Shown here: positions 1-36,335 of the stretch, one piece after another
Layout: the number at the start of each line of letters is the position of its first letter
Position numbering within the stretch: position 1 is the stretch's first letter
NCBI RefSeq assembly: GCF_000331535.1
Contig: NZ_AMZN01000036.1
Coordinates: 1-36,335 of the forward strand
Source of the DNA: Fulvivirga imtechensis AK7
GTDB lineage: Bacteria > Bacteroidota > Bacteroidia > Cytophagales > Cyclobacteriaceae
Length of the DNA stretch: 36,335 nt
Direction: 5' to 3'
Made by a program: the position numbers and the translations under genes
Notes under the pieces: generated by a model
Told to the model about the DNA's origin: nothing
Databases searched by the model: none
What the model saw: the letters and a program-made list of their open reading frames with translations, nothing else

Positions 1-351
1 GATTGTGGCTTGCAGCTTGTAGCTTGTGTTAGTTTCATAGCCAGGAAAGCTTTACTAGTCCTTACAGGCTTAGTAAAGTAGCGTAATACTCACGACTCCA
101 TTTTGCCTACTGCCGATTGAGTTAATCGTTATGCGTTAATCGTTAATGGTTATTCGTTAATTGTTTGACGATTGATATTGCTTACAGCTATCCGTGCTTC
201 CCACTTCGGTCTTCTGACTTCCGGCTTTTTTGGGTTACTTCCTTGCATAGAAAGCTTTACTAGTCCTTACAGGCTGAGTAAAGCAGCATTTTTGTAACTC
301 AATACTCATGACTAAATACTCAGGAAGCTTGCGGCCCTCGATGTTTGCCAG
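1..351. other. Intergenic region with duplicated hairpin
   Basis: No convincing gene is seen here. The stretch is rich in short AT-biased word repeats such as repeated gttaatcgt near 118-160. It also carries a 38-bp direct repeat (45-82 and 250-287, two mismatches) that can form a hairpin. The right copy lies about 65 bp beyond the stop codon of polX. Confidence 0.6.
250..287 (-). terminator. Hairpin repeat, possible polX terminator
   Basis: GCTTTACT at 254-261 pairs with AGTAAAGC at 277-284. Read on the minus strand the stem is followed by a short TTTCT run, so it could end polX transcription. A near copy lies at 45-82, where one outer base pair is lost. The U tract is weak and the duplication could equally be a small repeat family, so the terminator role is only a guess. 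Confidence 0.3.
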
Positions 352-2097
352 CTATGCAAAGCTCAATTTCTTTTTTGAGGTAAGCTTTTCTATTTCATAC
401 CATGGTTTGGTATTGAGAATATTATCTGCAGTGCACCAGGCACGCCTGGCTATATCTACACCCAATGACATGAAAGAGCAGTCGTTATATTTATGGCTGT
501 CTGTGTTGATCACGAGGTTTACTCCCGCTTTTCTGGCTTCGCTGGCTAATTCATCATTCAGATCCAGTCTGTCAGGTTGTCCGTTGATCTCAAGAGCTGT
601 ACTTGTAGCAGCGGCTGCCTTTATAAGAGCGGCAATGTCGACAGGGTAAGGTTCACGCTTGCCTATGAGCCGGCCGGTAGGATGACCAATGCAGTTTACA
701 TATGGATTTTCACATGCTTTGACCAGACGGTCGGTATTATTGCGGCTGAAGCCGGAATGGATAGACGCCACCACCCAATCGAGCTGCAACAACACCTCAT
801 CGGCCAGGTCGAGCGAGCCATCAGCCAGAATATCTACTTCTGCACCTGCTTTCAGAAAATCATTTCCTAACTTGTGGTTGATAACCTTCACTGCTTCGAT
901 CTGTTCCAGAAACTCCTTATCCTCCATGCCTCTTGCTATCCTGGATGATTTGGTGTGGTCGGTGACCGCAATGTAATCGTACGAAAAATTCTTCTTGACA
1001 AAGTCCACCAACTCATCCATCGTCTGGAGGCCATCGGACCAGTCAGAGTGCATATGTAGGTCTCCTTTAATATCCCGGAGTTCCACCAATTTTGGGATCT
1101 TACCTTTTAATGCCAGTTCTATTTCTCCATTATCCTCCCTCATCTCCGGTGGAATGTACTGCATTCCCAATTGGCTGTAGAGCTCCTCTTCGGTTTTGCC
1201 GGCTATACGTTTATGATTATGAATATTAAAAATACCATATTCACTTATCTTGTAACCTTTATCTCTCGCTATTCCACGCAGGTGTATATTATGATCTTTT
1301 GAGCCCGTAAAGTATTGAAGCGCTGCCCCCCATTCCGATTCGTCAACCATTCGCAGGTCTGCCTGTTTAGCATTTTCCTTCATGATTATACTCACGCGGG
1401 TGTCGCCCTTTGCCAGCACTTTCTGTGCTAATTTTGAGTCTGTAAAAACTGCGATAACCTTTTTCCGGTCTTTTATATTTACCGCGGCAAGTATATCCAG
1501 ATCACCGATGGTTTCTTTTTTCCTGCGTAAACTACCTGCAAGCTCCACCCGTTTCACTTCAGGCAGCGCCTTCAGCAATGTCAGAAGCTTCTCACTAACT
1601 TCAAGCGCATCACACAGGAGCATCCTTTCCTCAACGTGCTTGTGTAGTTTCAGGCCGCGAAGCATATTTTCTACCTTTTTGGGACCAAAGCCCTTAAGCT
1701 GACCTATGCGGCCATCTTCCAGCGCTTTTACAACCTCCTCTTTTGTTTCAATATGCAGGTCCTGATGCAACCGCTTTAATGACTGCGGTCCAAAGCCACT
1801 GATATCGATCAATTCCATCAACCCATGTGGAACGATCTTTATGAGGTTTTCAAACCGGGTAACTGTGCCTGTGCTGGTAAATTCCCTGATATCCTTCTCA
1901 AGGCTCTCGCCTACTCCCGGGATATCCCTGACTGTACCATCTTTCAGGTAAACGGAAATATCGCCAGGTAACCCTTTAATAGCCTGAGAAGCCTTCATGT
2001 AAGCTATGGCCTTGAAAAGATTTTCTCCTCCAAGGTACCGGTACATCGATCCAAGATCATGGAGGATAGCAGCCAGTTGTTTGTTATGATCGGTCAT
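352..2097 (-). CDS. polX: DNA polymerase X family protein with PHP domain
   Basis: This is a full-length bacterial PolX (581 aa), a gap-filling repair polymerase fused to a PHP nuclease domain. Residues 1-150 hold the helix-hairpin-helix region, including DIPGVGESL and LKGFGPKKVE. The polymerase core has GSLRRKKETIGDLDIL at about 188-203, with the paired aspartates at 199 and 201 and a third carboxylate at about 247 (QADLRM). The PHP domain starts near 345 with GDLHMHSDWSDG, then VTDHT, SIHSG, IGHPTGR and NTDSH, which are the metal-binding histidines and aspartates of the family. All key residues look intact. It is transcribed alone and divergently from the hydrolase-like gene. Function in base excision repair is family knowledge. 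Confidence 0.95.
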   Translation of the reverse strand: MTDHNKQLAAILHDLGSMYRYLGGENLFKAIAYMKASQAIKGLPGDISVYLKDGTVRDIPGVGESLEKDIREFTSTGTVTRFENLIKIVPHGLMELIDISGFGPQSLKRLHQDLHIETKEEVVKALEDGRIGQLKGFGPKKVENMLRGLKLHKHVEERMLLCDALEVSEKLLTLLKALPEVKRVELAGSLRRKKETIGDLDILAAVNIKDRKKVIAVFTDSKLAQKVLAKGDTRVSIIMKENAKQADLRMVDESEWGAALQYFTGSKDHNIHLRGIARDKGYKISEYGIFNIHNHKRIAGKTEEELYSQLGMQYIPPEMREDNGEIELALKGKIPKLVELRDIKGDLHMHSDWSDGLQTMDELVDFVKKNFSYDYIAVTDHTKSSRIARGMEDKEFLEQIEAVKVINHKLGNDFLKAGAEVDILADGSLDLADEVLLQLDWVVASIHSGFSRNNTDRLVKACENPYVNCIGHPTGRLIGKREPYPVDIAALIKAAAATSTALEINGQPDRLDLNDELASEARKAGVNLVINTDSHKYNDCSFMSLGVDIARRAWCTADNILNTKPWYEIEKLTSKKKLSFA

Positions 2098-2365
2098 AAT
2101 GGTAAAGTCTTAAAATCCTTCATGCCTGGTTATCAGGAAAGTATGATCCAATTAAACACCATACATCAGCATCATCAACGATACATATCATTGGGAGTTC
2201 AAACAATCGTCATTGAAACACCTGCCTCTATACCAATATTTTTACAATTACAAACAACATGTATAACCACTGACCCGATGCTGGCGGGCATAAAGCTGCA
2301 GCCGGGCGGGATTGACCAATAAAGACAACCTAAAACTTATTTGTAAAACATTAAATCGTTCAGAC

Positions 2366-3034
2366 ATGTATCGACCATTAAACCCACAGTTGGAATATGC
2401 CTTTCCTGAAGGTGAGCTGAAGATCCCCGAAAAACCTTCTGCACTGATTATCCTCTGCCTCGGAGATGGAGACAGCAGGTTCTGTCCCCGGATGCATTTC
2501 ATTACTCAACACCTGCAGAGAAGAGGGTTTGCAACCTTTATTTTCGACATGCTTTCAAGGGAAGAAAGCAAAATTTATAGCTTTAACCCTGAGCTGGCAG
2601 CACAAAAGCTGGTCAGGGTGACCCAATCGCTGGCGAAATTTCATGACCTGAAACATCTGCCCGTTGGCTACTTTGGTACAAGTAATGGCACAGCCGTGGC
2701 GTTGACGGCCGCGTCTGTACTCAAGACAAAAGTCAGCACGGTAATTTCATGCAGCGGAGCCCCTGCTTTAGCTATAGACCATCTTCATCTGATCAATATT
2801 CCGGTACTTCTTCTTGCCGGACAGTATAACTCTCCTGTGGTAACAGCCAACCGGCAGACCCTGCACAATTTGTCGGGATCTAAAAACCTGGCTGTAATAT
2901 TACCCGGGGTTAGCGACTTGTTCGCGGAGGGAAAAACTCTTGAGCAGGTAACCGACATTTCTGGAGACTGGTTTTCAAAGAACCTGCCGGTGAAGAAAGC
3001 CGCAAAACACCGAAGACTTAAATTACCGGCATAG
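2366..3034 (+). CDS. Dienelactone hydrolase-like alpha/beta protein, likely degenerate active site
   Basis: The protein is 222 aa from the ATG at 2366. A TTG at 2312 in the same frame would add 18 residues, but the ATG gives the more usual N terminus. The fold is the alpha/beta hydrolase type found next to or fused with COG1926 phosphoribosyltransferases. The nucleophile elbow GTSNG with Ser at about 106 is present. In the places where the family normally has the acid (GGxDEPV) and the histidine (PGATHLF), this protein has AGQYNSPV and PGVSDLF, so Asp and His seem replaced. The phosphoribosyltransferase lies two genes downstream on the same strand, which supports the family assignment. It may be a non-catalytic member or use a different mechanism. 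Confidence 0.75.
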   Translation: MYRPLNPQLEYAFPEGELKIPEKPSALIILCLGDGDSRFCPRMHFITQHLQRRGFATFIFDMLSREESKIYSFNPELAAQKLVRVTQSLAKFHDLKHLPVGYFGTSNGTAVALTAASVLKTKVSTVISCSGAPALAIDHLHLINIPVLLLAGQYNSPVVTANRQTLHNLSGSKNLAVILPGVSDLFAEGKTLEQVTDISGDWFSKNLPVKKAAKHRRLKLPA

Positions 3035-3108
3035 CTATCGGCAAAATGGCTTGGGACAATTAAATTTATTAGTCCAATGGACCTTTGAAAGTCATCTTTT
3101 ACTGACGA

Positions 3109-3127
3109 CCATCGTCATTTACGATGG
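3109..3127. repeat. Short perfect inverted repeat
   Basis: CCATCGT (3109-3115) and ACGATGG (3121-3127) form a 7-bp stem with a 5-base loop, between the hydrolase-like gene and the DUF892-like gene. There is no following T tract, so it is not a classic terminator. It could be an operator or mRNA hairpin. Confidence 0.35.
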
Positions 3128-3187
3128 CCCGGGATACATGTAAAATTGTCATAACGAAATAATCTTTTAAAGCATTTGGCTAAAACT

Positions 3188-3721
3188 ATGGAAAAATTAC
3201 CCCACACAAAGGTCCTGTTGCTGGAGTTAATCCATTCCATGCATGGCGCAGAGAAGGAGTTATGTGAAACACTACCTAAACTTAAAGACAGCGTACTTGC
3301 GCTTGACCTCAGAGAGTTTATCGAGAAAGAAGCTGCTGAAAAGAAGAAGCAACAAGGGCAGCTTGAGATCGTCTTTGCACTTCTGAGGGAAGAACCCTCC
3401 CGGATCTATGATGATGTGGTTCATTATCTAAGTCAGGCTAAAGATCACCTGACAGAGAAATATGGCAGAAATGAAGTATCAGACTCGTTGATGATCGTAT
3501 TTAACCATGCCATCAGTATTTACCTGATCAATATGCATCAGAAAGCTATAAGTTATTCTTCTGTGCTTGGTTACAATGAGATCACGCGTATTTTGAAAAG
3601 GTCGTTACATGTTGAAATGGAGATGAAAGAAAAACTACGCATGTTGGAATGGTCACATATACACCTGGAAAGGATGGAAAGTGGTACCAATCTGGATCGA
3701 AATATTATTACTTTAAACTAA
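3188..3721 (+). CDS. DUF892 (YciE/YciF)-like helical protein
   Basis: The protein is 177 aa from the ATG at 3188 (an upstream TTG at 3176 is less likely). It is almost entirely helical and acidic/basic in alternation. The N terminus reads LLLELIHSMHGAEKELCETL, which resembles the opening of the DUF892 ferritin-like family (L..L..lysaEkql...L). The usual repeated glutamates for a di-iron site are not obvious, so metal binding cannot be claimed. It sits between the hydrolase-like gene and the phosphoribosyltransferase with only 6 bp before the latter's ATG, suggesting co-transcription. Stress-linked function is inferred from family and neighbours only. Confidence 0.6.
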   Translation: MEKLPHTKVLLLELIHSMHGAEKELCETLPKLKDSVLALDLREFIEKEAAEKKKQQGQLEIVFALLREEPSRIYDDVVHYLSQAKDHLTEKYGRNEVSDSLMIVFNHAISIYLINMHQKAISYSSVLGYNEITRILKRSLHVEMEMKEKLRMLEWSHIHLERMESGTNLDRNIITLN

Positions 3722-3727
3722 CCGGTG

Positions 3728-4378
3728 ATGTTCAAAGACAGAAAAGATGCTGGAGTGCAACTGGCAAAAGCGCTCGGCAAATACGAAGGTCAAAATGTAC
3801 TCATCCTTGGCATTCCCAGAGGTGGCGTTGAGACGGCATATTATGTAGCCAAACATCTGAATGCAGAAATGTCTGTGGTAGTAACCAGGAAACTGGGGTA
3901 TCCTTACAATCCGGAGGCAGCATTTGGGGCCATAGCAGAGGATGGTAGCGTGTATATTTCAGATGCGGGCAAACAAATGCTTGCAGATAAGGAGATTAAT
4001 GAAGTAATGGAGCGGGAAAAAGCTGAGGTGCAGCGCAGACTACTGAAGCTCAGACAGGGTCGACCCCTACCTAAAATACAAGGCAGGACAGTGATCATAG
4101 TCGATGATGGTATTGCCACAGGAGCTACCTTGTTTGCTACCATAGAACTATGCAGACATAAAAAAGCAGCCAAAATAGTGGTGGCAGCCCCAATATCAGA
4201 TGAGAGGATGAAAAGCATCCTGCACAGAAAGGCAGATGACGTTGTGATCCTTGAAACACCACCGTTTTACAGGGCAGTATCACAAGGTTACAGAGATTTC
4301 AGCACCGTTTCAGATCAGCAGGCCCTGGAATATCTTGACAAATGGGAAAAAGAATATGAGGAAGAGTTTTTGAATTGA
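3728..4378 (+). CDS. Phosphoribosyltransferase (COG1926 type)
   Basis: The product is 216 aa from ATG 3728; the GTG at 3725 is directly adjacent and less likely. The PRPP-binding loop VIIVDDGIATGAT is at about 120-133, and IPRGGVETAYYVA near residue 29 is the conserved N-terminal signature of this predicted phosphoribosyltransferase group. The nucleobase substrate is not known for the group. In many bacteria the family is adjacent or fused to a dienelactone hydrolase-like domain, as here. It converges with the APH-like gene, leaving 27 bp between stops. A PRPP synthetase homologue lies nearby on the opposite strand, so PRPP could link the two units. Confidence 0.85.
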   Translation: MFKDRKDAGVQLAKALGKYEGQNVLILGIPRGGVETAYYVAKHLNAEMSVVVTRKLGYPYNPEAAFGAIAEDGSVYISDAGKQMLADKEINEVMEREKAEVQRRLLKLRQGRPLPKIQGRTVIIVDDGIATGATLFATIELCRHKKAAKIVVAAPISDERMKSILHRKADDVVILETPPFYRAVSQGYRDFSTVSDQQALEYLDKWEKEYEEEFLN

Positions 4379-4405
4379 CGTTTGTTCATTTACGAGTTAT
4401 TGAAA

Positions 4406-5443
4406 TCACCTATTGACGAGTTTACGGCAGCAGTCCACCGCCATTTGCAGGTAAGTTTCACAGATATTCCGCCACTTTGGTTCCTCTTTCTTGTACTTTT
4501 TTTCAAGCAGATGGTGTATAGCCAGCCAGGCACGTAAAAATGCTCTTTTCGCTTTGTAAAATGTAATCAGCTCCTCAGGAACTTTATCCTCACTTTTCCA
4601 TTCATAGGTATTAAGGAATAGCCGCCCTACGGAAGGTTCACCAAGAAGCTCGCACTCCAACATTAGAAAGGATAATTCTTCTGCCACATCCATTATTCTC
4701 AAACTCCAATCGAACTCAACCCTGTCGATAATTACCGGTTGTGGCGCCAGGCAAATGTGTTCGGGTCTAAGATCTCCATGACATTCGATGATCCTTTCCT
4801 CAGCAATTCTTTGGTCAAAAAGATCGGACCGGTGCATGATAAAATGAATAAGGTCGGTGGTTATGCTCAGCACTTGTGAGCGCTCCAGAGCAAACTTTTT
4901 TTGAAGGAGTTCCTCACTATTTAATTCAATTCTTTTGATAAGCCTCTGTCTGAAGTCTGAGGGAGTGAATGTAAACGAGTTTGATGTGTGGTAAAAATCC
5001 ACAAGTTTTCTGGCTGCACGCAGTACCGATTCACGATCAGACGTTCCTTCTTTTATGACTACATCCAGCATGTATTCTTCAGGTAGGCGCTTCATCTTCA
5101 CCAGCCAGTCCACTGCTTCTCCTTCCCCGTCCAGTTGCAATGCCCCCCGGTAAACCCTTAAAGGAATGACCCCCAGATAGGTATCTCCCGCCAAAGGTTG
5201 GTTAATACTGGCCTCTTCCATGCAGTACCGATAGCGTGACTCCAATTTCCGAAAATCCAGGAAGTCATAACGCACTGGTTTTTTCAACTTATAAACATAC
5301 CCATCGGTAAGAAATACCCACGACATATGGGTCTCAATAGCCTCTACTGCAGATGTTCCCGGATAGGTTTCTCTCCGCCTCAGAAAATTCACCTTAGCAT
5401 CCAGAGAATAAGTGGTCTCGCTCAGGGTTTTTATCTTACTCAT
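4406..5443 (-). CDS. Aminoglycoside phosphotransferase-like kinase (COG2187)
   Basis: The 345-aa product belongs to the APH/choline kinase-like fold. HGDLRPEH at 222-229 is the catalytic loop, and IIDRVEFD at 238-245 supplies the metal-binding acid. An N-terminal stretch around FLTDGYVYKLKKPVRYDFLD contains the expected ATP-binding lysines. COG2187 proteins are not aminoglycoside resistance enzymes by default and their substrate is generally unknown. The gene starts 9 bp after the PRPP synthetase paralogue on the same strand, so the two almost certainly form an operon, which hints at a phosphorylated small-molecule or sugar substrate. Confidence 0.8.
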   Translation of the reverse strand: MSKIKTLSETTYSLDAKVNFLRRRETYPGTSAVEAIETHMSWVFLTDGYVYKLKKPVRYDFLDFRKLESRYRYCMEEASINQPLAGDTYLGVIPLRVYRGALQLDGEGEAVDWLVKMKRLPEEYMLDVVIKEGTSDRESVLRAARKLVDFYHTSNSFTFTPSDFRQRLIKRIELNSEELLQKKFALERSQVLSITTDLIHFIMHRSDLFDQRIAEERIIECHGDLRPEHICLAPQPVIIDRVEFDWSLRIMDVAEELSFLMLECELLGEPSVGRLFLNTYEWKSEDKVPEELITFYKAKRAFLRAWLAIHHLLEKKYKKEEPKWRNICETYLQMAVDCCRKLVNR

Positions 5444-5452
5444 TGCTAAAAT

Positions 5453-6427
5453 TTAATCAATATCCATTAAAGAAACCAATGAACCCCCGGAATTTAGTCT
5501 CCTGACCACTTCCGCCAACATAGGTCCTATATCCAGTATAACCAGTTTTTGCCTATTTAAAGTTTCACTTAGCCGGTCATGACACATGCTGTTTGTAACA
5601 ATGATCTTCTTCACAGCTTTCTCCTGAAATATTTCATCTGCCTTACCCACGAACGCTCCGTGCGTAGCTACAGCGTACACTGCCTGCGCCCCAAGCCTGT
5701 CACACGCAACCGCTGCCCTGACCATTGTCGTTCCCGTACTGATCAGATCGTCCATAATAATCACCGATTTTCCCTTCACATCTCCAACTACAGATTCACC
5801 GCTTACTACCCCTTTGCTCCTTTTTTTCTCCATGAAAGCAAAATCTATATCAGCTTGCATCACCCCGGACAGCCTTTCTCTGAATTGCTCTGCCCTTTTT
5901 AAGCCACCAAAATCCGGAGACATTACAACTATCCGGTCATTAGGAGTAAAAATGCTCTTAAAGTAATCTGCAAATAAATGACGGGCCTCAATGTGCTCTG
6001 TTTTACAACGGAAAGCGTTCTGGTAGGCCTGCAAATTGTGGACATCAACGGTAACGACCCTGTCAACCCCTACAGCCTCAAAAAGCATAGCTACATAGCG
6101 CATGGTAACGGGATCACGGGCCTTTGTTCTCCTGTCTTTTCTGGTGTAGCAAAGGTATGGAACAACTGCAGTTACGTTTTTTGCCCCACAGTCTTTAACC
6201 GTAGCTATAAAAAACAGCAACTTGCACAGTTTGTCGTTCACAGTTTGGGTGGCATCACCATAAAGCGAATGAACCACATATACATCTTCATCCCTAACGC
6301 TTACCAATGGACGGAGTTTGTGCTCTCCATCCTCAAAATTCCGTTCCTCCAACACATCAGGAATGATGGAAAGAGAATCCGTAATTTTTTCACCCAGGTG
6401 GCCGCTATCTAACGAAAACAAACGCAT
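5453..6427 (-). CDS. prs: Ribose-phosphate pyrophosphokinase paralogue
   Basis: The 324-aa protein resembles PRPP synthetase, which makes PRPP from ribose 5-phosphate and ATP. The PRPP loop SVIIMDDLISTGTTM is at about 221-235 and the ATP-region signature VVTVDVHNLQ with the conserved His is at about 124-133. YTRKDRRTKARDP at about 94-106 matches the YxRKDRK...R motif. Several signatures deviate from housekeeping Prs: RNFEDGE in place of the usual RxFpDGE, and DVHNLQAYQNAF in place of DLHxxQIQGFF. I therefore read it as an accessory paralogue, with the canonical prs elsewhere. It heads an operon with the APH-like kinase and is divergent from the GreA-like gene. Confidence 0.85.
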   Translation of the reverse strand: MRLFSLDSGHLGEKITDSLSIIPDVLEERNFEDGEHKLRPLVSVRDEDVYVVHSLYGDATQTVNDKLCKLLFFIATVKDCGAKNVTAVVPYLCYTRKDRRTKARDPVTMRYVAMLFEAVGVDRVVTVDVHNLQAYQNAFRCKTEHIEARHLFADYFKSIFTPNDRIVVMSPDFGGLKRAEQFRERLSGVMQADIDFAFMEKKRSKGVVSGESVVGDVKGKSVIIMDDLISTGTTMVRAAVACDRLGAQAVYAVATHGAFVGKADEIFQEKAVKKIIVTNSMCHDRLSETLNRQKLVILDIGPMLAEVVRRLNSGGSLVSLMDID

Positions 6428-6562
6428 AACTACATTTTTACGATATCTAAACTAGCCCGCAAACCGGTTTTAAATGATAACAAAGATCATCTTCCAATAA
6501 GACTTTGGTTATTTCAAAACCCGGTAAACAGTAGCATTTTGGATCATATAAAATAACCGACT

Positions 6563-7048
6563 ATGGGAACTAAAGTTTTAACAACAAGCCATACAGCGTT
6601 GAAAAAGAAAATGCTCGAGGCCGGAATAAAGAAGCATCAAAGCGTCATTGACGATTTCAACCAGAGCATCAAATCTATGCTGGCCAGCGAAGGTATCGTG
6701 AATGAGGAAGAAATGGACCTGTCGCAGCAGGGATTCAATACAGAAATCGTTCAAAGGGTCAATAACCTGGCCGATCAGTTAGAATTTGCCAACGAAGAAA
6801 TGAAGCTGCTTTTCGACATGCAACCCACCATTGAATATGTACATAATACCGTGCAGCCTGGCAGTGTTGTTGTCACCGATAAGGACATCTTCTTCGTATC
6901 TGTTAGTATCGAACGATTCGAAGTAGAAGGCCTGAGTGTATTCGGTTTATCTACAGAATCGCCTATCTATCAGGAAATGAAAGGACTGAAAAAAGGCGAT
7001 GTTTTTTCTTACAAAAAAACACGTTATAAGATCAGTGACGTATTTTAA
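6563..7048 (+). CDS. GreA/GreB-like transcription factor family protein
   Basis: The protein is 161 aa. The N-terminal half (to about residue 85) is helical and likely coiled coil, like the Gre secondary-channel finger. The C-terminal part, beginning around VQPGSVVVTDKDIFFVSVSI and including FGLSTESPIYQEMKGLKKGD, matches the GreA/B C-terminal FKBP-like fold (SP...a..g...GD). Bacteroidota encode many such short Gre-like proteins, often misnamed as 3-oxoacyl-ACP synthase. The finger-tip acidic pair cannot be placed confidently, so cleavage activity is not asserted. It is monocistronic and divergent from the prs paralogue. Confidence 0.65.
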   Translation: MGTKVLTTSHTALKKKMLEAGIKKHQSVIDDFNQSIKSMLASEGIVNEEEMDLSQQGFNTEIVQRVNNLADQLEFANEEMKLLFDMQPTIEYVHNTVQPGSVVVTDKDIFFVSVSIERFEVEGLSVFGLSTESPIYQEMKGLKKGDVFSYKKTRYKISDVF

Positions 7049-7132
7049 CATGAATACAGCCTGAAAAAAATGCCACCGGCTGGACAAGAGGAGCTTACAG
7101 CAATAGTATGCATCCGAAACAAGTGGTGTCTT

Positions 7133-7666
7133 CTACCTTTCTGTCCATGATATCTGACCGTTGTATTTCAGGTTCATCGCTTGCATTACCGCTTCGGATA
7201 TTTCAGTAAACAGCCTGTTATTCTGCAGTTCGCTTGTAAATGCCGAGCGCAGGAAACGGTCAAGTTCCATAAACTCTTCAGCTCTGGAAGAAGAGGAAAG
7301 CGCTTTTCGAAATTTTTTGTAGTACTTAAATCTGATCTTGGTCTGCACACATCGGTTTTCCAGTAGCTCCTCGTAAAGCTCGAACTTATCTTTTTCCTTT
7401 AATTCATTGATATTACTTTTTTGAAATACAATAATTTGAAGGGACTCCACCTCTGAGATTTTCATAGCATCACAATATTGTTGATAGACAGACCAAAATG
7501 CCATCTTTTCCGACTCGTTAAGTTGCATATGTAACATCACTGTCTTCCGATGCTCAGCCCCCCATAGTTCGTAGATGATCTCAACCGAATCTTTAGGTAC
7601 CTGTGCATGACTGACCATAGATACCAAAAAGAGGCAGCATGCTATAGTTATTTTTAGATTTTTCAT
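7133..7666 (-). CDS. Exported CpxP/Spy-like helical protein, paralogue A
   Basis: I chose the ATG at 7666, because the signal peptide KITIACCLFLVSMVSHAQ follows directly; the longer frame from 7717 adds low-complexity sequence. The mature part is about 155 residues and fully helical. The pattern LHMQLNESEKMAFWSVYQQY and the later YYKKFRKALS are typical of a widespread Bacteroidota exported family with an FWPxY-like motif, loosely related to Spy/CpxP chaperones. No enzymatic motif is seen. It is clearly homologous to the product of 8276-8797 (shared LHMQL, MAFW.VY, ELKE.DK, LLEN.CV, EISE). A periplasmic role is inferred from the signal peptide. Confidence 0.7.
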   Translation of the reverse strand: MKNLKITIACCLFLVSMVSHAQVPKDSVEIIYELWGAEHRKTVMLHMQLNESEKMAFWSVYQQYCDAMKISEVESLQIIVFQKSNINELKEKDKFELYEELLENRCVQTKIRFKYYKKFRKALSSSSRAEEFMELDRFLRSAFTSELQNNRLFTEISEAVMQAMNLKYNGQISWTER

Positions 7667-7798
7667 TGTGTATGTATTTAGTATTGAGATATTAGTCTTG
7701 AGTATTGAGATTGTCAATCGTTACTCAACGCTCACGACTAGTCGTGACTTCCCCTTTTCAGCATCGCTGATTACCAGGTTCAAGTTAGCTTCTTTGTT

Positions 7799-7821
7799 AA
7801 CATCTGTGAATGACAGATGTT
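7799..7821. repeat. 9-bp inverted repeat
   Basis: AACATCTGT and ACAGATGTT are separated by 5 bases. It lies about 130 bp upstream of the paralogue A start. No T run follows on either strand, so it may be an operator or simply a repeat remnant. Confidence 0.35.
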
Positions 7822-8057
7822 ACGAACTGGAAGGACTTTGATCAAATCTTGCCGGTGTTAAAATAATTATGCGAAGGAAAGGCGCTGATGATGGTCAAAA
7901 CACTCGTGATTCCTCTAAGCATACTAATCTGAAGTATGACGAGAAGGCCAAAAAATTATAGTCAAGCAGATAGGAATTTCACCCCCAACCTATCACAGAA
8001 ACAAATGACGGTCTCCCGTTATACGACCCTTGTTATACAATCTCAGATATCTAACTG

Positions 8058-8088
8058 GTGTCTCTAAGAAAACGCCAATGTTTGCGTT
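8058..8088 (-). mobile_element. Truncated TANNTA element, 31-bp end
   Basis: These 31 bases match the right end (reverse complement) of the complete element at 17945-18088 with one mismatch, starting GTGTCTCTAAGAAAAC. The match stops where a different repeat (8081-8143) begins. No target duplication is preserved. Confidence 0.7.
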
Positions 8089-8143
8089 GCCTGGAACAAA
8101 AATAACTGCAACTTATACGGTACAGTACACTTAACTCAACACT
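8081..8143 (+). repeat. 63-bp direct repeat, copy 1
   Basis: This segment is identical to 13501-13563 except for two adjacent differences (ggtac versus gacac). It contains tgcgttgcctggaac and ends ttaactcaacact. Its origin is unknown. The second copy supplies the stop codon of the gene at 13551-14006. Confidence 0.85.
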
Positions 8144-8146
8144 GGA

Positions 8147-8275
8147 AAGGATTCTTCGTGCCTCCCCAAGGCAAGTTCTGGACAGACCGAAAGACTTAAA
8201 AAGGTTTTTTTAGATCTGTTTTCAGATTACGCATACAATTAATCTGTTGCTATGCCGAACTGACGTCTTATTATA
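8147..8275. repeat. Partial copy of the gtgcctcccc repeat
   Basis: The core gattcttcgtgcctcccc is shared with 10390-10407, with looser similarity continuing to about 10535. A small hairpin (GTGCCT...AGGCAAG) is common to both. The similarity runs into the 3' end of the gene at 8276-8797. Confidence 0.5.
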
Positions 8276-8797
8276 TTAGTGTATTGAAGTAATTCTATTG
8301 AACTGAGAAACCATGGACTCTGATATTTCCAGAACAGGGGTGTTTTTTTGTATTTCAAGACGAAACAAGGTTCTAAGTGCGTGATCCAACCTCATAAACT
8401 CTGTGGCCCTGGAAGCAGAAAGAGCTGAACGCATTTTTTTATAATGGCTTCTCCGAACTTTTGCAAGCACGCAGTCATTTTCAAGAAGTGCATCATAAAG
8501 CATGACTTTGTCGGATTCTTTCAACTCACCGACATACCCGGTTTGCAATTCCATGATCTGGAGGTACTCCACTTCAAGATCTTCAATAGCCTGCTGATAA
8601 TCATCGTACACAGGCCAAAAGGCCATCCTTTCCGTCTCCGTCAACTGCATATGTAAATATATTACCTTCCTTTGCTCTGCCTTCCAAAGGTTGTACGTTG
8701 TTCTTGCAGAGCTATCGTCTACCTGCGCTCTACCTGTCAGAAAAGCAACCATAAGACTACATGCGATAGTGGGTATTTTAAGATTTTGCATAACCAT
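8276..8797 (-). CDS. Exported CpxP/Spy-like helical protein, paralogue B
   Basis: The 173-aa product has a signal peptide (IACSLMVAFLTGRAQ, ending near residue 25); initiation could be at residue 1 or at the second ATG two codons later. The mature region aligns along its whole length with paralogue A, including LHMQLTETERMAFWPVYDDY, ELKESDKVMLYDALLEN and RATEFMRLDHALR, with a better-preserved FWPVY motif. It is helical with no catalytic motif. The last codons lie in repeat-like sequence, so the natural C terminus may have been altered. The gene lies just downstream of the truncated rtcB fragment on the same strand. Confidence 0.7.
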   Translation of the reverse strand: MVMQNLKIPTIACSLMVAFLTGRAQVDDSSARTTYNLWKAEQRKVIYLHMQLTETERMAFWPVYDDYQQAIEDLEVEYLQIMELQTGYVGELKESDKVMLYDALLENDCVLAKVRRSHYKKMRSALSASRATEFMRLDHALRTLFRLEIQKNTPVLEISESMVSQFNRITSIH

Positions 8798-8869
8798 AAT
8801 TTTATACCTTTCAATTTACATCTTACAGGCACCAGGGCGAATGACGAATGTTATTAAAAACGGAGACTT

Positions 8870-9204
8870 TCTGTCGAGATGAGACCGAAGCAGACGGACG
8901 CCACAATTAATATCATACCCAATCCCCCCGGGAGATATAGCTCCCCCGGGCCACTCGGTAGCTGCTACCCCTCCGATCGGAAAACCATAACCTTCATGAA
9001 CATCAGGCATCGCCATAGCAGCCTTGCAAATACCCGGTAGCGTGGCACATTTGTCAACTGTTGCAGGGACTTGTCGTTTCCTATCTCCGCCAGCAGTCTC
9101 TCAGAGGCATATACATGAGCGGGGACCACCATCCCTTTCCTCACAGTTTTAGGTAGTTCCCATAGATAGTCGTTTATCTTTATCAACTGGTCTTTCAGTT
9201 CCAT
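8870..9204 (-). pseudogene. rtcB: Truncated, frameshifted rtcB
   Basis: RtcB is the GTP-dependent 3'-phosphate RNA ligase, normally about 470 aa. Only about the first 110 codons remain. The first frame (from ATG 9204) gives an RtcB N terminus (LWELPKTVRKGMVVPAHVYA). A one-base deletion in the GTGGCCACG-type sequence near 9044-9046 then shifts the frame, and the second frame continues with the hallmark [14 protein letters not shown] and [16 protein letters not shown]. Restoring one base would give NVATLPGI, which fits the family. Homology stops around 8870 and unrelated sequence follows, so the catalytic C-terminal part is gone. It starts 3 bp beyond the archease stop, the usual partner arrangement. 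Confidence 0.9.
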
Positions 9205-9207
9205 TTT

Positions 9208-9620
9208 CTATATATCAAATACAACAATAGTCTCCAATTGCCCCAGGTCATTCGCCTGCATCTGAGCCTCGTAGTATGTAACTGCCTTAACGTCTTCATC
9301 AAATGATTTCACCCTGATGCCTTCCACCTCTCCATTAAGCTCAGTATCCGTTAACTGCTTTATCTGTAATGTGGAGAATACAGCCTTGCATATGTGTGTT
9401 AGGGTAAGGATCTCGTTGAGGAAATCTACCAGAAGGGTTGTAATATTTGATGAGCTTACTCGTATGATTTTTTTTTACATTCGGCTTCTGAGAGTCATAC
9501 ACTTTTTTTCAAAATAAATCCCATGCCCTCCAACCCGGCCTTAAACAATTCCTGTTTGGCAGGGGCTCTCAACCGCATGCGAATATCAGCGGTGTGTGGC
9601 AGGTACTGTATCGTTCTCAT
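9208..9620 (-). pseudogene. Archease pseudogene with two homopolymer frameshifts
   Basis: Archease is the activating partner of RtcB (about 140 aa). The region encodes a full-length archease only if two shifts are allowed. From ATG 9620 the first frame reads YLPHTADIRMRL, the family's opening motif. It is interrupted at a run of seven T (9503-9509 on the plus strand). The middle piece encodes VYDSQKPNVK. A second shift follows at a run of nine T (9468-9476). The last frame encodes IIRVSSSNITTLLVDFLNEI and ends LETIVVFDI before the TAG at 9208-9210. Coding similarity over the whole length is clear, so this is a relatively recent inactivation or, less likely, sequencing error in homopolymers. 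rtcB follows 3 bp later. Confidence 0.88.
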
Positions 9621-9653
9621 TGTGGAAGGCTAATGGTAAGCGTATAAAGTAAG

Positions 9654-9676
9654 AAGGCGGATGTTCAATCCGCCTT
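9654..9676 (-). terminator. Intrinsic terminator-like hairpin of RNA copy 1
   Basis: AAGGCGGAT (9654-9662) pairs perfectly with ATCCGCCTT (9668-9676) around a 5-base loop. On the minus strand it is followed by a moderately U-rich TTCTTACTTTATA. It lies between the RNA unit and the archease ATG at 9620, so it could attenuate the operon. Confidence 0.6.
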
Positions 9677-9838
9677 CCGATAACATAGTTTAGTGCCTTT
9701 TGCAGCGGTTATTCTATATTACCTGCACAACCAAGACCTTAGCAGCCAAGATGCTGTTTTTACTACAGCCAATCGGATATGTAGTTTAGTGCCTGTTAAA
9801 ACACCTATATCTATTATCCTCACCTACTCGACTAAATA

Positions 9839-9980
9839 GCGTCTCTAAGAAAACGTCAATTTCTGCGTTATGCTCGTCCCAAAAAATGCTCACGTACCCC
9901 AGTACGCTCCGCTTTTTGGTACTTCGCAAGCCTTGATCTCGCCGTTTTCTTAAAGCCACATAGAGTTTTCTTACAAACAC
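9839..9980 (-). mobile_element. Complete TANNTA element inside RNA copy 1
   Basis: This 142-bp non-coding element is inverted relative to the copies at 14016 and 17945. It is bounded by GCGTCTCTAAGAAAAC and GTTTTCTTACAAACAC and flanked by a perfect 6-bp duplication TAAATA (9833-9838 and 9981-9986). It carries the internal hairpin region with gtacgctccgc and the inner tandem copy of the terminal sequence. No reading frame of note. The structured RNA alignment resumes on both sides, showing that it inserted into a pre-existing unit. Confidence 0.88.
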
Positions 9981-10008
9981 TAAATAAGAATTTGGCTATG
10001 TTTCGATA

Positions 10009-10016
10009 TAAAGATA
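10009..10016 (-). promoter_or_regulatory. Candidate -7 box for RNA copy 1
   Basis: The minus-strand sequence TATCTTTA matches the Bacteroidota -7 consensus TAnnTTTG at all but the last position. It sits in a GTGTATCTTTATA block conserved in copy 2. No good -33 TTTG was found. Confidence 0.3.
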
Positions 10017-10218
10017 CACTTTGGCGGGCTCGGTTGGCGGTGATGAGGATCACTGATCAGTAAGAGTTTTATCATATAGGTGGCGGGCCGTAAGCCGCAA
10101 GCTTTAAGGGATTAAGCGGAAAATCTGTGAAGTCCTGGCATTTAAAATACTATAAATTATCAGCATCCTGAAATTTTCGGAGAGGAACAGAAAATAATGG
10201 ACAACTGTACGGGACTAC

Positions 10219-10284
10219 CGCTTTTTGGCACTTCGTCCCGCCCTTTGGCGGGAACGTTTTCTTAAAGCCGCTTAGAGTTTTCTT
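10219..10284 (-). mobile_element. Truncated TANNTA element
   Basis: Sixty-six bases match the element interior and inner left end (cgctttttggcacttcgtcc through gagttttctt) of the 17945-18088 copy with about one mismatch. Both outer ends are missing and no target duplication remains. Confidence 0.75.
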
Positions 10285-10307
10285 CGATATAAAATGCTCA
10301 AAAAGGG

Positions 10308-10443
10308 CAGTCATCCTATTCCGAAGGCTTTAAGGCTTTCGGGAGAAGGATCTTCCTAAGTTGTTGGTAGTATACTTGAATTTAGTAAGATTCTTCGTGC
10401 CTCCCCGAGGCAAGTTAGGCAAGTTCGGGACAGGAAGAATGAC
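10308..10443. repeat. Palindromic intergenic repeat with GTCAT-type ends
   Basis: The segment begins gcagtcatcctattcc and ends ggaagaatgacc, which are imperfect inverted ends. Inside is a stem of about 16 bp centred near 10333 (ATCCT, TTCCGAAG with CTTTCGG, AGGAT) and a second hairpin at gtgcctccccgaggcaag. A degraded partial copy is at 8147-8275. Short palindromic repeats with GTCATTC-like ends are, from memory, common between genes in Bacteroidota. Confidence 0.5.
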
Positions 10444-10542
10444 CTTAAAAAGAGGTTTTTAGGTTATTTTTGGATATGAATACAATTTTTATCGGTTCTA
10501 CTATATCGAACTCACGTTATATTAGTCTATTAGCTCGATAGC

Positions 10543-10567
10543 AAAAAAAGGCGGAGCTACGTCCGCC
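10543..10567 (-). terminator. Intrinsic terminator of RNA copy 2
   Basis: GGCGGA (10550-10555) pairs with TCCGCC (10562-10567) around a 6-base loop. The minus-strand transcript then has seven consecutive U (10549-10543). This is a textbook rho-independent terminator. Confidence 0.8.
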
Positions 10568-10753
10568 TTCCGGACAACATAGTTTAGTACCTTTTGAAGC
10601 AGTTATTCTATGTCGTCCTACATAACCAAAACCTTTCGACTAAGCAACTGCTTTTGCTGCAGTCAGTCGGACGGAATAGTTTCATACCTGTTACAGTACA
10701 TATATCTATTATCCTGTTTACCTCAATCTCTTAGACTTTGACTATGTTTGGTA

Positions 10754-10761
10754 TAAAGATA
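10754..10761 (-). promoter_or_regulatory. Candidate -7 box for RNA copy 2
   Basis: TATCTTTA on the minus strand is one base from TAnnTTTG and is conserved in copy 1 in the same position. The -33 element is not clear, so this is tentative. Confidence 0.3.
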
Positions 10762-10816
10762 CACAATATAACACTATTTTACCGATGACGGAAGTCACAA
10801 ATTAATGAGGATTTTA

Positions 10817-11683
10817 TCATTTGGGCAGTTCGTTTTCTACCTCTATATAAGTTCTTCTGTCCATGGTAATGTTTAGTCGTTTCATCATTTCACCAGGGTC
10901 AAATCCCTCCTTCCTGTATGCTGTCTGCACAACTTCCTTTGCGTTGTTCAGTGCTGCTTCACTCTCCCATTTGGCCACAGTTAGGTATATCCGATTTCCG
11001 TTATTGTCAGTATTTTTACAAACAGCATCTTCAACAAAGCCAGGTAGTTTTCGGATCAACTTTCTGTTTGCATTCATTCTTCCCACAAATTCGGCCTCTG
11101 CATCTGCAGGCACCAAAAATTTATCAATAAAAACCACCTGCTCCCGGTCGATTTTCTTTTCTATTAAGCTCAAGTCCGGAACAATCCCAATTTGCTGCAA
11201 AAAAGTTAACCTGTCTACCTGTACCTCTGAGCTAATGATCCTGTTGTCTCTAAATTGATAAATGGCTACACTATTTATCGAAATGGTTTTACCAGTAGGC
11301 TCAATATTCAGATACGACCCGGTATGGGTCCCGTATATCTGCAATTTGGCAAAAGCCATATTACCCTCACCTGCCATTGTCTCTATTTGCCATTGGATAT
11401 CCGGTATAGTGCTGATAATGTCTATGGCAGGCGCCTTGAATGCCTCAACTCCTTTTTGCCCGTTTATTCCCATATAATCATCGGCTATAATATTGTTCAG
11501 CAATTCAAAATCCCTTTTATTCAGTGATTGAGTGTTGAGTTTTTCAATCAGTTCTTTGTTCTCCCTGACAGTGTATGCAGTGGTCTCCATATTTTTTCGG
11601 TTTTTATAGGTTTGATTTTTTTTCTGGGCGTTTAATGGTCCAGTAGCGACCAGTATTACCAGTAACAGATGTACTCGTTTCAT
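10817..11683 (-). CDS. Exported SnoaL-like (ester cyclase) protein with C-terminal ABM-like domain
   Basis: The 288-aa product has a signal peptide (HLLLVILVATGPLNAQ). Residues about 38-165 look like an NTF2/SnoaL-type cone fold (ELLNNIIADDYMGINGQKG, then IYGTHTGSYLNIEPTGK). Residues about 185-280 resemble an antibiotic biosynthesis monooxygenase-like dimeric alpha/beta-barrel (ADAEAEFVGRMNANRKLIRK, LPGFVEDAVC, VAKWESEAAL). The two-domain combination and export make the substrate unclear; no cofactor motif is visible. It is preceded on the same strand by an AraC-type regulator with a 70-bp gap, so co-regulation is likely. Structured RNA copy 2 begins about 55 bp beyond its stop. Confidence 0.7.
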   Translation of the reverse strand: MKRVHLLLVILVATGPLNAQKKNQTYKNRKNMETTAYTVRENKELIEKLNTQSLNKRDFELLNNIIADDYMGINGQKGVEAFKAPAIDIISTIPDIQWQIETMAGEGNMAFAKLQIYGTHTGSYLNIEPTGKTISINSVAIYQFRDNRIISSEVQVDRLTFLQQIGIVPDLSLIEKKIDREQVVFIDKFLVPADAEAEFVGRMNANRKLIRKLPGFVEDAVCKNTDNNGNRIYLTVAKWESEAALNNAKEVVQTAYRKEGFDPGEMMKRLNITMDRRTYIEVENELPK

Positions 11684-11753
11684 TTTTTGTTGAAAGTTTG
11701 TTTGCTACAAAACTGTCAACAGCAAGAATGAAACTCTTGTAAAAAATCATTGA

Positions 11754-12527
11754 TCACCAATAAACGGGTGCCTTGGCAAATTCAGTGGGAGTTTGACCTG
11801 TGTATAGTCTAAAATCTTTGTTGAAATGTGCCTGATCGAAATATCCGGCATCAATAGCTACTTCGGCAAGGCTCTTTTCTTTGAGCCTTGAACGGACTAC
11901 GGATTGCATTTTTATAAGGTAGGAAAACTGTTTAGGAGAAACACCAACAACACGCCTAAAGCGCTTTTCGAAGGGATCGAGACTTATGTTGAGTGAAGCA
12001 GCCAGTAGCCGTATCCTCACCCTACCTCCTGCAGCACGCATATGCGCCAGAGCAGTCATAATCAATGGGTCACCCTGCTCATGATGCAATTTGGAGGTCA
12101 AAAAACTTTCGATCAGGTTTATCCTCTGATAGTTGCAGGAAGCATCTGCTAACCGCTCTTCTATAAATGATGTATCACTATAGCCAGTCAAATGCATAAG
12201 AGATATGCTGTCTTCAAACAACTCGTGAAGTGGCTCCTTAATAAATGCCCGGGCGCCTGCTTCCTTAAATTTCACCAGTACATTACCACTGCCATCTAAA
12301 TAGTTGATGAGTCGCGCTGACTTTCGCATGCCTGTAACCACAGATGGGGTGAGTACATTCTTCACTCCATTTGCCGTGTAGCTGACATGCCCCTTATACC
12401 TGAAAGCTACAACCAATGAAGTACCCGGAAACACACGGTTCGATACCTCTTCAGAACATTCGATAACCACATATCTATCAATAAAAGGAGCCAGTCCTGC
12501 AGAAGGTGTGTAGGTTTGTATTGTCAT
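11754..12527 (-). CDS. AraC family transcriptional regulator
   Basis: The 257-aa protein has the C-terminal AraC/XylS double helix-turn-helix (about 165-255), including VRIRLLAASLNISLDPFEKR, FRRVVGVSPKQF and LAEVAIDAGYFDQAHFNKDF followed by GQTPTEF. The N-terminal 150 residues match the DUF6597-like sensor region of AraC proteins that begin with a Pxx-LaPFIdxY signature (SAGLAPFIDRYVV). No ligand can be named. The closest target is the exported SnoaL/ABM gene immediately downstream in the same direction. It is divergent from the PAQR gene. Confidence 0.85.
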   Translation of the reverse strand: MTIQTYTPSAGLAPFIDRYVVIECSEEVSNRVFPGTSLVVAFRYKGHVSYTANGVKNVLTPSVVTGMRKSARLINYLDGSGNVLVKFKEAGARAFIKEPLHELFEDSISLMHLTGYSDTSFIEERLADASCNYQRINLIESFLTSKLHHEQGDPLIMTALAHMRAAGGRVRIRLLAASLNISLDPFEKRFRRVVGVSPKQFSYLIKMQSVVRSRLKEKSLAEVAIDAGYFDQAHFNKDFRLYTGQTPTEFAKAPVYW

Positions 12528-12685
12528 GTTCTAATAGCTACACAAATGTGTACGTGCAGAGGCTTAATTGGTTTTGCAGTTGTGAAAGAGAGGAAGCTCA
12601 ACATGATCATGATCATATTTCTAAAGTTGCTAACTTTTTATCTTTAACGCAGCTTGTTATATCAAAAAGAACGTTAAAGAAAAGT

Positions 12686-13327
12686 ATGAATTGTAAAAAT
12701 GACAGTCCCGGAGATCAAAAAGAGGAAGTTATCAATGCTGTAACCCATGGCATTGGCACCTGTCTTGCTATGGCAGGATTGGTGATCCTTATTATTCTTG
12801 CCGTTTCAAAAGGCACAACCTGGCATGTGGTAAGCTTCTCTGTATTCGGGGCTACTATGGTGCTGTTGTACCTGGTGTCTACACTTTACCATAGCTTCAC
12901 CAGCGAAAAGTTAAAAAATCTATTCAGAAAATTTGACCATATGGCTATTTTCCTGCTAATCGCCGGTACATATACCCCATTTTGCCTTTCTTTACCGACA
13001 GGACTTCTCAGATGGATCATACTTGGTACAGTCTGGGGTTGTACCTTGTTGGGAATAATACTTAAGGTCTTTTTTACCGGCAAAAAAGACCTGCTGTCGA
13101 CTATTCTTTATCTTGCTTTAGGATGGCTGGCCATTATAGTTATGAAACCTTTGTATGATTATATGTCACTTGAGGGCTTCTCCTTCTTAATAGCCGGGGG
13201 GATATTTTATACCTTAGGCACCATCTTTTATGTGAAGCATCAGATCAGGTATAACCACGGTATCTGGCACCTTTTTGTGCTATCAGGTACTACTTTCCAT
13301 TTCTTCTCGATATTGACGCTGTTGTAG
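12686..13327 (+). CDS. PAQR/hemolysin III family membrane protein
   Basis: Starting at ATG 12686 gives 213 aa; the frame is open from 12506, but that extension is charged and not family-like. Seven hydrophobic segments are visible. Signatures include EVINAVTHGIGTCLAMAGL near the start, VSTLYHSF, FDHMAIFLLIAGTYTPF, and the C-terminal HGIWHLFVLSGTTFHFFSIL with the HxxxH zinc ligands. These match the bacterial HlyIII/YqfA group of PAQR proteins. The haemolysin name is historical; the likely role is in membrane lipid homeostasis. It is monocistronic with no clear terminator; a low-complexity tract follows. Confidence 0.9.
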   Translation: MNCKNDSPGDQKEEVINAVTHGIGTCLAMAGLVILIILAVSKGTTWHVVSFSVFGATMVLLYLVSTLYHSFTSEKLKNLFRKFDHMAIFLLIAGTYTPFCLSLPTGLLRWIILGTVWGCTLLGIILKVFFTGKKDLLSTILYLALGWLAIIVMKPLYDYMSLEGFSFLIAGGIFYTLGTIFYVKHQIRYNHGIWHLFVLSGTTFHFFSILTLL

Positions 13328-13329
13328 GT

Positions 13330-13400
13330 TGTTGGTGGCTGGTCTGGCTGCTGGTTTCTGGCTGCTGGTTTCTGGTTTCTGGTTTCTGGTGGCTGGTTTC
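13330..13400. repeat. Short tandem (ggtttct/ggctgct) repeat
   Basis: Imperfect 7-mer repeats such as tggtttc and tggctgc run directly after the PAQR stop codon. This is microsatellite-like DNA. A second simple stretch of aactgtga words follows at about 13428-13450. No gene is supported here. Confidence 0.7.
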
Positions 13401-13500
13401 TGGTTACAACTTTAAATGAACATACGAACAACTGTGAACTGTGAACTGCGAATTGCAAACTAAGACCAGGCTTTGTTCTTTTTGTCCCATGCTCATATTT

Positions 13501-13563
13501 TTTGCGTTGCCTGGAACAAAAATAACTGCAACTTATACGACACAGTACACTTAACTCAACACT
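13501..13563 (+). repeat. 63-bp direct repeat, copy 2
   Basis: Near-identical to 8081-8143 with two adjacent differences. The minus-strand gene at 13551-14006 ends inside it, so its last few codons and stop come from the repeat. Confidence 0.85.
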
Positions 13564-14006
13564 AGTTCCAACTGCCTGCCCTCTTTGCCGGCTTTTTTAT
13601 CCATTACCGCTCCTATCAGGGTGCCTATTCCCATGCCTATGGGCAACCCCAGGGAAAAGAAAGCAATATTATCAAGCATCAGGCCATACACCATCCCCAA
13701 TGGCAGGCCAAATGCCGACATACCCAGGACCATCCACAAATTGCGGTAGTGATTTTTCGGAACGGTTTTCAGTTCTTTTTCAAGGTGATTAAGAATCCGC
13801 TTTTGAGAAGACCTTACTATTCTCAACAAATGCTGTTCATTACCTGCAAAAGAATTGATCTGCCGGATATCTCTGTTGATCGAGGTTATGATCTCTGTTG
13901 ACAATTCTCTCTTTCTAAGCACCTCCAGAAGTTTTTCAAATTGTAGGCATTGTTTGTTTAATTTTCCACTACCGAAGTTTTTCCTTTCCAGGTTGTCTAT
14001 AACCAT
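13551..14006 (-). CDS. Small membrane protein of unknown function
   Basis: The 151-aa protein has a charged, helical N-terminal 95 residues and two close transmembrane segments (MVLGMSAFGLPLGMVYGLML and IAFFSLGLPIGMGIGTLIGA), both glycine-rich. I do not recognise the family. The C-terminal LVLS and stop codon lie in a dispersed repeat, so the original end may be slightly different. A complete TANNTA element starts 9 bp upstream of its ATG, which must place the element in the promoter or 5' UTR. Confidence 0.6.
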   Translation of the reverse strand: MVIDNLERKNFGSGKLNKQCLQFEKLLEVLRKRELSTEIITSINRDIRQINSFAGNEQHLLRIVRSSQKRILNHLEKELKTVPKNHYRNLWMVLGMSAFGLPLGMVYGLMLDNIAFFSLGLPIGMGIGTLIGAVMDKKAGKEGRQLELVLS

Positions 14007-14452
14007 TTGTATTTAATGTCTATAAGAAAACTCTAAGTGTCTCTAAGAAAACGTTAGGGTCAAGGCTTGCGAAGGGCCAAAAAGCGGAGCGTACTGAGGT
14101 ACGTGAGCATTTTTAACGCAGACATTGGCGTTTTCTTAGAGACACTATTTAATAATTTTATTTGATGTTGCTAAAATCAGGGTTCAATTTAAACAAAATC
14201 AATGTAGCGAATAAATGATAGGTGGTTAGCGGTCTTATTTTATGAGTGAAGGCAATTTATCAAAAACAGAGGAGTTCTCTGTTCCCAATTTGTCGCTTAA
14301 CAGTTTCCTTTCATACTGACGGGTCAAAGTCGTCTGACACGGGTTGGGTTCGCGGTTTGTAGCTGAAGTTGTCATTTCGTTGATACGGATTACTATTCTT
14401 CCTGGGGGAGCAATAACTTCCCGCTTCCGTTACGGTTTTCCAACTCTTTCCT
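14007..14452. other. Intergenic region
   Basis: The first third is the element at 14016-14145. The remaining 300 bp up to the YtxH gene show no convincing reading frame, RNA or repeat. Confidence 0.5.
14016..14145 (+). mobile_element. Complete TANNTA element upstream of a small membrane protein
   Basis: This 130-bp copy begins ATGTCTATAAGAAAAC and ends GTTTTCTTAGAGACAC. It is flanked by perfect TATTTA duplications (14010-14015 and 14146-14151). It shares gcggagcgtactgaggtacg and the right end with the 17945 copy, but lacks the CCCGCC hairpin of that copy. Confidence 0.88.
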
Positions 14453-14698
14453 TCATTCCAACCCATTCACCGCTTCCTGCTGGTGGGTTGCAAGATCAGC
14501 TTTCCAGCTTCTGATCTCCATTTTGAGTTGTTCGAACTTTTCGTCCAGCATCAAGTTCAGCTCATCGGCCAGGCCTTCTCCCTTTTCGCTGATGTACCTT
14601 TCGGTATCAGATTCTTTTTCAGAGGCAAACAATGCTCCTATAACCGCACCGGCAGCCATTCCTGCCAATACCCCCAATAACGCTCTTCCGGTTCTCAT
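14453..14698 (-). CDS. YtxH domain protein
   Basis: The 81-aa product opens with a single membrane segment of the YtxH type (ALLGVLAGMAAGAVIGALFA) followed by ASEKE and a charged helical tail predicted to be coiled coil. YtxH proteins are small stress-related membrane proteins of unknown mechanism. Length and motif fit the Bacteroidota members well. Confidence 0.8.
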   Translation of the reverse strand: MRTGRALLGVLAGMAAGAVIGALFASEKESDTERYISEKGEGLADELNLMLDEKFEQLKMEIRSWKADLATHQQEAVNGLE

Positions 14699-14806
14699 AA
14701 CTGTTAATGTTTAGTGTTCTTAGTTCTAAAGCTATCACTTTGGATCTCATAGTAAAGTGATCTTCATCATAGATCCCGGATGATTTTTGTTGGCAGAACA
14801 ACAACC

Positions 14807-15541
14807 TCAGGAATTTACGAGCTGTCCTTTTTCAAACAGTAGTCGCATAATTTCTTCCGCCACTTGCCCGGCAGAATTCAGCTTACCTACTTTTTTGGCT
14901 TTCTTAAACTTTTTTACCTGGGGAAAATCCGTTTTTTTTACTGATCTGATCTTCGCTTGCATAGCTGTATCCATTTTGTAGGGTTCAAAAAGTATCATCC
15001 TCACAGGATATGAGCAGTTTTCCTGTTCACTGGCAACACTTTGTGTAAACTGGTTCAATGCCGCTTTGGCACTACCGTAGCAGCTCAATCCACTGTATCC
15101 TTTCCTTGAAGCTCCCGAGGAGATATTGATCACGCGCTTCTCTATACGAAGGTCTGTTGTTTTTTCAATAAACCGGGCGGTTAAGATAAATGGGGCCAGC
15201 GCGTTGAGGGCGAATGCACTGGCCACATCCTGGCTGCTACATTTATCGATAGGCTTTATAGGTTCTATGGTAGCAGCATTATTGATCAGTGTTATAGAAC
15301 TGGCATCATTAATATCGATGGCCGCAAAGGCATCATAAATGGCTCTTTCTACTTCATACCAGGCGCTGCCAAGGTTACAGGGAACATGTGATAGCCTATA
15401 GCCAAACTTTTTGGCATACTCCCACAGGTCGTAACTCTTTGTTCGGGAAATACCAACGACATGATTATGTGGCCCCAGTAGCTTAGCAGCCACTGCTTCG
15501 CCCAATCCCCTGGAAGCGCCTGTTATAATGTATACGTGCAT
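14807..15541 (-). CDS. SDR family oxidoreductase
   Basis: The 244-aa product is a classical short-chain dehydrogenase: the cofactor motif TGASRGLGEAVA is near residue 7, NNAAT is in the middle, and the active site has ISSGASRKG followed by YGSAK. The best resemblance from memory is to the sepiapterin/benzil reductase-like subgroup, which makes NADPH use likely. It starts 9 bp after fcl on the same strand and is therefore probably the last gene of the gmd-fcl operon. Whether it acts on a sugar or is a passenger is unknown. Confidence 0.85.
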   Translation of the reverse strand: MHVYIITGASRGLGEAVAAKLLGPHNHVVGISRTKSYDLWEYAKKFGYRLSHVPCNLGSAWYEVERAIYDAFAAIDINDASSITLINNAATIEPIKPIDKCSSQDVASAFALNALAPFILTARFIEKTTDLRIEKRVINISSGASRKGYSGLSCYGSAKAALNQFTQSVASEQENCSYPVRMILFEPYKMDTAMQAKIRSVKKTDFPQVKKFKKAKKVGKLNSAGQVAEEIMRLLFEKGQLVNS

Positions 15542-15550
15542 ATGTCGCCT

Positions 15551-16510
15551 TTAATGGGTTTGTAAGTGTCTTTTTTCATACTCGGCATAAACCTTCTGTA
15601 TGCCTTCCCATAGTTCTATTTTCGGATACCATCCCATATGGTTTATTCTTGTGGTATCTAACAGCTTCCTTGGCGTACCGTCAGGTTTTGCCGGATTAAA
15701 ACGCAAGCGGCCTTTGTATCCTATTACTGATTTGAGGAGCAGGGCAAGTTCATAGATGCTCAGGTCTTTACCGGTACCAACATTGATGATGCCTGGTTTA
15801 CTGTAGTTATTCATCAAAAACAGGCAGGCATCAGCAAGGTCATCCACATGGAGGAATTCCCGCCTTACCGTGCCGGTACCCCAGATTTCCACATCTCTTT
15901 CATCTTTAGTCTTTGCTTCATGGATCTTCCGTATGAGGGCGGGTAAAACATGAGCATTTTCCAAATCGTAATTATCATTCGGACCATAGAGATTAGTCGG
16001 CATCAGGCTAATAAAATTGGAGCCGTATTGAGCGTGATAGGCCTGACACAGTTTAATACCGGCTATTTTAGCAATGGCATAAGGCTCGTTGGTGGGTTCC
16101 AGCGAACCTGTAAGCAGGGCTTCCTCTTTCATTGGCTGTTGCGCATACTTAGGGTAAATACAGGAAGACCCTAAAAAAAGCAGCTTACGTACCCCTGACT
16201 TAAAAGACTGATGGATCACATTGTTCTGAATAGCCAGGTTATCATAGATAAACTCGGCCCGGTATGTGTTATTGGCATGTATACCTCCTACCCTGGCTGC
16301 TGCAAGAAATATATACTCCGGTTCTTCTATTTCAAAAAACCGCTGCACAGCATCCTGTTCGCGCAGGTCCAACTCTACAGATGTACGGAGTACAAAGTTG
16401 TAATACCCTGCTTTTTTTAGCTTCCGCAGAATAGCCGAACCAACCATGCCCTGATGCCCTGCAACATATATTTTAGCGTCTAAATCCATTGTTTCATATT
16501 TATCATTCAT
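15551..16510 (-). CDS. fcl: GDP-L-fucose synthase
   Basis: The 319-aa enzyme epimerises and reduces GDP-4-keto-6-deoxymannose to GDP-L-fucose. The Rossmann motif is [12 protein letters not shown]. The signature [20 protein letters not shown] and the following PYAIAKIAG contain the Ser and YxxxK active-site residues, and the length is normal. Translation may start at residue 1 or the Met at residue 8. It follows gmd at a gap of 27 bp, so the two form a complete GDP-fucose pathway from GDP-mannose. Confidence 0.95.
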
Positions 16511-16537
16511 TATTTTATCGTCTTTTAGGCTATCGTA

Positions 16538-17659
16538 CTATTCATCATACTTCAATACTTCAACGCCATTAGACATTAAGATCCTATCTCGTTCAAATAG
16601 CTTCAGGTCAGCAGCTACCATATCTTTCACCAGCTCCTGCACGGTATATTTCGGCTTCCAGTTCAGGCTGTTCCAGGCCTTGGCAGGATCACCTATCAGC
16701 AGGTCTACCTCAGTGGGTCTGAAATAGTTGGGGTCTACCGCCAGCACTACCTTGCCAGGCTCCACGAAATGGTCGATGCTTGTGCTTTCTACCACTCTGG
16801 CGACCTCGTTCACACCACTTCCTTCAAATGCTATCACTATGCCCGCCTCAGCGAATGCCATACGGGCAAAATCACGAACTGTGGTACTTACTCCGGTAGC
16901 AATCACGTAGTCGTCAGGATTCTGTTGCTGTAAGATCAGCCACATGGCCTCCACATAATCCCTGGCATGCCCCCAATCCCGTTTAGCGTCCAGATTGCCC
17001 AGGTACAGCCTGTCCTGAAGCCCCAATGCGATACGGGCCACAGCACGCGTTATCTTACGGGTAACGAATGTCTCCCCACGCAACGGAGATTCATGGTTGA
17101 ACAAAATGCCATTGCAGGCATACATATTATAAGCCTCCCGGTAATTCACGGTTATCCAGTAGCCGTAAAGCTTTGCCACTGCGTATGGTGACCGTGGATA
17201 GAAGGGGGTGCGCTCCGATTGAGGCACCTCCTGCACAAGCCCGTAAAGCTCCGATGTAGAAGCCTGGTAGATCCTTGTCTTGTTAGTGAGGTTGAGCAGG
17301 CGGATGGCCTCGAGTATCCTTAGCGTACCCAGCCCATCGGTATTGGCAGCGTATTCAGGGATATCGAAACTTACTTTTACATGTGACATAGCGCCGAGGT
17401 TGTATATCTCATCGGGCTGTGTCTCCTGGATGATCCTGATCAGGTTGGTAGCATCTGTAAGGTCACCGTAGTGCATCCTGAACCGCACATTCTCCTCGTG
17501 AGGATCCTGGTACAGGTGATCTACACGGTCCGTATTTAGCAAGGAACTCCTCCTTTTAATACCATGCACCATATAGCCTTTGTTAAGAAGAAATTCAGCC
17601 AGATATGCTCCATCCTGACCAGTGATACCTGTTATAAGAGCGGTTTTGTTTTTTTCCAT
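16538..17659 (-). CDS. gmd: GDP-mannose 4,6-dehydratase
   Basis: The 373-aa enzyme has the N-terminal [19 protein letters not shown] nucleotide-binding motif. The active site is marked by [10 protein letters not shown] (Thr/Ser and Glu) and [12 protein letters not shown] (YxxxK). The segment [18 protein letters not shown] is diagnostic of Gmd. It makes GDP-4-keto-6-deoxymannose, the substrate of the downstream Fcl. It heads the minus-strand operon gmd-fcl-SDR and is divergent from the initiating transferase gene, with a 450-bp spacer carrying the TANNTA element. Confidence 0.96.
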
Positions 17660-18109
17660 GGTGAGACTTTTTCAATGTCAGTTTTGTCTGACAATAATAG
17701 GTACAGACACCTCGGTGGCTCAATGATGGAGGTATAGCGACTAAATGATTGTTGTCATCAACAGATTAAAAGAGTACTCAGATTAACTTGATCGTTAAAA
17801 GGAAAGCTCTTTCAAAATAATACAAAAGGTATGTCGATCACATTGAATGAGTAAAGTTTCCAGTAGCGGTGACTCCCGTCATTTCGGTTCATGCCGGGGC
17901 TACATACCTTTATAACCGGCATAAGATCTTTTGATTTTTAACTAGTGTTTGTAAGAAAACTCTAAGTGGCTTTAAGAAAACGTTCCCGCCAAAGGGCGGG
18001 ACGAAGTGCCAAAAAGCGGAGCGTACTGAGGTACGTGAGCATTTTTGGGGCGAGCGTAACGCAGACATTGGCGTTTTCTTAGAGACACTAACTAACCCGG
18101 CCTGACCTT
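17660..18109. other. Divergent spacer between gmd and the initiating transferase
   Basis: The spacer must hold promoters for both directions, but no clear TTTG/TAnnTTTG pair was found. An inverted repeat TGTCAG/CTGACA is at 17676-17693, about 20 bp upstream of gmd. A complete TANNTA element fills 17945-18088. The rest shows no gene. Confidence 0.5.
17945..18088 (+). mobile_element. Complete TANNTA element 21 bp upstream of the initiating transferase
   Basis: This is the best-preserved copy, 144 bp. Ends are GTGTTTGTAAGAAAAC and GTTTTCTTAGAGACAC, 16-bp terminal inverted repeats with two mismatches, flanked by perfect TAACTA duplications (17939-17944 and 18089-18094). The left end carries a tandem near-copy of itself (GTGGCTTTAAGAAAACG). 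Inside are a CCCGCC/GGCGGG hairpin and an imperfect palindrome around gcgtactgaggtacg. There is no coding capacity, so it is a MITE-like non-autonomous element; the parent transposase is not in the window. Confidence 0.9.
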
Positions 18110-19495
18110 ATGGAAGAGAAATACCATTCCCGCTTTATTAAAGTAATCTTATGTGCAGTAGACTTGATCCTGATCACCATCATTTTTACTATCCTCCAAA
18201 AATTAGGCCTTATCCAATTGTCGAGAGAAGATCTGTATTTCCTGTCCCTCATTTTTGGTTTTAGCTGGATAGCCACCGGACTTTTTTCCGGGATATATGA
18301 AATCAGCAAGTACAGCCTGATAAGAAGCCTTAGTATCAACCTGTTCAGTACATTACTGTTCCATATTATCCTCATCTACTTTACCCTGTACAGCCTGATA
18401 GCGCAAAGTATTAACTTAAAGGCGTTACTTACCCTTTACCTTTTTGCTGCTTTAGCAATGATAGGGACACGAATTGTTTATAAACTGGTGTGGAAATATT
18501 TCGAATTCTCCGGATTTGAGCTAAGGCGAATAGTAATTGTGGGTACAACCCGCTCCGGTAAAGCGCTGTATGATTTCTTTACCCTTCAGGCTGGCTCGGG
18601 CTATGTCTTCAAAGGTTTTTTTGATAACTACCCCAACCCTGATATTGTAAATCGTAAGCTGGTGAGGGGTACTGTAGACGACCTCAACGCTTTTTGCATC
18701 AGGGAAGGTATTGACGAGATCTATTTTGCATTGCCGCTGGTTCACAAGGAGCTGATAGAGCGCCTCGGCCGGTTTGCCGATGACAACTGTATCTATCTCA
18801 GAATTGCCCCTGATTTCAGCGAAGTAGTTCGCAACAGCCATAATGTGTTCCTGTATGATTCCATACCGGTACTCACCGTGAGAAAAGAACCGCTGGGCAT
18901 GTTTGTAAACGCTGCATTAAAAAGAGCCTTCGATATCATGTTCTCACTTACTGTTATTGTCTTCATTTTCCCCATTGTGATCCCCCTCATTGCGCTGACT
19001 ATTGTATGGGACTCCGAAGGTCCTGTTATTTTCAAGCAATTGCGTCCAGGAAAGAAAAATAAACTGTTTGAATGCTATAAATTCAGAACTATGTATGTGA
19101 ATGGGACCACTGAAAAAATGGCCGTGAAAGGTGACCCCCGTATTACCAGGGTAGGTGCTTTTCTGAGAAAAACGAGCCTGGATGAATTGCCTCAGTTCGT
19201 CAATGTACTATTAGGTGATATGTCGGTTGTGGGGCCGCGTCCTAACCTGCTCAGCCAACTTGAAGAGTACTCAAAAAGCATACGCAAGTATAAAGTCAGA
19301 CACTTTATTTCTCCCGGAATAACCGGCTATGCCCAGGTGAACGGCTTCAGAGGAGAAGTAAAAGAAATAGAGTTGATGGAAAAACGGGTAGAATACGATG
19401 TAGCCTATATGGAAAACTGGAGCTTGCTCCTGGACCTGAAGATCATATTGCAAACTGTACGGAAAATGGTGAAAGGTGATGAGCATGCTTACTGA
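18110..19495 (+). CDS. Polyprenyl glycosylphosphotransferase (initiating sugar transferase)
   Basis: The 461-aa protein starts polysaccharide repeat-unit assembly by moving a sugar phosphate to undecaprenyl phosphate. About 120 N-terminal residues contain four hydrophobic segments, followed by a CoA-binding-like Rossmann region (IVIVGTTRSGKALYDFF). A further membrane segment near 280 precedes the bacterial transferase domain with FKQLRPGKKNKLFECYKFRT, SLDELPQFVNVLLGDMS and VVGPRPNL. This is the WbaP/WcaJ type architecture. The sugar (glucose or galactose) is not evident. It begins a plus-strand operon with the WecG-type gene and a beta-helix gene, and its 5' region is interrupted by the TANNTA element. 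Confidence 0.93.
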   Translation: MEEKYHSRFIKVILCAVDLILITIIFTILQKLGLIQLSREDLYFLSLIFGFSWIATGLFSGIYEISKYSLIRSLSINLFSTLLFHIILIYFTLYSLIAQSINLKALLTLYLFAALAMIGTRIVYKLVWKYFEFSGFELRRIVIVGTTRSGKALYDFFTLQAGSGYVFKGFFDNYPNPDIVNRKLVRGTVDDLNAFCIREGIDEIYFALPLVHKELIERLGRFADDNCIYLRIAPDFSEVVRNSHNVFLYDSIPVLTVRKEPLGMFVNAALKRAFDIMFSLTVIVFIFPIVIPLIALTIVWDSEGPVIFKQLRPGKKNKLFECYKFRTMYVNGTTEKMAVKGDPRITRVGAFLRKTSLDELPQFVNVLLGDMSVVGPRPNLLSQLEEYSKSIRKYKVRHFISPGITGYAQVNGFRGEVKEIELMEKRVEYDVAYMENWSLLLDLKIILQTVRKMVKGDEHAY

Positions 19496-19524
19496 ATAAA
19501 ATTACGATAACAAAAGATCATCTT

Positions 19525-20319
19525 ATGGAAAAGGAAACGATCCTTTCAACCGGTATTTCTATAGCAACACCCCGGACGTTTGTGCGGGAGGTTATACGCC
19601 TGACAGAAGCTGATCACTCTTCATACATCTGCTTTGCTAATGTGCATATGCTCATAGAAGCTTACCGTAATCCTGAATTCCGCGACACGGTAAACAATGC
19701 GGAGCTGGTAGCTGCAGACGGCAGACCTCTTTCACTTTTTCTACAGGTCTTCAAAGGTATCAGACAAAAACGAATATGTGGAATGGACCTCCTGCCCATC
19801 CTCTTGTGCGAGGCAGAGCGGCAGGGGAAATCAGTTTTTTTCTATGGGTCAACCGCTGAGGTACTCAATAGCATGAGGGAGCGAGCAGGCCAGGAGTTTC
19901 CAAGGCTTCGGGTTGCAGGTCAATATTCGCCTCCTTTTCGACCTCTTGAACCCGAAGAAAAGCAGGAGATCTCCCACTGGATCAACAGCTTACACCCCGA
20001 CCTGCTTTTTGTCTCTCTGGGCTGCCCAAAGCAGGAAAAATGGATGGCAGAATTTCAGGACAAAATAAAAAGCTGTATGCTGGGTCTGGGGCAGGCTTTC
20101 ACTGTTTATGCCGGTAAAGAAAAAAGGCTGCCTTTATGGATGCGTAACCTGTCACTGGAATGGGTCTATCGACTTTACCTGGAGCCCAGGAGGCTGTGGA
20201 AGCGCTATCTCTATGGCAATTCATATTTCCTGATGCTGGTGTTGAAGCATGCACTAAACCAGTTGATAGCCCCTGTGAAAAAGTTCGCACGTTCGTCAAA
20301 CCCGGCGAATACGGCCTAG
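19525..20319 (+). CDS. WecG/TagA/CpsF family glycosyltransferase
   Basis: The 264-aa product matches GT26. Typical family marks are CFANVHMLIEAYRNPEFRD, ADGRPLSLFLQ (family D-G-x-P), FFYGSTAEVL and FVSLGCPKQEKWM, then YAGKEKRLPLWM. GT26 enzymes add the second sugar (often N-acetylmannosaminuronate or N-acetylmannosamine) to the lipid-linked first sugar. It lies 29 bp after the initiating transferase, in line with that order of action. Donor sugar is unknown. Confidence 0.92.
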   Translation: MEKETILSTGISIATPRTFVREVIRLTEADHSSYICFANVHMLIEAYRNPEFRDTVNNAELVAADGRPLSLFLQVFKGIRQKRICGMDLLPILLCEAERQGKSVFFYGSTAEVLNSMRERAGQEFPRLRVAGQYSPPFRPLEPEEKQEISHWINSLHPDLLFVSLGCPKQEKWMAEFQDKIKSCMLGLGQAFTVYAGKEKRLPLWMRNLSLEWVYRLYLEPRRLWKRYLYGNSYFLMLVLKHALNQLIAPVKKFARSSNPANTA

Positions 20320-20329
20320 CCGCAAAAGC

Positions 20330-22762
20330 ATGAAATCTCGCTCTACATATATCATTCTGCTGGCAACCATTTTCCTTTGCCTGCTGTCCGGCCCGCAAGT
20401 ACATGGCAAATGCTATTACCTGGCGCAAAATGGTGATGACAACAACAGCGGAACCAGTTCAGATAGTCCGTGGCGTACCTTGCAAAAGCTACAGTTGCAT
20501 CTTCTCTACATCAAGCCGGGCGACTCTGTGTTACTGAAAAGAGGGAGCATTTTTACAGGTTCGCTACACCTGCAAAAATGGGGTAACCCTGAAAAGAAAA
20601 TATTTATCGGAGCATACGGAACAGGTATACCACCCATTATCAAAGGCACTGTCGATCTAAAACAATGGACGTCTCTGGGAAATAACCTGTGGAAAGCAGA
20701 CTGGCCTGACAGTGTCATTCCAGCAGACCTTTTCATTGATGGTAAAAGGCAGTCTTTAGGCAGGTATCCCAATACCGGATACCTTTCAGCAAGTACACCA
20801 GGTGTTTCCAAAATCGAACTCAGCGACACCACCTGCCTTAACCAGGAAAACGGATATTGGTCCGGGGCCGAGGTGGTGGTTAAAAGCAGCAGGTGGACCC
20901 TGGACAGGCTTGCTGTGAAGCGCTTTGAGAATGGTACATTTTATTTTGAGGGAGCAGCAAGTTATCCTTTACCACAAAAAACCGATTATTTCATCCAACA
21001 GCATATTGCCACCTTAGATAGCCCAGGAGAATGGTTTTACGACCAAAAGCGTCAGGAAATAGTTCTTTATCAGGACGGAGTTGACCCAAACAACTTCAAC
21101 ATCGAGGTAAATACACTAAATTACGGATTGCACATTGCCGGATCAGGCTATATAGAAGTCGATGGTCTCGTTTTTTTCGGACAACGGGTAGCAGGGTTGA
21201 GCATCAGGAATAGCAAAGACATTGCTGTCACCAACTCCACCATTTCCAATATTTCTCATAATGGGCTGGAGGTCATTTCTTCCGAAAACATATATATTGG
21301 GAGCAACGTGATCAGTGATATTCACAATAATGGTGTGGAATGGCAAAACAACGATCAGGCTATCTTCACCGGTAACACTGTACGCAAGGTGGGCCTTAAT
21401 GCAGGACGTGGAGCCAGTGGAAATGGAACATATATCGGCTTTTACATCACCGGAGCAGGAGATCGTGATCATTTGATCGAATACAACACCTTTGACAGCA
21501 CAGGCTATACGGCTATCGACTTCAGAACGGGTAATACATCAGTACAGTGCAACCTCATCAGCAACTTCTGTCTTATAAAAGATGATGGAGGAGGAATTTA
21601 CACCTGGAACAACGATTTCGGGAACAATACGATCAGCAAAAATATCATTATCGGAACAAAAACACCTTCATTGCACAAGTCACATGAATCCTATGCTCAG
21701 GGCATCTACATTGACGACTTGTCCCAGGGTATTTCCATTAATGATAATACCGTAGCTTATTGTGAAGGCTCCGGTATTCTGATACACAATGCCGGCAACA
21801 TTTCAATCCAGGGCAACAAGCTGATGAATAACGGAAACAATTTTTTAAATAGTGAAAAAGCTCAACTGGTGGTGAAGCGCGATGCCATCGTACCTGCTGA
21901 TAAGTTCATCAGCAGGAACATTATTGCTGAGAATAACATCCTGGTGGCAGGCCGGGAAGATCAATATGCGGCACTGCTTTACTTCCCCGACCAAAAAAAC
22001 ATGGAGCAGGCTATTACCTTTGAAAGGAACAGTTACGCCACGCTGGCCACCAATTCATTCTACATCTACTATACCTCAGCAGACAATCTGTGTGACGGCT
22101 ATTCACAGCTAAGCTTTCAGGAGTGGCAGGAACATGCCGCAAAAGACCTTAGTTCCTCAGCTACAGCGTTTCCACGGAAGATGGTAAGCGGGAAACTACT
22201 TTTAGCAGAAAAAATGGAGAGGGAAAACTGGTTTACCTGGCCGGCCCAGACATTTCTGAATGTAACGCACACGGGGAGTAGCCCGGCCACCATTACGGCA
22301 GCCCCCGGAGAGGCACAGGAGGTACTGCTCTATAGAACAGGCTTAGCCTTTGACACAGAAAAGATCTATCGGTTATCTGTTACGATGAATACCAAACAAC
22401 CCGGAGAAATCGAATTTGTTCCGCTTATGAGTGAAGCACCATGGGAAGCTCTGGGACAGTATCATTGTCTGAAGAGTGATTCAATATTCAGAAACGTTAC
22501 TTTCTATTTTAAGCCCACAATAAACTGTGAAAGGGCTCGCCTGAATTTCAAATCCGATCAAACTTTGCATCTCAGAAATATTCAAGTTCACGAGATGCAA
22601 ACCCCTGTACAAACGGAGAAGGTCAGGCTTTTATACAATGGCACGCAACAAGAAATGACGTGTAAGCTGACCGGTTCATATGCTTATCTCAATGGGTTAC
22701 CCGTAAGCCGGGAGATGCGGTTGCCTCCTTATGGCGCTGTAATCCTGCTTGAGATTGAGTAA
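20330..22762 (+). CDS. Secreted right-handed parallel beta-helix protein
   Basis: The 810-aa product begins with a signal peptide ending near HGKC. A start region of the type YYLAQNGDDNNSGTSSDSPW and TLQKLQL matches the DUF1565/pectate-lyase-like opening. Residues about 255-520 consist of repeated N-rich coils (VTNSTISNISHNGLEVI, INDNTVAYCEGSGILIHNAG), the ladder of a right-handed beta-helix. The C-terminal 170 residues are beta-rich and could be a carbohydrate-binding domain. It follows the GT26 gene by 10 bp, so it is probably part of the polysaccharide operon as a lyase, epimerase or modifying enzyme. Catalytic residues were not identified. Confidence 0.8.
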   Translation: MKSRSTYIILLATIFLCLLSGPQVHGKCYYLAQNGDDNNSGTSSDSPWRTLQKLQLHLLYIKPGDSVLLKRGSIFTGSLHLQKWGNPEKKIFIGAYGTGIPPIIKGTVDLKQWTSLGNNLWKADWPDSVIPADLFIDGKRQSLGRYPNTGYLSASTPGVSKIELSDTTCLNQENGYWSGAEVVVKSSRWTLDRLAVKRFENGTFYFEGAASYPLPQKTDYFIQQHIATLDSPGEWFYDQKRQEIVLYQDGVDPNNFNIEVNTLNYGLHIAGSGYIEVDGLVFFGQRVAGLSIRNSKDIAVTNSTISNISHNGLEVISSENIYIGSNVISDIHNNGVEWQNNDQAIFTGNTVRKVGLNAGRGASGNGTYIGFYITGAGDRDHLIEYNTFDSTGYTAIDFRTGNTSVQCNLISNFCLIKDDGGGIYTWNNDFGNNTISKNIIIGTKTPSLHKSHESYAQGIYIDDLSQGISINDNTVAYCEGSGILIHNAGNISIQGNKLMNNGNNFLNSEKAQLVVKRDAIVPADKFISRNIIAENNILVAGREDQYAALLYFPDQKNMEQAITFERNSYATLATNSFYIYYTSADNLCDGYSQLSFQEWQEHAAKDLSSSATAFPRKMVSGKLLLAEKMERENWFTWPAQTFLNVTHTGSSPATITAAPGEAQEVLLYRTGLAFDTEKIYRLSVTMNTKQPGEIEFVPLMSEAPWEALGQYHCLKSDSIFRNVTFYFKPTINCERARLNFKSDQTLHLRNIQVHEMQTPVQTEKVRLLYNGTQQEMTCKLTGSYAYLNGLPVSREMRLPPYGAVILLEIE

Positions 22763-22769
22763 AAATACT

Positions 22770-23726
22770 TCAAAGCCTCGTCCTCATAATAATGGTAAAG
22801 AGATCGGATACTCTGGAAAAAGCCGCTTTCAGTCCTCTTTTGATCCTTCCGCCTACTACAAGGGGATAAATACGAACGTAATAGCCCAAATGGACTGCTA
22901 TGAAAGCACCTGCAGCCAGGTAAAAGCGGGTAAAAACGGGGAGCGATGAAAAAACAGCGGAACGAGACATGACTTCTCTGTAAGCATCTATGGCTATTTT
23001 AAAATGTGGATGTGTAGCGGCAAAGGAAGACTCCCCTATAAGTCGTGCGTAGTGCCTGAAGTCGCGCGAAGCACCCCCAAGGGTCTTATGGTAACCTACA
23101 AAGTCAAGGTTTCTGATCTTGCCTAAAAAAGCCATATTAGCCACAAAATGCCAGTCATTCCCGATTACCCTCCTGATATCGACCTGTTGCGCCACCTTTG
23201 TGCGCATAATACCGTGGTACATAGCTCCATGCATGACTTTGAGGTAATACCCCATCACCCTAACTACCGGTGAAGAGTTGCAAAAGTTGAACCCGTGCTC
23301 AAACTCAGCTTTCTGCCCATTAACAGTGTATTCTATAACTCCGGAAGCGAGAACAAAATTGTTGTTTTGTTCAAGGAAATCTACACACGCGCTTACGGTA
23401 TGCCGGGCCAAAGTATCATCCACTGCCAGCCACATGAAATAATCTCCCGAAGCATTTTGCAAAAGAAATTCAAAATTGGCCAACATTCCTAAATTTTCAG
23501 GATGTCGAACATACTTTATCTGTGGAGAAAGCTTTACCAGTTCACTACATATCTCAGAGGTCAGATCGGTGGATCCATTATCGGCAACAAGAATTTCAAG
23601 ATGGTCATAGTCCTGATCCAAAGCGGAGTGTATGGCCCGCTTCAGAGAAGTACCCCCATTATAAGTAGGTATGCCGATGGTTACCAGTGGTTTTTGACTC
23701 TCCTGTACTATGTTCTGATTTGTCAT
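22770..23726 (-). CDS. Glycosyltransferase family 2
   Basis: The 318-aa product has the GT-A fold opening VTIGIPTYNGGTSLKRAI, with SALDQDYDHLEILVADNGST, and the metal-binding acidic motif FMWLAVDDT near residue 105. A hydrophobic segment near the C terminus suggests membrane association. It is the last gene of the long minus-strand run and converges on the beta-helix gene with only 7 bp between stops. Donor and acceptor are not predictable. Confidence 0.9.
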   Translation of the reverse strand: MTNQNIVQESQKPLVTIGIPTYNGGTSLKRAIHSALDQDYDHLEILVADNGSTDLTSEICSELVKLSPQIKYVRHPENLGMLANFEFLLQNASGDYFMWLAVDDTLARHTVSACVDFLEQNNNFVLASGVIEYTVNGQKAEFEHGFNFCNSSPVVRVMGYYLKVMHGAMYHGIMRTKVAQQVDIRRVIGNDWHFVANMAFLGKIRNLDFVGYHKTLGGASRDFRHYARLIGESSFAATHPHFKIAIDAYREVMSRSAVFSSLPVFTRFYLAAGAFIAVHLGYYVRIYPLVVGGRIKRGLKAAFSRVSDLFTIIMRTRL

Positions 23727-23734
23727 TCTTTTAT

Positions 23735-24952
23735 TTATTCAGAGATAATAAGGTGTTGTTCGGATTTTTTGACCCCCAGAGGGTTCTTATCCTTAATCAC
23801 CTCCTGATAGATGCCATGCAAAATTTTGTAATTGATCTTAGCTGTATATTTTCTGAGAAAGGTGATCCTGGCATTTATTGACAGGGATTTTTCCAGGCCA
23901 GTATCAGTCGTCAACTGCTTAACTGCCCGCCCCAGATCAGTAGAATTACCAGCTTCGAAGAGGAGGCCGTTAATACCGTCCTGAACAAGTTCCTTCATGG
24001 CGCCCAACCGGGAGGCCACAACCGGTGTTGCAGTAGAAAATGCCTCTATGATGGTCATCCCAAAGGTTTCATATAAGATAGAAGGAAAAATAAGCGCCCG
24101 GCAGTGCTTCAGGTAATATAGCACCTCCCCCTTCGCTTTGAAACCCATGTAGCGGATATTGGGGTAAAGCCTGGATGCCCCTTCCACCATTCCCCTCAGG
24201 GGCCCGTCTCCGATAATGGCAAGATTAAAACCGTCATGTTGTGCCGCCTTTAGTAAGGTATGTACCCCTTTTTCTACGGTCAACCGGCCTGCAAAAAGGA
24301 AAAAATTGTTTCGTTTCTTCTCACCCTTACCGCTATCACCAACAAAATTGGGTTTTAGAACAAATTTTTTTTGAGGTATACCTAATACAGATTGTCCAAA
24401 TTTATCACGTGCAAAATTTGTAAGTACGATATAGCGATCAATTTTGTTTTTCCAGGTACCTGTCAGCCGGTGAAATGCCGTCATCAGCGCTACTGCGGCT
24501 GTTTGCAATTTTGAGTTCCTGTAAACGCCTTTCCAGATGGCATCAATAGGAAAAATGCGCCTGATACTCTTTTCATAGATAGAAAAACGGTAAAAGAGGG
24601 TAGCTCCGGGACAGAGCAACCGGTAATTGTGCAGCGTAAGTACAACCGGAATACCATACTTCTTTGCTACCATAAAAACAGCAGGGGAAGCCAGTGGCAG
24701 AAAATTATGAACATGAATAATGTCAGGATTAAAATATCTGATTTCTTTTTCCAGCCTCCTGGCGCTCTTTCGGTTGTAGATGACACCTAAAGCGGCCGCC
24801 AATTTATCTTTCCAGGTACGGATCGTGTCGTTATCAAACGTAAGATAGTGTACTGCATGGCCATGGCGAGACAATAGCTTACCTTCGGTTTCAAACACAT
24901 AGTCTTCGCCCCCTGCTTGTTGGTAGTAGTTATGTATCAGCAATATATTCAT
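23735..24952 (-). CDS. Glycosyltransferase family 4 (GT-B)
   Basis: The 405-aa product has the GT4 opening LLIHNYYQQAGGEDYVFETE and the donor-binding half with FAGRLTVEKGVHTLLKAA. The E-x7-E region reads FPSILYETFGMTIIEAFS, then TPVVASRLGAMKEL. It overlaps the end of the DUF2172/DUF4910 gene by 4 bp (ATGA), showing translational coupling in the operon. The linkage is unknown. Confidence 0.93.
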   Translation of the reverse strand: MNILLIHNYYQQAGGEDYVFETEGKLLSRHGHAVHYLTFDNDTIRTWKDKLAAALGVIYNRKSARRLEKEIRYFNPDIIHVHNFLPLASPAVFMVAKKYGIPVVLTLHNYRLLCPGATLFYRFSIYEKSIRRIFPIDAIWKGVYRNSKLQTAAVALMTAFHRLTGTWKNKIDRYIVLTNFARDKFGQSVLGIPQKKFVLKPNFVGDSGKGEKKRNNFFLFAGRLTVEKGVHTLLKAAQHDGFNLAIIGDGPLRGMVEGASRLYPNIRYMGFKAKGEVLYYLKHCRALIFPSILYETFGMTIIEAFSTATPVVASRLGAMKELVQDGINGLLFEAGNSTDLGRAVKQLTTDTGLEKSLSINARITFLRKYTAKINYKILHGIYQEVIKDKNPLGVKKSEQHLIISE

Positions 24953-26292
24953 TGATCCCTCTTTTTTCCCCTTGCTTTAATTAATTCCCGTTTTTCCAAT
25001 TGAGATGCTGCCTCAGCCAGAGTTTCAAAGTCTATTGCAGATCTTCTCGCGATGTCTAGTAATGAGTGTTCACCCTCAGACATATTGAGTACCCATAACA
25101 ACGCCAGTTGAAACTTGTGGGCATCGTTGTTGCCTCCCATAGTATCATACAGGCCTCGCTTGCCCAGTTGCGGTTCGCATTTCGGAAGTAAATTGACATA
25201 TTTTCTGTTGGACTCTAATACGTCTATGATCTCTGAGTATACCTCAAAAGACCCTTCCAGTGAATGGGCGCTGATGAATTCCAGATTATCTGCCGAGGTA
25301 TGATATTCTGGATATTCACCATAGGGCGTCCTGGTCAGGCAGCCGACCGGCATATCGAAACCGGGAGAGCAAAATTGCCGCTCATCATAACCATAGGGGA
25401 CGAAGTCTATGACCTTATTTCGCTTGTCGTTACGCTCCAGCACATACTGCACCACCTGATCTATCTCCGCATCTCCCCTTCTGGATCTTTTATACGTAAA
25501 CGGCCCGGCATCGCCCAGTAAAGCAGCTATCAACCCATGCCGGATCCTTCCTACCTTCAGTTCATTGATAGACAACCAGGTGATCGCACCTATAGTACCA
25601 GGAATGAATAAAAACCGGTAAGAATACCTGTTTTTCCGCTCTATCAGATGTTTGGCGAGGAAAGTGACCATGCTTATGCCTGATAAGTTATCATTACAGA
25701 GAGAGGGGTGGCAGATATGAGTGGAGATCAATACCTCTTCCTTCTGTTTTCCCTTCACCAAAAGCTCTCCAAAGGTCAGGTAACCGTTCTCCAGCGATGA
25801 GTCGATATACACATCATAAGTACCCTCCTCCAGGCCTTGTAGTTGCCTGTGTGACATACAAAAGCCCCAATCTTCCTTATAGTAAGTTGTTCTGTAGGGT
25901 ATCCAGTCAGGATATTCCGGCAACGTATGAATGTGTTGACGCAGCTCCTGAAGGGGCATCTTTTTATGCACCGGACTACTATAATTGACTACATGTAGAT
26001 TTGATTTTTGAAAATCAATGACCTTTTGTCCCTGAAGGCCAAGTACGTAAGCATCCCGGATATTCCATTCTTTCGGCACTTCCCAGTCAAACACTTTTGT
26101 GCCCGAAGGGATCTTGCTGATCACGAGAGGAATATGACGTTTTATTATCTCCAGTGTGCGCCTGGTACCTGCCCCGGTAATACTCCGGCATAGCGGGTAC
26201 AGCTCCTCCGCCAGAGCATACATCTCCTTCCCCACACCTACGGCATGGCCGGTTACAGGTGTTTCTTTTAGTACCTCTTGTAATGTTTGCAT
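24949..26292 (-). CDS. DUF2172/DUF4910 aminopeptidase-like protein
   Basis: The 447-aa product has an N-terminal part (LYPLCRSITGAGTRRTLEII), a central M28-like region with STHICHPSLCNDNLSG at 191-205 and a winged-helix-like C-terminal 60 residues (SLLDIARRSAIDFETLAEAA). The His and Asp residues fit the zinc ligands of M28-type peptidases. Members are often found in polysaccharide clusters, where the substrate is likely not a peptide but an amide- or amino-sugar-linked group. The role is inferred from the neighbourhood. Confidence 0.8.
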   Translation of the reverse strand: MQTLQEVLKETPVTGHAVGVGKEMYALAEELYPLCRSITGAGTRRTLEIIKRHIPLVISKIPSGTKVFDWEVPKEWNIRDAYVLGLQGQKVIDFQKSNLHVVNYSSPVHKKMPLQELRQHIHTLPEYPDWIPYRTTYYKEDWGFCMSHRQLQGLEEGTYDVYIDSSLENGYLTFGELLVKGKQKEEVLISTHICHPSLCNDNLSGISMVTFLAKHLIERKNRYSYRFLFIPGTIGAITWLSINELKVGRIRHGLIAALLGDAGPFTYKRSRRGDAEIDQVVQYVLERNDKRNKVIDFVPYGYDERQFCSPGFDMPVGCLTRTPYGEYPEYHTSADNLEFISAHSLEGSFEVYSEIIDVLESNRKYVNLLPKCEPQLGKRGLYDTMGGNNDAHKFQLALLWVLNMSEGEHSLLDIARRSAIDFETLAEAASQLEKRELIKARGKKRDQ

Positions 26293-26310
26293 AGGGAAAA
26301 GGTTAAGTTG

Positions 26311-27183
26311 TTAAGCTGTTTGATAGGCCAACTCCTCCGGAAGGGGTAAAAAATCCGAAGCACGGATGAAGTCACCTAATGTCAGGTCTTTACAAGCCGT
26401 ATCAATGTTAGGGGCTCCCTTCCTGGCCACCACATCATCTATGTTTATGGTTCTGAAGTCTATGCTAAACCTGGTCTTCCCTGAGGTGTTTGGCACAGAA
26501 GCATGTAAATGTGCTGCCGAGAACAAAATGATGCCTCCGGAGCCGGGAACTATTCGCAGCTCGGAATCGACCTCTACCCGCTCCCGGGGTGAAGGCTGCC
26601 AACGTGTGTCAGCATTGATATTTTCAGCGCATGTTTTCCTGCTTGCCTGCATCCACTCCTGATAGCTGAACTCCACAGAATCATTCTCAATGGGGCGCGT
26701 CCAATACTTCAGGTGAAAAGACAGACCATTTTCAGCAGTAATATCATAAATGGGCATCCACCAATTGATCTGATTCATAGGAGCTGAATACCAGGTATCT
26801 CTGTGCGGATGGAAAGCATATGCAATACCGGAGGTAAGGTAGCCATCACTGGTGGAGGTGCGCAGCCTGGGCACATCGAAATATGTTTTATCCAAGTCGC
26901 ACCCCTTTTCACGAAGTATCTGTTGTATAAATTCTTTAGACCTCAGGTGATGTATAAACTCGGGCTTAAGTGCTTTAAGTATCTCCACATACCGGTTTAC
27001 AGGCAGCTCCCATTGCGCATATTCAGGGTCAAGTCCTGCGAAAGCCTTACGTATCAGGTCGTCTGTGAAGCTACAAAAGGCCTTTGTTGCTTCAGAAGGA
27101 GAATAGGTGAATAGCCGTCCCTGGTAAAGGCCTTGTCTTCGTTCATTATCTGTTAAATCGGGATCAAAGTAAATAGCATTCAT
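26311..27183 (-). CDS. PhyH-like Fe(II)/2-oxoglutarate-type dioxygenase
   Basis: The 290-aa product shows the facial triad of this fold: HxD at about 127-129 (HPHRDTWY), a distal His at 225 or 227 (FSAAHLHASVPN) and the 2-oxoglutarate-binding Arg in GKTRFSIDFR about 11 residues later. The strand WWMPIYD and ENGLSFH fit phytanoyl-CoA dioxygenase-like enzymes. In this locus it is likely to hydroxylate a sugar or acyl substituent of the repeat unit. It lies between the RfbC-like and DUF2172/DUF4910 genes at short gaps. Confidence 0.78.
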   Translation of the reverse strand: MNAIYFDPDLTDNERRQGLYQGRLFTYSPSEATKAFCSFTDDLIRKAFAGLDPEYAQWELPVNRYVEILKALKPEFIHHLRSKEFIQQILREKGCDLDKTYFDVPRLRTSTSDGYLTSGIAYAFHPHRDTWYSAPMNQINWWMPIYDITAENGLSFHLKYWTRPIENDSVEFSYQEWMQASRKTCAENINADTRWQPSPRERVEVDSELRIVPGSGGIILFSAAHLHASVPNTSGKTRFSIDFRTINIDDVVARKGAPNIDTACKDLTLGDFIRASDFLPLPEELAYQTA

Positions 27184-27196
27184 GGTTTTTTATTTT

Positions 27197-27751
27197 TTAA
27201 CTGGATGAAAATAGTATTGAAGGATATTCGAACGGGGGAAAGCTTTTGTCTTTCTCCGCAATCGCCTCCACCGGGATGGGCAATTGAATATCAAAGGCGG
27301 GATCATCCCACCGAAAGCCTCTTGCAGACTCAGCGTTATAAAACTGCGTCATCTGATAAAATACCTGTGTATCACTGGTAAGTGTGATGAACCCATGGGC
27401 GAAGGTTTTAGGCACATACAGGATATTCCTGTTCTCAGCCGAAAGCTCTACGGCTATCCACTGTTTAAATGTGGGTGAGCCCAGCCGCAGGTCTACCACA
27501 TAGTCAAGCACACTGCCCTGAGTACAACTCACAATCTTATCTTCTTCAAATGGCGGGGCCTGGAAATGCATACCTCTGAAAGTGCCCTTTCTCTTGTTGT
27601 AAGAAATGTTGCACTGAACGATAAAAGGGAACAGTCCGTGCTCGGCAAACTCCTTTAGACAAAACGATCTGGCAAAAAAGCCTCTTTCATCCTCTAGCTT
27701 TTCCGGCTTGATGATAAATACGCCTTTCAGTTTTGTCTCTTCGAAAATCAC
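27197..27751 (-). CDS. dTDP-4-dehydrorhamnose 3,5-epimerase family protein
   Basis: The 184-aa cupin has the RfbC signatures GFFARSFCLKEF, TFRGMHFQAPP (His at about 62), YVVDLRLGSPTF and VPKTFAHGF, with FYQM at about 131. No dTDP-rhamnose set (rfbA, B, D) is present; the neighbours are CDP-glucose genes, so this epimerase probably acts on a CDP-4-keto-6-deoxyhexose. That switch is known for related branched-sugar pathways but is inferred here. Confidence 0.88.
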   Translation of the reverse strand: MIFEETKLKGVFIIKPEKLEDERGFFARSFCLKEFAEHGLFPFIVQCNISYNKRKGTFRGMHFQAPPFEEDKIVSCTQGSVLDYVVDLRLGSPTFKQWIAVELSAENRNILYVPKTFAHGFITLTSDTQVFYQMTQFYNAESARGFRWDDPAFDIQLPIPVEAIAEKDKSFPPFEYPSILFSSS

Positions 27752-27764
27752 TTTCTGAATGGTT

Positions 27765-28406
27765 TTATAATATTCCTTTCCTCATATAAAAAGCCTCTGC
27801 ATATTTAGAGGCAGACTCCACGCCACGTAGCCGCATAAGCGCATAAAAAGTCTCTTCGTCAAACCAGTGCCTGGACCGTTGTGAAGAATAGTTGTCCAAA
27901 ATTGCACGTACTTTTTTATTCACTATTTTATCATCCAGCGGCACGTATAATCCAGGATTCCCCAGATCCCCATCATACTTCTGTATTTCATACTCCAGGA
28001 TAAACTGATCTCTGAAAGTATTCCATGTGAGCTCATTTAATAACCGGTGATCCTGATGAAGATCGTTGCGGTAGTGTGTGAAGATGATATCGGGTTGATA
28101 TGTCTTCCTGACCTGCTCAAAATAATCCTTTACCTTTAAGGCCTGCTGAGGAAGCACGGTATCCTTAAATTTTTTGATAATGATCTCCTTTCGGGCAACA
28201 TCCATCAGGAAATACTCCGCACTTTTCATAGCCTCTTCGGCTCTGTCATTGGTTGATGTGAAGATTATCCATTTTACATGATCGATGGCATATTCATTGA
28301 CCATTTTCAAGAGTGTACCACCGCAACCAATCTCAATATCATCGCAATGAGCGCCCAGGCACAGAATTTTGAGCCCGCTACGCTGGTTGAACCTGAGTGG
28401 TAACAT
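27765..28406 (-). CDS. PIG-L/LmbE family deacetylase
   Basis: The 213-aa product has the zinc motif CLGAHCDDIEIGCGGTLLKM near residue 18 and the downstream HYRNDLHQDHRLLNE. These are the AHxDD and HxxDH metal ligands of N-acetylglucosaminyl-type deacetylases. The ATG at 28406 overlaps the rfbF stop as TGATG, so I use it instead of the TTG just before. It probably removes an acyl group from an amino sugar in the polysaccharide pathway. Confidence 0.88.
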   Translation of the reverse strand: MLPLRFNQRSGLKILCLGAHCDDIEIGCGGTLLKMVNEYAIDHVKWIIFTSTNDRAEEAMKSAEYFLMDVARKEIIIKKFKDTVLPQQALKVKDYFEQVRKTYQPDIIFTHYRNDLHQDHRLLNELTWNTFRDQFILEYEIQKYDGDLGNPGLYVPLDDKIVNKKVRAILDNYSSQRSRHWFDEETFYALMRLRGVESASKYAEAFYMRKGIL

Positions 28407-29203
28407 CAAGCGGTATATTGAAACTCAGAACTTCGCCATACCTCCCACGGAGTATCACCTCTGGCATACATGTCATCCAGCATCTGCTTTTCTTTAAATG
28501 TGTCCATGGTGAGGAAAATTCCGTCATAGGGATATGCCATCAGTTGATCATTAGCAATAAGCCGCTGGAAGGGCTGCTCTACCAGTTCTTCCCCTGTATT
28601 GATATAGTCGAATATCTCATTTCTGAAAATAAAATACCCGGCATTGATACGCACCCCTGAATTGGCGAGGGTGGTGATCTCTCTGACATGATTATTCTGC
28701 CCCAAAGTAACGATATGAAAGCTTCTGGTGGGCTGAGAGGCCAAAAAAATACCTGTCTTACCTGAATTTTCGAACCGATCGATCATGTCGAACAAAGGTA
28801 GGTCGGTAAGTCCGTCAGAGTAATTGGCCAGGAAAATCTCCTCCCCTTCCAGGTGTTTTTCCACAGCCTTCAGGCGCTGACCGATGTTAGAACTCATCCC
28901 TGTATCCACGAAAGTGATGGTCCAGTCGTCTATATCCTTGTTGAGCAATTTGAGGTTACTCCCCCCTTTTGAGTAAACAAAATCATTGGAAACATATTCG
29001 CTGTATTTCACAAAGTAGTCTTTAATAGCATCCGCCTGATAGCCCAGGCAAAGGATGAATTCTTTATGACCGAAATGTGCGTAGTACTTCATGATATGCC
29101 ATAGGATGGGCCTGTAGCCTATTGGGACCATTGGCTTGGGTATTTTTTCGGAATATTCGCGTAACCGCATACCCTGACCACCACAGAATAAAACAACTTT
29201 CAT
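28406..29203 (-). CDS. rfbF: Glucose-1-phosphate cytidylyltransferase
   Basis: The 265-aa product starts VVLFCGGQGMRLREYSEKIP then KPMVPIGYRPILWHIMKYY, the nucleotidyltransferase signature of the RfbF group (GGxGTRL variant with M). The later IFLANYSDGLTDLPL carries the acidic metal site. It makes CDP-glucose, the substrate of RfbG encoded at 32970-34130. The two are separated by the methyltransferase gene and an unrelated redox cassette. It is translationally coupled to the PIG-L gene. Confidence 0.9.
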   Translation of the reverse strand: MKVVLFCGGQGMRLREYSEKIPKPMVPIGYRPILWHIMKYYAHFGHKEFILCLGYQADAIKDYFVKYSEYVSNDFVYSKGGSNLKLLNKDIDDWTITFVDTGMSSNIGQRLKAVEKHLEGEEIFLANYSDGLTDLPLFDMIDRFENSGKTGIFLASQPTRSFHIVTLGQNNHVREITTLANSGVRINAGYFIFRNEIFDYINTGEELVEQPFQRLIANDQLMAYPYDGIFLTMDTFKEKQMLDDMYARGDTPWEVWRSSEFQYTA

Positions 29204-29541
29204 AGCAATGCATTTTAGGTTTTGTAACTTTTTTAATACTTACTGTGAGATACTCTCAGCCGGGGTGATGAATTATGACTAAAATTAGTATTGCCAGGAA
29301 GGGCATTCAATGATTAAAATATCAGGTATCCGATGATTGATATCATCTTCGGATATCTACGAATTACATTTCACGATTTATGCACTGGTGAAATACCGGG
29401 ATGGTAAGGTGGGACTCGCTGGAAGAGGAGGTGTTCAACTCTTAAAGTGTATTGCTGCCCAGGCAGTTGGCGACAGTAGCAACGATATCAAATTTATAAA
29501 AAAGGACCCGGAAATAGCAATCCGGGTCTTTCAACATACTG
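29204..29541. other. Intergenic region upstream of rfbF
   Basis: The segment contains the terminator of the redox cassette (29498-29528). A plus-strand open frame at 29337-29570 has no recognisable product and runs through that terminator, so I do not call it. The promoter of the rfbF operon should lie near 29204-29300, but no clear consensus is seen. Confidence 0.5.
29498..29528 (-). terminator. Intrinsic terminator of the redox cassette
   Basis: GACCCGGA (29505-29512) pairs with TCCGGGTC (29521-29528) around an 8-base loop. On the minus strand the stem is followed by a run of six U. It sits just downstream of the TlpA-like stop and isolates the cassette from rfbF. Confidence 0.85.
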
Positions 29542-30132
29542 TTATTTCAGCTTTTTTAAGAAAGCTCTAAACTCATCGGTATTATAGTCTGCCATACCGG
29601 TATGTGTTAATGCCAAACCACCTTTGGCGTCTATAACATAGGTAGTAGGTATACTTTGGCTATAATACATTTCAGGAATCCCACCTGCTGGTCTGTACAC
29701 TTCAAAATCGAAGCCCTTTTTCACCTTAAACTGTTTTGCCTTATCAAAACTCTGATCAAGCGAAAGCATAATAAAAACGATGTCGTCATCCTTGATACTA
29801 TTATGAAGATCATTAATACCAGGCATTTCCGCGATGCACGGAGGGCACCATGTAGCCCATAGATTCATAAAAATAACCTTTCCGCGAAACTCCTCCATAC
29901 TCACAGTTTCACCCTTGGAATTGATCAGCGACATGCTAAAATCAGCTTTTGGGTTCGTATTTTCAACTCCCGGACTGGTTTCTTCAACATCCGGTTGAAA
30001 GGCGCCCGAAGCCAACACTCCACGCTGGATAAAACCAAAAATTTCAGTGTGTAGCCCGGTTAAAAATAAAGTTAAGAGCAGCGTGCCTGTGACACCGTAT
30101 TCTATGAATTTCTTTTTTACTTTCTTAGTCAT
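29542..30132 (-). CDS. TlpA/ResA-like thiol-disulfide oxidoreductase
   Basis: The 196-aa product has an N-terminal membrane anchor (VTGTLLLTLFLTGLHTEIF), a low-complexity linker to about 62 and a thioredoxin domain with WCPPC at 95-99. The cis-Pro site is SIPTTYVID. This places it on the outer face of the membrane as a reductant of cysteine pairs. It follows the DsrE-like gene by 11 bp and is the last gene before a strong terminator. Confidence 0.93.
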   Translation of the reverse strand: MTKKVKKKFIEYGVTGTLLLTLFLTGLHTEIFGFIQRGVLASGAFQPDVEETSPGVENTNPKADFSMSLINSKGETVSMEEFRGKVIFMNLWATWCPPCIAEMPGINDLHNSIKDDDIVFIMLSLDQSFDKAKQFKVKKGFDFEVYRPAGGIPEMYYSQSIPTTYVIDAKGGLALTHTGMADYNTDEFRAFLKKLK

Positions 30133-30143
30133 GATTCTTTATT

Positions 30144-30599
30144 TTATAATTCGATCATTAAATAACCCTCTTTTTCAAGCTCGAATGCCCTCATTAAACC
30201 ATTTGGGATTACCTCTATGCCCGGCTGAAGTGAAGAGGTACTGACTCCAAACTTCTGAAGTGATATCCCGCAGGCTTTTACTTCTACACCCATTTCTTTA
30301 GCTTTTTCTAATGTATCGGTCAATTCGCTCCCTTTTTTTAGCTTTTCCACCTCTTTTCCACACACGATGATCTCAAACCTGCCTCGATTAAACTTCGGAT
30401 TGTTCTGCACCTCTTCTGCAGTGCGCACTGCTACTTTTAAGTGCTCTCCTTTTCTAAGCAAGATACCGAAATCATCTTTAAGAGGTCCAGTTTCAGTAGT
30501 TTCTTTATTTATGGCTCGTGTCTCCTGGTAAAACAGCGCTCCCATGGTAACGATCAATAATCCCATTATTATCGTTTTTATATTTTTCTTTATTGTCAT
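30144..30599 (-). CDS. Exported DsrE-like protein
   Basis: The 151-aa product has a signal anchor (IKTIIMGLLIVTMGALFY) and a DsrE/TusD-like domain. Cysteines at 80 (EIIVCGKEV) and 110 (VEVKACGISL) lie at typical DsrE positions. Cytoplasmic DsrE proteins carry persulfide sulfur; an exported one next to TlpA and DoxX suggests a periplasmic thiol or sulfur role. Gaps of 11 bp to tlpA-like and 25 bp to the DoxX gene suggest one transcript. Confidence 0.85.
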   Translation of the reverse strand: MTIKKNIKTIIMGLLIVTMGALFYQETRAINKETTETGPLKDDFGILLRKGEHLKVAVRTAEEVQNNPKFNRGRFEIIVCGKEVEKLKKGSELTDTLEKAKEMGVEVKACGISLQKFGVSTSSLQPGIEVIPNGLMRAFELEKEGYLMIEL

Positions 30600-30624
30600 T
30601 TTAATTGTTTTTCTAGTTATTGAT

Positions 30625-31044
30625 TCATTTCCTGACAGCCATCAGGCTATCGACACGATAGCCGGCAGCATCGTGCACAATAAAAAATAATAAGCCCCCC
30701 GCAATGGCTATATTCTTAAATAGCGGCCCCATAGAAGTGATGCTTCCCACTTGAACAATTAATGTTATTGGCAGAAGCACCATCAAAAGACCTATGGCAG
30801 CCAGCCGGGTTTTAAACCCAAGTGCAAATGAAACACCGCCTACCAGCATGGCCACTCCTGAAATAATGATTGAATAATGCGGATTGCCGAACATTGCCGC
30901 CACACTGGCGAATGTAGCGCTTTGCAGCTTTTGATATACAAACTCGGTTCTGAGCAGGTGATTGATACCCGCAACTATGAAAATGAGACTCACCATCACA
31001 CGAAACAGCGTAATGGTAAACCTACTTGAAAATTGGTCAGTCAT
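30625..31044 (-). CDS. DoxX family membrane protein
   Basis: The 139-aa protein has four hydrophobic segments and the DoxX start (LFRVMVSLIFIVAGINHLL). The sequence continues with MLVGGVSFALGFKTRLAAIG, which is typical. DoxX proteins are linked to quinone or sulfur redox chemistry in some organisms. Here it belongs to the TlpA-DsrE cassette. Confidence 0.88.
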   Translation of the reverse strand: MTDQFSSRFTITLFRVMVSLIFIVAGINHLLRTEFVYQKLQSATFASVAAMFGNPHYSIIISGVAMLVGGVSFALGFKTRLAAIGLLMVLLPITLIVQVGSITSMGPLFKNIAIAGGLLFFIVHDAAGYRVDSLMAVRK

Positions 31045-31112
31045 TTTCTTTCTGTTAAAATGTAAAATAATAATACTTTTGAAGACAGGGCTTCAATTAC
31101 ACCAAAGGTGGA

Positions 31113-31499
31113 TTAACAGAAAGTATGTCTGGGTGGGTCAGGCTCCCGGTTTTGAAAAGGTGGATTATATATTGATACTTTAAAGCTGCAGTAATTTCTA
31201 TCTCCGGTGAAATGAGATGTTGGCGGAAACGTAAAAGCCGGTTTTATACAAACAGATAGTGACCCACAGAATGATAAGTTATCTGAAAATGGTAGTTCCG
31301 GCATTTCATGCTCCTCATCCAGTGTATTGTTAACCTGGAAAACAGGTCCGGTAGTACTTTTCTCTGTTAGCAACAGCTTTTTGCAGCCGATATTTGAAAA
31401 TAAAGAAGGCAGCAGGCTCTGTGCTCCGGCAGTTCCTACCGCTACCAAAAAGTAGCTAATTAATAGTATCCTGGCTATGGTCGTTCTGTTGTGACGCAC
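31113..31499 (-). CDS. Small exported Cys-containing protein of unknown function
   Basis: The 128-aa product has a signal peptide (ARILLISYFLVAVGTAGAQ). The mature part has five cysteines (about 39, 78, 84, 104 and the last residue 128) and a proline-rich end (NREPDPPRHTFC). I do not recognise the family. It is the first gene of the redox cassette and might be a substrate or sulfur/metal carrier for the DsrE and TlpA proteins. Codons are otherwise ordinary. Confidence 0.6.
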   Translation of the reverse strand: MRHNRTTIARILLISYFLVAVGTAGAQSLLPSLFSNIGCKKLLLTEKSTTGPVFQVNNTLDEEHEMPELPFSDNLSFCGSLSVCIKPAFTFPPTSHFTGDRNYCSFKVSIYNPPFQNREPDPPRHTFC

Positions 31500-31529
31500 T
31501 CGCTGCTTTCGTTTTAAATAATCTACGAT

Positions 31530-31541
31530 TTTGTTAACAAA
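31530..31541. promoter_or_regulatory. 12-bp palindrome upstream of the redox cassette
   Basis: TTTGTTAACAAA is a perfect palindrome 31 bp upstream of the small exported protein gene. It is AT-rich and short, so it could arise by chance, but its position fits an operator. The cognate regulator is not visible. Confidence 0.3.
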
Positions 31542-31675
31542 TTGTTCTGATAAATAAGTTCACAATTCGGTTAACGAATAACGATGGTTTTAGGCCTTAT
31601 GGAAAAGCATATAAAATTCAACGATTGAACTTCCTGATTATCAACGCTTCCCTAGGAGACCGTACCTGCGATTGC

Positions 31676-32950
31676 TTAAACAGACATTTCTACTGCACGC
31701 GGATCATAAACCCGGAGTTCCGGGATGGGCACCACAAACTTTCCACCCCATTCACCAATAAATGAGAAATTTTCCATGATCTCTTCTTTCAGATTCCACG
31801 GAAGGATAAATACGTAATCCGGTTTTGTTCTTATTATCATATCAGGATGATAAATGGGAATTAGCGTTCCGGGCAGGTAGTTACCTTGTTTATGAGGGTT
31901 GCGATCCACCGTATAGTCTATAAAATCCGTACGTATGCCGCAATAGTTCAATAATGTGTTGCCCTTTCCGGGAGCTCCGTATCCCGCTATGGATTTACCT
32001 TTGCGTTTTGCGGAAATGAGAAACTCCAGGATGTTCCTTTTTGTTTCCTTCACCCTTTCAGTAAATTGTTGGTAATACTCTATCGTTTCCATACCAGCCT
32101 TGAACTCCTTCATTCTCAGCTCCCGCACCGATGTTGATACTTTTTTGGAATTATCCCCTTTATGGCAGGCATAAATTCTCAGAGAACCCCCATGGGTAGG
32201 CAACTCCTCAACATCGAAGAGTGTTAAGCCATGGTAGGAAAAAATGCGTTCCACACTTGAAAAGGACAGGTACGAAAAATGCTCGTGGTAAACGGTATCA
32301 AACTGGTTGCCATCGATCAGCTTCAACAGGTGAGGAAACTCCATTGTAATGACACCCTCCGGTTTAAGCAGTATTTTCATCGCAGAAACAAAGTCATTGA
32401 TATCCGGGACATGGGCCAGCACGTTGTTCCCGATGAGTAGATCTGCCTCCCCGTGATTCATAATAATTTCAAACACGGTTTCATTTCCAAAAAACTTTAT
32501 CTCGGTTTTTATTCCTTTTCTGATCGCATACTCCGCAACATTGGCTGCCGGTTCTATGCCCAGCACAGGAATATTCTTCTCCCTGAAATATTGCAACAGG
32601 TAACCGTCATTGCTGGCCAGCTCTATCACCTGACTTTTGGAGGTGAGGCTAAAACGTTTCGCCATTTTTTCGGTGTAATCTTTGACATGCCTCAGCCAGG
32701 AGTCTGAATATGAGGAAAAGTAGGCATAGTCTTCATATATCTTTGAAGGCGGCACAAACTCTTCCAACTGCACTAAGAAGCAATTTTCACATACATAGGC
32801 ATGCAGTGGGTAGAATGGTTCCATATCCTTAAGCTCCCAGGGCTTTACATGGTCCTGACATAGTGGGGACATGCCCAAATCCACAAATGTATATGTTAAA
32901 GGAGTGCTGCAAAACCTGCATGCGCTTTCCAAACGATGATCAGAATTCAT
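31676..32950 (-). CDS. NDP-hexose C-methyltransferase
   Basis: The 424-aa protein has the three-part architecture of sugar C-methyltransferases. It has an N-terminal zinc-binding domain (CRFCS near 12 and CENC near 54, Methyltransf_13), a SAM domain with SQVIELASNDGYLLQYF near 107, and a C-terminal Methyltransf_14 domain with SIAGYGAPGKGNTLLNYCGI. This group methylates carbon 3 of 4-keto-deoxysugars. It follows rfbG by 19 bp, so a CDP-4-keto-6-deoxyglucose substrate is the simplest reading. Confidence 0.9.
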   Translation of the reverse strand: MNSDHRLESACRFCSTPLTYTFVDLGMSPLCQDHVKPWELKDMEPFYPLHAYVCENCFLVQLEEFVPPSKIYEDYAYFSSYSDSWLRHVKDYTEKMAKRFSLTSKSQVIELASNDGYLLQYFREKNIPVLGIEPAANVAEYAIRKGIKTEIKFFGNETVFEIIMNHGEADLLIGNNVLAHVPDINDFVSAMKILLKPEGVITMEFPHLLKLIDGNQFDTVYHEHFSYLSFSSVERIFSYHGLTLFDVEELPTHGGSLRIYACHKGDNSKKVSTSVRELRMKEFKAGMETIEYYQQFTERVKETKRNILEFLISAKRKGKSIAGYGAPGKGNTLLNYCGIRTDFIDYTVDRNPHKQGNYLPGTLIPIYHPDMIIRTKPDYVFILPWNLKEEIMENFSFIGEWGGKFVVPIPELRVYDPRAVEMSV

Positions 32951-32969
32951 AGTTATTCGGGTTTTTAGT

Positions 32970-34130
32970 TCAGATTGATTTTACTTTTTCTAATTTAATA
33001 GCCGATGCGCTACTACTTTCCGCCAGCTCGTAGTCCTTTATTTGTTGCTCTGTCAGGTCTGGCAGATCCGATGATCCATCCTTCCAATGCGCATACCATT
33101 CCACTGTATGCTGCACAGTGGTATCAAAATCCCATTTAGCTATCCATTGAAGCTTATGAAAGGCCTTATCGACAGAAAGGTTCAATAATGAAGCCTCATG
33201 GTTTTCCATGCCGGGCGAGATCCACTCCCAGGAGCCCCCGCCCCAGTATTGGATGATACTCTCCACCAACTCTTTAACACTTCTGTTAGAACTCACCCCT
33301 GGACCGAAATTAAAAGCCTCGCAATAGTCAACAACATTTTTATTTTGGACATTTAACAGCTTAGCACCGAGGTGCAGGTATCCGTGCAACGGTTCCAGTA
33401 CATGCTGCCATGGCCTGGTGGCGTGGGGGTTTCTGACGCCAATAACACCGCATTTTACCAAATCTCTGATGCAATCAGGCACAATGCGATCTTTGGCCCA
33501 ATCGCCACCTCCTATGACATTGCCAGCCCTGGCGGAAGCCAACCTAACCCCATGCACAGGAATACGATCGCTCGGAAAAAAGGAATTTCTCCAGGAAGCG
33601 ATCAATACCTCAGCCGCCCCTTTGCTGGATGAATAGGGATCATAGCCTCCCAGAGGGTCCGTCTCCCGATACCCGTGCAACCATTCTTTGTTCTCATAAC
33701 ATTTGTCGGAAGTGATCATTACTACGGCTGTAGGCTCGCCTAGCTGACGTACGGCTTCCATCACATTCACGGGTCCCATAGTATTGACTTCAATAGTCTC
33801 AAGTGGTGTTAAATAAGATTCACCGACCAGAGATTGAGCCGCCAGATGGAATATAATATCCGGCTTTACTTTTTTAATCGTGCCCTTAAGCCGGTTAAAG
33901 TGCCTTATATCTGCCTCCTCATGGTTAATCAGTTTGTTGAGGTTTAGAATCCTGAACAACGAAGGCTTTGTGGGTGGTTGAAGGGAATAACCATATACTT
34001 CTGCTCCAAGCATAGACAGCCATAAGGTTAACCAGCTTCCTTTAAACCCTGTATTTCCGGTCACCAGCACCCTTTTATTTTTGAAAATATCGTCAAAAGC
34101 CAATTGCATCATCGTCACATGTTTGGTCAC
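32970..34130 (-). CDS. rfbG: CDP-glucose 4,6-dehydratase
   Basis: The 386-aa product has the Rossmann signature RVLVTGNTGFKGSWLTLWL near residue 20 and the active-site ITSDKCYENKEW with YDPYSSSKGAAE (YxxxK). These are diagnostic of RfbG. It turns CDP-glucose into CDP-4-keto-6-deoxyglucose. The start could be at residues 1, 7 or 8, since all are Met in a short extension. It heads the CDP-sugar run and is divergent from the second beta-helix gene. Confidence 0.93.
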   Translation of the reverse strand: MTKHVTMMQLAFDDIFKNKRVLVTGNTGFKGSWLTLWLSMLGAEVYGYSLQPPTKPSLFRILNLNKLINHEEADIRHFNRLKGTIKKVKPDIIFHLAAQSLVGESYLTPLETIEVNTMGPVNVMEAVRQLGEPTAVVMITSDKCYENKEWLHGYRETDPLGGYDPYSSSKGAAEVLIASWRNSFFPSDRIPVHGVRLASARAGNVIGGGDWAKDRIVPDCIRDLVKCGVIGVRNPHATRPWQHVLEPLHGYLHLGAKLLNVQNKNVVDYCEAFNFGPGVSSNRSVKELVESIIQYWGGGSWEWISPGMENHEASLLNLSVDKAFHKLQWIAKWDFDTTVQHTVEWYAHWKDGSSDLPDLTEQQIKDYELAESSSASAIKLEKVKSI

Positions 34131-34614
34131 GCAAAATAGGCTTACCTGTATTGCTTCACGATGATGGCGGTCATCAATTTTTCAAACATTGGTCATTATT
34201 TAATTTTGCTCCACCTTTGAAATGATGTGCTTTATCGCTATATTCGAGGTCTTGTCGAAAGCAGGTTTTTTTAGAAGCCTGATAAGGCGAAAATTGGAGA
34301 TACCGCGTGAAGATTGATAAATTTTTTAAACTTTTGATCACGTAACATTTTTTTCTGTAGGTGAACTATTCTGATAAAGTAACAAGCGGATAGATCTTCC
34401 TGCAATAAAACCTCTGACCATCGTGTCGGTTTCATTTCGGGCCACCGTGTCCAGTCATTCAAAAGCCTTTGTGCTCAAGGTCATCGCACCTCTTTTCTTC
34501 AGACCATCGCGTCTGGACCAATATGTTTTTTTAATTTTTTCTGCGACTGGTCCATAGTAGCATACTGTGTATCGACTCGCAGTCCACCTAAAACCCTTGT
34601 AGTAAGATAAGAGT
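34131..34614. other. Divergent spacer with degenerate direct repeats
   Basis: On the minus strand between about 34415 and 34520 there are four degenerate copies of a unit like GACRCGATGGYC spaced irregularly (22-40 bp), for example CGACACGATGGTCAG and CAGACGCGATGGTCTG. A 63-aa minus-strand open frame (34271-34462) is just a translation of these and is not called. The pattern recalls the multiple terminal repeats of IS21-type elements, but no transposase remains. Confidence 0.4.
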
Positions 34615-36335
34615 ATGAAAAGAGTATGTGTTGTTCTTGTGTTTTTGGTATGGCTTATACAAAGCGCTGCCGGTGCAATTTATTATGTTGATGTGAATGG
34701 GGATGATGCCAGCGGAGATGGAAGTGCATCAAAGCCCTGGCGTAGTCTCCGGTATGCAGTTTCCAAAGTTCCTGCAAATCAGGGACATGTAATTAAATTA
34801 TCTGCGGGAACATTTATTGAAAATGGATTAGTTGAGGTACCTCTTGGGGTGAGTATTGAAGGATCTGGTAAGGATAACACCGTCCTGAAAGCTCAATCTT
34901 CATTTCATCATTACCCGGCGTCACCAGGTTATGCTACGGATAAATACCTGATCAGCCTTACCGCGTCCAACCCCACCAATGGCAACCAACATTTGAAAAA
35001 CTTCACCATTAATGGCGATGGTAAAAAGCTGCATGGTGGGATTTATGTGAGGAATCGCAATTATGTGCTTATAGATGGCGTGAAAGTAACGGGAACCAAT
35101 TTCAACGGTATCTGGCTTTGGGATGTAAAAGATTCCAGGATTACCAATACAGATCTGATCAACTGTGCATGGGGAAGTAACAGCTACGTAGTGGGCGCCT
35201 TGAATTTAGGCAACCTGAACAGGGTTGAGATAGACAACTGCTACATTGATGAAGACACGGGCTATGGTATAAAAGCCATTGGCCCTTCAGGCTTTAACGA
35301 TTTCATTGACACAAAGATCCACGATTGTACGGTCACGGTAAATCCCCGGGGCCTATGGGATAACGGATCCGCGCCCAACATTGCCATTGAGTACTGGATG
35401 GTAAACCCTGTGCGGTGTGAGATCTACAACTCCTATATCGACAACACCATTTCACTTGTTTATGACGATACCAAGCCCGCTACAGGCACTCAGGCTCTGC
35501 GCGTATACAACAATGTGATCGACATCGGGAATAGGGCCAATGGTTCAGGCTATGCTATAGAGCTGACAATGCATGATGTAGAGGTGGATCACAACTATTT
35601 CATTAGAGGAACCTGGGGCATTGCCAACTGGGGCCACGCAATGAAGAATTGGGAGATTCACCACAATGTATTCTATGGTATCCAGGGAACGTATCCTGGC
35701 GACATTGTCCGTGCAGAAAAGGGAGGCTTGCATAACTTGAACTTTTACAACAATACCATCGAGTTTACCGGCAACAAGACCGTCAATGTACTCGGGCTGT
35801 ACGGAGGAACAAGTAAGGACGTCAACGTTAAGAATAACCTGATAATCAATAGAAACACCTCCTACAGTTACTATCCCAATGAACTTGTTCATATGGAAAA
35901 CGGTGCTTCTATGGGCGGATTGACAGTTACCAATAACCTGCTTTTTAACATGGCCATTGGTAGCGTTCCCGGCAATTATTCCAGCAACCTTACCGGTGAT
36001 CCAATGATCACGGCTACCGGAGACCGACCCAAACCTCACTATGTGCCAAAAGCAGGAAGTCCATTGATAGATGCGGGGGTGAATATTGGTTTTACTTTTG
36101 ATGGATCCGCTCCTGATATAGGTGCATACGAATACGGTGGCTCCACACCTCCGCCAAACAGTCTGCCCTCGGTAAGCATTACCAGTCCGGCCAACAATGC
36201 CACTTTCAACGCTGGTGCTTCCGTAACTATAGCGGCCAACGCCTCTGACAGTGACGGGTCGGTAGCAAAAGTAGAGTTCTTCAATGGAAGCGCTAAACTG
36301 GGTGAAGACCTCAGCAGCCCTTACAGCTTCGACTG
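34615..36335 (+). CDS. Secreted beta-helix protein with Ig-like C-terminal region, cut by the window end
   Basis: The frame opens at ATG 34615 and is open to the window edge (over 570 codons). A signal peptide (VCVVLVFLVWLIQSAAGA) is followed by YYVDVNGDDASGDGSASKPW, the same opening as the protein at 20330-22762. Asn-rich coils follow (MHDVEVDHNYFIRGTWGI, LHNLNFYNNTIEFTG), giving a right-handed beta-helix to about residue 490. A Pro/Gly linker leads to an Ig-like domain (VSITSPANNATFNAGASVTI, SDGSVAKVEFFNG). It is likely a large surface or secreted protein and may end in a sorting domain outside the window. Confidence 0.88.
   Translation, partial: MKRVCVVLVFLVWLIQSAAGAIYYVDVNGDDASGDGSASKPWRSLRYAVSKVPANQGHVIKLSAGTFIENGLVEVPLGVSIEGSGKDNTVLKAQSSFHHYPASPGYATDKYLISLTASNPTNGNQHLKNFTINGDGKKLHGGIYVRNRNYVLIDGVKVTGTNFNGIWLWDVKDSRITNTDLINCAWGSNSYVVGALNLGNLNRVEIDNCYIDEDTGYGIKAIGPSGFNDFIDTKIHDCTVTVNPRGLWDNGSAPNIAIEYWMVNPVRCEIYNSYIDNTISLVYDDTKPATGTQALRVYNNVIDIGNRANGSGYAIELTMHDVEVDHNYFIRGTWGIANWGHAMKNWEIHHNVFYGIQGTYPGDIVRAEKGGLHNLNFYNNTIEFTGNKTVNVLGLYGGTSKDVNVKNNLIINRNTSYSYYPNELVHMENGASMGGLTVTNNLLFNMAIGSVPGNYSSNLTGDPMITATGDRPKPHYVPKAGSPLIDAGVNIGFTFDGSAPDIGAYEYGGSTPPPNSLPSVSITSPANNATFNAGASVTIAANASDSDGSVAKVEFFNGSAKLGEDLSSPYSFD

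Follow-up and report, generated by a model that had tools for sequence, protein, structure and literature searches.

A previously undescribed family of structured small RNAs in Bacteroidota with an internal hairpin repeat and a CRP/FNR-type promoter pattern

Introduction

The regulatory RNAs of Bacteroidota are thinly described. In the stretch of DNA analysed here (36,335 nucleotides at its full length, hereafter the window), two diverged units lie in tandem on the minus strand next to sequences resembling archease and rtcB. An earlier note on this DNA had read compensatory changes between the two units as a sign of selection on RNA structure and had raised a possible kinship with Y-like RNAs. 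The locus poses the question of whether a structured RNA is encoded here and, if so, to which family it belongs, what might control it and how it might act.

Results and Discussion

Two genes of one RNA family

The units at 10543 and 9651 are two genes of one previously undescribed family of structured small RNAs. The RNA predicted for this family is about 200 nt long and consists of a long closing helix, two A-rich hairpins (A and B) that are homologous to each other, a small hairpin (hairpin 1) and a terminator. The first gene, copy 1, has the following features.

10543-10750, minus strand: whole predicted transcript; covariance models R1, R2 and R3 match 10570-10750, and the terminator ends at 10543
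10621-10746, minus strand: closing helix (5' arm 10733-10746 and 10722-10728, 3' arm 10621-10634 and 10638-10644), from pairing and covariation, its own arms pairing with each other better than, on average, with arms from other lineages
10669-10714, minus strand: hairpin A, with conserved A-rich internal loop and inner stem, found on an unfitted alignment as well
10645-10665, minus strand: hairpin 1, small (hairpin one of the earlier note)
10573-10618, minus strand: hairpin B (hairpin two of the earlier note), loop AATAACTGCTTCAAAAGGTACTAAA, also found on an unfitted alignment and resembling hairpin A
10543-10569, minus strand: intrinsic terminator, GGCGG...CCGCC followed by a T-run
10755-10797, minus strand: promoter, with a CRP-type palindrome TGACTTCCGTCA at 10786-10797 and a -7 box TATCTTT at 10755-10761
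10808-10819, minus strand: second palindrome, weak (5/8 letters), 22 bp upstream of the first

The 5' end of copy 1 probably lies near 10750, because the -7 box occupies 10755-10761; the unit that had been placed at 10543-10761 is present, with its outermost letters belonging to this promoter-like TATCTTT. The fold of 10543-10761 was better than that of all 200 dinucleotide shuffles (z -4.4).

The second gene, copy 2, is interrupted.

9651-10004, minus strand: copy 2 with its insertion; the covariance model covers 9676-9853, where its 5' arm falls inside the insertion
9679-9723, minus strand: hairpin B
9775-9819, minus strand: hairpin A
9753-9770, minus strand: hairpin 1, GCTGT/ACAGC
9651-9677, minus strand: terminator hairpin
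10010-10074, minus strand: promoter, with TGATAAAACTCT at 10063-10074 (6/8 letters), TGATCCTCATCA at 10041-10052 and TATCTTT at 10010-10016
9839-9979, minus strand: MITE-like insertion of 141 bp inside copy 2, with direct repeats TATTTAG at 9832-9838 and 9980-9986

The insertion, flanked by a direct repeat of 7 bp, interrupts the closing helix in its 5' arm, and the 363 nt that had been assigned to this unit (9654-10016) include it. The stretch 9654-9840, which is without the 5' arm, folds unremarkably (z -1.4, with 16 of 200 shuffles equally good). Ends related to those of the insertion (GTTTTCTTAGAGAC / GTTTTCTTAAAGCC) occur again at about 8073, at 10256, at 14052-14130 and at 17981-18073 of the window.

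Both hairpins and the terminators described in the earlier note exist in both minus-strand units, and the compensatory changes are real (ACTGC/GCAGT to GCTGT/ACAGC in hairpin one, C-G to U-A in hairpin two). That inventory had overlooked the long closing helix, and also that hairpins A and B resemble each other. An ATG frame in hairpin A, considered as a sign of coding function, was disrupted by indels between copies when compared by eye.

Copy 2 shares 79% identity with copy 1 and 83% with every one of four others, values that do not discriminate for orthology. Downstream of copy 2, 8276-8797 encodes a 173-aa protein with no Pfam match, and genome G008 has a 62%-identical homologue of this protein (L038, 7291-7857) downstream of its second RNA copy. 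This synteny supports orthology between that copy and copy 2.

Distribution of the family

Only two copies were found in the 6.7-Mb genome to which the window belongs, both by blastn and with the covariance models R1 (five same-genus sequences), R2 (13 sequences) and R3 (14 sequences); the 12 other blastn matches of copy 1 in this genome were 15-20 nt long with E > 1. A blastn search of 58 genomes with copy 1 as query was positive in seven, own genome counted. Two of the seven (G013/L019 and G028/L020) were weak and, like L034 and L126 below, were judged spurious once the sequence was read. Within the genus, R1 found the RNA in 4 of 15 genomes, own genome counted.

The large searches, of about 390 genomes each, scored six to seven candidates per genome, and their frequencies are therefore lower bounds: R1 matched 11 of 390 family genomes, the spurious L034 among them; R2 was positive in 12 of 390 family genomes, own genome counted, and matched 3 of 390 at the level of the order, where the doubtful L055 was the sole addition to the known copies; and R3 matched 8 of 395 genomes of the class, namely the own genome, six in families f36, f41 and f81, and the spurious L126. 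Five of the six genomes from other families had E values of 1.5e-9 or better. The sixth, G1030, was weak (E 0.019), yet its palindrome is complete and its hairpin B can be recognised. A scan of named genomes by sequence pattern yielded eight contigs, including Chryseolinea and three other MAGs (one of them palsa_966). Presence in just 12 of the 390 family genomes implies that the RNA serves no core function. Covariance-model searches of Bacteroidota genomes, which the earlier note had proposed, thus found homologues, and the Rfam search proposed along with them matched no family: with Rfam 15 there was no match at gathering score in the window or in 15 homologous loci, and at E up to 10 or 5 there were four low matches each, far under the gathering scores. 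In a limited literature search, no description of this RNA was found in the accessible parts of PMC2864571 and PMC9723704 or in the other literature covered.

At most two copies per genome were found, with two each in the own genome, G008 and G829. Each copy of G829 carries two full palindromes. The copies of this genome, which belongs to family f36, lie on one strand 3.4 kb apart (L158, 3040-3224 and 6618-6800). The doubtful L055 match, from another family of the same order, is an inverted repeat at 1537-1579 with one piece resembling hairpin A (TAGAAATAA...AAACTA), perhaps by chance.

The patchy distribution, the three genomes with two copies and the MITE-like repeats near the locus are what would be expected of a mobile or repetitive element of the REP or MITE kind, the structure of which would be due to transposition. 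Against this, no genome was found to hold more than two copies, the copies have a terminator and, at a constant distance, a conserved promoter, blastn with copy 1 found no match among phage and plasmid records, and one strict pattern found none in viral contigs. We consider this explanation very improbable.

Conservation of the structure and of the A-rich loops

Across the five same-genus sequences, the structure read by hand pairs nearly throughout. The larger alignments, being fitted to the structure, lean towards it: in A8 (13 sequences, copy 2 included) 92.0% of the cells were paired and both sides had changed in 42 of 55 pairs; in A10 (14 sequences, copy 2 left out) 90.1% of 756 cells were paired and both sides had changed in 44 of 55 pairs, compared with 27.4 in shuffles and 7-21 in slid versions; and in A11 (24 rows, including the three doubtful rows L034, L055 and L126) the corresponding values were 88.3% and 50 of 55, with 35.9 for shuffles and 19-29 for slid versions. 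An unfitted MAFFT alignment of seven sequences showed double changes in 15 of 49 predicted pairs. When 18 divergent sequences were aligned in the same unfitted way, hairpins A and B and their inner stems were recovered (13/17 pairs double-changed), but neither the closing helix nor hairpin 1. For the closing helix, the mean duplex energy was -13.1 kcal/mol with a copy's own arms versus -8.4 kcal/mol with arms of other lineages; own arms paired better than the cross-lineage mean in all 21 copies and were the best partner in only six of them. Thus, homologues from other genera and families, together with covariation, strongly support selection on the RNA structure, as the earlier note had argued from the two units.

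Hairpins A and B are internal repeats, since they align better with each other than shuffles do (p <= 0.05 in 15/21 copies). Hairpin B opens with [TC]AGAATAA in 16 of 21 copies, hairpin A closes with AAACT in 19 of 21, and every copy (22/22) is followed by a hairpin that resembles a terminator and has a T-rich tail. The counts over 21 copies (promoter, A/B repeat and closing-helix arms) omit L034, L055 and L126; copy 2 is in the promoter count and L048, which has too little upstream sequence, is out of it, whereas the A/B-repeat and closing-helix counts include L048 and omit copy 2, and the terminator count includes both.

FnrS is an E. coli sRNA under FNR-type control, and the present RNA could likewise be a trans-acting antisense sRNA that is induced within a regulon and pairs with mRNAs through its loops, A and B sharing one seed. 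The RNA has its own promoter and terminator, and the loop letters given above are highly conserved, as such a role would predict. However, beyond the two units the blastn search of the own genome, which short seeds may escape, returned only the 15-20 nt matches mentioned, and the conserved internal-loop letters on both sides of the helix would suit a folded binding site better. We regard antisense action as conceivable and worth keeping in view, though it is not the outcome that we would expect.

Genes next to the RNA

Near the copies, in one or more loci, we found genes for polX, Ku, LigD, PRS, NAPRTase, DUF892, BON and DUF2267, and further for LonB, baeRF, Usp, CBS and the Ribosomal_S30AE (hibernation factor) domain. 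Short-chain dehydrogenases were also seen near copies by eye, and the remaining neighbours were ordinary. Several of these neighbours are stress genes. We take the set to resemble low-oxygen or dormancy regulons, and it is because of this gene content alone that low oxygen is named below as a possible signal.

A structured RNA with a terminator-like hairpin at its end might also be a cis-acting leader, that is, a riboswitch or an attenuator of the downstream genes. These genes differ between copies, though, and several are on the opposite strand; copy 2 is followed by a broken archease gene; and hairpin B and the terminator are separate hairpins, one after the other, with no competing antiterminator noticed in an unsystematic look. 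A leader function is improbable.

The archease and rtcB sequences at 8816-9620 (minus strand) are truncated, frame-broken remnants in separate short ORFs. The RtcB piece corresponds to profile positions 16-62 of 426 and the archease piece to positions 2-30 of 136, under the Pfam cut-off. The archease ATG lies 33 nt after the 9654 unit (copy 2); the earlier note had the distance right, but the unit concerned is this one and the genes are broken. Such a neighbourhood, together with the long terminal helix, which is a Y-RNA-like trait, would fit a Y-like RNA working with RtcB and archease or with a Ro60 homologue, the kinship raised in the earlier note. The local pair has decayed, however, and RtcB was not recognised beside the other copies in ORF lists that were mostly without a Pfam scan. 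TROVE, the domain sought for Ro60, had no match in 70 Pfam protein queries covering the main ORFs of the window and part of the neighbours elsewhere. Rfam holds some Y-RNA models, and none matched at E up to 10. The proposed tie to RtcB and Y RNAs is barely credible in the light of these results: the RNA shares with Y RNA and YrlA a terminal helix and, in the own genome alone, the vicinity of a (broken) rtcB, but it differs from them in that no Ro60 gene, no Rfam match and no RtcB link elsewhere were seen. With regard to a tRNA-like module of the Y RNA / YrlA kind, ARAGORN, a tool built for whole tRNAs, reported no tRNA in the window.

The promoter pattern

Upstream of the RNA, a CRP/FNR-type palindrome, TGAY-N4-RTCA, is followed by a TAnnTTT box, which we take to be the Bacteroidota -7 element. 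Of 21 copies, 17 matched the downstream palindrome at 7 or more of its 8 letters (mean of letter-shuffled controls 0.385, maximum 4), and 11 did so for a further palindrome upstream of it (mean 0.455, maximum 3), the shuffled control being somewhat flattering because the consensus and the search windows were drawn from the same copies. The best-scoring positions of the two palindromes were exactly 22 bp apart in 18/21 copies, and the TAnnTTT box was present in 19/21. In the strict cases the palindrome starts 35-36 bases ahead of the box, a spacing that places the site near -41.5 of the predicted start.

Association with a REC-CRP regulator

A histidine kinase and a REC-cNMP-HTH_Crp regulator (REC-CRP) follow the RNA in the ORFs of G079, G029 and G128, and Pfam confirms the pairs of G079 and G029; in G008 a REC-CRP lies 2.2 kb from the RNA. 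Within the genus, a REC-CRP at 74% identity or more occurs solely in the 4 of 15 genomes that carry the RNA, the relatives in the other 11 reaching 51% or less. Among 32 family genomes, a score of at least 423 bits was obtained in 11 of 12 RNA-plus genomes and in none of the 20 RNA-minus genomes (best 407). The exception, RNA-plus G357, had a best-scoring regulator of 379 bits, and its member of the clade is a long branch.

In a tree of 53 REC-CRP rows chosen from the matches, a subclade of 15 rows (support 96/83) contains rows from RNA-plus genomes only, with all 12 of the own family (f1) represented. The sister of this subclade is from the RNA-minus G031, 14 further rows of RNA-plus genomes fall outside it, and G357, G251 and G135 form long branches. 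The distance between regulator and RNA was 1.4-26 kb in 8 of the 12 RNA-plus f1 genomes. Outside f1, all six RNA-plus genomes have a REC-CRP, but these do not form a single clade; in the RNA-minus genomes searched alongside (7 of the family, 7 of the order and 5 of the class), a REC-CRP was present in 12 of 19. The regulator and the RNA are thus associated, although the association is not made of independent events, because related genomes share ancestry.

A candidate mode of action

Together, these findings point to a self-contained, trans-acting sRNA induced by a REC-CRP regulator within a stress or low-oxygen regulon, of which it would be one output, a reading to which we assign a probability of roughly 0.7. 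A CRP/FNR-type activator, most likely the REC-cNMP-HTH_Crp protein of the one subclade, would bind the palindrome, whose centre lies about 41 bp ahead of the predicted start, in many copies together with the second palindrome 22 bp further up, and would turn on an RNA of about 200 nt with a terminator of its own at the end. In the predicted fold, the closing helix encloses hairpin A and hairpin 1, and hairpin B comes after it. The internal repeats A and B, with their conserved A-rich internal loops, may be the working parts of the RNA. They would most likely be bound by a protein, or otherwise offer their loop sequence for base pairing; protein binding is favoured because the letters on both sides of the internal loop are conserved.

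The arrangement resembles that of FnrS at the level of regulation, in that the RNA is free-standing, has its own terminator and is preceded by a CRP/FNR-family palindrome at an activator position relative to the predicted start. It differs from FnrS in being longer, in its long closing helix and two like hairpins, in having no Rfam match, in belonging to another phylum and in its candidate regulator, which by association is a REC-CRP response regulator and not FNR.

CsrB and RsmZ are titrating RNAs with GGA in their apical loops. As in these RNAs, the repetition of like hairpins in one molecule suggests several sites for one partner, whereas the present RNA has two repeats only and a motif AGAAUAA...AAACU around an internal loop. 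A more specific version of the REC-CRP-induced sRNA, which we think rather doubtful, is that the two A-rich hairpins beside the long helix form a two-site decoy for a global RNA-binding protein or a ribosome-associated factor. If this were true, the RNA would be a titrating-RNA dormancy switch in Bacteroidota, made in response to stress or low oxygen sensed by REC-CRP. 6S RNA, too, is free-standing and of similar size, forms a rod with a central single-stranded bubble and is near-universal; the present RNA differs from it in its branched shape, its presence in 12 of 390 family genomes and the absence of a 6S match in Rfam. For the Bacteroidetes, 6S-flavo (RF01685) is listed in PMC2864571.

The family adds to Bacteroidota a structured RNA with an internal hairpin duplication that is absent from Rfam 15. 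Its ties to stress genes and to one defined subclade of regulators make the proposed mode of action testable in Fulvivirga kasyanovii, F. marina and Chryseolinea sp.

Other occurrences of the promoter pattern

The strict pattern with its box occurs at 31 sites in the own genome (control 5). Across the genus, RNA-plus genomes had 21-31 sites (controls 1-5) and RNA-minus genomes 5-21 (controls 2-7), so that the pattern, exceeding the control in RNA-minus genomes also, is not confined to the RNA-plus ones. The 36-kb window holds five of the 31 sites, compared with 0.17 expected by length; two of the five are the RNA copies, and the others are these.

12604-12645, plus strand: promoter pattern at an HlyIII-like gene, inside the mechanical ORF 12506-13327
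14728-14769, minus strand: promoter pattern before an 81-aa ORF, 14453-14698
17870-17911, plus strand: promoter pattern before a polysaccharide gene (Bac_transf), 18110-19495

In the first case the pattern probably lies before the true start of the gene, because the HlyIII Pfam match begins at residue 72. The two-site composite of both palindromes was rare throughout, with 12 sites in the 15 genus genomes (control 5), and RNA copies account for 4 of the 12. One further composite site lies ahead of Hsp20 and BON genes in the own genome, on contig C31, which also bears this genome's REC-CRP regulator of the linked type; the RNA copies are on C36. The polysaccharide gene at 18110-19495 (plus strand) belongs to a polysaccharide gene cluster at 14807-34130, and a gene resembling the same sugar transferase, as judged by eye, lies near the RNA in L039-L041.
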